Position numbers and translations under genes: made by a program. From assembly GCA_948099385.1 (NCBI GenBank), contig CANUEZ040000129.1:1488001-1552000 (forward strand): a stretch of 64,000 nt of DNA, written 5' to 3'. This stretch comes from Fasciola hepatica. Taxonomy: Eukaryota; Platyhelminthes; Trematoda; Plagiorchiida; Fasciolidae. Below the pieces are notes generated by a model, which had not been told where the DNA came from, did no database searches, and saw nothing but the letters and a program-made list of their open reading frames with translations. Below, piece by piece: positions 1 through 64,000 of this stretch. How positions within the stretch are numbered: the first letter of the stretch is position 1; every line of letters begins with the position of its first letter.

Positions 1-89
1 CATTCACAAACGGACAAGATGTACTACACACAATGAAACCAACCACTAGCACCCTCCAAAAAACAGTTTTCTCATGTCACTCCACGACA

Positions 90-2770
90 ACCCATGGTAA
101 GTGCAAACCATAGCCTCTTCACCAAGTCCGTCCTTTCCAGGCCCCAGTTCGCTGACGGTCCTAGCGGCCACTGATCCTCGTGACAACTATCGCTAACTGG
201 AGGAACCAAACTTTCCGGATTCAGACCTTCCTTTTCCATCCACCATATTTTACCTTCCTTGAAACATGGTTACATATTCAGTGTTCCAAAGTTTTCCAAA
301 TGAATCCGACAAAACTGCAAATTTCTCGTGTTTCTAGCGCAGGAGTGTCATCACTCTGCGATGTAGGAAGCTTTAGGGTCTTCGCAACCATCCGCCACGG
401 GCACGAGGGGGCCATCGTTCAGGATCCCCTTAATTCTACCAAAAATGTCAATAGACTTCCGTCCATCACACGACGACCACGTGCACAAGCGGCACCGAAA
501 GCGTCATACTTTCCCGAACTTCATCCCAGTAACTAACTTCCACCGGCTCGATTCTCCATTCTGTACATCAATTTGGTAGGAAGCCAAACATGCCACCTCC
601 CGATAATTCCTGAATAAACCCTTGAATTTCCAGTGAAGCTTCCTTAAAACTGCGGTCATTGTCGCTGACAAGAGTACATGACTGACTTAATCTAGTCACG
701 AAGCGCATAGGTGCCTGTGAGGAAGAGCATGTAGACATCAAGTGCGCAACTTCGATGCGCATGGCTCTCACTTTCATACACGAGACTAAACAGGCATGTC
801 GTTTCCCTTCATTCTCGCCAAGCTTAACTAAAATGGTCCAGTACAGTCTACTTTCACACATGCAAAAGCACTACCGGCATTTATCTCGCGTCAAATGTCA
901 GAGACGCCCTATCACTGTGTACGCAGGAGGGTTCGCCTCCGGCGAAAGTGAAAGCGTGTTCAGGGAGCACAGCGAACAACTGCTCCGCCCTCGACAATTC
1001 AGAATGGCTGCCTAATACTCCATGGAATTTGAAAATGTCCAAAATGACGTTCCGGTTCTTGATGCGGCTTACCCATCAGCACTGTGATTCGGCGCACTTT
1101 CGGCAGAACAGTTGAATGTTTAGTTTTCTCCTTGAAGTTTGCCCAAGCCAATGGCCTATCGACGAGCAGAAGTTAGTCTATGAGAACAGGATACAGTTTT
1201 CGTGTGGAGCTGTGAATAAGACGGTCCCCGGAGTAATAACTTCTTTCCAATGTGTCAGTTCCCGTACGAAAACAGTCTACTCATACTCTCCTCACAATTA
1301 CTTTACAGCCACTTCTTATCCCCTGGACCTGCAAATGACTCGCTCGCAATAACACGTCACTTAGCCCTTTGAAGATAGTGATAAGATATTGTTTGTGTCG
1401 CAACATAAGCTCAATGCTCCTTAATAACATAATCCTGGAGGAACAGCGCTCGAAGTATGGCTGAAGTGAGGTATAGCTCATTGCACTAGCCACCGTACGC
1501 AGCTTCATTTCCGGCAGTTCAGGTCACACCCCGACGTGCGTTTTATCTCAGAATTCAGTGACTCCCGAGGACCACAAAACACTTTGGCCGTAAGTCCATA
1601 GTTGATGGTTCTTATCTTCCAGTCGCATCCCTCGAGAGGTCAGGTCTGTTGGATTCCCTTTCCCTGGCTCGTGTCTCCATTACGTGGGAAGTGTAGTGGC
1701 ACGTATTTTGGACACGGTTTGCAAAGAATCTGGAGAAGCGTCTTTTATCCCTCCTCAAGTAAAAAGGAAATACTATAGAATCGGCCCAATAATAGACTTC
1801 GCGCAACTTCATATCCACTTCCTGAACCATTTCTGTTATTCACACAGAAGCGACTGTTGCAGTCATCTCTGACTTTTTGCGGAGACGGTTTTCAGTGATG
1901 CCACACTCGGCTTACTGAACGCAAGTACTTCCTGGTTCCGATGTGTAGAAAACAATCCTAAGGTGGGACACTGCCCCGCGGCTCACCTCAGAAGCATCAC
2001 AAATTAAGTGCGACTCAACGTTCGCGTCTGCATCCATAACACCAGGTGCATACCATCTGGCACTCTCACTAGTTCTTCTTATTAAGCCTTCCCAACTTGC
2101 TTCAGTATGCAAGCCCAGTGGTTCGTCCCGACCAACCTTTTTCCTGCCTAAATTGTGGACTTAATGATCCTTCGGTAGGGTGAACGGACCAGCCTAAGGG
2201 TGTTAAACAGTGGCCAACTGTGCGAACAAGGCTCCTTTTGTTGATGGTTGATCATCGATGTGAACATGCTTTTTGAAGAGGTCTAGCTCAACATCCCAAG
2301 CCATACACAATGTTCTTAAGGTCAACAACCGGTCCTTAGCAATGGGTTCCATAGCGCTGTTTCTTTTACCAGTCGGAATGACGTTTCAAACCTCTCGCTC
2401 ATTACTCGTCCGTTTGGTTAACCTCAACCCACCAAGACTTGGTAGACAGCGCAGTCCCACCACCAAAGTGCCTATGCAGCATCATTAACGGGATTAAAGT
2501 TTGATAGACGTAAAACTCCCTGGAAACCACTTGTGAGACTGCTGACGATTACTAATGCCCTAGTGGCTTAGCTGCGTTTTTCACTGCAAAACTCGCACAG
2601 AAATGTAAAAAAGCTGCTTGAAATGAAGGCGACTTCGTTGTAAATTCCTTCAGCTCAGCAGTCTCACCACCAGACCGCCAAAGAAACCGAAGGGCACTCT
2701 CGTCCTCCTCGACTCCTTTTGGTAGCAGCATATCCCAGATATAGGCGCACAAGGCTACAGGCCTCTGACA
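90..2770 (-). pseudogene. BEL/Pao pol remnant, family B copy 1
   Basis: Decayed pol of a BEL/Pao LTR retrotransposon read on the minus strand. From about 2750 downwards an RT region is visible (ESALRFLWRSGG, then an FCASFA-like stretch). A connection/RNase H region follows near 2110-1612 (LICDASEVSRGAVSHL; VYYWADSIVF near 1790). Around 870-540 comes an integrase core (KVRAMRIEVAH followed by VSDNDRSF, where the family has SDNGTNF). The segments sit in different frames and are broken by stops, so this is not a working gene. Family order RT, RNase H, integrase is kept. The element is cut off by the window edge and I see no LTR. The part at about 1305-1680 is almost identical to an inverted copy near 21.56-21.94 kb. 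Assignment to BEL/Pao is firm; the exact limits are not. Confidence 0.75.
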
Positions 2771-3521
2771 AACCGCTGAAATACACCTGCCAAACTGGGA
2801 AATAAATTTTGACCGTGCAATGAAAGCAACTCAGTTCCGTAAGGCGACGCTTTTTGCTGATAATTATCCCATTGCTTATCACATAGAACAGTTTCAATAC
2901 AGATTCGGCTTCTACGAAGCAGGGCTCATTGAGCCATACAAAATATTGGGCTAAGCACTTCTGGCTGATAGCCTGATCGTTGCAAACAGAAGTGTGTCCG
3001 AGGTAATGCATTGTGCAATTTCCAAGAGTGCTGCTCGAGTCTAAAGACAAGAAAACATTTACTCATACCTTTGTGTTAACTTCGGCGGCAACAACTGATT
3101 GCGTAAAATTCTCCGAGAACTCCAAAGTGCTCTGGATTCCCGAAAGTCCTCGACTACATATATTCTTTGTAAATTTTGTACCACCCGTATATTTGGGTAC
3201 CGATGTTCGTTTATCCACGTTTAACGCTCGAATTTATCAGAAATCTTCTAAAACTGCGCGATTTACTCATTCATTTTCTCGCGCAGTAATTTGGACTCCT
3301 GTATCGAGCTTTTGTGATCACGTATATGTGGTTTTCATGTACCTGTGAAGTTGTCTATTTCATAATCTAGTGTAGTAAAACTGCAAATCTATCCGGTATT
3401 CTGAATTTTGATTCACCGTCGGATATAAACTGCCTAAACAAAAGCCACATCGGTTTATTTTTGCACTGAACTTTTCGAAATAAACAACCCCGCCTTCCTC
3501 CAAGGGATAGCTCCTGCCTCC
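2771..3521. other. No gene recognised
   Basis: Stretch between the BEL-B remnant and the insertion site of BEL-A1. Reading frames are short and show no motif I recognise. It may hold further 5' parts of the BEL-B element (upstream RT or protease), too decayed to call. Confidence 0.4.
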
Positions 3522-3526
3522 CCATG
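3522..3526. repeat. Target-site duplication (left copy) of BEL-A1
   Basis: The five bases CCATG directly precede the left LTR and recur directly after the right LTR at 10214-10218. A 5-bp duplication fits BEL/Pao integration, and it shows that both element ends are intact and belong to one insertion. Confidence 0.9.
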
Positions 3527-3905
3527 TGTTACGAACGTTTGAGCAATGCGTAGCCAAATTCGCAACGGATCCCGAAATCAGAAGACGATTATCCGTGATA
3601 TTCTACGATACTGGATTATTAAAATAAACAATGACATAAACAATATACAAACCTCAATAATACGATCACAAAGACTCAACAACGAGAAATTGAATAGAAG
3701 CGTGTGAGCAGACAGCACGTGCGTCACGCAGGTCCTGAACAAGGATGTGTCAAAGTAGCGCTCTGGGCGCGAACAAACAACGATTGGTCCAGAAAAACAA
3801 CCGGTTCGTAAAGACAAGTCAATAGTGTATGGAAATGAGTGATGTTGGGAAAAAAACACCGAATCGCGAGGGAAAAAGGGGGATTTTCCACGACCGGCTG
3901 TTACA
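3527..3905 (-). repeat. 3' LTR of BEL-A1
   Basis: 379-bp copy matching 9837-10213. On the minus strand it begins TGTAACAGCC and ends GTTCGTAACA, with TG/CA termini. It differs from its partner by scattered substitutions and two extra A residues in an A-run near 3855. A G-rich stretch on the minus strand just inside it (about 3906-3925) is a plausible polypurine tract. Confidence 0.92.
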
Positions 3906-4598
3906 CCGCCCACCAAAATCCTCCTGGATCCTTAGCAAAGTCAAAGGTTCGGTATAAAGGTACTGATTCTTCCTACCTGCCTAGGCCCTGCTGTCAGTGC
4001 GCGCGTCTAATGCTCGTCGTCGACGTTCTACTACTGGTCGCACCTAATCCATTGGATACATAGACGTGAGGCTAGTCTACATCTTCCACGAGACCAAATT
4101 ACCGATGGCGGGCGTGAATGGTCGCATAGACGTTGTCCTCGTAAGGGGCCGTCCGGTCCTGGATGTACGTGCTTAAGTGTGTGTGTGTGCGTGTGTGTGT
4201 GCCGGGGTTATAATGAAATCACAGGTATGACTACACATCAAAGGAGGACTTTCTGCAATATCAACAAAAGACCGCGTGGCAAGAAGACGAGTAAATGTAG
4301 CATGTGTGTGTGACCTGAGCTCCGCTACTTCCACATATGCAAGGGCATTCGGTAGCGTCAACAAAGGCAAACAAAGAACACTGTCACATGTATGATGGGT
4401 TTACGGGGTGTAGAGTGCGTCGTGCATGCGTGTATGCATCGGGATGTATAATGGAATCGCACTAATCACCACATGTCGGAAAGAACCTTCTGTAATGTCA
4501 ACGAAAGGACCGCGAGCACCTTAACGTGTTTGACGGAGATTGTGTGATATATATGGTGTTTCTTTATCCACCTCGATTACTGGTGTGAAAAAGATTTA
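3906..4598 (-). repeat. Non-coding 3' tract of BEL-A1 with degenerate tandem duplication
   Basis: About 690 bp between the pol stop and the 3' LTR. It contains two degraded copies of one unit about 250 bp apart: roughly 4170-4300 and 4410-4540. Each copy has a GT-rich start, then a TATAATGAAATC / TATAATGGAATC block, then a block resembling TCTGTAATGTCAACGAAAGG ahead of ACCGCG. A pure GT run at about 4179-4201 belongs to the first unit. Such repeats between pol and LTR could be structural or just replication slippage. Confidence 0.7.
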
Positions 4599-7500
4599 CT
4601 AGGCCTCAGGGTTATCAGCTCCTCCGTCTTCGCTCTCGAGTAGGTTAATACTGCGTATGTCACGAATGAGCACTCCGTTAGCTGTCTTCACCTTCACCGT
4701 TCTTATCATTTCGTCAGTGCTTTTGATGGTTTCCGTAACTACTCACAAAGACCAAGCGCTGAAATGTGCGCGTTCGTCGGCGATCATAACCACGTCTCCA
4801 ACTTTGAATGGTCTTGTTTTGGCCATCCACTTCTGTCGAGTCTGCAAAGCCGGTAGATACTCCCACAGCCATCGCCTCCAGAAGACCTTGGCCAGATAGT
4901 TCGCTTGCTTCCACCCATGGAGGTAGCTCCCACGAAGGTTTACCGGCCCTTGGAAACCCTCGTTCGACCTTAGCGTCAATAAGTCGTTTGGGGTGAGCGC
5001 CAGGTGGGTGGGGTCGCCGTTCAATACTGGAACCAGGGGGCGGTTGTTCAGGATTCGCTCCACCTCAGTCATGACGGTGTTCAGCGTCTCGTCGTCGGAC
5101 GGCTGCTGCTCCATGATTGACAGCAATATCCGTCTGGCGGACCGGATCATGCGTTCCCATACGCCGCCTCGGTGACTGGCCTGTGGGGGGTTGAAATGCC
5201 ATCGTATGCCGTAGGCCACGGTTCGATTCTGCAGTTCGTCCCTGTTTGTGTTCTTTTGCCAACGCTGCAATTCCCGTTGAGCGCCCACAAAGTTCGATCC
5301 ATTATCTTAGTATATATCGGCCGGTACGCCTCTTCGGCTGATAAATCTTTGCAAGGCCCGTAGAAACGAATCGGTCGTCATCGAATGTGCGACTTCTAGG
5401 TGTACCGCACGTGATTTCATAAACGTCATGATACATCCGTATCGCTTTTCTAATCCTTTCCCGCACTTGATCCACAAGGGCCCGAAATAGTCCAACCCGG
5501 TGTCACTGAACGGCCACCAGCCCGTAGTCACCCTGCATTCTGGTAGTGGGGCCATGAGTTGTTTGCCTGCTGTGGCATTGCGTCTCCTGCATTGCACACA
5601 CCGTCGGATCACGCGTTTTACAGACTCTCGTCCTCTAAACAACCAAAGACGCTTTCCGATGACGCTCGTCACGTGACTTTCCCCGGCATGTCCCTCCATG
5701 GCGTGGACGTGTTGAATCATTAGCTCTACTACAGGTTGTCTCGCAGGCAGCAGTATAGGATACTTTGTGTCGAAGCCCAGGTGGGCGTTGGTCAGCCTAC
5801 CATCCACCCGCAGCAGTCCGTCGATGAGTTTGGGGTTTAAACGCTTCAGCTCGCCTCCTGGAGATGGCATGTCTTTATTAGTCGGTCCCACTTCTTCCGC
5901 CCTCTCGAGTTCTTGGGCAAAAGCCTCGCGTTGTATCATTCTGAAAATATCGTACTCTGCCGCTTGTAGCTCATCGGGACCTATCGGGCCGACCGGTATC
6001 CGACCTGAGGGCCGTAGCCCTTTCATGACTAGTAAATTTCTCTTGAACTTGGTTAACCAAACTAGCGAACGAAGCGTCTTCATCCAGGAAGAAAACCTGA
6101 CCAGTCGCGATAAAATGGACGACGCTTCGACGACGTTGGTTGCTATCACTACGCCTTTGATCTCCAGTTCCAATTCCGTAGGGTTTTTTAATTCGAACAC
6201 GGGCCAGTCCTGTTTGGGCAATTGCAGGAAGTTCGGCCCTCTCGTCCACGTGTCCAGTTGTCTGAAGTTGTTCGCACCTCGGGAGCACAGGTCGGCCGGA
6301 TTATCGCCAGACCTGACATGACTCCACTGGTGCGTGGCCGATTCATCGTGGATAATCGTGAGCCGGTTAGCAACGAAAGTACTAAACCGGCTCCGTACGT
6401 TGTTAATGTAGTAAAGTACTATCGTTGAATCCGTCCAGAAGCTCACCGACCAAATGTAGAGATCGAAACATCTCTTCACAGCTTGCACCACTCTGACTGC
6501 CAACACGGCTGCGCTGAGTTCAAGGCGTGGGATTGAGACCGACTTCAGTGGAGCAACGCGGGCTTTGGCAAACAGGATCCTCGTGGTATATTGTCTATCT
6601 CCTGCGCACCATCGTCCGTACACCACAGCTCCATAACCGACTTCGGATGCATCGGAAAAGGCATGTAGTTCTCCAGTCCGCGTAGTATGGCCAGGGGTCA
6701 AACATCGTGGGATTCTTATGTCCCCTAATTTCTTCAAGGTGTTCAGAAATTCTTCCCAGTCCAGCCGGTCTCCTTGGTCCAGTGACTGGTCCTAATCAAC
6801 TTTCTTACGGCACAGCCGCTGCAGCAAGATCTTTCCGGGTAGCAGCTATGGTGAGACGAAAGCGAGCGGGCCGAACAAACTTGAGACGGCAGATAGTATG
6901 CCACGACGGGTTATTGGCAGCTCGGGAACGTTTAGTTCGAAAACAAAATCGTCCGTTTCCGCGTCCCATTGTATCCCTAAAGTGCGCTCGATAGGAAGTG
7001 GGGAGCCGTCCAAATCTCTAACCCTTTCGGCCTTTTCGTGATACGGGATGACCTTCAGCACTTCTGAAGCGTTCGACATCCATTTAGTTAGATGGAAGCC
7101 GCCCTCTTCCAGCAATCTCGTCAGACCCCTGAACTGCTCTAGAGCTGATTCCACATCATCGAATGACCCAAGGTAGTCGTCGACGTAGAAGTTCCTGCTG
7201 ACGCTTTCTACCACCGTCCGATGTACCAGATCGCCATGTTTGTTCGCTGATTCTCGGAGGGCGTAGTTGGCACAAAATGGTGACGATATGGCTCCGAAGG
7301 GGTGGACGGTCATCCTATAATTCACCACTGCGTTGTCCCGGTCGCTCCCTTCCCACCACAGGAAACGCAAAGCATCTCGTTCTCCTACCGGAATCTTCAC
7401 CTGATGGAACATTTCCCTAATGTCAGCAGACAAAGCCACTTTACCCACTCTGAAACGGCACAGAACATCGATCAGTGGTGTGGTCCAGTCAGGCCCCTGT

Positions 7501-9794
7501 AGTAGGCGATCGTTTAACGACTTGCCTTGGAACTTGGCCGCACAGTCGAAAACCACCCGCAGTTTATTGGGTTTCTTGGGGTTGATAACCGGATGGTGAG
7601 GCAAATACCAGATACCTCTTTTGCTGTCGGTGTTAACAGGCACCTTTTCAACGTAACCGAGGGCCTCGTTTCGCTTCATCAAATCCGCGTATCGTTCCCA
7701 CAGATTCTGGTCTCGAATGAAGCGTTCTTTTAGTCGTAGTAATCGTTGGTGAACATAATTTCTGTTGTCAGTCCACGGGTCGACCGGTGTGCGCCATGGG
7801 AGGGGAACCTCGAACTGTTTTTTGAGGCCTCCAGAGCCTTGCCGCACCGTTTGTAGAGCGAAGTGATCCTCTTGAGACAACGTCGGTCTTTCGTCTCCAA
7901 TGTCATGAAACTCCTTTTCATACAGCCGTTGCAGATGATACTCTATGCGGTCCGTTTCGGCGGATAAGTAATTCACGGAACCGCGTACCCCTACTGGACC
8001 GTATAACATCCATCCCAGAGCCTTGCGTACGGCATAAGGTGCCTGGCGGTCGCCCACTCTTTGGTCAAGAACCCAATGCACCTCTGGCACGTCGCATCCG
8101 ATGAGGAGATCCACCTCATCATCTTCCCAGTCAACAACGGTTACATCCTGCAGGTGGGGCCATCGAGTCAAGATTGCGTTCACCGACCTTGGTGCTCGCA
8201 TGGGAAGATCCGCTAACGTGAATGCCTCCGTTGGTTCAATTTCCTCGTTAGTGTCTAGAGAGATGAGTTGCAGCCTTAAACTACCGGCAGTCATTACCTG
8301 TGTTCCGCCCACCGTGCTCACTGCTAACGACGTCGCACCTTTAGCCAGTTGGTGTTTGTCGGCAAACCGCTCTTTCACTAAAGTGGTGTTGGATCCACTA
8401 TCAACGAAAGCCAACGCCTTGACTATCCCAGTCGGAGTCACTACTCCCACGGCCACTACGCCTAAACGTACCGGTTTACTGGCAGATTGTGAAGTTGAAC
8501 AAATCACCCTGGGCTTGGCACTCGCCTCGGATATGGTTATTCTCGCCTGATGCAGCAGCCGATGGTGTCTGCCCGTGCAGCCCTCGTAACCACATCGATT
8601 CCTTGTTCTACAGGCTGCTGCCCGGTGCGTGGTGTTGAGACAGATGAAACATGCTCCTGCCATCCTCGCCATTCCCCACCGTTCGTCTATTGTGGCGTTG
8701 CCGAACTTGGGGCATTCTGGTAGGCCATGGCTAGTACCACAGGACCTGCAATTTGGTTTCGCCGTAGCATCTCGTGAAATGACGTGTGTGTTGGTCCAAG
8801 GCTGGTACTTTGGATGTTCCCGTACAGGGGTTTGGACTTGGCTAGTACCGGGCTTGTTTGCTCGGTTGCTGTCCCGGATGAGTCGGCCAAATCTGCTGTC
8901 AGCTATCTTCGTTTGCCTGTCCAAGTATTCGGTCAGGTCTTCGAAGTTGGCTTCTCTGTCGCTTCGGCTGATCCGTTCAGCTTCTTCCGCCCACCGACCC
9001 TGTAGTTCGGGAGAGAGGTGACGGACTATGCCTTCCAAAGTGTGCATGGCGTCTAGGTCAGCCCTGTAACCTTAATGGTCGAGGGATATTGAGCAGTTCT
9101 GCATCTTGATCACCAGGTCGGCCATGGTGTAGACGTCGCCCTTGGTTTTCTTTGCCTCTGCCATCACGCCCTCTATTAGGTTACGGGCTACTTTGAAAGG
9201 TTGGCCAAACAAGTCCCTCAGAATCTTTCTTGCCCTAGTGTAGCCTTGTTCTGGATCGAGCATGGTGCATCCGTCGATAGCTTCTCGCGCTCGGCCTCGG
9301 CAGTAGTGAGTAAGGTAAAGAAGCCTTTGCCCAGGGTCGGTTACCTTGTTTTCAACGAACGTCTCGAACTGTTTGACAAACTTGCAATATTGCTCAGCTC
9401 GCCCGTCGAAAACCGTTAACCCCACTCTAGGCAGATCGATCGATGGTGGTTTGTAGTCGGCGACCGGCGTGGGGTTCCCTACCTTATTGCACTCTAACCT
9501 ATCGGAAGCGTCGAAGTCACTGGTCTCATTCTCTCGCTGTTTCTGTGTACACTTCTCTGCTTCATGCGCCTGTAGTCTAGCCGAAAGTAACTGTTGCTCT
9601 AGTTCTAGTATTCTCAGCTTATATAAATCGACATCCTTACGATCAATATTGCTTTCAGTAACACATGAGCTAGCACTGACAGGACTAGGCGATCTAGCAT
9701 TAACTAAAGAATCATAAGTACCCAAAACCTCCCCAGAGACTTGCCGTATTACTTCCTGTCCGGGTTCGACTGCCTTTGATCCTTTCCTTGGCAT
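4599..9794 (-). pseudogene. BEL-A1 gag-pol polyprotein, one frame with five stops
   Basis: One continuous 1731-codon frame from ATG at 9794 to TAG at 4599-4601, encoding Gag, protease, RT, RNase H and integrase. Numbering from that ATG: an N-terminal MPRKGSKAVEPG region, a DUF1759-type Gag core (about 115-240), zinc-knuckle residues (CFICLNTTHRAAAC then CGYEGCTGRHHRLLH), a retropepsin of the A17 type (catalytic DSG near 465), RT with FYVDD (YVDD 870-873), RNase H-like DASEVGYGAV and FWTDS, an integrase HHCC finger, and the catalytic core with DNGSNF (D1497) and GVWERM (E1547). In-frame stops: TAA 9072-9074 (codon 241), TAG 6846-6848 (983), TAG 6792-6794 (1001), TAA 5307-5309 (1496, directly before D1497) and TGA 4743-4745 (1684). 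Codons 983 and 1001 are tryptophan in copy A2. No frameshift was found. The 42-base leader and comparison with A2 (start 51316) support this start. Confidence 0.92.
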
Positions 9795-9836
9795 TTTGCG
9801 TGATTTTTCCTCGTTCCAAATAGATGTATTGAGTAT

Positions 9837-10213
9837 TGTTACGAACGTTTGAGCAATGCGTAGCCAAATTCGCAACGGATCCCGAAATCAGAAGACGATT
9901 ATCCGTGATATTCTACGATACTAGATTATTAAAATAAACAATGACATAAACAATATACAAACCTCAATAATACGATCACAAAGACTCAACAACGAGAAAC
10001 CGAATAGCAGCGTGTGAGCAAACAGCACGTGCGTCACGCAGGTCCTGAACAAGGATGTGTCAAAGTAGCGCTCAGGGCGCGAACAAACAACAATTGGTCC
10101 AGAAAAACAACCAGTTCGTAAAGACAAGTCAATAGTGTATGGAAATGAGTGATGTTGGGAAAAACACTGAATCGCGAGGGAAAAAGGGGGATTTTCCACG
10201 ACCGGCTGTTACA
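9837..10213 (-). repeat. 5' LTR of BEL-A1
   Basis: 377-bp LTR at the upstream end of the minus-strand element, followed on that strand by a 42-base leader and the gag start at 9794. It should hold the promoter, but I see no convincing TATA box. The primer-binding site just inside it did not match a tRNA end that I can name. Confidence 0.9.
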
Positions 10214-10218
10214 CCATG
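10214..10218. repeat. Target-site duplication (right copy) of BEL-A1
   Basis: CCATG immediately after the LTR end, matching 3522-3526. Confidence 0.9.
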
Positions 10219-11060
10219 GGCAGTCGGACAAGGGAGCCTTTACTTAGTCTATGGATTTGGGCGTATTAGATGGCTTCTTGGGTGCTTACTGGGGGCGCTT
10301 CTGATGGACACCATGCTGTTTATAATCTAAGAGTCCGCTCTGATCCAAGCCAAGAAGAGAGAGGTGAACCCTTTCATCCCTGCATCTTATGGTGATGCTC
10401 TATTGTAAGCTTAGGGACTGATTTAAAGCAGGTAGAACCATCAATTTGCCATTGAATAATCGTAAGCGTAGAGCAGCTCTGCCACCTAGAAAGAGTACCG
10501 TCGTGCGGCGTTGGTCTCAACATTTCTGGGCCGAGAGTTCTAAATTATCGATCAGGTTCCATTTCCAGCAAAACGTTTTTCATCCCTGGATTGGAAAACC
10601 TGGGTCGACCCAGAGACCATTCTTGAGGTCTCTGCACTTCGAGGACGGACTATAGTCCTAGCCTGAAGGTTATCACGGTACCACGCCGTTTCATGGCACA
10701 AAAGTACTAATTGGTTTTCCACAGCTACATCACGGTTCTGAGTTACTATCACTGCGAAAGCTTTATGGAACTCAGGTTATCAGTCGTGATTTATCCCATT
10801 CCCTCTTACCAAGCAGATCATCCACATCTCTGCCTTATTCCTCCTAATCAAGGGCACTACTCTGGAGCTGGTCGGCCAGTTTCGCCCGGCTTTGCACAAA
10901 AACGATAAACAGGTCAACTACATGTTCCCCTCTTTGGATAATGCCGCGGCGTACGTTGTTCAGGCTACATTGGTAGGGTCCCCGTTGGTTGACAAGTGTC
11001 TTCACTGTAGTGTATCATATCGGTCCAAAATCAATAAAACCGGATTAGTGACAAAAGTGT
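10219..11060. other. No clear gene; possible BEL remnant
   Basis: Flank of BEL-A1. Minus-strand translation downstream of the RNase H-like fragment at 11.06-11.55 kb should correspond to the rest of RNase H/integrase of the same decayed element, but I find no convincing motif. Confidence 0.35.
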
Positions 11061-11546
11061 CTAGTCCAGCAGACTTTCTTCTAATATGCTGCAAAGATAT
11101 AGTTTAACCTGCCCATAAGGCATGTAAATTATTGAAATTCGCGGTTCCACCTTGATATGCTTCATGTGTCTACAGGCAAGAATAGCAGCCACGAGTTCAG
11201 GCCGTGTTATTGACGTGATTTTTCGAGGCACGAAGGGCGATTTATCCGAAAAAGCGGAAAAGACGATTGTTGCTAGATACCCCATAGCACCCTGACCTCT
11301 AGGAGAATCACGGCAAAAGGCGTGTGCTACAGCAGTTCCACTAGTTGAAAAGTCAGATGCGAAACAGCGACCAGTGCAAAAAGTCGTAATTAAACGGATA
11401 TTGTTCAACCACCCTGACCTTCCTTGATCCGTTTTGGTTGCTTCATCGTCCCTCCCCGGGTTTTGGTGACAAAAGCCTTGGAGTAACACGCTAGTGGGCG
11501 GTGAGGTGTGCCACAAACCCTCAGTAGTTATAAAGCGAAGCAACAC
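11061..11546 (-). pseudogene. BEL/Pao RNase H-like fragment
   Basis: Open minus-strand stretch of 161 codons. Its centre, HAFCRDSPRGQGAMGYL, resembles the BEL connection/RNase H motif H-x-F-x-D-A-S-x-x-G-x-G-A-x-x-Y-L. The following TRPELVAAILACRH resembles the family's PRLELxAAxLA motif. An upstream GWLNNIRLI-type segment also fits the end of the RT connection. No RT catalytic motif or integrase core could be read on either side, so this is an isolated remnant. It is not family A by sequence; the family is unassigned. Confidence 0.6.
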
Positions 11547-12849
11547 ATCTTAGTATGCCGAATTCGTTAACAGAACCTGAAGAAAATGAAGTGGAAACGG
11601 CAAACCGTCGTCTCGAATGATCTGCTGAAGGTCTGATGCTTTTTGGCCACGGCGTTCCGCAGATCATTGTTAAAGCACGCTTCCGAATTTCCCTCCTTTG
11701 GCAAATCTGCTAGTCTTCCAGGGCTGTTTCATGTCTAGTTTGTCAAGAGAAGCCCACCTCCCAGGGTTACCTTAATTAAATTCTTTGCCAAGCTTGAGGT
11801 TTATTTCTAGTTCTTGGCGATAACAAGAAACTACCCGCAAAAGGGTTATTTTTCGTCGTGGGCAGTGTCACTGAGGGAGTCTCCACACTGTCCTTCTTGG
11901 CAGCTGTTTGTATCTCCAGATTAGCGCAAACGACAGTAAATTAGAGCCAGTGCACGTAAAGAAACAAGTAGGGATTTTGAGACTAGACCTGTAAGCCCCC
12001 CGTTAAAACCCTTCCGCCAAATTGGCCTTTCGAAGTTCACGATCAAGTCGTTATTCCCGCCCTGTCTACATACAACCTGCTGTCAGTGCCTACGGCAAGC
12101 TACTTCCTGCGTTGGCTGTAAATACTGTAAGTTGAGAGACGGCTTTAGTCATTTCGGAAATTTATGGTGACTCATCTCTGACTTTTGCTGCACAATTTGC
12201 AGTTGGCTTGTCCATTAAAATAGATGCGTACACCTAGACACACGATCAAAATGCGGAGGCTTTCCGAGATACAGCATTTTAATGCACGAGTTCAAGCTAC
12301 ATACCCCGAGCGGCAACTTAATTATTTCAAGAGAATGTTAGAGTAATTCCGTTTGTAATTTTTGCGGGGATATTGAAAGTGAATAAAGCAACAAAGTAAG
12401 GCTGGGGTACTGCACACTGGAAAACTTCAAAAGCAGCAAAATTATGCAAAATGAAAGCGTCACACTTCCTGGAGGAAACGAAAAGTAGTTTTTAAACACG
12501 ATTCAGCTTTGATAAAAATCACAAATGACATGGAATGGAAGTATATAAAACGAAATGAAATGGGATAAGTTTAAAGCGCACAGTTATGCTCAATGATTAA
12601 AGGATCGCCGCATTTTGTCGATTCGCTTTAGAACCTCTGATGAAAAGATGGAGCAAAAACAAGCAAAGCAAACAGCAACGACCGCATTGGTTGAAGGAAA
12701 AATAAGTTTCCCAAATAATAACAATGTTTTTTGTTAAGCTCACCTCGCCGGAGAAGGAAAATATACGGATTCGTGCCTCTTGGAAGTCATTTCGCCTGAA
12801 CTAAAAATACAGGTGAAAAATTACGTTGAAAAAGGACCAAATATGCACC
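11547..12849. other. No gene recognised
   Basis: AT-richer stretch without a reading frame of note. A TATATAAAAC sequence near 12541 looks like a TATA box but leads to no visible gene. Confidence 0.4.
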
Positions 12850-13105
12850 GCTGCTACTACTAATAATAATAATGGTTTATTTCGGATAACCCTGAAGCAT
12901 GCTGCAAAGCAAGATCAAAAAGTACAATTGGAAGAGGAATCCGAATTCCAGGAGGGTGATTAAAATGTGGGCACTCGATGTAGTAAAGGGGGAAGAATTT
13001 AAGCCACTCTTTGTGGTGGCTGGCGGCAAATTTTAACTCAAGGTCGGGTGGCCAAGCCGGCCGGGTCCAGCTGGAGCTGGTTGGAAGAAGTAGACGTTTA
13101 CTCAA
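12850..13105 (-). repeat. Possible LINE 3' tail ending in an AAT microsatellite
   Basis: The run TAATAATAATAAT at about 12861-12873 ends a minus-strand stretch of 81 open codons. Terminal trinucleotide arrays are typical of CR1/RTE-like 3' ends, so this may be a truncated LINE tail. No coding domain supports it directly. Confidence 0.35.
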
Positions 13106-15029
13106 ATATTACAAAAAGGGGGACTGCGCAACGAGAGAATCAAATAGAATTGACGGAAATTTTGTGGACCTTGAGGAAGAAGATTCCAAGGAAGACGTAA
13201 ACCAGCCACAGCGCTCCTTGGTGTACGAAACGGCCTAGGATTGGATATCAGGCGACGGAAGCAGTGAATTTGTGGACAGACAACAAGACAAATCCTTCGA
13301 AGATACCCTTTATAAAAATTAGCTGCCGAATATCGGCTGAGTCAGGTAATTACCCAGTGAAGAACTCATCCGTAGAGGGAGATTGCCTAGGTGGTGTTGA
13401 AAGAATTGGCCAGGATGTGAACAGGTTTTCGGTGAGCAAATTTTTTACTTCCAGAAAAAAAGGAATTTGATGCAAAAACATGGAAATGGGAACTGGACGA
13501 CAGATCAGTTTGTGATGCGTACCCACGATAGTCGCAGGGACGCGGTTTGCAGAGGAGATGAGCATTTGAATAGCAAGTATTTACTTATTGATAAGCGTCA
13601 TCTAAAGGCTGAATATGATGACCAGGGGGTTGCAAGGATCAAAATTGTCTGACAGAATTTGCCAAGATAGAACATCGGATGCGAAAAACACTAAAAAACC
13701 GATGAAGAGTTGCGAAGTTTGGCGATGAAGTGATTGACGGTTAATTTACTGTCTATCTGTGTTCTTTGTAAAAAATGGATTACATGATGGCGAAAAATCA
13801 AAATGCTGCGATACAGGTGTCTCTCGGACATGAAAGTATGGAGAGGACATGACTCTTTGCAATGTAAAGATATTGCAAAGCTCCGGCGGTGTGTGGGCGG
13901 ACCGTAGGACTGATAGAGAGAAAGAGAACTGTCTCAAAATCGTCGACCGTTGGGATGCTCTAGAGATAATCATTTCTCATTGAAATATACTGTTTGGAAA
14001 TTGCGGAACGGAAGTGTAGGTCAACGTTAAGTGTGGCCTTTTTCAAATGTATCGGTAAATGTTTTAAAAAGGGCAGAGTTTTATCCTGGGGATTGGTTGA
14101 GTTTGCTGATGGGACACGAATCCTTGGAAGAAAAGATCATGACTTGTGAGCCGAGTGTGGTAACGGTCTTCTAATTACGCGATAACTATGCGCTAAGGAA
14201 AGTAAATTTTGCCGGGTGTAAGCAGTGGTAAGTTGAGACGGCGTGGATGGAGAAGAGTACTATGGAAAATTTGTGATAACTGGAGGAGATAGCCTCATAT
14301 TTTCAGCACTTCGGATGCGTCAACAGTGTTTCTTCCCGCAATCGGTTCAGGTGGATGAGGCTGACGGTAAGCTGGACATTCAACTTGAAAACCATTTTTG
14401 GTGACAAGAGGTGCAGTCCGCCATCCTAGCTGCGCCCGCACATCGTTGCAGGCATCCTACAAGCCTGATGTGCGCCGGTCAAGGCGGTGGATCTGACTGT
14501 GCCCCACACCGGCGGAGTTTGCATAAGCGATACTGGCCTTGTCATGTAGCTGCAGAGATCAAATAGTCCAGGAGTTTTCGACTAGGTTTCGAGGGATCCT
14601 GGGGAGCAGGGCCAATTGAGCGGTGACGCAGTGACGAAAAAATATCAAATTTTCAGCCGGAAATGTGAGCCAGGTATTTTGCCGAGCCACCAAAGGGAAG
14701 ATACTCATCAGTGGTTGTGTGAAAAATACAAATGGAAAGACGCACTCTGGGAGGCTCTCAACCGGGAAGCAACGGTCAATGATGAAAAGAAACTTCTAGT
14801 ACCCAGAAATTGAAGCTGTTTCCAAAGAACGCGGGCTAATAGCGGATGAGGGAGGGCAGAAATGCAGAAGGAGGCGAGGACAAGGAAGAAGGATGAAGAT
14901 GATTTGGTAATTATTGGTAATCGCCGGAATAAGGTTCTGGATCGAAATCCCGGGGCGAATTAAGAGAAGGGGAATGAGTCCAATTTGAACCAAGTGAAGA
15001 GAACTTCACATGATGTAGATAAGGTAAAG
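13106..15029. other. No gene recognised
   Basis: Short reading frames on both strands without motifs I recognise. A G/A-rich plus strand hints at transposon debris, but nothing can be named. Confidence 0.4.
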
Positions 15030-15155
15030 AACTGAAGCTGAGTTTCCTCCGACTGAGAACCTAGTACATGGGGCTGGTAAGGAGGGAGCACTAGGCTCAA
15101 GGGTGTATTTGTCATGTTAGGTGAATGTTATCTAGGCGGAAGGTTACTACAGAAA
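15030..15155. repeat. Direct repeat, copy 1
   Basis: The block beginning around GTTTCCTCCGACTGAGAACC and running to AGGCGGAAGG recurs in diverged form at about 15460-15590 (GCTTCCTCCAAGGGAGAACC onward). The two are about 430 bp apart in the same orientation, just beyond the 3' end of the LINE ORF2. They are probably a duplicated LINE 3' region. Confidence 0.6.
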
Positions 15156-15459
15156 ATGATGGAATAAATTACCGTAAATGACTGTCGACTAGTATGCTAA
15201 TTAAGATTATGCTGGGGCTACGGCACGTTAGAAGGATAAATTAAACGGTGGAACTTTGGAGAGATAAGAGCTACGAGATTCAGAGATGAGGTTGAGACTG
15301 GATTTGGAGTAACCACTCTGTAGAACAAAAAAAGCAAGTCTGCGTGAAGACGAGGAATCATATTGGCTGGCGGATATTATGTCGGTAGTTCGTGGGATCA
15401 GCACTCGTGACGTCATTACTGAAGGATGAATCACCCCGATGAGCCACTTTAAGTATAAG

Positions 15460-15590
15460 AATTGTGACTTAGCTTCCTCCAAGGGAGAACCTAGTAAATG
15501 GGACGGACAAGAAAGCGGCTTTGGACCTAGGGCCATGGTTGCCATTTTGAGTGGGTGTCATCTTGGTGGATGATTTGACTTTGCAGAACA
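15460..15590. repeat. Direct repeat, copy 2
   Basis: Second unit of the repeat at 15030-15155; both contain GAGAACCTAGTA followed by GGxxGG-rich sequence and a TGAATGTTATCT / GGGTGTCATCTT block. Confidence 0.6.
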
Positions 15591-18500
15591 GACGTTTGCA
15601 CACGAAAGAATAATAAGACCTGAGTGATAAACGGCAACTTGTGTGGTACGTAGGTCTCTTGGCCCCCGACTCAGACCCGCTTGTTGGTGACCCAAACCAG
15701 CTTTGTACGCTAGCTCCTCCGGAGTGTACGGATCACTGTTGGATACAAGTGTCAGTACATCAAGCAATCTGTTCAACTCCTCTTTAAATCTCGGCAAGTG
15801 GCCTATTGCACGGACATTTGGTGGAAGCTTATTTTACATTTGTGAATAATGAACAATAAGGAAGTTTGACCGTAGTTTGACTCTCGAGGACGGCACAATG
15901 ACCGAATGACCGCTGTGTCGTAACGAATACTCTAAACCTAATGGGTCTCCTACCACAGGGGAGGCCTTGCAGGTACTGTTTTTTAATAGTGAGTGGAATA
16001 ATGACAAGCTGTTCTTTATTCCTCGGAGCCAAAGAGGTTCGAGGTGTAGTAGGTCACAGCGCTGTTTATAGCTGAGAGTAGACGAATAGCCAAGTATTTG
16101 TCCATAAAGTTGCGCTGAACATTTTTAATGGCAATCCTACCAATCTGGCGCACGTTAGAACCAAGTATTGAGCTACACTCTAGCAACGGTCTAACTTGTG
16201 TTGTATAGACACTGAGTTTACGTCCACGCAAAAGGAATGTCTTGTGAACCAGTCCTACTAACCTGCGGGGCCCAGCATTTTCGGAGCATGTTTGCTTCGA
16301 GAAGTTGAACGAACGGGAGCAGTATACGCCCAAGTCACCTACATGTATTTTGTTGGTGATTAGATGACCACCTGTAGTGAACTCTTCGAGAGGGACTTGA
16401 CATTTGTGTGTAAGAATGCAGCTTTTGTCCGCCGAGAACTTCGTTACGCTATCGGTACACCACTGATTGAGCATCCGTAAGTCCTCCGTTATTTTCGCAA
16501 CAGTATAACCCAATAAATTATGGTCGAAGATGTACAACAACTTTACATCGTCAGCAAATAAAGAAGAGCCTCATGACGAACAGAGGTAAATTCGTCACCT
16601 ATGTACATAAGGAACAGCGATGGGCCCAGCATACTACCTTGAATCATACAGCTGGCAACAGGGCTAGATGTAGAAATTGTGCCATCAGCGTCTACCACTT
16701 GGCTGCGCGAGGACAAGTGCGATTCGACCCAAGCATATAGTGGATCAACAAGGCCATATGCCTTGGCCTTTGACAACAGACGTATATGAGACACCCGGTC
16801 CAAGGCTTAAGACGTCTGATATGACTGAGATCATTGCCTTACCGTCATTGTCAGCCATCCTAATAGGGTCCAGAAAGTCAGTTATAAAAGTTGCGCAGGA
16901 TCGATATTTTAGGAAGCTGTGCTGACCTTTACTTATAAGGCGATTTTTTAAGGAGGTGATCTGTCAGTTTAACTTTTATTAATCTTTCCAGAATCCTCGA
17001 TATTACTGAGGTATTATTCACAAGCCGATAGTTGGCCAGGTTTTCCCACGTTCCTTTCTTATGAATTGGAATAATAACCGGAGTTTTCCGCAGTACAGGG
17101 CACCACCTAAACCTCACAGACAAATTGAGTAAATTTGATAAAAGAATTGGGATATCAGTGCCTCCCAATTTAAAGATAGCCGACAGTAGCGTGCCCGATC
17201 CGGGGCGGAAGGACATTTTGACATTTGAAATTAAAGGTTTGATTTCGGAGGGTAAAAATTTTACAGAAGAAAGTGACTCATACGAGGGCACCGGTGGATT
17301 GTAAAAAATGGTGCTGCCACTGTTTAAAGAAGAAGTTATGTCCGCTATGTCCAGTGGTTTGTCGAGGTGCTTGAAATTGGAGGAGATAGAAGGAGTGGTT
17401 GAAGTTGTTTTGGAGTTCTTCGATTTCATCCGTTTAGCTGGAATCTCCAATTTCTCGGGATGACACAAGGTCCCGTGTTTCTATTCTGTTGTTTTGCTCT
17501 TGGAGTACAGTTTTATCGTTTCAGACAAAAGGTTTAACTATATAACCGGTGACGAATCCCTTGTTTTGAGATAAACTTTTCAAAGTTTGCTAAACTTCAA
17601 GTTTAGACGAGACAATTTATCGCCTTTAAAGCGAATTGACGGCACTTGTGACGGGGTTATTATATGGAGGCCTTGCTCAAAGACAAAATAGAGTTCATCC
17701 GCAACCAGCTGGGGATCTGCACTCAAAAAGAAGATGTCCCAGTTTTGGCTGCGAATCAGAGAAAGCAGTATGTTCCACTTGGCCATGTGATATGGATTAT
17801 GCCGGGGCGTCGGCCTTTCATATTTTATGGGTACTTTGAAGCAGCAGTGGACAGTCGCTTGACCACTCACGGGGAAGTAAAGTACTGCTTCCATCCTTCA
17901 AGGTGAATTGCACTCAAAGAAGATAGTAAGTGACTTGGTGCTGTGAGTGATAGCCAGCACATTTTTGGCGCAATAAAGTCACCCGCTATCCATTTTGGAC
18001 CTAATAAGAGATCACTAACTAAGTTGAGCGCCTGGAAAATTAACAGAAAGCCGTCAGAATTAGATCTGGGCTGACGGCCCACGGAACCTAGTAGGAGTTC
18101 TTGAAGCTTGGCTTCAACATTTAACCATACAGAGTTGGCAGTGCCCTCTATGAAAGGACGCTGAAGGCTTGTGGCCCTGAGAGTTTCCCTTATGTACTCT
18201 AGACAGCCTCCGCCACGTTGGTGTCCTGCCTTTGCGGAAGGATTTGTAGCCGAGTACCTCAGTCCTCTACTAGATAGGCGTCCGTTAACGAAGATTCCAT
18301 CGCTAAAATAAAGTTATAATCGTTTGGTAATGCGGCTGATCGTACGTGTTGGATTTTGTTTCTAATAGAGCGTGCACTGGCTAATAACAATGTGAAAATT
18401 CGAGCACCCCTGACGTCATCATTGGTACTAGTACTTATGGTCCGTTGACCGCAGCATTTAGCCTGGAAGGAATCATCAGTGCAGGGTGCAGGCTCTCTTA

Positions 18501-18606
18501 ATTTATCATTCGCAAAGTCTGCGAAAGGACTTTGGTCTGCAAGTGGAATATTAAACGACAGGGTTTCAGGTATTTCATCACTATACCGCTTATTAGAGCG
18601 GTTCAC
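15558..18606 (-). pseudogene. CR1/Jockey-like LINE ORF2 (endonuclease-RT), broken
   Basis: Minus-strand remnant of a non-LTR retrotransposon ORF2. The upstream part (18606-18259) carries ARSIRNKIQHVRS and NDYNFILAMESSLTD, matching the start of an AP-endonuclease domain (ARSIRNK and ITESWL in the family). RT begins near 17100 with VIIPIHKKG and NYRLVNNTSVISRILE (RT motif 1/2). ALDRVSHIRLLSKAKAYGLVDPLYAWVESHL lies at 16.8-16.7 kb; the motif A aspartate is not readable. QGSMLGPSLFLMYIGD is motif B'. The catalytic FADD lies at 16547-16558, in a different frame from motif B'. The C-terminal part (16540-15558) has the typical KTFLLRGRKLSVYTTQVRPLLE region. Several stops and at least one frameshift make it inactive. 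ORF1 lies directly upstream. Confidence 0.85.
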
Positions 18607-18879
18607 ATGAGGAATATCTAGGTTATGGGGCTATATAGTGCCCACGGTAAGCATGGAAAAAATCAGCACCTGTGCTGGGCATTGGGTACCAGTTGGTAAA
18701 AACGATGATGTGTGAGGTGCTCGGATAGTTTAACGGGGAGGAGGTAGAAAAGATGGAAATAATGGGATATTATTCTGATTGGAAGGTTCCATTAGTCGGC
18801 AGTTGGGTATGGACGTGCTCAGCTCATCATACCGTCTATTTTTATTACGGGTGGGGTCTGTGTCGGTTTATCATCGTTT

Positions 18880-20049
18880 CGGAATTGCTATTCTGGTTCA
18901 TACGCTGAGAGATACGAGGGTGTCCCCGAGAGGGGGCGGTCGATCGGTGACGAATTTGGCCTATAGAAGGAATCATCATTGTCGTTGTTTGTGCATCCCC
19001 GTATCGTTCGCCCGCACGAAAGCTCAGCCTTGGCAACTGACTTCTCGTTGACCGTCTCTCCTGGGAGGTCATTCATTGCCTGCGACAAACGTGGCATACG
19101 AGTGGCACGCCTGGGGTTTTCAGTAGGTTCTAAACGGAGGCCTACGGGGACAGATATTAGAGCTGCAGGTATAATTTCGTTAAGAACGTGATGTCCCGAG
19201 TAACGGTCGTCCGAATCTGGGGGTATAATCCAAGGACCCTACTGGGATGGGCCTGTAGGGGTAGTTGATGTGTTGTCGTTTTGGCGGGGGTGGCTGTGGA
19301 GAGGTGGGAAAAGATTCGTCTAGGTCAACTAGCCCTGTGGATTTTCTGGGGGTAGAAGTTTGAGAGGTTTTGTCGATGCTTGGTAAGATTCCTGGGGAAG
19401 AGAGGGACTTCCGGACCTGAATGCCAGTTTGTTTGGAATTTGTAGCTGCCGATCTTAACACTTCTCTTTGCAGAGGCGTTCTGTCAGCTTGTATCTTGAT
19501 TTATTCAAATTGTGAAGCACTTGCGACCATGCTCTATTTAGTAAAGAATTTTCTGGAGATTTTTTTATCAGGAAATTTGAATAGAAGGGGACAAGAGTGC
19601 TTTTGTGACGTTTTTCTCATTCTTCTGAAATGACATGAAAAGCTAGCCGTGATCGCGTCTTGAAGGATAGTAGAGTTAACCAATGTGACGTCTAGCCGAT
19701 CAGAGGTGTCGAAGACAACTGCATTTTTTGTATCCTGCAGCCGTAGCAGGACTTTCGATGTCACTGAGTCAAGAAACTGACTAGCTGCTGTTAGGATCTG
19801 GGGACCAGGGAGTGGCGTGGGCTCAAGAATGTAGGGTATTGGTGTTATTTTTTATAGTAGTGCATCAACCGAAGTGATCTGGTTAGGCATGCTTGTCAAG
19901 TTACTTTCTATGGCGCTGGCTGTCCCAATGGCTTCCCCAAATATTTCTATCATATTGGGGGTGTCTTTATTTCCAGGTCCTTTAGGTTTCTGAGTTACTG
20001 TAGAGTGATACGCCGTTGGTCGAGACCGTTTGCTCGTTGACCTTGCCAT
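18880..20049 (-). pseudogene. LINE ORF1 remnant
   Basis: Sits immediately 5' of the LINE ORF2 on the same strand and is probably its ORF1 (nucleic-acid-binding protein). It starts with a basic MARSTSKRSRPTAYH segment at 20049. A central part near 19764-19534 reads LQDTKNAVVFDTSDRLDVTLVNS and ends in a conserved-looking CPLLFKFPDKK block. A proline-rich stretch (SPQPPPPKRQHINYPYRP) follows near 19330. It is split by stops into at least three open pieces. I recognise no zinc knuckle or RRM with certainty; the assignment rests on position and composition. Confidence 0.6.
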
Positions 20050-21450
20050 TCCTTTTTCCAGAATGTTGGTAACAGGAGATATGATCTATGATGATGACTA
20101 ACGGATAGACAACACAAGTGCGGGTAACTATCGCCACTGCCGCTTTTTGCTGTAGCTAACCCTGGGTTGCTTACGTGAATAATAGGGGACTAATAGTTTG
20201 GATATGGGAGGGATTTTTCGCATATGACAATGGTGAAAGGTTTTATGTAGGTTGCAGTTGAAATATTCCCAAAAATAACTAATATGAAACGTTAGCCAAA
20301 TCTACAAAAACTCGCCATGGAGTGGTGCAGTTGCTGGGTAAGTCAGTGAACGACTGATGATGTTCCTGTTCCATACAATGGTCGTTACCAAAGTATTAAC
20401 GAAATTCTTCACCGAAGCTTCGGTAATGAGTTGTAAAGTAAACCTCACCTTTACTTCTCTCGACCACCAATCGATCTCTGGTGCTAACGGAACACCGTTT
20501 ACCTCGATTTTCAGCCGCGTAGCCCGACAAATCTCATAAGAGTGGATTTCCATACACCACGTCTATTTGGTTGTATATATTTGCAGATGCCCGTCTACCT
20601 TCAATGGTCCCGACAATAAGCAGTTTTTGTACTGACATTTAGCCTGCCTGCCGGTCAAACAGCACTTTACAAACAGATCATCAGAAAATTTCGGTCAGTT
20701 TTTCTCTGGTAGAGTCAATAGCCAGTGTAGCCTATGTAGGCGGGATATTAATCTGTACCGCCTCTGAGAATGAACAGGCACATTGCGGAGTTTCTCTAGA
20801 TGTCCATCAACTTTAAATCTACTCCACGGTGCGTGGTCATTGCACCTGTACAACTGACGATTATGTTTCCGCAAGATTCAAAGTACTCCTTGAACCTCGT
20901 GGGACTTCGGAAAAGTCAACGGCGATGGGGCACGATGTCCAGATCATCCTAAGCACGTGAAGCGAGGCTAAACGACTGTTGTCGTCGGCTTCCAGCGATG
21001 ACTGCAACACGGCCGACAGTGACCGATTTGAACAAACTTTTTACGAAATTGCGAAGAAATTCAACAGCACTTTTTCAGATAACTTATTTTCTTCATGGCT
21101 TTTCCGCAATTTTCGTTTAGGGTATATAAGTTCTCTTAGGCAAAGTCAATGCTAGGCGGATCGAAGGAAAGCCGGCAGAGAATCGATGTTACGAACGGGC
21201 TGTCAGCCTAAAGGGTAGAGTTTGTACAGTAAAACCCACGGTTATTCACAAACGATTCCCTCAGAGATTGCTGTGAAAATTAACAGCGCCGACTGCTAAG
21301 CCTTATTCGTCAGTCTTCCTGGAAGGGTCTAGCGAAATATAGTTCGAAAATCATACGTTGCCTTCCGATTTTCTATGCTTAGTTCAAGCGCCCACCGAGC
21401 CCTCGGCACAACACATTCACTAAATAAGTCGAACTGAGGGGCTGGATATT
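20050..21450. other. No gene recognised; TATA-like site near 21120
   Basis: Unassigned stretch upstream of the LINE and of a BEL-B fragment. It holds GGGTATATAAG at about 21119-21129, a plausible promoter core. It also contains CGATGTTACGAACGGGCTG at about 21184, a 19-mer that recurs near 63589 and whose TGTTACGAAC equals the terminus of the family A LTRs. Confidence 0.4.
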
Positions 21451-21463
21451 CCTTAGAAAGTCT

Positions 21464-21935
21464 TTGAAAAGGGAGCGTCTCTCGAAAAGTGAACCAATGA
21501 GGTCGACTGGTTTTATTGGTAAATGTCTACCACCCACATTTTCCACGCAACAGAGACATGTGCCAGGGAAAGGGAATCCAACAGACCTGACCTCTCGAGG
21601 GATGCGACTGGAAGATAAGAACCATCAACTATGGACTTACGGCCAAAGTGTTTTGTGGTCCTCGGGAGTCACTGAGTTCTGAGATAAAACGCACGTCGGG
21701 GTGTGACCTGAACTGCCGGAAATGAAGCTGCGTACGGTGGCTAGTGCAATGAGCTATACCTCATTTCAGCCATACTTCGAGCGCTGTTCCTCCAGGATTA
21801 TGTTATTAAGGAGCATTGAGCTTATGTTGCGACACAAACAATATCTTATCACTATCTTCAAAGGGCTAAGTGACGTGTTATTGCGAGCGAGTCATTTGCA
21901 GGTCCGGGGGATGAAAAGAGGCTGTGAAGCAGCCA
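21464..21935 (+). pseudogene. BEL/Pao fragment, family B copy 2 (RNase H-integrase junction)
   Basis: Plus-strand fragment of BEL pol. RHVPGKGNPTDLTSRGM (near 21560) matches the end of the RNase H region (HVPxxxNPADLxSRG in the family), and the text after it up to about 21935 is the RNase H-integrase linker. From about 21562 it is almost identical, in inverted orientation, to 1305-1680. It ends 27 bases before the gypsy-derived unit at 21963, so it was probably truncated by a rearrangement there. There is no LTR and no complete domain. Confidence 0.75.
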
Positions 21936-21962
21936 TGCTTGTGCAGTGCCAAGCAATGGATC

Positions 21963-22397
21963 AACGTGCAAGTGGTCCACTTAATACGAGCGAAACCGCG
22001 AGGTGGGGTCTAGAGACTTAACAATTGGTGAACCCGAAGTGATCCCTAGGTCACGTGAGTTTCCTTCTTTTCAACCGTCCAAGGTCCCGTTCGCGTACCT
22101 TTCTAGGCGTTTTATTATTTCCCTTTTTGTTGACGTTTTCGGTTGGTTTCCCAAACCGTTTTCTCCACCATGCATTTTTATGGTGTCTAGTTCGCCGCAA
22201 TTATTCTCTTAGATTGCATTGCCGAGTTGATCGTTGATTTCTTTTTCAGTCTTTATTCGACCAGTTATTCTCCAAGCTATGTCTGCTGAGCGGAATCCTC
22301 TCCCAGACCCCACGGCTGAGGCGACCACCCTTCAAAAGCGGGCTGGTGGTCCACGTTTCACGAAGGATCGAAGAACGTTCTACTGAGTTGAGGTTTT
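21963..22397 (+). mobile_element. Gypsy LTR end / primer site / gag start unit, copy 1
   Basis: About 435 bp nearly identical to 28281-28725 in the left palindrome arm. It contains the last roughly 60 bp of an LTR (ending CTTAACA), a primer-binding site TGGTGAACCCGAAGTGATC at 22026-22044, a leader of about 230 bp, and a gag start codon at 22279. The gag frame stops at TGA 22384-22386 after 35 codons. The primer site matches the 3' end of tRNA-Trp (TGGTGACCCCGACGTGAT as known in animals) at all but two positions, which points to a CsRn1-clade Ty3/gypsy element. Compared with the 28-kb copy it lacks 11 bases just after the gag stop. Confidence 0.7.
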
Positions 22398-25390
22398 GGG
22401 TTCATAATTTATTTCCCAGCCACCATCGAGAAGCACGCGCAAGCGCGTGATCACGTTGCAACAAGTTACTAAGTAAGATGAAATATTCACAAATTTCGGG
22501 ATTAGAAGTCAAAAGTGTCAGCAGTAGAAGGACAGCCAGCAATAGTGGAAATGGATCACTCTAATAATGTTTTGAGCGGCGAATTCGAACCAGTTTCGAG
22601 TTCGAGCCGGGCGGTGGTGCACCGTAGGGATACCGAAAAGATCGGTACCCCATGGTACTAAAGAAGCATTATGAGCAAGAATGATGCATGCCAAGAAAAA
22701 CGGGGGCTTGCTGGGATTCGGCGAACAAAGTAAGTTCTGGAAAAGAAGAAAAAGAGAAAACCTATGGAAATATGCTTTGGAAAATCGATGCATAAGAAGC
22801 AATCTATGATGATAGTGCTAATTCTGAATGATGCACTTACAATGGTTTGATAAAAGGGATGAGTTATTAAACAGGGAGACAAAATACCAATTTTATGAAA
22901 GTGCTCTTGGGAACATTGTTGGATTTGGAAGGACCAGCAGCCCATAAATGGGTGAGTTTAGTTTCAGGATCAATAGCTTGTACTATTCAAAAATGTAAAA
23001 GTTCAACTGGAGGGTCCTGGAAAAGTGGACAGTCTCTTCCCAGCCGGCTACCGTAGAAGGGAAAAATGAACTGCGGCTAAGGAGTCTAAAGTAAAAAAAT
23101 CTCCGCATGGACTTGAGCGTTTTCATGCTTTTTCACTGGCAAATATATGCATATATATATACATATAAAGGCGCTTTTGGCCTCAGTTTTACTCAGCATC
23201 ATTTTTGGTAGTGTACAACATCCTATGGGTCTGGTTCGTCTGGCTGGGTAAAGGATGTGTCGGTCAGTCAGCCGGGTGTGGCGCGATATGGCGGATTAAA
23301 CTGATGACTGGTATGGACCGGTATATTAGCAAGTTGCGCGTGAACTGTTATTTGTGTTGGCTGAAAAGCTGATATCGATGAGAGAGGTTATACGTTAGAA
23401 AACGCTAATCGATCTGATGAGCAGTTGTGGGTATTTTCTGTCGAGTTGCTTGACTGCATTCCCTGTTGCTATGACAGGTTCCACTTGGGTCTCTGTCGGT
23501 ACGAGTCACAGTGGCGTAATTGGTTATCCGGTTTGGCGACTGAGATAGTGGGAGACGACGAACCTGAAATAAATGGGGATTGCAGCCTGGACTTGGTTCC
23601 AGCTGTGGGTTGTGGTAATATATGACGACAATAAAAATGAACTGGTTAGGTTTGTGTAAATGGGGCAGGGATGAAGCATCTTTTAAACAGTCCTTGGCGC
23701 CTACTCCAAGTTCTAAGTAAAGTAGTTTCGGAGGGGGTTGCGCTACACTGCTACAGGCTAGCAAAGCTGCGTACACCGGTTTGGCAACTGTGTATACTTT
23801 CCGAAGGATTTATGGCTTCCAAGTTTGCTCGGCAGTGCTCGGATACTGCTGAAATCCTGAGGCCTTGTGTTTAGGAGGAATTAGAAGTGGTAACCCTCAA
23901 TACCGTTTGCTTAAGTAGGTTTGCAAGGACAGTATATGAGTGAATGGGACTGGTACGCTGCTAGCATGCCGTTATATTTGTTACTGCCTCTTCAGGTATA
24001 GTGGTTATTCTATAATGAATATCTTCTTAGGAACCTTAAAGTAGAAGAAACCACTGGGATGGTAGTGAAGCATTAAGGGAAAAAGGTCACGCGCCGAGGA
24101 ATGTAGATGTTAGTTCGTCCGCGCTCCCACTCGAAGGTGCAACCGTACTGAGATTGTAGGTGAGCGTGAGCAAGAAAACCTGATTTGGTGGTGACTGCAA
24201 GGTTATCGTGGTATCTTTGTCGTCGTTAACATATTGCAAAGCAGAACAACGCCGATATGAGGACTGGTTTGGAGAACCGTGAGGGGTAAGAAAGGGAGGG
24301 GCCGAATTTTCGTCAGGGAAGCAAACTTCAAAGGTCTACATTCAGTGCTCATGGTACGCTGCACTAGAGCCTGCTTCAGGTAGGGAGGTAGCACGATACA
24401 CATCCATTGGCATCCAGCCCGTGTTGCTCCAAGAGTAACCCACACTTTCTAGTCGTTTTCATCATTTTCTATAGTTTCATCATAGCCAGATATCTGGCTG
24501 CCAGAGAGGGCGGAGCTGCTTTTGGCGGGTGACCACAGATCATACGCTCCGGCCGAAACACGGACCGGAAGTACCAAGCCACGGTAAGAATAGATCAACC
24601 ACACCAGTCAGTCCCTGGCTACACTGCAGCCGGGAAACATGGGCCACATATGATGAGGCTGACGTGCCTGGAATACAAAACGGTGGGGTATTCTTTCTCT
24701 ATTTCTGCGCCAATCTCTTAATTTTTCATGTTCATGTCGTCTTGCTGGTGGCCAAATCCGCGCAGCCGGACCATTGCAACCAGGAATGTTTACAGATATG
24801 CCGTGGTAACATTTGCCAAATCCGTGAAGTCAGAGCCCCAAGGCGGTTTACATGGGACAGGAAATGCAGGTGGATGTGGGGTCAAGCACAGCCTGCAATT
24901 ATTCGATAAGGTTCATGTTCACCGAAACGCCAGTTTGCACAAAGATGGGGCACTACCTTCAACACTAGCAACGTGAGGCCTCGGGAAGATCCACAGATGG
25001 TGTGTAATTTCATTGACTAAGAATCACGTGTTATGTTGGCCAATCATTGGAGGATGCTAGAGTTATATGATAGGGAGAGAAGTTAAGTGATGAGTGCCTA
25101 ATGATTCGATTTAGGGTGACCACCGGATGGAGGTTGAGGAGTCTGACAGTTTCTGCGTCTTGGTTCAGGGGCCGAGACGGGGACTTATTAAGCATTGGCA
25201 CTGGGAATGTTTAAAAACTATCCTTTGTGCGACCAGTGGTACTTCACATATTCAAAAACGATTTCCAAGGCACTGGCCTCATTGATGAAAATGACTAATT
25301 TTGAGCATTGTAGCCCAATTGGTTTAGGCTAATGTGATGGCAACGGCGGTGAATGTTGTGGCCTTTCCTAGAGATTATCGAGGGTTCAGG
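22398..25390. other. No gene recognised; possible LINE tail at 23405-23776
   Basis: Three kilobases without a convincing gene. A minus-strand stretch at 23776-23405 is open for 123 codons. On the plus strand, ACGACAATAAAAATGAACTGG near 23630 resembles a LINE 3' end, but no domain is visible. An AT microsatellite lies at about 23147-23166. Confidence 0.4.
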
Positions 25391-26910
25391 TTAGTATCCA
25401 TCACTTTCCTCGTAAGCCCTATAAATATTCATATACGGAATAAAAGAATCCTCCAGTTCTTGGATGTCTAGCGCCAACAGTAGTCTAGACTTACATATGA
25501 TTGGTGAATCTGTGGCACGGGTAACATTTGAGAGTTTATTCCACAAAGTTGCATATTTATGGAGGAAGAAGTTTCGCTGTGCTGAGTTCCAAGATGTGAA
25601 GATCGCCATACGGTGTTCCCTATTGCGCACCTGATGCGTCGAGTTTATACTGAACTTTACTTCGCTAGAGGATACAGCTTGTTTTGTGAAGAAGTTTGGA
25701 AGAAATTCAAGGTTGAGTTTTATTGTCCTGAGTCACGGAGGGTCAGGCAGCAGGAGTGCACACCGCGGTCTATAACTGAGGTTCGCAGAAGGTCCAAACA
25801 GTGTTTTGGTAAATCGACGCTGTGCGTTTTCACCGTCGACAGCGTCACATTTGTGCATATTTGAGAACACAAGTGTGCCGTACTCTGGGGTTGGGCGAAC
25901 ATGAGTTTTGTACATTTCTAACTTACTGTCCGTGAGAAGGAAACTTCTCTGCAACAAGCCAAGAGACTTGTTTGCCCGTGCAGTTATGTAGAAAGCATGT
26001 TCAGGAAAATGAAAAGGGGAGGAATATTGTAGTCCGTGGTCCCGTATTGTTGGGGCATACTGGAGTAAGACAGCACTAATGTTAAGCGTATAATGAGAAA
26101 TTTTGCAGTTTAGCTTGAGATAACTGCTTTTGTTTGCTGAAAGTTCCATTGCCTGGCAACCACACAAAGAAGAAAGAGACTGTATGTAGACCATGATGTT
26201 ATTTAGTGCTGCAGGTAGGTTTCCTGGTTTAAACTAGCAGACTATCTTCAAGTCATCGGCAAATGGGGAAACTTCGCCACAAACGATGACATTGCAAATG
26301 TCATTTATATAAATTAAAAAAGCAGTGGTCCCAAAACACTTCCTTTGACAAACTTGCTGTTAACAGCCGGGCGGTCTGGCATCTGGCCGTTGAAGCAGGT
26401 AACTTGGTAAGGCTTGTAGGTGGGATTCAAACCAACTGAGTAGGGGGTTTACAATCTCTTGTCCTCTTATCTTGTTCAGCAAATTCAGACGCGAGATTCT
26501 GTAGAAGGCTTTTGTCATATCAAGGTAAATGATGACGAGAGCCACGTTTTTGTCCGCAGCTGTTGTTACCAGTTCGAATTGGCAGATTCAACACGAGCGT
26601 GATCTGAGAAATCCGTGCTGTCATAGGCTGATGAGATTATTTGCAAGAAGGTAGTCGGTCAGGTTGCATTTTACTGGTTTTCTAGCAGCCTTAAGATAAT
26701 TGGCGTATGATCAGTGGGGCGGTAGTTGGTAATGTCATGCACTGCGCTTATCTTATGCCTGGGGATGGTAATGGATTTCTTTCACTGGATATAGAAGACT
26801 CCGGTTAGGAGAAAGAGGCTGTAAAGCCTAAGTAGTAGGAGAGTAACATCCGGGCCACCAAGATCGAATACTGTCGATGATGGGCCTGCGGTACCGTGGA
26901 GGAAGAAACA
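25391..26910 (-). pseudogene. Second CR1/Jockey-like LINE RT remnant
   Basis: Minus-strand RT without its endonuclease. From 26.9 kb: FDLGGPDVTLLLLRLYSL, KKSITIPRHK with TNYRPTDHTPIILRLLEN (RT motifs 1/2, near 26.75 kb), IYLDMTKAFYRISRLNLL (motif A, near 26.52 kb), a GPLLFLIYIND-like motif B' split by frameshift near 26.32 kb, and FADD at 26252-26263 (motif C). The C-terminal domain runs 26194-25391 (YKTHVRPTPEYGTLVF and RNFFLHKYATLWNKLS). It is broken by frameshifts and stops. Its 5' side ends at about 26.91 kb, right where the large inverted repeat begins, so the palindrome junction probably truncated it. Confidence 0.8.
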
Positions 26911-26928
26911 CACGACCTCGATCGTGCT

Positions 26929-28725
26929 GGTATACGCTTGGACTCTTCGTCTACCTGTGGAGTCGGCAGCCCCCTCATCATCTGTGACTTTCAACCACGG
27001 CGACCATGCTCAGCGCTTTAAGCAGCACGTGTGAGTGCTCAAAGCCAGCCCACTAAGCCAACAGTGTGCAGGCTACCTTTAAGATGCGTGAGAAACTGCT
27101 ACCCACGTATTCCTTTTCGTTGACAGTGCTCGACAATCGCTACAATTGGTATACACTAGGCTGCTTCGTGCGATGGAGGGCAGAGCGAAAACGTTTGTCG
27201 CATACGTCAGCGGGCGACACCACACCTATCTACTGACCACTTCAAACCTGCCGTCATATAATGCCAGCCACCCGGCCAGTTTACACCTACTCAAGCAACT
27301 CAGTCACCCGCACTGAGCGGGTTATCACCGGGACCAGCCAAAAATTACGCCCAGTGAAAACCCGGAAATTAGTCCGTCAAAATCTCCAACCTTTCCCGCA
27401 ACTCGAAGTAGCCGTCGTGGTCGCCATCTACGAAGTCCCATCTGTTTCGCTAATTTTGTGACAATTTTTGCGACCGATTGTTAGCACTAAGTCGGAAAAA
27501 TTGGCATAGGTTTACCAATCGGAGTGCTCGAGAAATTAAAATCGGCAGCTGTAATTTCATTTCCTTCTGGTCATTTTGGAGACCGCGGCAACACCAAACA
27601 CCGTTTGTGTGTTGTTATTGCGGTACAATATCCGCCGGCACCCTCAGACACTACTTCCTTCCAGTTTGCCCTGCTCTCTCTCAGACGATCCACGTAGTCA
27701 TAATGGCTTCATCTGTAGGCTCGCTGGCTCCCATGTGCGTCCAAGGGGCCAACCATCCACTAGACTAAGGGATGAATAGTCAGTGCGGAGCTAGAGACAA
27801 CAACCGAATGCCTTTTCGGATGGACCTGAAGCGGTGTTTTCTGGCCCGCAAGCGTTTGAGACCCGTGGTAAATGAAGCGAAGTTGAGCCGACGCACATTG
27901 AACCTCGAAGGTGCGGGGGCCGTCCAACTCACCAGCAGTCGTTCGGAGCCACCAATACTACAGAGAGCAAGATACGAGGAGATCATGGACTACAAGCACT
28001 TCCGCTTTAACAACATTGTGGAGGCCCAAGCGCATCGGACTACTAGCAGGAGGGCTTTGCAGCAACAGCCATCTTGCTTCATGCTTTTATTACGCTTATT
28101 GCTGAACTGAACACCGACTGCCAAGTGTGGTCGCCATTAGACCGTTGCTATTGCACACACTCTCACGCACACTCTCAAATACGCGCTAACCCCTATCCCC
28201 ACCAATCGCCCCCTCATTCTCACGGTTCGTGGCGAATACCATTCTGATTAACGTTCTCGTACAGCGCCTAGCATTGGAGTAACGTGCAAGTGGTCCACTT
28301 AATACGAGCGAAACCGCGAGGTGGGGTCTAGAGACTTAACAATTGGTGAACCCGAAGTGATCCCTAGGTCACGTGAGTTTCCTTCTTTTCCACCGTCCGA
28401 GGTCCCGTTCGCGTACCTTTCTAGGCGTTTTATTATTTCCCTTTTTGTTGACGTTTTCGGTTGGTTTCCCAAACCGTTTTCTCCACCATGCATTTTTATG
28501 GTGTCTAGTTCGTCGCGATTATTCTCTTAGATTGCATTGCCGAGTTGATCGTTGATTTCTTTTTCAGTCTTTATTCGACCAGTTATTCTCCAAGCTATGT
28601 CTGCTGAGCGGAATCCTCTCCCAGACCCCACGGCTGAGGCGACCACCCTTCAAAAGCGGGCTGGTGGTCCACGTTTCACGAAGGATCGAAGAACGTTCTA
28701 CTGAGGACAGTGCGAGTTGAGGTTT
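26929..28725 (+). mobile_element. Ty3/gypsy remnant: integrase C-terminus - LTR - primer site - gag start
   Basis: Plus-strand order in the left arm. First comes the C-terminal part of a gypsy pol, ending in STDHFKPAVI near 27250, which fits the conserved SxDRLKPAH motif after integrase. Then an LTR whose start I could not fix and whose end is CTTAACA at 28341. The primer site TGGTGAACCCGAAGTGAT follows at 28344-28361, then a leader, and a gag ATG at 28597 with a TGA 35 codons later. Pol end, LTR and then primer site/gag is the junction of a tandem or one-LTR-circle arrangement, not of a simple insertion. The LTR region includes an unassigned 112-codon open frame (27772-28110). Confidence 0.65.
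28344..28361 (+). promoter_or_regulatory. Primer-binding site, tRNA-Trp-like
   Basis: TGGTGAACCCGAAGTGAT two bases after the LTR end CA. Two mismatches to the complement of animal tRNA-Trp 3' ends. The same site occurs at 22026 (plus) and at 44004-44021 (minus). Confidence 0.65.
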
Positions 28726-28799
28726 GGCGGCCTCAAAAAGGTTTACACGGTTTTGCCTGTACCTAATCAGTGATGTTTAGTGAGACTCAAATGATTAGA

Positions 28800-30013
28800 C
28801 AATCTCGATGTAATTAGAGGAGAGAGACCGAGTGGCGTGTCCCACTGAGAAAAGTTTGTCATTTACGCTAGCAAGGAACAGGAAAATCAAAAGGCGCCAC
28901 CCTGCATGACACCGATGAAGATCAGTGCGGGCTTACGGCAGTGAAAGCTTATTGAAAAAACTGGTAATTTTTTAGACAGGTGTGAAATGTGCCGAGGTAT
29001 TAAGGGCCTTTCTTGCCGGAGGAAAGGTTTTTGGTCAAAAGGTGAGGAGTAGTTCATTGTCAAAGGCCTCCGATGTATCCGTATGACGTACTCAAGCAGC
29101 TATGCCATTGTCCGCAATCTCAGTAAGGTGATACATGAAATCGGGTTGACATGCAGTGCAAAATCTTGAACGAAGAAGTTGTGCCCTCCGGTGCCAACAA
29201 GGTCAAATTTGAAGGAGGTTTTCAAAAAGCATATCATGATGATTTTTCTCATTACCCAGAGAAAAAAGGAATGTGATGAACTGGACGGTTCTTTGTCAAA
29301 ATATGCATAGGAACTTTTTCGTGGCCGAAGATCGAGACTGAGCACTTTCGGTTGGTTGGCCCAAGACTGAAGTTCACTGGTAGGGTAAAAATTTGAGCGA
29401 TAAGTGGGAAAAGTCATGTCCGGATTTAACTGTCACAGCAGGTGGCATATCATTTGTTTAAGAGTAAGTGGATGGCTGGAAAAATGTCAAAATGGGAAAG
29501 CTTCTGAAAAGTGAAGTTCCCCCACGGACAGAGCTGGAACAGTAACTTGAGGAAGAGGCTGAGGAGCCACATTATTGGTGTAAGCTGTGGTTGAGGTAAA
29601 GAATGAGCTTAAGTCCTCGGCAATAAGAGCGAGGGAAGGGCCGGACAGTCAGGAGAAATTACATCTAAGATATTACCACGAGAATCAGAAGCTTTAGCTT
29701 TGTGTAACAGTGACAGCCGAAGAAGCCGAAGTGGATGTCGCGGGGACTTTAGGTCTTTGTTACGCGGTTTAGTTTTTTTCAAGTCTCCGGGCAGTATCAG
29801 AAGCGTAAAAGTCGAATTTTGATCCTTGGGTAGTCGTGAATTTCTGAAGTCTAGCGTGTTTGTTTTACGGAGAAAGAATATTGGTCTTCCTATTATTCTG
29901 TTGCTGGGGGAGGCAGTGATTCTTCTCAAGACATCCGAAAAACTAGACTGAATATATTGGTAGCCTGTTATGAGCCGGCAGAGAGGAAAAAACCATTGCA
30001 ACACGATGGTCAA
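28800..30013 (-). pseudogene. LINE remnant 3 (left arm copy), RT region
   Basis: Minus-strand LINE ORF2 debris. A DTSEAFDNELLLT segment near 29075 fits RT motif A (D-x-S-K-A-F-D). About 150 bases further on, GVMQGGAF plus a broken FSCSLL fits motif B' (GVPQGSVLSPLLF). The upstream open stretch 30013-29609 (134 codons) is basic and unassigned. Frames shift between motifs and stops are frequent. An identical copy lies on the plus strand at 42352-43565 in the right arm. The family is uncertain (CR1/Jockey-like). Confidence 0.55.
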
Positions 30014-30370
30014 GTGGTTTTGAGGGAACTTTCAGTTACGAGAGAATTGGATATAATACCACTTGAACTGGCGGAGTTGAAGTTGGCCTTGCTGTTCGGT
30101 AGGTACGCGGACCACTCTGTTGCAGCGCTACTTTACCCGCACCGATTTTACAGTAACCTTCGTTTATTTCTATGGAATAAGCTGACTATCATTTTGTCAC
30201 ATCTGTATGACTTCATCAATTCATCCATATACTTGAACTCGTAGCTGGAATGCGGCCTTGAAGAGTCGGTAGGAAATGAGACGAAGAGAATTTCCGGAAA
30301 GCTAAACAAGCGTCGCCGTAGTCATCGAGCCGTTAGAAGAGTTGGACTAAGGAAGCAAGCTTTATCAAGA

Positions 30371-33370
30371 ATGTTCTGGGCAACTACTGCATGTCCCAGA
30401 ATTCGGCCACTGCTTGGCAGGTCGACCACGCTGAGTGACTTTGTCCATCAACGGGAGTGCAGTCAAATGAGTGTTACTTTCCTGCAAGAAACCTGGATCC
30501 ACGTTGATGTTTGCGATGGAGTTTTCACACTAGATGATTCTGATTCCTTTCACGTCGGCCGCCCGGTGCAGTACCACAAACGTGGGAAAGGCGCGGCTAC
30601 TTTATAAATGAACTATAGTGCAATGGGACGAAGAGCATTTCTACGTATCCTACACCTCGCATCAGCGCCTCCGTGCTAGGGTGTAAGCCTAAACGTCTGA
30701 GTGATCACACGTCTACAATTTATGTTCACATGTACATTCCCCCAACATGTTCTCTCTCTGCGCTGTATGAATTTTGTGATATTTTCTCCATAAATCTACT
30801 GAACCTTGCTGACTCTTTGTTATGCACTGTCTGCTGCAACTTTAACCGGCTCAAATTGGGGTTCCCTATATTCATTGGCCTGAAGAATATCGTTACCTCC
30901 CCCAACAGACTTGAAGCCACGCCGGGCTTTTGTGCTGCTATTAATCCTGACTTGTTTTATATTGCCTGTCGTCCTCCAATTGGCGATTCGGACCATGCGA
31001 TTTTGGAAGCTTCCTCAATGGTTTACTCTAAGAGTAGACACACACACTTCACTCAAAGACATGACCTTAAAATACATAGCCAAAGGTATCACCAAGAAAA
31101 CCCCAAGCGACTCAGAGATGTGGTTGACGATTCTGGCCTAAGCATATTTGCTCACTCCAGCCTTTTGTTGTTTTGTGAATATTTAACAACTACCTTTACC
31201 TCTGCTTTTATACCTTCTGTCCCATGAAAAAACTGTACATCCGACCCGACCGACACTCCGTCCCCATCTGAAACGATTGCGCCGTGTGAGGGGAAGCGCC
31301 TTCAAGGCCAAGGACCACGGTTCGGCGAGAATTCTACCAAAATCCATCGAAAATTAGCTTCATAGGCTAAACGCTTTGTTTGTTCAATCACTAATCTCCA
31401 GCGGCAACTGCAGAGAGACAAGGAAGACAACCATGCACCTAAGTTGTGCTAATCCCCGTAAACGTTCTCATTTAGCAGAATTTGACAAACTCGGTCGTCA
31501 ATTCACTGCCACGTCATACCTACCAGTCATCTCAAACCACAGTGCTGACTTCTGCCAGAGCCTTGTCATAGAAAGCATCATCTTGCAGTGACCTCGATCA
31601 TTCTCAGGAAGTGGCCGCTTCTCGGACGTCAGTTTGGATTTATTTTCTCTACGATCTCCTCTGACGTTTGACTTTGGCCTCACTGTTTTGTTCCGTTGCG
31701 TACGCTTAACCAGACTGACTTCTCCGAGGTTTGCATCGACCTTGTCTCTGAATCACTTTCACATTCGGTTCTTCGCCGACGGCACACGCTCGTGGTTCGC
31801 TCTCTTCCTGGCCGTTGATTCCGTAATTTCAGTGTATTTCTCGTATCGGTACTGTTTCGGTGGTGATACATAGAATAAACTTTCGCATCTTTCCGCCGGC
31901 TCGTGTCTTCTATATTCGTTAGACAGAAGGTTTTTTTTGATACTTCGCTGTGAGGTCGGTTAGGAAACACGTTCGTAGGCCTCGCTCGAGCGCCTTTTAT
32001 GACCTCACTGGAAGTATACAAGAAGTTCACTCACCTCCATACAGGCGAGGGAAGTGGCTCAGACTGCTCACAACCAATCCTGCTGGAGGGATGCGCAAGC
32101 ACTTTATCCCCCTTACTTCTTGGTCTATTCAATCTATGCCTAAGCCTTAACGTTATTCCCAATCGCTAAAAAGTGGCTTCTGCCATCCCAGTATCGGTTG
32201 CGCTTAGGGTGTTTGAAAAGGCCACGTCAAAGAGACTGTCTGCTCATATCAATGTGCTGGACTCCAAGAAATCTGCAAATCGCCGATAACGATCTGCCCT
32301 CGATGCCTTGGCCTCACTCATCCATTCTTTTCGTCATCTGTCGATCGCAAAGCCAAAAGTAGGGTCAGTTCCTTTGGGTACAGTGGCACACTCAATTGTG
32401 TTGATAGGTCAGAATCGCTCCATGTACCTTCTGACCCAAGCTCCACTATCTCCGGCATTATTCTCCTGTCCAATTCCTTTTCCGATCGACGACAATTCAC
32501 GTGATGTTATGGCCGAACGTCTTCCATGCTCCCCCCTAAACAAGGCGTTCTCCAGGGCGCAAACCTGTCATCATTTTTGTTTTCTGCTCACAAACATCCA
32601 TGCCTGTTTGAGACGACTATCTCCTTGATAAATACGCTGATGATATGGTTTTTGGAATGCCGAACTTAAACAGCCCCGCACTCACCCTTCTACAACAGAG
32701 AGTAAAAGAGCTCGTCAACTGGTCTTCAGGCGGAAAACTAAGGATCGATCCCACAAAGTGCCCCGACATCCCGCTCAGTCTCCACAAAATCCATTACCAC
32801 TCCAACCTGATGGTATGAAACCCAGTGGAGAACCACTACAAAAGGTATCGTCTTTAAATCACCTCGGTGATACCATTATTCGCAACCTTACCTGAACAGA
32901 TCACGTCGCAGCTATCTTTCCCAAATTTTCGGCGACTCACATTTTACTTGATACGAATCGGGTCATTTTCTTCCTCATTTCATCAAATAAGATGCTTTGT
33001 ATTTTCTTGAATCCTTTTGCACTGGCTCTGTCTCCCCCCCGTCACATTTCCCAGACTGTTCTCGAAAGATTTTGGGATTCTCATCGGGCTTGTTAACCAC
33101 TCGTCTTGGCATAGCGGCGTCACTTACTACTCACCTATTCAATTTATCACAACCCAGCATCACAAGGTATGTCTGATGTTTTCCCGTGGGATCACGGAAG
33201 GCAGCACACACCCCCTCATTCAAACCCTAGCAATTGCAAATCCACGTCTGTCACTCGATTGCGACGAAAATATCCGTTTGTTTGCACTACAGCGTGCAGG
33301 TCCCAGTAGTTCCTTACCTCGCCCGTTTCCCCACCAACCCAAATATAATCACTATCGACTTCCTTAACCC
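30371..33370 (+). pseudogene. CR1/Jockey-like LINE 4 ORF2 (left arm copy)
   Basis: Plus-strand ORF2 remnant with domains in order. Endonuclease: MSVTFLQETWIH near 30475, a YIPPTCSL segment near 30735, CNFNRL near 30840, and PIGDSDHAIL near 30980 (the family SDH motif). RT: KYADDMVFGMP with the catalytic YADD at 32633-32644, followed by KELVNWSSGGKLRIDPTKC. C-terminal domain: SQLSFPNFRRLTFYLIRI near 32910, then FPRLFSKDFGILI, and FITTQHHKVCLMFSRGI near 33150-33200. Many stops and frame changes. Length (about 3 kb) is close to a full ORF2. Mirror copy at 38996-41994. Confidence 0.8.
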
Positions 33371-33584
33371 GCTCCGCTAAATGTTTTTCTCCCTTTATCA
33401 TGTTGCCGCTTTTCTCGATTGATACATTTTGAGGTGAAGCGGCCATCCAGCAGCTGACTGTTCACCCTCAGGTGCATAGAGCACATACTTGGCTCGGCTT
33501 CAACTTGGGCTGCAGGTTGGTGAAAATTCGGTGAATAACCATGCTGTAATCGGTATCAGCGAAGTTATGGGAGATTGAAACGAC

Positions 33585-34899
33585 TGCGCGAGACGCGCAA
33601 CGAGTTTAAAGGCTTCGGGAGCGTCTACTGTCTCAGTTGTGAAAGGATGTTAAACGTAGCGTCAGCTTCACCGAATCGTTAGCATGACGCCTAGCAACCG
33701 GGCTAATTATAGTTTCGGAAGGCTCGCCGACTGGCTGACATCTTTTCATATGCTCGAGTTCAAGAAGAGCTGTACTCCGCCTTGTGTCCATAAGCTTCAT
33801 GACCCTCTTCTTCGACTCATTGGGATGAGATCCGTGTTCAAAGGATATTCCCCCTGGAGGTAACCACAGCCGATGCTATATCTCCAGCACTATAAAAATT
33901 AACACAAAACTCACCATTATAGGGCCTCACAATGCCTCAGAGTTGTCGGAGGTGGGCATCCCAGACTCCGAGTCGGCCAATCCCGACGAAAGCCCCTCAA
34001 AATACTCAAAACACCGTGCGTCTGTCATGGCCCTTTAAGGGGAAGTCCTACTTGATTCCTTCTCGTGACGGCATTTTACAAAATTCAGGGGTGAAGGTGA
34101 CTTACCGGCGCCCTCCACTGGGTTAACCGATCAATAGCAAATTTACTGGAGATGAAAAACCCTGGTTCCGGGTCAACCGTAGGTGGGGTGCGGAGCGTAC
34201 TACGGCATGCTCACCGTTATTTTTGGCCTAAGGAGTGACCCTGGAACCCGCGATATCTAGCCTCATCCGAAGGGCGCGTAAACTGAACAATCAATCACCG
34301 GCTTCCGGAGTTCCTAGAAAAAGCGGGTGAACTACACCATTGGATACCTGATCATCAGGAACAACCGTGTTACCTTGCGGGATGAGCCCGACTGAGTAGG
34401 AGTCAGAGGTGCACTCCCGAATAAAATTGTCTGCCCTGGACCGGGTGGCAGGTGGTAAAGCAACCGGCAACGTAAGCGACCTCGACAGAATCCGCCGCCG
34501 TGACGGACTGCTCTTCCCAGCGCTCTAGCGATCACTCTTCTACGTAATTTACAGTATGTTCCCCTGCCTACCCTCTTTTCCACTTTTCATATCTATTGCC
34601 ACACCGTACGGGCTCCCTGGCCGGACGACTTGCTGCTGTGCTACACCCGAGGATCCTGGTTATATTCTCTCTTGCCCTTCTTTGATTGGCTTTCAGGTAC
34701 CACCGAACTCGCTACCGCCAGCTAATGCCCCGTTTCATCCTCACCCCCCACGTTTGTTTTGTTAACCTTTATATCCACAAGAAAACAGCTGAGTTCAGCT
34801 CGCAAACTTGAATCTTTTACTGTTGATGTTACATACTGGAGACCCGCCTTCAAGTTTCCAGTTCCATCACTCGACCAAACCCACTATCAGATCTTTCAT
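33585..34899. other. Palindrome spacer, left part; no gene recognised
   Basis: Unique DNA between the arms. No domain is visible; it may include the decayed 5' part of the RTE-like LINE that becomes readable from about 35.5 kb. Confidence 0.4.
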
Positions 34900-35499
34900 T
34901 GAAGCTTCACTTGAGCCCCCCTGGGGCACCAAAGCTGCGGCCTCTTGTTTTGTTGGCTTTGGAAGTGATCCTAGCGAAAGAGCCAGGCGGCGCTGTTGGA
35001 CTAGATCGTAGTTGCTGGCCGTTTATGCGCGGTGAGACTCAGGGGTACGTGCAACATGAGCAGTCCTCCTCCCGGTGGACGCAAAGTATTCATCGCTTCG
35101 GCAAATGAGCCTAGGCCAGATGCAGTGGTAACCTTTATCAAAAGTCCCACGTCTTCCACGAGAAAGGCCTGGTCTTTATCGTGATTTCGAAGGGAGATCT
35201 GAATGTTAGATGTGATCGGATGTCATACACAAAGGAGCACTTAAGGACTTTCTTTAGACTAGGACCTTGTCTCTCGAAAAACGGGGAAGAAGTTTCGGCC
35301 TTGCGCACGGACCGTCGCCCACTCCTCACCACTGTGAATCGCAGCTGATTAGAGAACTTTGTACTCTACTCTCAAAAGTTTGGAATCACGAGCAGGTTTC
35401 CTGAACTTAGGGGGAAATGAATGTTGCCCCCACCTTTAAGAAGGGCTCATGCGGTGGAACTGCCAACCGCAGTCGTGCAAGAACCATCCCAACAGCGCA

Positions 35500-36740
35500 G
35501 AAGTTGTCTGCCTTAGCCACACTTCTTAGGTCGTATCAGAGGCCTGATTGAGAAACTTGGGAGAAGCAAGCTGGGTTTCTGCCGGTCGTGGATGTATCAA
35601 CCAAGTGTTCAACCTCCGACAACCTCTAGAGGAAAGTGGCTTTTTCCAACAGCCAACAACCACCACGTTTCTAAACACATTCACGGTCTTTGACTCTGTC
35701 GACAGGACTGCGCTGTGAAAATGTTTGTTGAGAAGTGGAGAACTGAGCAGTGGGTGACAATTCTTAAAAAAGTGATTCTCCAAAATCCAGGTCGGGCTAG
35801 GTTCGGCGGCCAGCTTTTTCCCCTTTTGCCGCCTACAAGGGAGAGTGACAGAATTGCCTTTACCCTCATTTCTCTCGAGCTTTAACACGAAGACGTATAA
35901 TATATACTGTTTCCTTACAGAAGGAGTTTAACTCCTCCAAGAGAACCGAGTTTTCGACTTGGAACATGTATATGATATCGCCTCGATGAGTAGCCATTCA
36001 AAAGCAACACAACGCCTTTGGGATCTCCCGGCGATGGAAGTGTCCACAGTTGGAATGCACCACGCTGCTTCTGACTGCGAAATGCACCTGCAAGATTGGC
36101 CGGAGCCTGAGCCTATAATCACCTTTTAATATGCTCAGCTCGAGTTATTCGGTTATCTTAAGCACCTTGGGTGTGTGATAAAGGCCGGTGGTGTTGAAGA
36201 GATCCGTTTACGAAAAGCAGGGACTCAAGCTTCTTTCGCAAACGTGCGACAACGTGGCAACCGTCTTTTGCGTAAGAGACGAGCATATCTCGCCATGGTT
36301 CGTGGTGTTTAACCTTGTTGTAGAAAGACCCGGCCACTTCGTGCTGAGAAAGCTCGGCCTCCCTCTCTGTTCCCGACCGACGTCCCCGAAAAGTTTCTCG
36401 CTCCCAGTAGGAACATTGGGTTAGTATTACCGAAGTTTGCAGTGGGGTTTTTGGAACGGATTGCTCTCTCCCAAACAAACAAATTGCCTAACACTGCCTC
36501 CTGTGGCTTAGTCGGGCTTGGCGAGTGCCTTTTCCAGAGCTCAGTTTTCTGTGCTCCATTCACACCTGTCTGGCAAGGCTGGAAGGAGCATCGCTGCGGC
36601 TGAGTCGCGAGCTGGCATGGAAGTATGAAAAATAGGGGTGAAGTCCTCTTGTTTCACAAGATCCCTGCTTCTTCTTTTTGGCCTTTCCAATGAGTTATCT
36701 TGCCAAGGTTCGTCTTCAGTACGGCCAGTCACAGGAATCG
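35500..36740 (+). pseudogene. RTE-like LINE RT remnant in palindrome spacer
   Basis: Plus-strand RT of an RTE-type non-LTR element. AGRGCINQVFNLRQ starts at 35581 and matches the RTE motif GRGCxDQIFxLR. QQPTTTTFLNTFTVFDSVDR follows (motif A region, usually FxDFxxAFDSVDR; here the first aspartate is replaced by N). Downstream, GYLKHLGCVIKAGGVEEI near 36145 and the arginine-rich block ending in LRAEKARPPSLF match the thumb/C-terminal region (YLGSxISxxGG, CETWPLRAEDxRRLSVF). A tail reading WQGWKEHRCG near 36570 fits the end of the protein. It is frameshifted and interrupted. This is the only recognisable element unique to the spacer. Confidence 0.75.
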
Positions 36741-38780
36741 CAATTCGAGCAACTTGTGTCTAATTAATAAGAGTCGCGAACCACAGCCTGATTGATTAGT
36801 AAATTTTAACGTTGATAAACAGGAAAATCACGAAGCCTGAGATTATATAAAAACCTCAGGTATGCAGCCAAGTCGGTATCTCAGTAAAACCAAGGGGTTT
36901 AGTGCACAATGCTTCCGGCATGTCAATAAGAACGGTTCGGGGCCAAATACAAATGAGTGAAAGACAAACAAACATGTTAACTTGGTACTCACAGAGATTC
37001 CCAGTAAAGTAATGATGAAAGCAGAGAAATTCACAGAACATGTAGAAAAATTGAAAAGGTTTTCAACGGTTATCCTCCATCACTGGTGCAGATGGTGTTT
37101 GATTGGCCGCCGGCGCTGAGAAAAGTGATCAATTTTACCGTTGCTGTCTAGCTAGGCTTGCTCGCTTTGTCACATGCGGTTCATGTCTCAGGGCCGTGGC
37201 AGCTCCATTTGAAGTCCGATGTAGCCTGTCTTCCCCAGCGCACCCGTGGCATGTGGTCCTCGTTCTGGTCGCATTATGGCAGTGTGCCGCTGCCAACCTG
37301 CCAGGGTAGCCCAAGTTCAGACTTGAAGATGGAAGTTTTAGGTCACTGAAGTGAAAAATAATACCCAGTTGGGCCTCAAGTGTGGTGGCTGTTTTCCGAT
37401 CAAAATCGATGAAAGCAGTAGGAAGTAGCTGCCATCTTTGTCTCGTTGGTCCATTGTGGGCTTTTATATTTTCACAAGAGGCAGTACGCCTGGGGCACTG
37501 GTCATGAAAAACAATGTGAGCGGGTAGGTACATCCCAGGTACTGCGTCTGAACCACAAACCCCCCGCTTTGCGCAAAATAACCGTCGATTTTATCGGTGG
37601 TTTATGTTCATACTTCATGTTAGTGTTTCTATCATTCAAACCTATCAGAACTTTGTTACCTAAATATTTTAGGCCACTTGAGCGGTTGCATCTGTTTAAT
37701 AAAAAACCCTGAAAAACTGATGATGCACTCGGACTTAAAGCAAACCCACGTTGTCGATTCGCGTAGTATTACGCTGCGTCTGTGGGCACAAGTGGGCGAT
37801 GAACTGCCTCGCACTATTGAGTCCTGCGGTAAACTTCAGACAGAACTGAAGTCCTTGGATAGTTCACGGATATGAGGCTTGAGTTTAGACGCCCCCTAAC
37901 TGAAAGCCGAGAGAATTTCCCGGGGTTTCATGGCTCACGGTGCTCCGCAAGATAGTTACGGTCTGTAGATTCGAAGGTTGGTCAGCCCTAACAGAAGTGG
38001 AGTCATAGAACTTCGTCTCCCCATTTGTTGTAGTAGTTCAGCTAGCTTTACGCATTTCAGAAACTTCAGCTATTTTTTGGTTCAATTTTTACCTCTGGTA
38101 ACGAGTGTTCACTGAGGTCAGCCTAAGGAAATCTGCTGCTAAGAACGTACTGTAAAAATCTGACAATATTTTGTCCAAATGAGATGCCGCATTGGCCGAA
38201 TCTATCCTTCTACCTGCGCTTTTGTGGTGAGTTTCAACCAAGCAAAAACCCAACTTCGTCATGGCTGAGTTCCTTAGGAAGCAAACTGCGCAGACCGGCA
38301 CGTTTGTTAGGATCGGTGTCGTTTGGCGAATCTACGTCTCCTACTGGAGGCTCAGCAACTATGGAGGTTTTATTTACTTCAGTGATTAGGCCTACGTACA
38401 TGGGACGGCCAGATGAAGAGGGGGTCATTAGGCAGCCAGTAAGCAGAACGTTGCTACGACCACACTCCAGAAACATCGGCTTGATACTATTGCCGACCCT
38501 GTTTGGCTTCATGTCTACCCTTCTGACCCCCAGATTCATGTTTCTGCGTTAACAGCTCAGAACTTCTGCATTTGAGCACATCTTCTTGCCTCCGTGTAAT
38601 GCAACTGTCATTGCCCATGGCTTAGGCTTATCCAAGGTATTGCGTATTTCCTAACCTGCACCCGCTAACCTTTTACCCTTCGAGCTGAATCCTGAGACAA
38701 GAGGGTCGGTAAAGCTAGCCAGCTTTATTACGTTGAAAATTGCGTTTGAGATTGATTTTAACCGCGGCATGCCCCGCACT
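36741..38780. other. Palindrome spacer, right part; no gene recognised
   Basis: Open stretches of about 100-130 codons (for example 37533-37135 minus; 38184-38552 plus overlapped by 38539-38234 minus) show no motif I can name and overlap each other, so none is called as a gene. Confidence 0.4.
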
Positions 38781-38995
38781 GTCGTTTCAATCTCCCATAA
38801 CTTCGCTGATACCGATTACAGCATGGTTATTCACCGAATTTTCACCAACCTGCAGCCCAAGTTGAAGCCGAGCCAAGTATGTGCTCTATGCACCTGAGGG
38901 TGAACAGTCAGCTGCTGGATGGCCGCTTCACCTCAAAATGTATCAATCGAGAAAAGCGGCAACATGATAAAGGGAGAAAAACATTTAGCGGAGCG

Positions 38996-41994
38996 GGTTA
39001 AGGAAGTCGATAGTGATTATATTTGGGTTGGTGGGGAAACGGGCGAGGTAAGGAACTACTGGGACCTGCACGCTGTAGTGCAAACAAACGGATATTTTCG
39101 TCGCAATCGAGTGACAGACGTGGATTTGCAATTGCTAGGGTTTGAATGAGGGGGTGTGTGCTGCCTTCCGTGATCCCACGGGAAAACATCAGACATACCT
39201 TGTGATGCTGGGTTGTGATAAATTGAATAGGTGAGTAGTAAGTGACGCCGCTATGCCAAGACGAGTGGTTAACAAGCCCGATGAGAATCCCAAAATCTTT
39301 CGAGAACAGTCTGGGAAATGTGACGGGGGGGAGACAGAGCCAGTGCAAAAGGATTCAAGAAAATACAAAGCATCTTATTTGATGAAATGAGGAAGAAAAT
39401 GACCCGATTCGTATCAAGTAAAATGTGAGTCGCCGAAAATTTGGGAAAGATAGCTGCGACGTGATCTGTTCAGGTAAGGTTGCGAATAATGGTATCACCG
39501 AGGTGATTTAAAGACGATACCTTTTGTAGTGGTTCTCCACTGGGTTTCATACCATCAGGTTGGAGTGGTAATGGATTTTGTGGAGACTGAGCGGGATGTC
39601 GGGGCACTTTGTGGGATCGATCCTTAGTTTTCCGCCTGAAGACCAGTTGACGAGCTCTTTTACTCTCTGTTGTAGAAGGGTGAGTGCGGGGCTGTTTAAG
39701 TTCGGCATTCCAAAAACCATATCATCAGCGTATTTATCAAGGAGATAGTCGTCTCAAACAGGCATGGATGTTTGTGAGCAGAAAACAAAAATGATGACAG
39801 GTTTGCGCCCTGGAGAACGCCTTGTTTAGGGGGGAGCATGGAAGACGTTCGGCCATAACATCACGTGAATTGTCGTCGATCGGAAAAGGAATTGGACAGG
39901 AGAATAATGCCGGAGATAGTGGAGCTTGGGTCAGAAGGTACATGGAGCGATTCTGACCTATCAACACAATTGAGTGTGCCACTGTACCCAAAGGAACTGA
40001 CCCTACTTTTGGCTTTGCGATCGACAGATGACGAAAAGAATGGATGAGTGAGGCCAAGGCATCGAGGGCAGATCGTTATCGGCGATTTGCAGATTTCTTG
40101 GAGTCCAGCACATTGATATGAGCAGACAGTCTCTTTGACGTGGCCTTTTCAAACACCCTAAGCGCAACCGATACTGGGATGGCAGAAGCCACTTTTTAGC
40201 GATTGGGAATAACGTTAAGGCTTAGGCATAGATTGAATAGACCAAGAAGTAAGGGGGATAAAGTGCTTGCGCATCCCTCCAGCAGGATTGGTTGTGAGCA
40301 GTCTGAGCCACTTCCCTCGCCTGTATGGAGGTGAGTGAACTTCTTGTATACTTCCAGTGAGGTCATAAAAGGCGCTCGAGCGAGGCCTACGAACGTGTTT
40401 CCTAACCGACCTCACAGCGAAGTATCAAAAAAAACCTTCTGTCTAACGAATATAGAAGACACGAGCCGGCGGAAAGATGCGAAAGTTTATTCTATGTATC
40501 ACCACCGAAACAGTACCGATACGAGAAATACACTGAAATTACGGAATCAACGGCCAGGAAGAGAGCGAACCACGAGCGTGTGCCGTCGGCGAAGAACCGA
40601 ATGTGAAAGTGATTCAGAGACAAGGTCGATGCAAACCTCGGAGAAGTCAGTCTGGTTAAGCGTACGCAACGGAACAAAACAGTGAGGCCAAAGTCAAACG
40701 TCAGAGGAGATCGTAGAGAAAATAAATCCAAACTGACGTCCGAGAAGCGGCCACTTCCTGAGAATGATCGAGGTCACTGCAAGATGATGCTTTCTATGAC
40801 AAGGCTCTGGCAGAAGTCAGCACTGTGGTTTGAGATGACTGGTAGGTATGACGTGGCAGTGAATTGACGACCGAGTTTGTCAAATTCTGCTAAATGAGAA
40901 CGTTTACGGGGATTAGCACAACTTAGGTGCATGGTTGTCTTCCTTGTCTCTCTGCAGTTGCCGCTGGAGATTAGTGATTGAACAAACAAAGCGTTTAGCC
41001 TATGAAGCTAATTTTCGATGGATTTTGGTAGAATTCTCGCCGAACCGTGGTCCTTGGCCTTGAAGGCGCTTCCCCTCACACGGCGCAATCGTTTCAGATG
41101 GGGACGGAGTGTCGGTCGGGTCGGATGTACAGTTTTTTCATGGGACAGAAGGTATAAAAGCAGAGGTAAAGGTATTTGTTAAATATTCACAAAACAACAA
41201 AAGGCTGGAGTGAGCAAATATGCTTAGGCCAGAATCGTCAACCACATCTCTGAGTCGCTTGGGGTTTTCTTGGTGATACCTTTGGCTATGTATTTTAAGG
41301 TCATGTCTTTGAGTGAAGTGTGTGTGTCTACTCTTAGAGTAAACCATTGAGGAAGCTTCCAAAATCGCATGGTCCGAATCGCCAATTGGAGGACGACAGG
41401 CAATATAAAACAAGTCAGGATTAATAGCAGCACAAAAGCCCGGCGTGGCTTCAAGTCTGTTGGGGGAGGTAACGATATTCTTCAGGCCAATGAATATAGG
41501 GAACCCCAATTTGAGCCGGTTAAAGTTGCAGCAGACAGTGCATAACAAAGAGTCAGCAAGGTTCAGTAGATTTATGGAGAAAATATCACAAAATTCATAC
41601 AGCGCAGAGAGAGAACATGTTGGGGGAATGTACATGTGAACATAAATTGTAGACGTGTGATCACTCAGACGTTTAGGCTTACACCCTAGCACGGAGGCGC
41701 TGATGCGAGGTGTAGGATACGTAGAAATGCTCTTCGTCCCATTGCACTATAGTTCATTTATAAAGTAGCCGCGCCTTTCCCACGTTTGTGGTACTGCACC
41801 GGGCGGCCGACGTGAAAGGAATCAGAATCATCTAGTGTGAAAACTCCATCGCAAACATCAACGTGGATCCAGGTTTCTTGCAGGAAAGTAACACTCATTT
41901 GACTGCACTCCCGTTGATGGACAAAGTCACTCAGCGTGGTCGACCTGCCAAGCAGTGGCCGAATTCTGGGACATGCAGTAGTTGCCCAGAACAT
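38996..41994 (-). pseudogene. CR1/Jockey-like LINE 4 ORF2 (right arm copy)
   Basis: Mirror of 30371-33370, same endonuclease, YADD (39721-39732) and C-terminal segments and the same stops. One visible amino-acid difference in the endonuclease part (T to N, from the base change paired with 31190). Confidence 0.8.
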
Positions 41995-42351
41995 TCTTGA
42001 TAAAGCTTGCTTCCTTAGTCCAACTCTTCTAACGGCTCGATGACTACGGCGACGCTTGTTTAGCTTTCCGGAAATTCTCTTCGTCTCATTTCCTACCGAC
42101 TCTTCAAGGCCGCATTCCAGCTACGAGTTCAAGTATATGGATGAATTGATGAAGTCATACAGATGTGACAAAATGATAGTCAGCTTATTCCATAGAAATA
42201 AACGAAGGTTACTGTAAAATCGGTGCGGGTAAAGTAGCGCTGCAACAGAGTGGTCCGCGTACCTACCGAACAGCAAGGCCAACTTCAACTCCGCCAGTTC
42301 AAGTGGTATTATATCCAATTCTCTCGTAACTGAAAGTTCCCTCAAAACCAC

Positions 42352-43565
42352 TTGACCATCGTGTTGCAATGGTTTTTTCCTCTCTGCCGGCTCATAACAG
42401 GCTACCAATATATTCAGTCTAGTTTTTCGGATGTCTTGAGAAGAATCACTGCCTCCCCCAGCAACAGAATAATAGGAAGACCAATATTCTTTCTCCGTAA
42501 AACAAACACGCTAGACTTCAGAAATTCACGACTACCCAAGGATCAAAATTCGACTTTTACGCTTCTGATACTGCCCGGAGACTTGAAAAAAACTAAACCG
42601 CGTAACAAAGACCTAAAGTCCCCGCGACATCCACTTCGGCTTCTTCGGCTGTCACTGTTACACAAAGCTAAAGCTTCTGATTCTCGTGGTAATATCTTAG
42701 ATGTAATTTCTCCTGACTGTCCGGCCCTTCCCTCGCTCTTATTGCCGAGGACTTAAGCTCATTCTTTACCTCAACCACAGCTTACACCAATAATGTGGCT
42801 CCTCAGCCTCTTCCTCAAGTTACTGTTCCAGCTCTGTCCGTGGGGGAACTTCACTTTTCAGAAGCTTTCCCATTTTGACATTTTTCCAGCCATCCACTTA
42901 CTCTTAAACAAATGATATGCCACCTGCTGTGACAGTTAAATCCGGACATGACTTTTCCCACTTATCGCTCAAATTTTTACCCTACCAGTGAACTTCAGTC
43001 TTGGGCCAACCAACCGAAAGTGCTCAGTCTCGATCTTCGGCCACGAAAAAGTTCCTATGCATATTTTGACAAAGAACCGTCCAGTTCATCACATTCCTTT
43101 TTTCTCTGGGTAATGAGAAAAATCATCATGATATGCTTTTTGAAAACCTCCTTCAAATTTGACCTTGTTGGCACCGGAGGGCACAACTTCTTCGTTCAAG
43201 ATTTTGCACTGCATGTCAACCCGATTTCATGTATCACCTTACTGAGATTGCGGACAATGGCATAGCTGCTTGAGTACGTCATACGGATACATCGGAGGCC
43301 TTTGACAATGAACTACTCCTCACCTTTTGACCAAAAACCTTTCCTCCGGCAAGAAAGGCCCTTAATACCTCGGCACATTTCACACCTGTCTAAAAAATTA
43401 CCAGTTTTTTCAATAAGCTTTCACTGCCGTAAGCCCGCACTGATCTTCATCGGTGTCATGCAGGGTGGCGCCTTTTGATTTTCCTGTTCCTTGCTAGCGT
43501 AAATGACAAACTTTTCTCAGTGGGACACGCCACTCGGTCTCTCTCCTCTAATTGCATCGAGATTG
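42352..43565 (+). pseudogene. LINE remnant 3 (right arm copy), RT region
   Basis: Mirror of 28800-30013, with motif A-like DTSEAFDNELLLT near 43290 and motif B'-like GVMQGGAF near 43455. It starts about 360 bp from LINE 4 and points away from it. Confidence 0.55.
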
Positions 43566-43639
43566 TCTAATCATTTGAGTCTCACTAAACATCACTGATT
43601 AGGTACAGGCAAAACCGTGTAAACCTTTTTGAGGCCGCC

Positions 43640-45900
43640 AAACCTCAACTCGCACTGTCCTCAGTAGAACGTTCTTCGATCCTTCGTGAAACGTGGACCA
43701 CCAGCCCGCTTTTGAAGGGTGGTCGCCTCAGCCGTGGGGTCTGGGAGAGGATTCCGCTCAGCAGACATAGCTTGGAGAATAACTGGTCGAATAAAGACTG
43801 AAAAAGAAATCAACGATCAACTCGGCAATGCAATCTAAGAGAATAATCGCGACGAACTAGACACCATAAAAATGCATGGTGGAGAAAACGGTTTGGGAAA
43901 CCAACCGAAAACGTCAACAAAAAGGGAAATAATAAAACGCCTAGAAAGGTACGCGAACGGGACCTCGGACGGTGGAAAAGAAGGAAACTCACGTGACCTA
44001 GGGATCACTTCGGGTTCACCAATTGTTAAGTCTCTAGACCCCACCTCGCGGTTTCGCTCGTATTAAGTGGACCACTTGCACGTTACTCCAATGCTAGGCG
44101 CTGTACGAGAACGTTAATCAGAATGGTATTCACCACGAACCGTGAGAATGAGGGGGCGATTGGTGGGGATAGGGGTTAGCGCGTATTTGAGAGTGTGCGT
44201 GAGAGTGTGTGCAATAGCAACGGTCTAATGGCGACCACACTTGGCAGTCGGTGTTCAGTTCAGCAATAAGCGTAATAAAAGCATGAAGCAAGATGGCTGT
44301 TGCTGCAAAGCCCTCCTGCTAGTAGTCCGATGCGCTTGGGCCTCCACAATGTTGTTAAAGCGGAAGTGCTTGTAGTCCATGATCTCCTCGTATCTTGCTC
44401 TCTGTAGTATTGGTGGCTCCGAACGACTGCTGGTGAGTTGGACGGCCCCCGCACCTTCGAGGTTCAATGTGCGTCGGCTCAACTTCGCTTCATTTACCAC
44501 GGGTCTCAAACGCTTGCGGGCCAGAAAACACCGCTTCAGGTCCATCCGAAAAGGCATTCGGTTGTTGTCTCTAGCTCCGCACTGACTATTCATCCCTTAG
44601 TCTAGTGGATGGTTGGCCCCTTGGACGCACATGGGAGCCAGCGAGCCTACAGATGAAGCCATTATGACTGCGTGGATCGTCTGAGAGAGAGCAGGGCAAA
44701 CTGGAAGGAAGTAGTGTCTGAGGGTGCCGGCGGATATTGTACCGCAATAACAACACACAAACGGTGTTTGGTGTTGCCGCGGTCTCCAAAATGACCAGAA
44801 GGAAATGAAATTACAGCTGCCGATTTTAATTTCTCGAGCACTCCGATTGGTAAACCTATGCCAATTTTTCCGACTTAGTGCTAACAATCGGTCGCAAAAA
44901 TTGTCACAAAATTAGCGAAACAGATGGGACTTCGTAGATGGCGACCACGACGGCTACTTCGAGTTGCGGGAAAGGTTGGAGATTTTGACGGACTAATTTC
45001 CGGGTTTTCACTGGGCGTAATTTTTGGCTGGTCCCGGTGATAACCCGCTCAGTGCGGGTGACTGAGTTGCTTGAGTAGGTGTAAACTGGCCGGGTGGCTG
45101 GCATTATATGACGGCAGGTTTGAAGTGGTCAGTAGATAGGTGTGGTGTCGCCCGCTGACGTATGCGACAAACGTTTTCGCTCTGCCCTCCATCGCACGAA
45201 GCAGCCTAGTGTATACCAATTGTAGCGATTGTCGAGCACTGTCAACGAAAAGGAATACGTGGGTAGCAGTTTCTCACGCATCTTAAAGGTAGCCTGCACA
45301 CTGTTGGCTTAGTGGGCTGGCTTTGAGCACTCACACGTGCTGCTTAAAGCGCTGAGCATGGTCGCCGTGGTTGAAAGTCACAGATGATGAGGGGGCTGCC
45401 GACTCCACAGGTAGACGAAGAGTCCAAGCGTATACCGGTACGACCGAGATCGGGCACTACGCAGGCTTAGTGGTGCGAATGGCAGATTTTCACCCCGAGG
45501 TTGGTTACCGTTCGCCCGAACGAAAAAGCTTATTGATACACCTTGCGTGGGGATGGGAGATTGTCGGTTCATTGTGCTGGCAACCGGGCTTAGCGAGAAG
45601 GCTGTCAAAAGCGCCCTCAAAATAAGGACCATTATAGTTCGTCGCTATCGGCGGGGCAACCAAACTGATTAATCCGACAGGCCAGAAGGACCTTTGTGGC
45701 ACCCTCCGGTGCGGGACGAAGGATAGTAATGGCCTGCATGTAACGGGTGAAGCGATCCACGCAAGTGAGTATGTAGAAGCACCCAAGTGAAGGTGGCGGT
45801 TTTACTACCGTGTTGACGCGTATGCCTTCGCTACCTGTTCCGGGCCGTGAGAGCCTGGCTAAGGCCGATGTGGTGTTACAGGGATGATGCACAAATACAA
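43640..45900 (-). mobile_element. Ty3/gypsy remnant spanning right arm and flank
   Basis: Minus-strand gypsy element. The flank part (45900-45437) holds the integrase core: CVDRFTRYMQAITI near 45770, a GCPADSD / TNYNGPYFEGAFDSLLAK pair joined by a frameshift near 45650, then GCQHNEPTISHPHA. The position of the catalytic glutamate reads CINKLFRS instead of the usual MVERFHR, so it is inactive. It continues without a break into the arm: pol end, LTR (end at 44024), primer site 44004-44021 and gag start at 43768. The clade is probably CsRn1-like from the tRNA-Trp-type primer site. Confidence 0.7.
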
Positions 45901-46690
45901 AGATTAACAAATTTCTTTATCCGAATGCTTACCGAATTCGGTGGAGCCACTTGCTCCGCCCGTATACACCGTCTACACGCCGTCGTTTTCCTTCTACATA
46001 CATTTTATCCCGTTCCAGCGTTTCGATTTTTTCTCCTTTGCGCTCTGTCAAGTATAAATATTATCTTGCCACGAACAGAGGACCAGGGGTTACGGACTCA
46101 GCACGGGAGCAGGCCCTGGCTTATTTGGAAAAACTCTAAACTAATGAGCCCAAACAGCAAATTCATTCCGCCAATATCCCCCATAAGTCCTTCAGCAAAA
46201 TTCATTCGTTTATAGGTGTATATATCGATGTTTTCTGCCACGCAAAAGGTAAATTCTGATTACTGCCATGATACTTGATTTAAATTTTTATTATATGGAT
46301 AATATAAGTATTTTTTAGGGTTGCTCAGTTCACCCATTTATATCCTTCCAGATATGGTACACTATTGTACTAAGGACTAGCAACTACCGCAGGTCTGACC
46401 CGGATCTGTCCGCTTTGGCAATTTTCCTGGCCGCAACTGGCTTTTTATTGGTGAACCTCAACTCTGGTTTCATATGTCAGCTGTGAAGTTTGAGGCGCAC
46501 GTAATCACAGTTGGGAGTAATCGTTATTTGTGGGCTGCTGGTTGTCTTCCCCGTGACGTTGCTACCCACATACGCGAAGAAATATTCAATGGCTATTCTT
46601 ACCCTGCCGTCAGAGAAGGGGTAATCTCCAGTCTGTTGCCTTCTTATTCGTCAAGGCTGAAGCGGCTAATCCAAGGGACATAGCTAGGCA
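45901..46690. other. No gene recognised
   Basis: AT-rich stretch between the gypsy integrase fragment and the truncated 3' end of BEL-A2. A 122-codon plus-strand frame starting at 45847 overlaps the gypsy integrase and shows no domain. Confidence 0.4.
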
Positions 46691-49600
46691 TCAGATAGCC
46701 CCCCGCACTGGTGAGAGAGATACGGCAGCCGGCAGGGCATTTTTCGTATGCCATAAACCGGGGTTTGTTTCTGCAGCTCTTCCCTGTTCAAGTTTGGTGC
46801 CAATGCTGCAGTTCCCGTTGAGCGCCCACGAAGCTCGACCCATTGTCGGAGTAAATATCTGCCGGTATACCTCCTCGGTTGATAGAGCTTTGCAAGACCC
46901 GGGCAAGGAGTCGGTCGTCATCGAATGCGCAACTTCCAAGTTCACCGCGCGTGACTTCTTCCACTTCATTATACACCGGTATAGTTTGTCCGGCCTTTTC
47001 CCACACTTGATCCACAAGGGCCCGAAATGGTCCAACCCGGTGTTGCTGAACGGCCAATAGCCCGGAGTCACTCTACACTCTGGTTGCGGAGCCGTGTGTT
47101 GTTTGCCCGCCGTGGTATTGCGCCTCCTACAATGTACACAAAGCCGGATTACGCGTTTTACAATCGCCCTTGACCTCGGTGACCAAAAGAGCTTTCGAAT
47201 GACGCTCCTCACGTGATCTTCCCAGGTATGTCTCTCTGCGGCGTGAAGGTGTTGGATCATTAGCCCTATCACAGGTTGTCGAGCCGGCGGAAGTATGGGA
47301 TATTTCGTGTCAAAGCTCTGGTGGGAATAGGCCAGCTAACTACTATCCGTAGTTATCCATTACTGAGATTGGGTTTTGAAAGCTTCAAGTTTCCTTTCAT
47401 AGATGATGTTCTTTCGTCGATTGGTCCCACCTCCGGCCCTCTCGAATTGTCAGGTGAAAGCCTGCCGTAGTATCATCTTGAATAAACTGTGTTCTGCGGC
47501 TCGTAACTCACCAGGGCTCATTAGGCCCAATCGTACATGGCCGGAGGGGTGGATCCCTTTCATGACTAGCAAACGTCTGTTAAACTTGGCTAACCACACT
47601 TATGACCCAATTGTCTTCATCCAGGAGGAAAGCTGACCAATCGTGACGAAATGAATGCCGGTTCAGCGACTGTCGCCGTCATCACCGCGCTTTTGACCTT
47701 TAGTTCCAATTCCAGAGGGGATTTTAGTTCGTACACAAGCCAGTCCTGTTTAGGCATTTGCAGGAACTTCGGTCCTCCCGTCCACGTGTCGGGTTGCCGG
47801 AAGTCGGTCGCACCTCGGGAGCACAGATCTGCTGGGTTATCGCCAGACCTGACTTGTTTCCACTAGTTCATAGCCACTTAGTCATGGATGATCGTGAGTC
47901 GGTTAGCGACGAACGTACTCAATCGGCTCCTGATGTTGGAAATGCAGTACAGTACTACCGTTGAGTCCGTCCAAAAACTAGCCGACCAAATGTAGTGGCC
48001 GAAACATCTCTTTACCGCTTGTACCGCCCCGACCGCTAACATGGCTGCACTGAGTTCAAAGCGCGGGATTGGAACCGACTTCAGTGGGGCGACGCGGGCT
48101 TTGGCGAACAGGATCCTCGTAGTGTATTTCCCATCCCCCGTGCACCACCGTCCGTACACCACGGCTTCGTAACGGACTTTGGATGCGTCAGAAGAGGCAT
48201 GTAGTTCTCCCGTCCGTGTTGTGCGACCAAGGGACAAATATCATGGAATCCTTATGTTACCTAGTTTCTTTAAGGTGTTCAGAAATTCCTCCCAGTCCAA
48301 GCGGTCTTCTCGGTGCAGTGGCTGGTCCCAATCGATCTTCTGACGGCCGAGCCGCTGCAGCAGGATCTTTCCGGGCAACAGCCAGGGAGAGACGGGTCCA
48401 AGCAGGTCGAACAAACTAGAGACGGCAGAAAGTTTACCACGACGGGTTACTGGCAGCTCGGGAATGTTTAGCTCGAAAACAAAATCGTCCGTTCCTGCGT
48501 TCCATCGTGATCCTGGAGTGCGTCCGATAGGGAGTGGAGGGCCGTCCAGATCTCGAAAGCTTTTTGCCCCCTGGTGGTGCGCAATGACTTCGAGCACTTC
48601 CAAAGCGTTCGAAATCCATTTCGTGGGATGGAAACCGCCCCCTTCTGTCAATTCTTCTAGGCCTCTGAACTGTGTTAGGGCCGAGTCTACATCATCGCAT
48701 GACCCAAGATTGTCGTCCACTTGGAAGTTTCTGATGACCCTATCTACTACCTACCGGTTACCCAAACTCCATGTTTGTTTGCTGATTCTCTAAGGGCGTA
48801 GTTTGCACAAAACGGTAATGACATTGCTTTAAAGAAGGGGACGGTAATTCTATAATTTGTCACGGCTTTGTTCACCTTGTCCTCTTCTCACTACAGGAAA
48901 CCCAAAGCCTCTGGTTTTTATGCCGGTATTTTCACCTCATGAAACCTTTCCCTGATGTCGGTTGACAAGGCGAATCTGCGAAACCCAAAAAGGCATAAAA
49001 CTTCAGTTAGCAGCGTGGTCCGGTCGGGCCCTAGTAGTAATCAATCATTCAACGACTTGCCCTGGAACTTGACTGCACATTCAAAAGCCACCATCAGATT
49101 CCCGGGTCTCTTGTAGGGGAGAACCGGGTGGTGAGGTAGACACTGGATCCCCTTTTAGCTGCAAGTAATTGCAGGCACCTTTTCAAAGTAGCCAAAAGCT
49201 TTGTTTCGCGTCATAACTCTTGCGAATAGTTTCCGCAGATCCTTATTTCGAAAGGGGAGTTTTTTTTAATCGCAGTAGTCTTTCCAGGGCAAAGATTCTG
49301 TTATCAACGCAAGGGTCAGCTGGTGTGCGCCATGGAAGGGGAACCTCGAACTGACCTTTGAGGCCCTTGGTTCCCTGCAGCACCGTTTGAAGAGTGAAGT
49401 GGTCCTCTTGAGGCATTTATAGTCTTCCGTCTCCAATTTCATGAAACTCCATTTCATACAGCTGCTGCAACTGACGCCATATGCAGTCCGTCTTTGCTGA
49501 TACAGAATTTGTGAAAACCGCGTCCCCCCACTGGACTTCGTGACATCCATCTTAGCGCTGTGCGTACGGCAAAGGGTGCCTAATGGTTGCCCACTCTCTG

Positions 49601-51316
49601 GTCCGGCAGCCGATGAGAAGATCCACTACGTCATCCTCCCTGTCTACGATGGTTACATCCTGCAGGTGGGGCCACCTAGTCAAAATTGCGTTCACCGACC
49701 TTGGTGCTCTCATGGGGAGATCAAATAATGTAAATGCCTCCGTTCATTCGATTTTTTCGTTTGTGTCTCAGGAGATGAGCTGCAACCTCAACCGGCCCGC
49801 TGTCAATACTTGTGTTCGGCCCACCGTGCTCACCGCTAACGACGTCGGAGTTTTAGCGGGGTGGTGTCTATTGGCGAACCGGTCCTTCACCAGGGTTGTG
49901 TCCGGTCCACTATCGATGAAAACCAACGCTATGACCACCGCAGTTGGAGACATCTCTTCCGCGGTGACTCCTTCTAAACTTAGTGGTTCACTGGCAAACC
50001 GTGACGATGGACAGATCCCACTGGGCTTGGTGTTCGCCTCTGGTGTAGTTCCTCTTGCCTGGTGTAACAATCGGTGGTGTCTGCCAGCACAACCCCCGTG
50101 ACCACACTTTGTTCTTGTTCCGCAAGCTGCCGCCCGGTGAGTGGTGTCAAGGCAAATAAAGCACGCTCCTGTCATCCTGGTCCTTCCCCAACGTTCGTCT
50201 ATCGTGACCTTGATAGACTTCTGGCTTTCTAGTAGCCTATGACTGGCGTCACAGGACCTGCAACTTGGATGCGCCATAATCTCGCGTAAAATGGCGTGTG
50301 CATTGGTCTAAGGCTGATATTTCGGTTACTTTCTTGCCGTGGTTTGAGCCTGGCTGATGCTAGGTTTGTTTACCCGGTTGCTGTCCCGGACGAGTCAACC
50401 AAACCTACTGTCGGCTATCTTGGTTTGCCTGTCCAAGTATCCGGTCAAATCTTCCAAGATGGCCTCAAGGTTGCCTCGGCTCATTCGTTCACCATCTTCC
50501 ACCCACCGACCCTGTAGTTCGGGTGGGAGGTGTGGGGCTATGCCCTCCAATTTATGCACTGCATCGAGGCCAGCCCTGTAACTTAAATGGTGCAAGGCCA
50601 TTGAGCGGCTCTGCATCTTCACCACTAGGTCGGCCATTGCGTAAAAGTTGTCCTTTGTTCTTCCGGCCTCTGACGAAAATCCCTCTATTAGATTACTAAC
50701 TACCTTGAGCGGCTGGCAAAACGGATCACTCAAAGTCTTCCTCGCTCGTGTGTAGCCTTGTTCCGGGTCGAGCATGATGCACCCGTCGATAGCTTCTTTA
50801 GCTGGGCCTAAACAGTAATGAGTCAGGTAGAGACGCCTTTCCCCAGGGTCGGTTATCTTACTCTCGGCGACAGCTTCGATCTGCCTGGTGAATTTGCAGT
50901 AGTGTTCAGACTGTCCTTCGAAAGTCTTCAGTTCTACTATTGGCAGATCGATCGTTGGTGGCTTTAGCGTTTTATATTCGACGGCCGGCATAGAGTTTCC
51001 TATTTGCATCTGTCGTGACCTGTATAATAGGTCGTGGTCGTTGGCCTTTTGTTCGCGCTCGTTCTGCCTACACTTATCTTCTGGTTTCTGGGCGTGCTGC
51101 CTGGCCGATAACAGTTGTTGTTCTAGGTCTAATATCCTCAGCTAGTGGATCGACATTCTTACAATCCATATTAACCTCAGTAACACAAGAGCTAGCACTG
51201 ATAGGACTAGGTGACCTAACATTACCAATAGAATCAAAGGTAAACAAATCCTTCTCAGCGACTTGCTGCATTACTTCCTGTCCAGGATCCAACTGCTTCG
51301 ATACTTTCCTGGACAT
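46691..51316 (-). pseudogene. BEL/Pao gag-pol, family A copy 2, 3'-truncated
   Basis: Second copy of the element at 3.5-10.2 kb, same strand. It starts with MSRKVSKQLDPGQEV at 51316. Readable parts in order: Gag core (51009-50395), zinc knuckle (CFICLDTTHRAAAC, CGHGGCAGRHHRLLH near 50110), protease with DSG (FIDSGPDTTLV near 49900), RT and connection (about 49.5-48.2 kb, several frames; the YVDD region near 48715 is damaged and reads MDDNLGS after a frame break), RNase H-like SFWTDSTVVLYCI near 47970, and integrase zinc finger to core (47272-46691). It stops before the integrase catalytic glutamate and has no 3' LTR. Unlike A1 it has both frameshifts and stops. It keeps tryptophan and serine codons where A1 has stop codons. 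Confidence 0.88.
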
Positions 51317-51353
51317 GTTGCATATATACTCGTTTCAGTTTATTGAACCGAGC

Positions 51354-51725
51354 ATTAGAAGAAGGCTTTGAGCAAAACGTAGCCGAATTTGAAACGGATC
51401 CCGAAGTCAAAACGCGATTATCCGTTAATTCTACGATAATAGGTCATCAAACGAACAATGACATAAATCAAACACAAACCTCAATTAAGCGACCGCAGGG
51501 ACCCAGAAAACGAGAGCCAAATTGCGGCTTGTGAAGAAGGGGATGTGCGTCACGCAGGCCCAAAGGTAGCACATGACAGAATAGCGCGCTGGACGCGAAC
51601 GAAAAAGGGTTGGTTCATGAAACGATGCAGCGCGTAAAAACTCAAGTATTGTGTATGAGCGAGCGATATCGAGAAAACATGAAATTGTGGTGTTTTCTGG
51701 GGGACTTTCCACAACTGGTCGTTAG
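51354..51725 (-). repeat. 5' LTR of BEL-A2 (diverged)
   Basis: Aligns along its length with the A1 LTR: shared blocks around GAGCAAAACGTAGCCGAATT, ACGGATCCCGAAGTC, CAATGACATAAATC, GATGTGCGTCACGCAGG and GGGGGACTTTCCACAACTGG. Its termini are eroded (no TGTTACG start). From 51418 onward it is part of the left arm of the 831-bp inverted repeat and so exists a second time, inverted, at 53495-53802. Confidence 0.75.
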
Positions 51726-52248
51726 GCTGCATGCTGATTCACGCTTCCGACTAAAGCCAAAATCCGCCCACATCTTTTCGGTCAGATAACCTCTGATACC
51801 CCATGTTGTTCTCGCCCAACTCATTTAGCCATCCAATACTTTGGATTCTGCCGACATGTCTCCCAAGAGCGGGAAGTTTTCGAGTATCTGAACAATAGTT
51901 TTCACAAGTTCGACTGGCCCGTGTCCGTCTTCGTGAGTGACTTGAATCCACTGTCCACAGTGTGTGTGCGAGACAGCCCGGGGCAGTTTGGAATACTAAA
52001 TAGAAACAAACTTCAGTCAGTCTGTAGTTACATTTCTGGGCTGCAATGGCTTGGTCTGCCAGTGGACTATCTGAGCTGGCTGTGCTGGGTATCGTTGGTT
52101 TCAGTTTGAGAAAGATCATGTAAGAGTCTGCACGCGCGACATCCAGATCGTCCTAAGCAGCTTAAGATGGGGGTGTCTTTGAACATGTCCAACAGCTGAT
52201 AGGGGTGGTGGTGGATAGGGAACGTTGGATCGGCCCTATTCCTGTTGT
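51418..52248 (+). repeat. Left arm of 831-bp inverted repeat
   Basis: Reverse-complement match to 52972-53802; matched coordinates sum to 105220 throughout. I saw three substitutions (one near 52093, two near 52126). The outer end lies inside the BEL-A2 LTR at TTATCCG; the inner end is at CCTGTTGT. Confidence 0.95.
51751..52119 (-). other. 122-codon open frame in inverted-repeat arm, unassigned
   Basis: Open from a methionine at 52119 to a stop at 51751, just upstream (5') of the BEL-A2 LTR. No recognised domain and no signal peptide or membrane segment stands out. The inverted twin at 53101-53469 differs by one residue (T to S at position 10). Conservation here only reflects the young repeat and is not evidence of a protein. 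Probably spurious. Confidence 0.2.
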
Positions 52249-52971
52249 GTGGCAGTCGTCGGAGTCGATTTGGTTTCCCCTCTGTTGTAGCTGTACGGTA
52301 ATGTTAATCAAAAGCTAGCTGCAGTGCGTATCGTAGTGATGAAAGGGTATGAGAGAAGACTGAGTCATAGACGAGGGAAGACCAGTAACAGGACTGGGAG
52401 TGGTCGGGTGAAACTAGCCGTGGAGTCCGGGGCACTGAGTTTAAGCATGACTAGAAAACAAATTCGGCTCTCATAAGTGAAGGTGTGAGAGCACACTGAC
52501 CTCACTTTGACGGAAGCAACTGTACCGTTTAGGGTGAACTGTGCACGGTGAACACCAGAAACGTCTCTTGGGAGATTTGCCGTTAGTGAGTACTGATGTG
52601 GACTGACAAAGTAAAGTGATAGTTAAGAGAAGCATTAAAAAACACGAGTGAAGTCCATTTGTATCTGGCACCCTTAAAGATTTAGAATGGTCATGATTAG
52701 AGGACGATAATTGTAAGCTGCGGAAAGTTTAGCACGCCTAGTTTACCAATACGGCCGAAAGAAGAAAAGGGATTTTTTTCAAATCAGAAATCTCGGCGAC
52801 TACCCGGCCCAACAGAATGGTATGATTTAACCAAAATTTCAATAAAATTCAATTCACTTTTGGAAAGTGAAGTTTAGTGAAGCAGAAAGCGCCAACATAT
52901 CCAAGTCTCCCTCCTCAAGTTACTTGACTTAATACCAAACCACCACTCACGGAGGCTCCATCAGCTACCGG
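52249..52971. other. Spacer of the 831-bp inverted repeat; no gene
   Basis: 723 bp between the arms, without a motif I recognise. Confidence 0.5.
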
Positions 52972-53802
52972 ACAACAGGAATAGGGCCGATCCAACGTTC
53001 CCTATCCACCACCACCCCTATCAGCTGTTGGACATGTTCAAAGACACCCCCATCTTAAGCTGCTTAGGACGATCTGGATGTCGCGCGTGCAGCCCCTTAC
53101 ATGATCTTTCTCAAACTGAAACCATCGATACCCAGCACAGCCAGCTCAGATAGTCCACTGGCAGACCAAGCCATTGCAGCCCAGAAATGTAACTACAGAC
53201 TGACTGAAGTTTGTTTCTATTTAGTATTCCAAACTGCCCCGGGCTGTCTCGCACACACACTGTGGACAGTGGATTCAAGTCACTCACGAAGACGGACACG
53301 GGCCAGTCGAACTTGTGAAAACTATTGTTCAGATACTCGAAAACTTCCCGCTCTTGGGAGACATGTCGGCAGAATCCAAAGTATTGGATGGCTAAATGAG
53401 TTGGGCGAGAACAACATGGGGTATCAGAGGTTATCTGACCGAAAAGATGTGGGCGGATTTTGGCTTTAGTCGGAAGCGTGAATCAGCATGCAGCCTAACG
53501 ACCAGTTGTGGAAAGTCCCCCAGAAAACACCACAATTTCATGTTTTCTCGATATCGCTCGCTCATACACAATACTTGAGTTTTTACGCGCTGCATCGTTT
53601 CATGAACCAACCCTTTTTCGTTCGCGTCCAGCGCGCTATTCTGTCATGTGCTACCTTTGGGCCTGCGTGACGCACATCCCCTTCTTCACAAGCCGCAATT
53701 TGGCTCTCGTTTTCTGGGTCCCTGCGGTCGCTTAATTGAGGTTTGTGTTTGATTTATGTCATTGTTCGTTTGATGACCTATTATCGTAGAATTAACGGAT
53801 AA
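52972..53802 (-). repeat. Right arm of 831-bp inverted repeat
   Basis: Inverted copy of 51418-52248, including most of a BEL-A LTR. It joins directly at 53802/53803 to the middle of a BEL integrase frame. Confidence 0.95.
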
Positions 53803-54680
53803 ACGCGAGGCGTGCGGAACACGCTGAAGATTCTTATTCTCTAAGCACTGATTCATCCATTACGACATTACGGTGTTCTTCTTCAGGGAGAGGGGCGCCA
53901 TCTGAGATTTTTAGTGATAATGGTACAAACTTTGTTGGAGCTTGAGAGGAGTTGAAGAACCAAATGTGAAACTTTTCTGGTGACGAGATTCCTGATAGGT
54001 TGCTGTGGCGGGGTATGTAGTGGCACTTTAATCTCCTTCATGCCAGCCACCGTGTTGGTATATAGGAAATCATGGTGCGCTCGGTTACGAAGGTACTTCT
54101 TTCAATTCGTGGCAAAAAGCCGATGAATGAAGAAATATCATTGACCTTTCCTACGGAAAGTGAACGGATAGCAAACGGACGACCGCTAGCACCAGTGATC
54201 TCGGACTGTCGTGCTCACTCTCAATGGCCTACTTATCCTGAAAGCAAGCTTACGAAACATTCCAGTGAATTCGTTGCGTGGTAGAGTGATTCGCCAGTAG
54301 AAGCAGGCAAACTACCTTACATCCGTGTTTTGGAAGATATGGACCAGGGGATATCTTCCGCTGTTGCAACAGCTGCAGAAATGGATAACTCAGATCGGGT
54401 GACGCAGTGCTACTAGTTTCTGAGGCTTTGCCGCGTTGCTGGTGGTCAATCGGAGTTATCGAAATCACGTCAAATTGAGACGATGGCTTGGTATGAACGG
54501 CAATGTTGCGAACTAGTGGAGGATTATTGCTACTCGACATTAGAAGGATTTGTCTTGTTGGAGGTGAAGCGAACGCTCGTGGCGTAAGTTCGACATTCAA
54601 TGCTTTCCAAGCGGATGTTTCATGTCTTGAAGCCGAATGGAATAGGTCATTCGTCCACCAACATGATCAGTCCATTTAAA
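53803..54680 (+). pseudogene. BEL-C integrase fragment, plus strand
   Basis: Integrase core and C-terminus of a BEL/Pao element. It starts mid-domain at the repeat junction with SLSTDSSITTLR (family STDSFIxALRRF), then GAPSEIFSDNGTNFVGA (catalytic D near 53915), WHFNLLHASHRVGI followed by a stop where VWERM is expected, VRSVTKVLLSI, and ERIANGRPLAPVISD near 54180. The C-terminal part near 54400-54670 reads VLLVSEALPRCWWSIGVIE, then LRTSGGLLLLDIRRICL. Several stops and a frameshift. The rest of a BEL-C element lies next to it on the opposite strand, ending where this fragment ends (about 54.66 kb), so the two halves were probably once one gene. Confidence 0.82.
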
Positions 54681-57600
54681 TAAATTGGATCAAGTTTTAT
54701 TGGCTCCCTTTTCATCGAAGATCTGTTAGAGTATAGGCGATCGTTCCTGCCTCGTAACCATTCTTACTCTTCCCTATAGGCCTTGGCTTGCACAATCAGA
54801 ATAGCACTTTCCTCCTCTTTAGCAAAATTGCATAACTTCAACTGCCCAGCTGTCAGTACGAGATCTGTGCGACTTCTAAAGACTGCAATATATATTTTGA
54901 AACGAGTTAGGCAAGCTACCGATCCGATCGGGTGGAACCAACCGGAGGACCCAGTCAGAGGTGAGTCCGTCCGCATATCCTGCAACTTCGTGAGAATCGT
55001 ACTCGGAGGCTGCTTCGGTTCCACTTTCGGTGGTGTTGCGGTAACTCCAAGACTGTCGGCCATGGGATTTTATCATTCATCAATAATTAAGGACTATGGA
55101 ACCAACAACTGATACCGCTCGGTGATGTTGTGCCCCTTGATGCCAAACCTGCTAGACAAGCTACCATTCTGACACGACACCACCGCCAAGGTTCAGACCA
55201 CTTACGAAATTCAACCAAACGATTATCAACGTACGTACTATATCTCGTCATATCATTGCCTATGTAGGGCAAAACTACAGCAGATTGCGTCCAGTAGCAA
55301 GTCTTGTCGAATTTTATCCCAGTTTCTTTTATAAGAGTAGGAGAGACTCTAGCGGTCAGTCTTGCTGCGGCTAACCCCAATCGGGGAATCGGTACGGCCT
55401 TCAGAGGAGCTACCCTTTACCTGGAGAACGGTGGGGTACAAAAGGGGGTAGTCTTATAAAACCATCCTGGAATACGCCTTTCACCCCGCAGCCAACTACA
55501 GAAGCTTCACAAAGCATTGAAGCTGTGTGCTCTCGTTCGTTGAGTCACGTCTAAGAACACAACATTGAATTTTGAATGTGTAAATTTGTCCCATACTCCT
55601 GAATCGCTCATTCCAGCGGCATGTGCTTTTCTCCAATTGGGTCGTCCCAGCCAAGCTTCAAGCGACACAATTATTGCAATACCAACTTGCCTGGTAGAAC
55701 GAAAGGTGAAACTAACTAATAATGGGTTGAACACTGACGACGCTACAAACATCAAGCCCAGCCTTGTCTGAGGTTCTCGTGTACTGCAAATGAAAACTGG
55801 AACGACTCTTCCCTGGCTTTCCACTCCAAACCACAGCGTCCTCTCCGGCACTGGCGCAATCATCCATTCTCAAGGTGGGATGGGCCAGCTCAGATTCCGG
55901 CGAAATGTCCATCACCCCCTCACGATTACACACCCATTTACGGAGCCGAAAGCCACCACGTAGTAGTAATCCACTTATCTGAACAGCAAGAAGTTGTGCA
56001 TTCTCCGGCGCAAGAAAACACACAAGACAGTCGTCTACATGGAAATTATCGTACACCGGCGTAATTCCCGCGCTTTCTCCTCCCCCCCAATAGTCTGCGG
56101 TGTGATGTGAGGCTATATGCGCGCAAAACGGGGAGAAAGTGGCACCAAGTGGGTGTGCATTCTTTTGACGATCAAACAGACTGCCACCTTGTTGACCACT
56201 TTCCCACTGGAGGAAACTCAGTGCTCCTCTGTATCTTATAGGCACTCGAACCTGCATAAACGTTTCTTCAATGTCCGCAGCTATTGCAACAGATTCCTTT
56301 CGAAAACGAAGCAACATTCCAACCAGGCCCGCTGTCGTGTCCGGTCCCTGTAACAAGTATTCACTCAAGAAGCTTCCGGAATGCAGCCCCACTGTTAAAT
56401 ACCACCCTCAACTTGTCATTTTTTCTAGGGTTTCTTACTGGGTGACTTGGTAAGTACCACCAGGGCTCAAAATTCATTTTTAACGATATATCGGGCACTA
56501 ACTAGGCGTGGCCCCTGGGTTTATACACCTCTATTATTGTAGAGTATTTACTAAAGAATTCAGGGTCGCACGCAAATTTTTCCCAATCCATTTAGTCTCA
56601 CTCTGGCCACAGGATTCCTCCGTGGAAGTTCAACCACATAGTGTCCATCCAACAAGGTTATAGCATTGGCGACCATATCAACAGCTTGTTTGTCTTCTAA
56701 CGAAGGACAGTTTTTCCATGCATCCCTATCACAGAATTCGGATTTGTATAGCAGATGGAGCCATCCCTCTGGGGGACCGATTTTTGTCTCAGTGTGGTTT
56801 ACCGTCCTCAATAACAGCGGCCCCTGGTTTATAGGACCGAAAACAACCCGTCCCCGAAATCGTCCGTGCGGCAAAGAATTGTTTTTCTTTACCGCATTTT
56901 TCCTCTAACGCCCAGTGTGTTTCTGGGACGTCGGCACCTATCAGGATTCGAGATCCCCAATCTTCCAGATTTTGCCTTTGGAAACAATGTGGATGGGGCC
57001 GGGATAAAAAGTTCACATCTGAGCAGTACTGTACTGCTTGAGTTGGTAGCCTGCCAACACAGGAGGCTCGTTCTATACCCAAGAAATCACGTCTGACAGT
57101 GAGTCCAGCCGCAGCTCCGTTATTCCTCAATTCCAACTGGTAGTCCTTTTTTCGGTCGAAATCGATAGTGAGGTAAGGGATGCCCTCAGGCCCACCAACT
57201 CCGTAAGGTCTTTTTGTAATGAAGTCGCATCGGACCCGCTGTCCTGCAGAGTAGGTCCTCACGGAGTCCTCCGGCCCGTCGACTCGTACTGGAAGCACAC
57301 CTTAACTGGCACGACATTCTGGCCTAAGTGTAGCCGCATAATTACTGGGAAACTGACCAGGTTCTCCCACATCGTCCGGACTCAGCTAATCAGGCTGCAG
57401 CCCTTGTGCTGGAAAGTGCATATTTCGGTAGGTAAATTGCTCATGGGCACCAGGCAGTAGAGGGTGGTGCTGTTTCTGACAACTTGATGTTAAACAGTTC
57501 GGAAACAGGACAGCCGCCGAGCGGATGTCCACACTTGAGACACGAAGATGCGCCTCGACTTCTTTGGCAAGTGTCCAACGACCGGGTAGGTGGCGGGACG

Positions 57601-57708
57601 GCCTGGGCAAGAAACATGACCAACACCTACGGGCAGAAGGGTCTGACTTACATGCAGGTTATTGTCCTTTGATCCGGAACGGCTTGCCGAATTGCTGAGT
57701 GTTTTCAT
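54650..57708 (-). pseudogene. BEL-C gag-protease-RT-RNase H, minus strand
   Basis: Minus-strand order: Gag zinc knuckle (CLKCGHPLGGCPVSE near 57530; a CQKQHHPLLPG segment near 57450), protease of the A17 type (LPVRVDGPEDSVRTY near 57295; RILIGADVPETHWALEE near 56930), the linker GRVVFGPINQGPLL near 56850, RT (IAADIEETFMQVRVP near 56270, HPLGATFSPFCAHIASHH near 56130, catalytic NFHVDDCLVCF near 56045, with HVDD for the usual YVDD), RNase H-like YWTQSAVVLPYIGND near 55285 (usual FWTDS; D changed to Q), and a linker to integrase ending near 54.66 kb. The protease active-site DSG is not readable because of a frameshift. Integrase is absent from this strand. Confidence 0.85.
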
Positions 57709-57739
57709 GTCTCAGCGGGCTTCAGGGATATTGAGTATT

Positions 57740-60000
57740 CTAAAGTCCAACCGATGGAACGTTACAGCCAAGCGCAGCAACCGATTTTGTCGGTCTACCA
57801 CCCGCCCCCATCAATCCATCGATGAGTTCCGGATTCAGGCCTTCGGAACTGCCCTTTTGGAGTGATTGCCCGTAAAATCCAGTCAATGGAAGGTTCGGGC
57901 TGGGCGTTGAAACCATTTCCGACACAATTCAAAACAAAGTCGATTCCAAATGGCTACGGTACTATATACCACAAATTAAGCAATCGTACAATAAGCAAAC
58001 AGCAATAGTGTTCCTTCTGGGCTCCTACATTCCAGAGTGAACAACAAATCAACAATTGCAGTTGAAAACGGCAAGAGGTTAGAAACAGAAGATGAGACCA
58101 CTGAATAAAGTCGCATCAAAATTCACGCTGGGAGACTCGGACTCGAGGCAAAGGTAAGGGTCCGGTTTATGACAAAGATTTAGATGGATGAAACAGGTAA
58201 TCGGAATTCCGGCGAAGATAGTTCACGCAAGTGGGATACGGTTGCTTGTAATGCGGATGTTGATGAGTGGAACGGGGTTTCTCGAACTCCTCTATATTGC
58301 CTTCCATTGCCCTTTCCCAGATCACCAGGTCTCTGGATCTCGTGAGTCAACATCTCGGAGTGCCATCCTGAAGAGAAGGTGCCCTGCAGAGAGCTACTAG
58401 TAAACAGTCACCGGACCCTTGCATACATATCTGATGGGATGGAGACCGTTTATCACCAGCGTATTCCTCTTGAACCTGGCCAAGCACACCACCTAGTGAA
58501 GGGACCTTACTCAAGAGGAAGTTCCAGTCACCCGTGTCCGAAGACATGCTTGTTCAGCAGCGATAGTCGTCATCACAGTGCCCCTGACTTCCATCCCCAA
58601 TGCAGAGGAGGTTCCCAGTTCGTGGATAATTCGGTTCTTTTCGGGGATGTATGGGAAATTAATTCCGTCCGTCCACTTTTCTAGCCTCCGAAAATTCGCC
58701 ACATTTGTGGAACAAGTTTGCTGGGTTTTCGGCAGACTCAGAAAGCGGCAACCTGCTTACAGTCGTTTCATCATATATGACCGTGAGCCAGTTGGCTATG
58801 AACTTGCGGAAGTGACTTTTGACGGTATTGAGATAGCATTTTACGATCTCCGGGTCTGTCCAAAATCCTGCCAAAAGGCTACTGGTACCGAAACTTCCCC
58901 TTACTGCTTTTACCACCTCAACATCCAACACCGCTGAGCCATGTTCAAAACACGGGGTGGAGACAGACTTTTGGGTTGTAACGCGGGCCTTGCCGAGCAG
59001 GATCTTTCGGGTGTGGAGCCCCTGTAAACAACACCGTCTGTATACTACAATCCCGTGGCCGAATTCCAGGGCTTCGGAAAAGAGCTTGCAGCTCTACTGT
59101 TCGGTTCGTACTTGAAGGCATTGATATCGCCCCGAATGCATGAGCAGCCATCTTGCATTTGATCACGGGCTGGCTCAATTCTTCCCCGTCCCATCGCAAG
59201 AGCCGTACTTCATTTATGTGTTCTGCTGGTACATGCGTTTCCAAAAGCATTTCCCTCCCAAAGTTGTTCCTCAAGACCAAGACCTCTCCTTCAATAGTCG
59301 ATATCGGCGAAGAGCCTAGTTCCTGTTAACCACGAAGCCGTCGGTCCGTGCAGGCCACGAGAGGGGCACTTCAAAGTGATTCAATAGGCCCTGTTCCCCC
59401 TCAGTATTATCTCGAACTCAAGTTGATCCTCTGGAGATAGCGGAAGACGGATATTCCCGAGGCAGTGGAACTCATGGTGGTAGAGACGATGCAACTGTTG
59501 TTTTATAACTTCTGTAGCCGGAAGCACAACTTACGGAGCCGAGCTGCCCCGTAGGCCCGCATAGTGACCTCGAGGTTCTTTCAAGTTGAAGTTTCCTCGC
59601 AAAAAGTCTCTCCAGCATTGTCCTACAGGACCCGACGCCTACTAAATCTAAGGCTTTATTCACCCCGCTACAGGTTATCACTTCAACGGCGGCAACGCCC
59701 AAACGAGCCGGTTTGCAAGGGGCTGTGATGCTGGGCAGACCAGGCTGGGCTTCAAATTTCTCCCTCTTGAGGCTGCATTCACCTGACGTAACAATCGATC
59801 AAGTTTGCCCGGACAACCTTCTTTGTCTCATTTTGCTTTTATTCGGCAAGCTGTTGTTCAGCGTGGGTGATTCAGGCATATGAAGCGAGCTCCTGTCGCC
59901 CCAGTCATTCCGCAGAGTTCATTTGTTGTGACCTTGAGCAAACATTGACAATCTGTTATACCGTGTTTTCGTCGCAAGCCCTGTAGTCCAGCGGGGTGTA
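57740..60000 (-). pseudogene. BEL/Pao pol, family A copy 3, heavily decayed
   Basis: Minus-strand relative of A1. Near 59.98-59.80 kb there is a damaged zinc knuckle (FICLN followed by a stop, TACRIKAK, EGCPG). Protease: GVAAVEVITCSGVNKALDLVG near 59700; the catalytic DSG reads GVGSC. RT: EVRLLRWDGEELSQPVIKCKMAAHAFGAISMP near 59220-59120. RNase H: FWTDPEIVKCYLN near 58860 and ESAENPANL near 58740. Connector: NFRRLEKWTDGINF near 58695. Last recognisable piece: NPELIDGLMGAGGRPT near 57825, matching NPKLIDGLLRVDGRLT of A1. It ends where BEL-C gag begins, so BEL-C may have inserted into or recombined with it. Confidence 0.75.
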
Positions 60001-61784
60001 ATCCTCGCACGATATAGCAAGCGTGCTCACCCAGAGCAGATGTCTACGATGCTCCCTCGCGGCAATTTTGCTTCGCTGCTGCATGAACTAGCCAGTACAT
60101 TTTTGTCAGGCGCTAATCGATCAAATCCTCTGTAGGCCTCTCTAGTCTGCCCTTCTAAGCATTGGCCAGTTCCTAAAATCCGAAGCGGCTCCTGGGAAAA
60201 TGAGAGTACGGACAACCTAAGGGGCATTTTCAAGCGATATGCAGCCAATTAACACGAATCTCAAAGCCCGAGTATGATTGATTCGTAGTTTCTACTATAC
60301 TGGACTGCGGTTGAGCGACTCCACAAACACATACAAATGTCAAATAATGGATCACAAAGACCAAAACGAAATCCGGGGCAACGGCGTAATAGAGAGCAAG
60401 AGAGTCCAACCGGTCCTGAGGGTTACGATGGAAGCGAGCTTTGGATACGAACAGGCAAAGATTTGTGCACAAAGATACCAGTGGTACAAAACACTCCGGT
60501 AATGCACAGGATCGGGTGTTCTCATGAAGCCGGGGTGTTAGGATGTTCTTGGAGTATTTTCCACAACTAAATGTTGCAAATGCCTCCCCGGAGCCGCGCA
60601 AGGCGCCAAAAAGTAGGGCCCACAAACACCCAGCCCGTAGTTGGTTCCAAACCCAGCTTGGAATTAAAATGGCCATGTAGCTGAGGCAGGCTCATGTGTC
60701 GCGTTGCCGGTGGAGTTAGGGTGCCCTAAATTGTCCTATATTCGACGTCCTTAGCAAGTCCAGTTTCGCCGCTAGCCAATTTTGAAATCGCGGGGCTTCT
60801 TGGCCTCTTCACTCTCTCGCTTTGTTTATTCGCTTCTCAAGTTCTCTATCACATTCTCCATTCATGCACTTAAAAGCAGCGGAAAGACAGGAATTCCCAG
60901 CGGTCTGATGAAGGAACCCGAGAACGAAATCGCCGAGGTCCCACCTTAGACCCAGGCTGCTTGTTGCGCTGCCGTGTTTCTTCAGTTGGTGGGGCCTGAG
61001 GCCAGTTTTGCTACTTCCAGGGGTCCGTAGCGGAAACAAAGTTCGTTTATTTGTTGAACATCTCATTTTTTATCCAAACAGTTGCTGCCAGGCACGGTGG
61101 TCATTTAATTGTGCTTATGTGCGCTGTCCCAAAACAAGCTGTTTGCACAATACCAACTATAATGCTCTCCTTCTTATGGGCTGCGGGAAACACCGCCCTC
61201 GTGACCTTGGAGGCGTGGTGTGGGGCACAGCAGTGATGGACATGTGGCCAAAGCCTTGCAAGAAAGGCTAGAGGAAGCGGCCACACGCCTCTGTCCTTTC
61301 GAGGAAGCTGGAATGGATGGTCAGGAAAGTTGAAACACACTGCAAAGCCGTCGCCACGTGAACGAGCCCCTTTTAATTTTCCCGTAGCTGCATAAAAAGT
61401 CCCACTCCCTCAGCTTCTAAGGTCGCGTTCGTCGAGGAAGTCAGCGAGACAAGACCGTGGAGTGCCAATGGCGTGTTTTCTTACAGGGCCTTAATAGAGA
61501 CCTCATGCTGGCTTGCTCCGGGGGAGTGTGCCGAAGTAGCGCTACCGGTTGCCGCGTGCTCGAAACGTACAGTCAAACAAGTGCTAGATGGGGAGCGGTT
61601 GGTCGATCACTATGGAAGTACTTGAGGTTCTCTGGAGCCACGTATACGAGAAACCGGAAATGGCTTTGGCTTCAGTCTCAATATCCCGTGATGTGGTCTG
61701 ATCTGACTTCAGCCAAAATGAGTTGAACTGAACCACGAAATGAACGCAGTCGCGTTGTTTGTTTAAACGGGTTCCGTCTTTCCC
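60001..61784. other. No gene recognised
   Basis: Open stretches such as 60676-60230 minus (148 codons) and 61457-61726 plus (89 codons) show no domain I can name. The region directly 5' of the zinc-finger frame could contain its promoter or upstream exons; I see no clear TATA box or splice-supported exon. Confidence 0.35.
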
Positions 61785-62347
61785 GTGGTGATGAGCTTCG
61801 AGTCCCGCTTTCTAGAGGTGTTTTGTGGCCGCGACTTCACCTCTTATGAAGAATTCGACGAAGTTCTGAAAACGTTTATGAAAGAGAACTTTTGCAATTT
61901 TGTTCTCCGTACTTGCGTTAAAGATGAGAATTCTGTCCTTCGTTATAGCAAAATGCATTATCTCTGTAGCCGACGTAAACCGCGTCCGACGAGTAGTAAA
62001 GGGGTGAGGCTCGTAAAGTACGTACTTTTATCTCCATCCTGACTCAAATAAGAACAAAATCCACAGGATGTCCCGCGAGGTTTACTGTTAACGCCCAGGG
62101 GCCCTGTTTGAGGGTCACTTCATTCTTTGCTCAACATAACCATCCATTGAACGAACAATCATACAAGTCGCATCCGCTAAATAAAAGGTTGACACCTGAA
62201 GAAGCATCGGAAGCCAGGCACATTCTTCAGTTTTGCCCTGATGTCCATATGGTGAAAGAATTCGTCGAGGCACGTTTTGGAAAACATTTGAGCACAAACG
62301 ACGTCTACAATATCACTCGAAAGAGGCGATATAACCGAAGTTCCTGA
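61785..62347 (+). CDS. FAR1/ZSWIM-type zinc-finger protein, two exons
   Basis: Candidate gene or MULE-like transposase N-terminus. Exon 1, 61785-62017, begins MVMSFESRFLEVFCGRDFTSYEEF and continues to LCSRRKPRPTSSKGVRLVK. A GTACGT...AAATAAG segment at 62018-62052 would be a 35-bp intron; removing it restores the frame (phase 2 to 1) into exon 2, 62053-62347. Exon 2 contains TKSTGCPARFTVNAQGPCLR and AQHNHPLNEQ, then an acidic helical-looking tail TPEEASEARHILQFCPD and a TGA stop. The spaced C, C and HNH residues fit the FAR1/WRKY-GCM-like DNA-binding fold found in ZSWIM proteins and Mutator transposases. Predicted length is 175 residues, so no DDE transposase or SWIM domain is included. It may continue in further exons, or be a broken transposon. 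The reading without splicing stops at 62042. Confidence 0.6.
62018..62052 (+). other. Putative 35-bp intron
   Basis: GTACGT donor and AAATAAG acceptor. It contains in-frame stops (TGA at 62040-62042, TAA at 62049-62051), and its removal joins two parts of one zinc-finger domain. Very short introns are known in flatworm genes. Confidence 0.55.
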
Positions 62348-62836
62348 AGTATTTTCCACAAAGTAAGCAACCCGATTCCCATTTTAGATTGCAAGATTGT
62401 AGAGTTAACACATGAATACATTTATTCCAGGGCGGATGCTGGCAACACGAGAGTTCCTGAAGAGAGGTGTACATCAAATCCCATATTCAGACTCGCTGTG
62501 ATCCCGTCTATTTTCCATGTCTTTATCAAAAGCTTTGAGAATCCATCTAGAGTTTAGTTGCGTTCCGCCCATGGTTGCCCTGCAGTTGGTTGTATCGCAT
62601 TGCTATTTGTATAATAAATATTTCTTTGAGTATGTCGCTCGGCCTTTGCCCAATTAGCACACCCGTTCTTATCCCAGCCGAGCGCGGACCAAGGAAAAGA
62701 GGACGACTTAAGATTTCGCGTATACACCTATTCCTATTCCTATTCATATTCTCACTCTTAAATAATTTGTCCTGAAGCACTACCCCTTGTAGCAAAATCG
62801 CTCCGAAAACAATCAGTTTTCGATCGGTTTTTACTG
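62348..62836. other. No gene recognised
   Basis: Downstream of the zinc-finger frame. A GTAAGC donor-like site near 62361 could start another intron if the gene continues, but no further exon is identifiable. Confidence 0.35.
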
Positions 62837-63594
62837 TTACGCCGATCGGTTTTCGGTCGGTTTATTAAGTAGCCATTTTACACAGATAAACATTAAATTC
62901 ATCCGAAGGAATTTGACGACCGAGGTAATGTGCAGTGCTTGGTTGGCGTTTCACTTGAATGTATTGGTTCATTTTAACGAAATGTCCTTAAAACCCCGGT
63001 ATGGATCGCTCCATTTTATTCACTCGAAAAGTGGGGAATAAAGACGATTATTCGAAAAACCATAAATTAGGAGATAGAAAAGAGCATCGTGATACGCAAT
63101 TTGGGTTAGTGAATTAAATCAACGAAGCGTATCGCGTACTTAAAACGACTGACACAAACCGCTCGGGAACCGTCCAGAAAATCGGTCGCAAACCACTCGA
63201 AAACCAATTGGCGCAATAGTAAAAACCGATCCAAAACCGGCCGAAAATCGATCGGTTTCGGAACGGCTTTCGATCGGTTTTTTGCGAGTCGTTTGAAATA
63301 CGTGATATGCTTCGTTAATTTCTTTCAATAACGCAAACTATGTATCGTGGTGCTCATTTCTATCTCCTGATTTATGATTCCCCAATTAATTGTCTTTATT
63401 TTATCTATGTCGAGTGCATAAATAGAGCAACTTATACCGAGGTTTTGAGGACGTTTCGATGAAATAAAGCAATACATTGAAATAAAGCGCAAACCAAGCA
63501 GTACACATTACTTCGGTCATCAATTTCCTTCGTGTAAATTCAATGTTGATCCGTGTAAAATGGCTACTGGATAAACCGACTAACAACCGATGTT
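62837..63594. mobile_element. Fold-back (long terminal inverted repeat) element
   Basis: About 760 bp folding into two diverged arms, roughly 62837-63165 and 63275-63594. Paired landmarks: CGGTTTATTAAGTAGCCATT with the reverse complement of AATGGCTACTGGATAAACCG; AGGAGATAGAAAAGAGCA with TGCTCATTTCTATCTCCT; GGTAATGTGCAGTGCTTGG with CCAAGCAGTACACATTACTT. I estimate 75-80% identity between arms. The loop and the left end are packed with the motif CGATCGGTTT and its reverse. It has no coding capacity. It looks like a non-autonomous fold-back DNA transposon or MITE; target duplication not identified. Confidence 0.75.
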
Positions 63595-63650
63595 ACGAAC
63601 GGGCTGGGTGCTACATAAGAACGGTTTGCTAACATCCCAGTTAGCACAGA

Positions 63651-63870
63651 TGTGCGCATTTTAGTCCCAAAATAGTCCCGCGAGGGACTGTTTTTTAGCT
63701 ATTAGTTTGAGAAGAGTTTTTTCATACCATTAGATTTGGACAGGTCTAAAACATGGAAAAATAATTTTACTTTATTGGAAAACACTATGGTTTCCCAGCC
63801 CGGTCAGCACAAAGAGGGAGCATTTAGTCCCAAAAAGTCCCTCAAGGGACTGTTTTAGAACTATTTTTAT
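63651..63870. repeat. Duplicated short hairpin unit
   Basis: Two direct copies of a roughly 55-bp block, at about 63651-63705 and 63811-63866. Each has GCATTTTAGTCCCAAAA (or near) followed by a perfect 6-bp stem: AGTCCC-GCGA-GGGACT at 63674-63689 and AGTCCC-TCAA-GGGACT at 63836-63851, then TGTTTTxxAxCTATT. Stems are identical while loops differ. Confidence 0.7.
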
Positions 63871-64000
63871 AATTTGGTATAAGTTGGAGAACTTCGCCCG
63901 TTGCTTCAAGTGCGGTTCATGATATAAAAGTACACCTTGACTTCTTTGTAAAATGCTACGTTTTATAGAGATGATGAGCACCAGAGAGTACTCGGGTCTT

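Follow-up and report, generated by a model that had tools for sequence, protein, structure and literature searches.

A 6.66-kb near-identical inverted repeat of transposon-derived DNA in Fasciola hepatica whose arms may be kept alike by gene conversion

Inverted repeats whose arms are kept alike by gene conversion are already known as a kind. The accessible part of a study of Caenorhabditis describes long near-perfect inverted repeats that are likewise local. Their arms are far more alike than their age should allow, for which arm-to-arm conversion was proposed; they contain gene pairs, and their age is proven by comparison of three species (PMC1803023). By contrast, the repeat described here, IR1, holds dead transposons, has longer arms, and its age is argued from its edges in one genome. 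The human Y palindrome P6, according to the accessible portion of its description, likewise has arms more than 99.9% alike around a unique spacer, with multi-kilobase conversion tracts, inferred up to 9 kb, and rare inversion of the spacer (PMC3723533). P6 is a sex-chromosome palindrome with much longer arms, described from population data, whereas IR1 shows no sign of a sex chromosome and is known from one assembly. A literature search, outside whose reach most subscription papers lay, showed no paper on conversion-kept inverted repeats in flatworms among the entries listed, and neither 'segmental' nor 'inver' occurs in the main text of the Fasciola gigantica genome paper, as far as that text was accessible (PMC8519440).

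IR1 lies within a 64-kb stretch of the F. hepatica assembly (C129:1488001-1552000), analysed as a whole and called the window hereafter. Aligned to each other, its arms are 99.94% identical over 6656 bases, with four mismatches (27695 T/C, 28233 C/T, 28811 T/C and 31190 C/A) and no indel, a match of such length that chance is excluded. Beyond the arms similarity drops to background, short decayed tails excepted (Table 1). An earlier, sequence-only reading of the window had the arm coordinates, the four substitutions and the absence of a length difference exactly right, and the spacer that it put at 5.2 kb measures 5196 bases. IR1 thus has two near-identical inverted arms and a unique spacer, whose edges are unique in the assembly. 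GC-biased arms are a usual, not a defining, trait of conversion-maintained inverted repeats; since the GC content of the IR1 arm (47.2%) is not raised above that of the spacer (48.5%), we saw no sign of GC-biased conversion. IR1 is real in sequence and ordinary in content.

Table 1. Features of the inverted repeats, in window numbering (position 1 is the first base of the window).
Feature	Position	Strand	Description
IR1 left arm	26929-33584	+	6656 bases
IR1 right arm	38781-45436	-	reverse complement of left arm, 4 substitutions
IR1 spacer	33585-38780	.	5196 bases; edges unique; includes an old dispersed repeat with copies elsewhere about 65-72% alike
Left outer tail	26884-26928	+	diverged gypsy integrase sequence (45 bases) that extends the arm
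Right outer tail	45437-45876	-	diverged gypsy integrase sequence (440 bases) that extends the arm
Left inner tail	33585-33610	+	possible weak decayed homology to right inner tail
Right inner tail	38756-38780	-	counterpart of 33585-33610
Gypsy remnant, left arm	26929-28330	+	runs from integrase end to LTR; other copies about 75% identical; relative L004 has Pfam rve and RNaseH
Gypsy remnant, right arm	44035-45436	-	mirror of left-arm gypsy remnant
450-base repeat	28256-28705	+	97.6% to window 21938-22387; mirrored at 43660-44109
Second dispersed family, inner arm end	32800-33506	+	mirrored in right arm; stops about 78 bases short of inner edge; traced leftwards as far as 32800
IR2 left arm	51413-52248	+	836 bases; starts inside 5' LTR region of a BEL copy
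IR2 right arm	52972-53807	-	4 substitutions from left arm; spacer 723 bases
IR3 left arm, in-window part	63636-64000	+	whole arms 63636-64208 and 64643-65215

Near-identical repeats longer than reads are a known source of assembly error, and misassembly was one of three options, beside recent duplication and conversion, that the sequence-only reading had left standing. Such an artefact, with one real arm placed twice or the wrong repeats joined, is improbable. Four differences distinguish the arms, the spacer differs as do both flanks, and the window contains no N. A fold-back read error would extend into mirrored flank, and none is seen. Moreover, the inverted repeats in the assembly span differing divergences, from 1 difference in 3433 bases to 6 in 573.

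The arms had been described as old, stop-riddled transposons, which holds for the outer 1.4 kb of gypsy sequence and for the second family at the inner end (69-79%), but not for the 450-base repeat, which is younger, as its 97.6% identity to the copy at 21938-22387 indicates. We searched the assembly (1.4998 Gb, 656 contigs) with pieces of the arm, scoring the best 40 candidates per list. A 2-kb outer-arm query returned both arms and then 39 matches at 70-76% identity, with one exception at 98%, which is the 450-base repeat also found inside the window; an inner-end query returned both arms and then the second family at 69-79%. Among the matches listed, both tested pieces are near-identical solely at the IR1 locus, and the arm as a unit appears to be local and two-copy as far as these queries reach, which cover the arm on either side of 28720-32790. 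The reading frames of the arm and spacer gave no Pfam family at E<=0.001 (best E 0.01 or worse, which is chance level) and, read through stops, none at E<=0.1. Elsewhere in the window, the two halves of a repeat of about 850 bases (21536-22387) recur apart at 96-98% identity (1301-1694 and 28256-28705), and gypsy relatives align across parts of it.

These contents bear on whether IR1 could be a single 18.5-kb transposon with 6.66-kb terminal inverted repeats, of fold-back or Polinton type. Size and layout fit, and many genomic copies begin at arm base 1-2, which had pointed to an element bounded by long terminal repeats. Of six copies examined, however, five continue past the right edge into the flank, which led us to reject that candidate, and the sixth is cut by a BEL insertion. 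Polinton/Maverick elements carry polymerase B, integrase and ATPase genes, and no Pfam family at E<=0.001 came up in the arm or spacer frames of IR1. With neither target-site duplications nor terminal motifs at the arm ends, and with both tested arm pieces near-identical nowhere else among the matches listed, a single transposon is extremely unlikely. The sequence-only reading, too, had noted no transposon terminus there.

At the outer edge, the step in identity at 26929/45436 sits within homologous gypsy sequence whose outer parts have diverged independently on the two sides. Five of the six gypsy loci examined align along the right arm and across its edge to 45796; the same five align along the left arm and then merely 45 bases past the edge, to 26884, and the sixth locus is interrupted by the BEL insertion. 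Profile matches place the gypsy remnants at 45876-44035 and 26884-28330. We aligned both outer flanks with the five gypsy family members. In the 52 columns outside the edge, all sequences are alike in 20, the left flank follows the family and the right does not in 16, the reverse holds in 6, left and right agree with each other but not with the family in 6, and all differ in 4. These columns overstate the number of events: 13 of the 16 are gap columns of one right-side deletion, 2 of the 6 right-like-family columns are one left-side deletion, and 2 of the 6 shared non-family columns are gap columns. By the same alignment, 81 of the first 100 columns inside the arm edge are alike, the 19 differences from the family are all shared by the two arms, and none is private. 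Independent events in the outer tails are thus few, but they run in both directions, and private losses both ways imply that neither tail was copied from the other. The tails therefore seem to have separated well before the arms last became identical. Their homology is supported by a transition-aware anchored score matched by 4 of 12,000 random inverted pairs and 0 of 3,000 shuffles, by a plain gapped score with 0 of 400 null alignments as good, and by an ungapped test (P=1.9e-4 by shuffle).

Old homologous tails disfavour a clean young inverted duplication in unrelated DNA, or a staggered-break inversion with duplicated flanks, in which the arms would differ through time only. Four evenly placed substitutions are what such a duplication would leave. 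If the arms had only mutated since they were last identical, four differences would correspond to about 37,000 generations (10,000-95,000) at 8.1e-9 per base per generation, a regression estimate for Schistosoma given in the accessible part of the source (PMC4754680). Since the outer edge does not lie in unrelated DNA, and both flanks are homologous gypsy sequence with private losses, we regard this origin as very improbable.

At the inner edge the signal is weaker. A transition-aware anchored alignment of the inner flanks extends over about 26 bases with a score of 6.89, which 14 of 12,000 random inverted pairs and 7 of 3,000 shuffles matched; these values are somewhat flattered, the score having been picked after the tail mismatches were seen to be mostly transitions. 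The plain gapped score gave P=0.01; without gaps, the plain test gave P=0.12 against shuffles and 0.039 against random positions. Decayed homology beyond the inner edge of IR1 is thus suggestive only. No family helps to judge this edge, because neither inner query has a family match near it: the right inner flank had two hits, one on itself and one of 96 bases on the opposite arm, and of the 38 other listed matches of the left inner query none comes closer to the edge than query base 416.

Other inverted repeats of the genome offer a comparison. In the 264-kb tract formed by the window and 200 kb of surrounding sequence, three local inverted repeats, all of at least 98.95% identity, are not attributable to pairs of transposon copies: IR1, IR2 and IR3 (573-base arms, 6 differences, spacer of 434 bases). 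The other local inverted pairs in the tract (at least 300 bases and at least 90% identity) are 346-394 bases long and look like copies of dispersed elements, pairs at 74-85% apparently being mostly BEL against BEL; direct pairs are mostly LTR-like and 4-6 kb apart, with a 400-base satellite in addition. Two of the six gypsy loci, chosen for their known inverted pairs and thus giving no rate, contain further examples. The repeat at L012 is at least 3433 bases long, with 1 difference and a 2420-base spacer, and that at L013 at least 4570 bases, with 11 differences (two gap columns counted) and a 418-base spacer; both run to the end of the fetched stretch.

In several of these repeats the differences crowd towards the inner edge: 9 of 11 fall in the last 35 bases at L013, 4 of 6 in the last 38 at IR3 and 3 of 4 in the last 154 at IR2, and the only one at L012 lies 11 bases from the edge. 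A pooled test of edge crowding (IR1, IR2, IR3 and L012) gave P=0.0001. Weak inner tails were scored at IR2 and IR3 (31 and 43 of 12,000 random pairs as good), neither of which has an outer tail by the transition-aware score; plain gapped scores for IR2 gave 1.0 at the outer and 0.09 at the inner edge. Past the inner edges of L012 and L013 there is no tail (446 of 1,500 null alignments as good).

We favour, by a modest measure, the reading of IR1 as an older inverted duplication, formed locally from transposon-derived DNA, with arms that gene conversion between them has re-homogenised. We prefer it because several repeats show old homology or a crowding of differences at their inner edges, and of the three options left by the sequence-only reading it is the one that the edge evidence favours. 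Pairing of the two arms, in one chromatid or across sister chromatids, would let one be copied onto the other, in one long event or several. Conversion would halt a few tens of bases before the homology ends, leaving the tails to keep diverging, and if the pairing intermediate underwent a crossover, the spacer would be inverted. Conversion explains the identity step inside old homology, the decayed tails and the near-identical cores of several repeats. Counting against it, the left outer tail is just 45 bases long and the independent events are few; the gypsy pieces on the two sides may have been inserted separately. The inner tail gives a weak signal, the four differences of IR1 lie off the edges, IR2 and IR3 lack an outer tail, and L012 and L013 an inner one. 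At IR1's own inner edge, the case for conversion appears thin.

The main rival, which we hold possible though doubtful, is that the inverted duplication is recent and was primed by homology. A DNA end broken within the left gypsy piece would have annealed to or invaded the inverted right copy, about 6.66 kb of the right locus would have been copied, and the left locus would have been rejoined at a short imperfect match, making the left arm the new copy. The outer edge does lie in inverted diverged gypsy sequence on both sides, with 440 bases of it on the right against 45 on the left, and priming accounts for all four arm differences being off the edges. In yeast, widely spaced inverted repeats can pair in single-stranded DNA even at up to about 25% divergence and initiate inverted duplications by fold-back, according to the accessible part of that work (PMC10164571), and inverted copies likewise start the inverted copy number variants attributed to ODIRA, as far as its accessible description goes (PMC10766186). 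Both mechanisms make new copies or triplications, and in these descriptions neither predicts decayed tails at the inner edge. Yet decayed homology is weakly seen there at IR1, IR2 and IR3, and the crowding of differences just inside the inner edge of L013, IR3 and L012 is likewise unpredicted by priming.

Local duplication is common in this genome. Inverted near pairs (at most 10 kb apart) numbered two (C23, C12), none and two (C83, C175) among the best matches listed for three queries (39 besides the two arms, 40, and 39 others), with a chance expectation of about 0.016 over all three. Direct near pairs were equally many among the matches listed (C105; C168 and C147; C35), so that the three queries, with the best 40 candidates each, show no excess of inverted over direct pairs; a further direct pair, on C107, is 19 kb apart. 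The spacing on C168 and C35 appears to be about that of LTR-sharing tandems. The inverted pairs on C83 and C175 are BEL pairs (C83:3782034-3790188 and C175:688419-696716), known by coordinates, whose near-equal scores suggest near identity.

The surroundings of IR1 are decayed retroelements: BEL, gypsy and a probable LINE. The BEL sequence in the window matches Pfam Peptidase_A17, Integrase_H2C2 and DUF5641, and its polyprotein frame is 96% identical to a F. hepatica protein over 37% of the query; the gypsy relative L004 matches RNaseH, Integrase_H2C2 and rve. The probable LINE has a reverse transcriptase match below the curated cut-off and no protein relative at E<=0.001 among 294 candidates. 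A BEL/Pao retrotransposon at 3527-10215, with pol frames on the minus strand and few stops, has 381-base LTRs (3527-3907 and 9837-10215) that are 97.1% alike; the LTRs of two near copies on C129 (window coordinates -60933 to -54233 and 104170-110855) are 100% alike. A second BEL copy occupies 46744-51677, and IR2 starts within its 5' LTR region; a third BEL-like fragment, on the plus strand (about 53808-54399), starts just where the right arm of IR2 ends on its outer side, as if cut there. Two proteins labelled Streptococcus dysgalactiae (P0001 and P0004) are BEL polyproteins, 52-54% identical to the fluke BEL, and are probably animal DNA in a bacterial assembly. The window contains no RNA families, tRNAs or tandem arrays, and the junction pattern had no match in viral contigs. 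Outside the window, C129:1643629-1652000 (window numbering 155629-164000) holds a tandem array of units of about 400 bases, about 98% alike, reaching the end of the stretch, and 6422-9901 of C64:6243000-6252900 is a tandem repeat of units of about 1 kb, its copies about 99% alike, adjoining a gypsy element.

Considering three repeats in 264 kb, two sequenced elsewhere and two known by coordinates only, we tentatively raise, as a less likely proposition than conversion at IR1 itself, that they belong to a class spread across the genome: local inverted repeats of up to several kilobases, packed with dead transposons, in which conversion holds the arms nearly identical and decay is confined to the final tens of bases at the edges. 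Repeats so alike are usually taken for recent duplications and dated accordingly; if the arms are old and kept by conversion, such dates are wrong here, the ages of the transposons inside are reset and the spacers are expected to flip. Gene-free arms would allow conversion rate, tract length and edge decay to be measured without selection on function and, the fluke being a hermaphrodite animal, in a setting that is not a Y chromosome. Such a class in a fluke would be notable and, if real, would make conversion between inverted copies a strong and general force on ordinary animal chromosomes.
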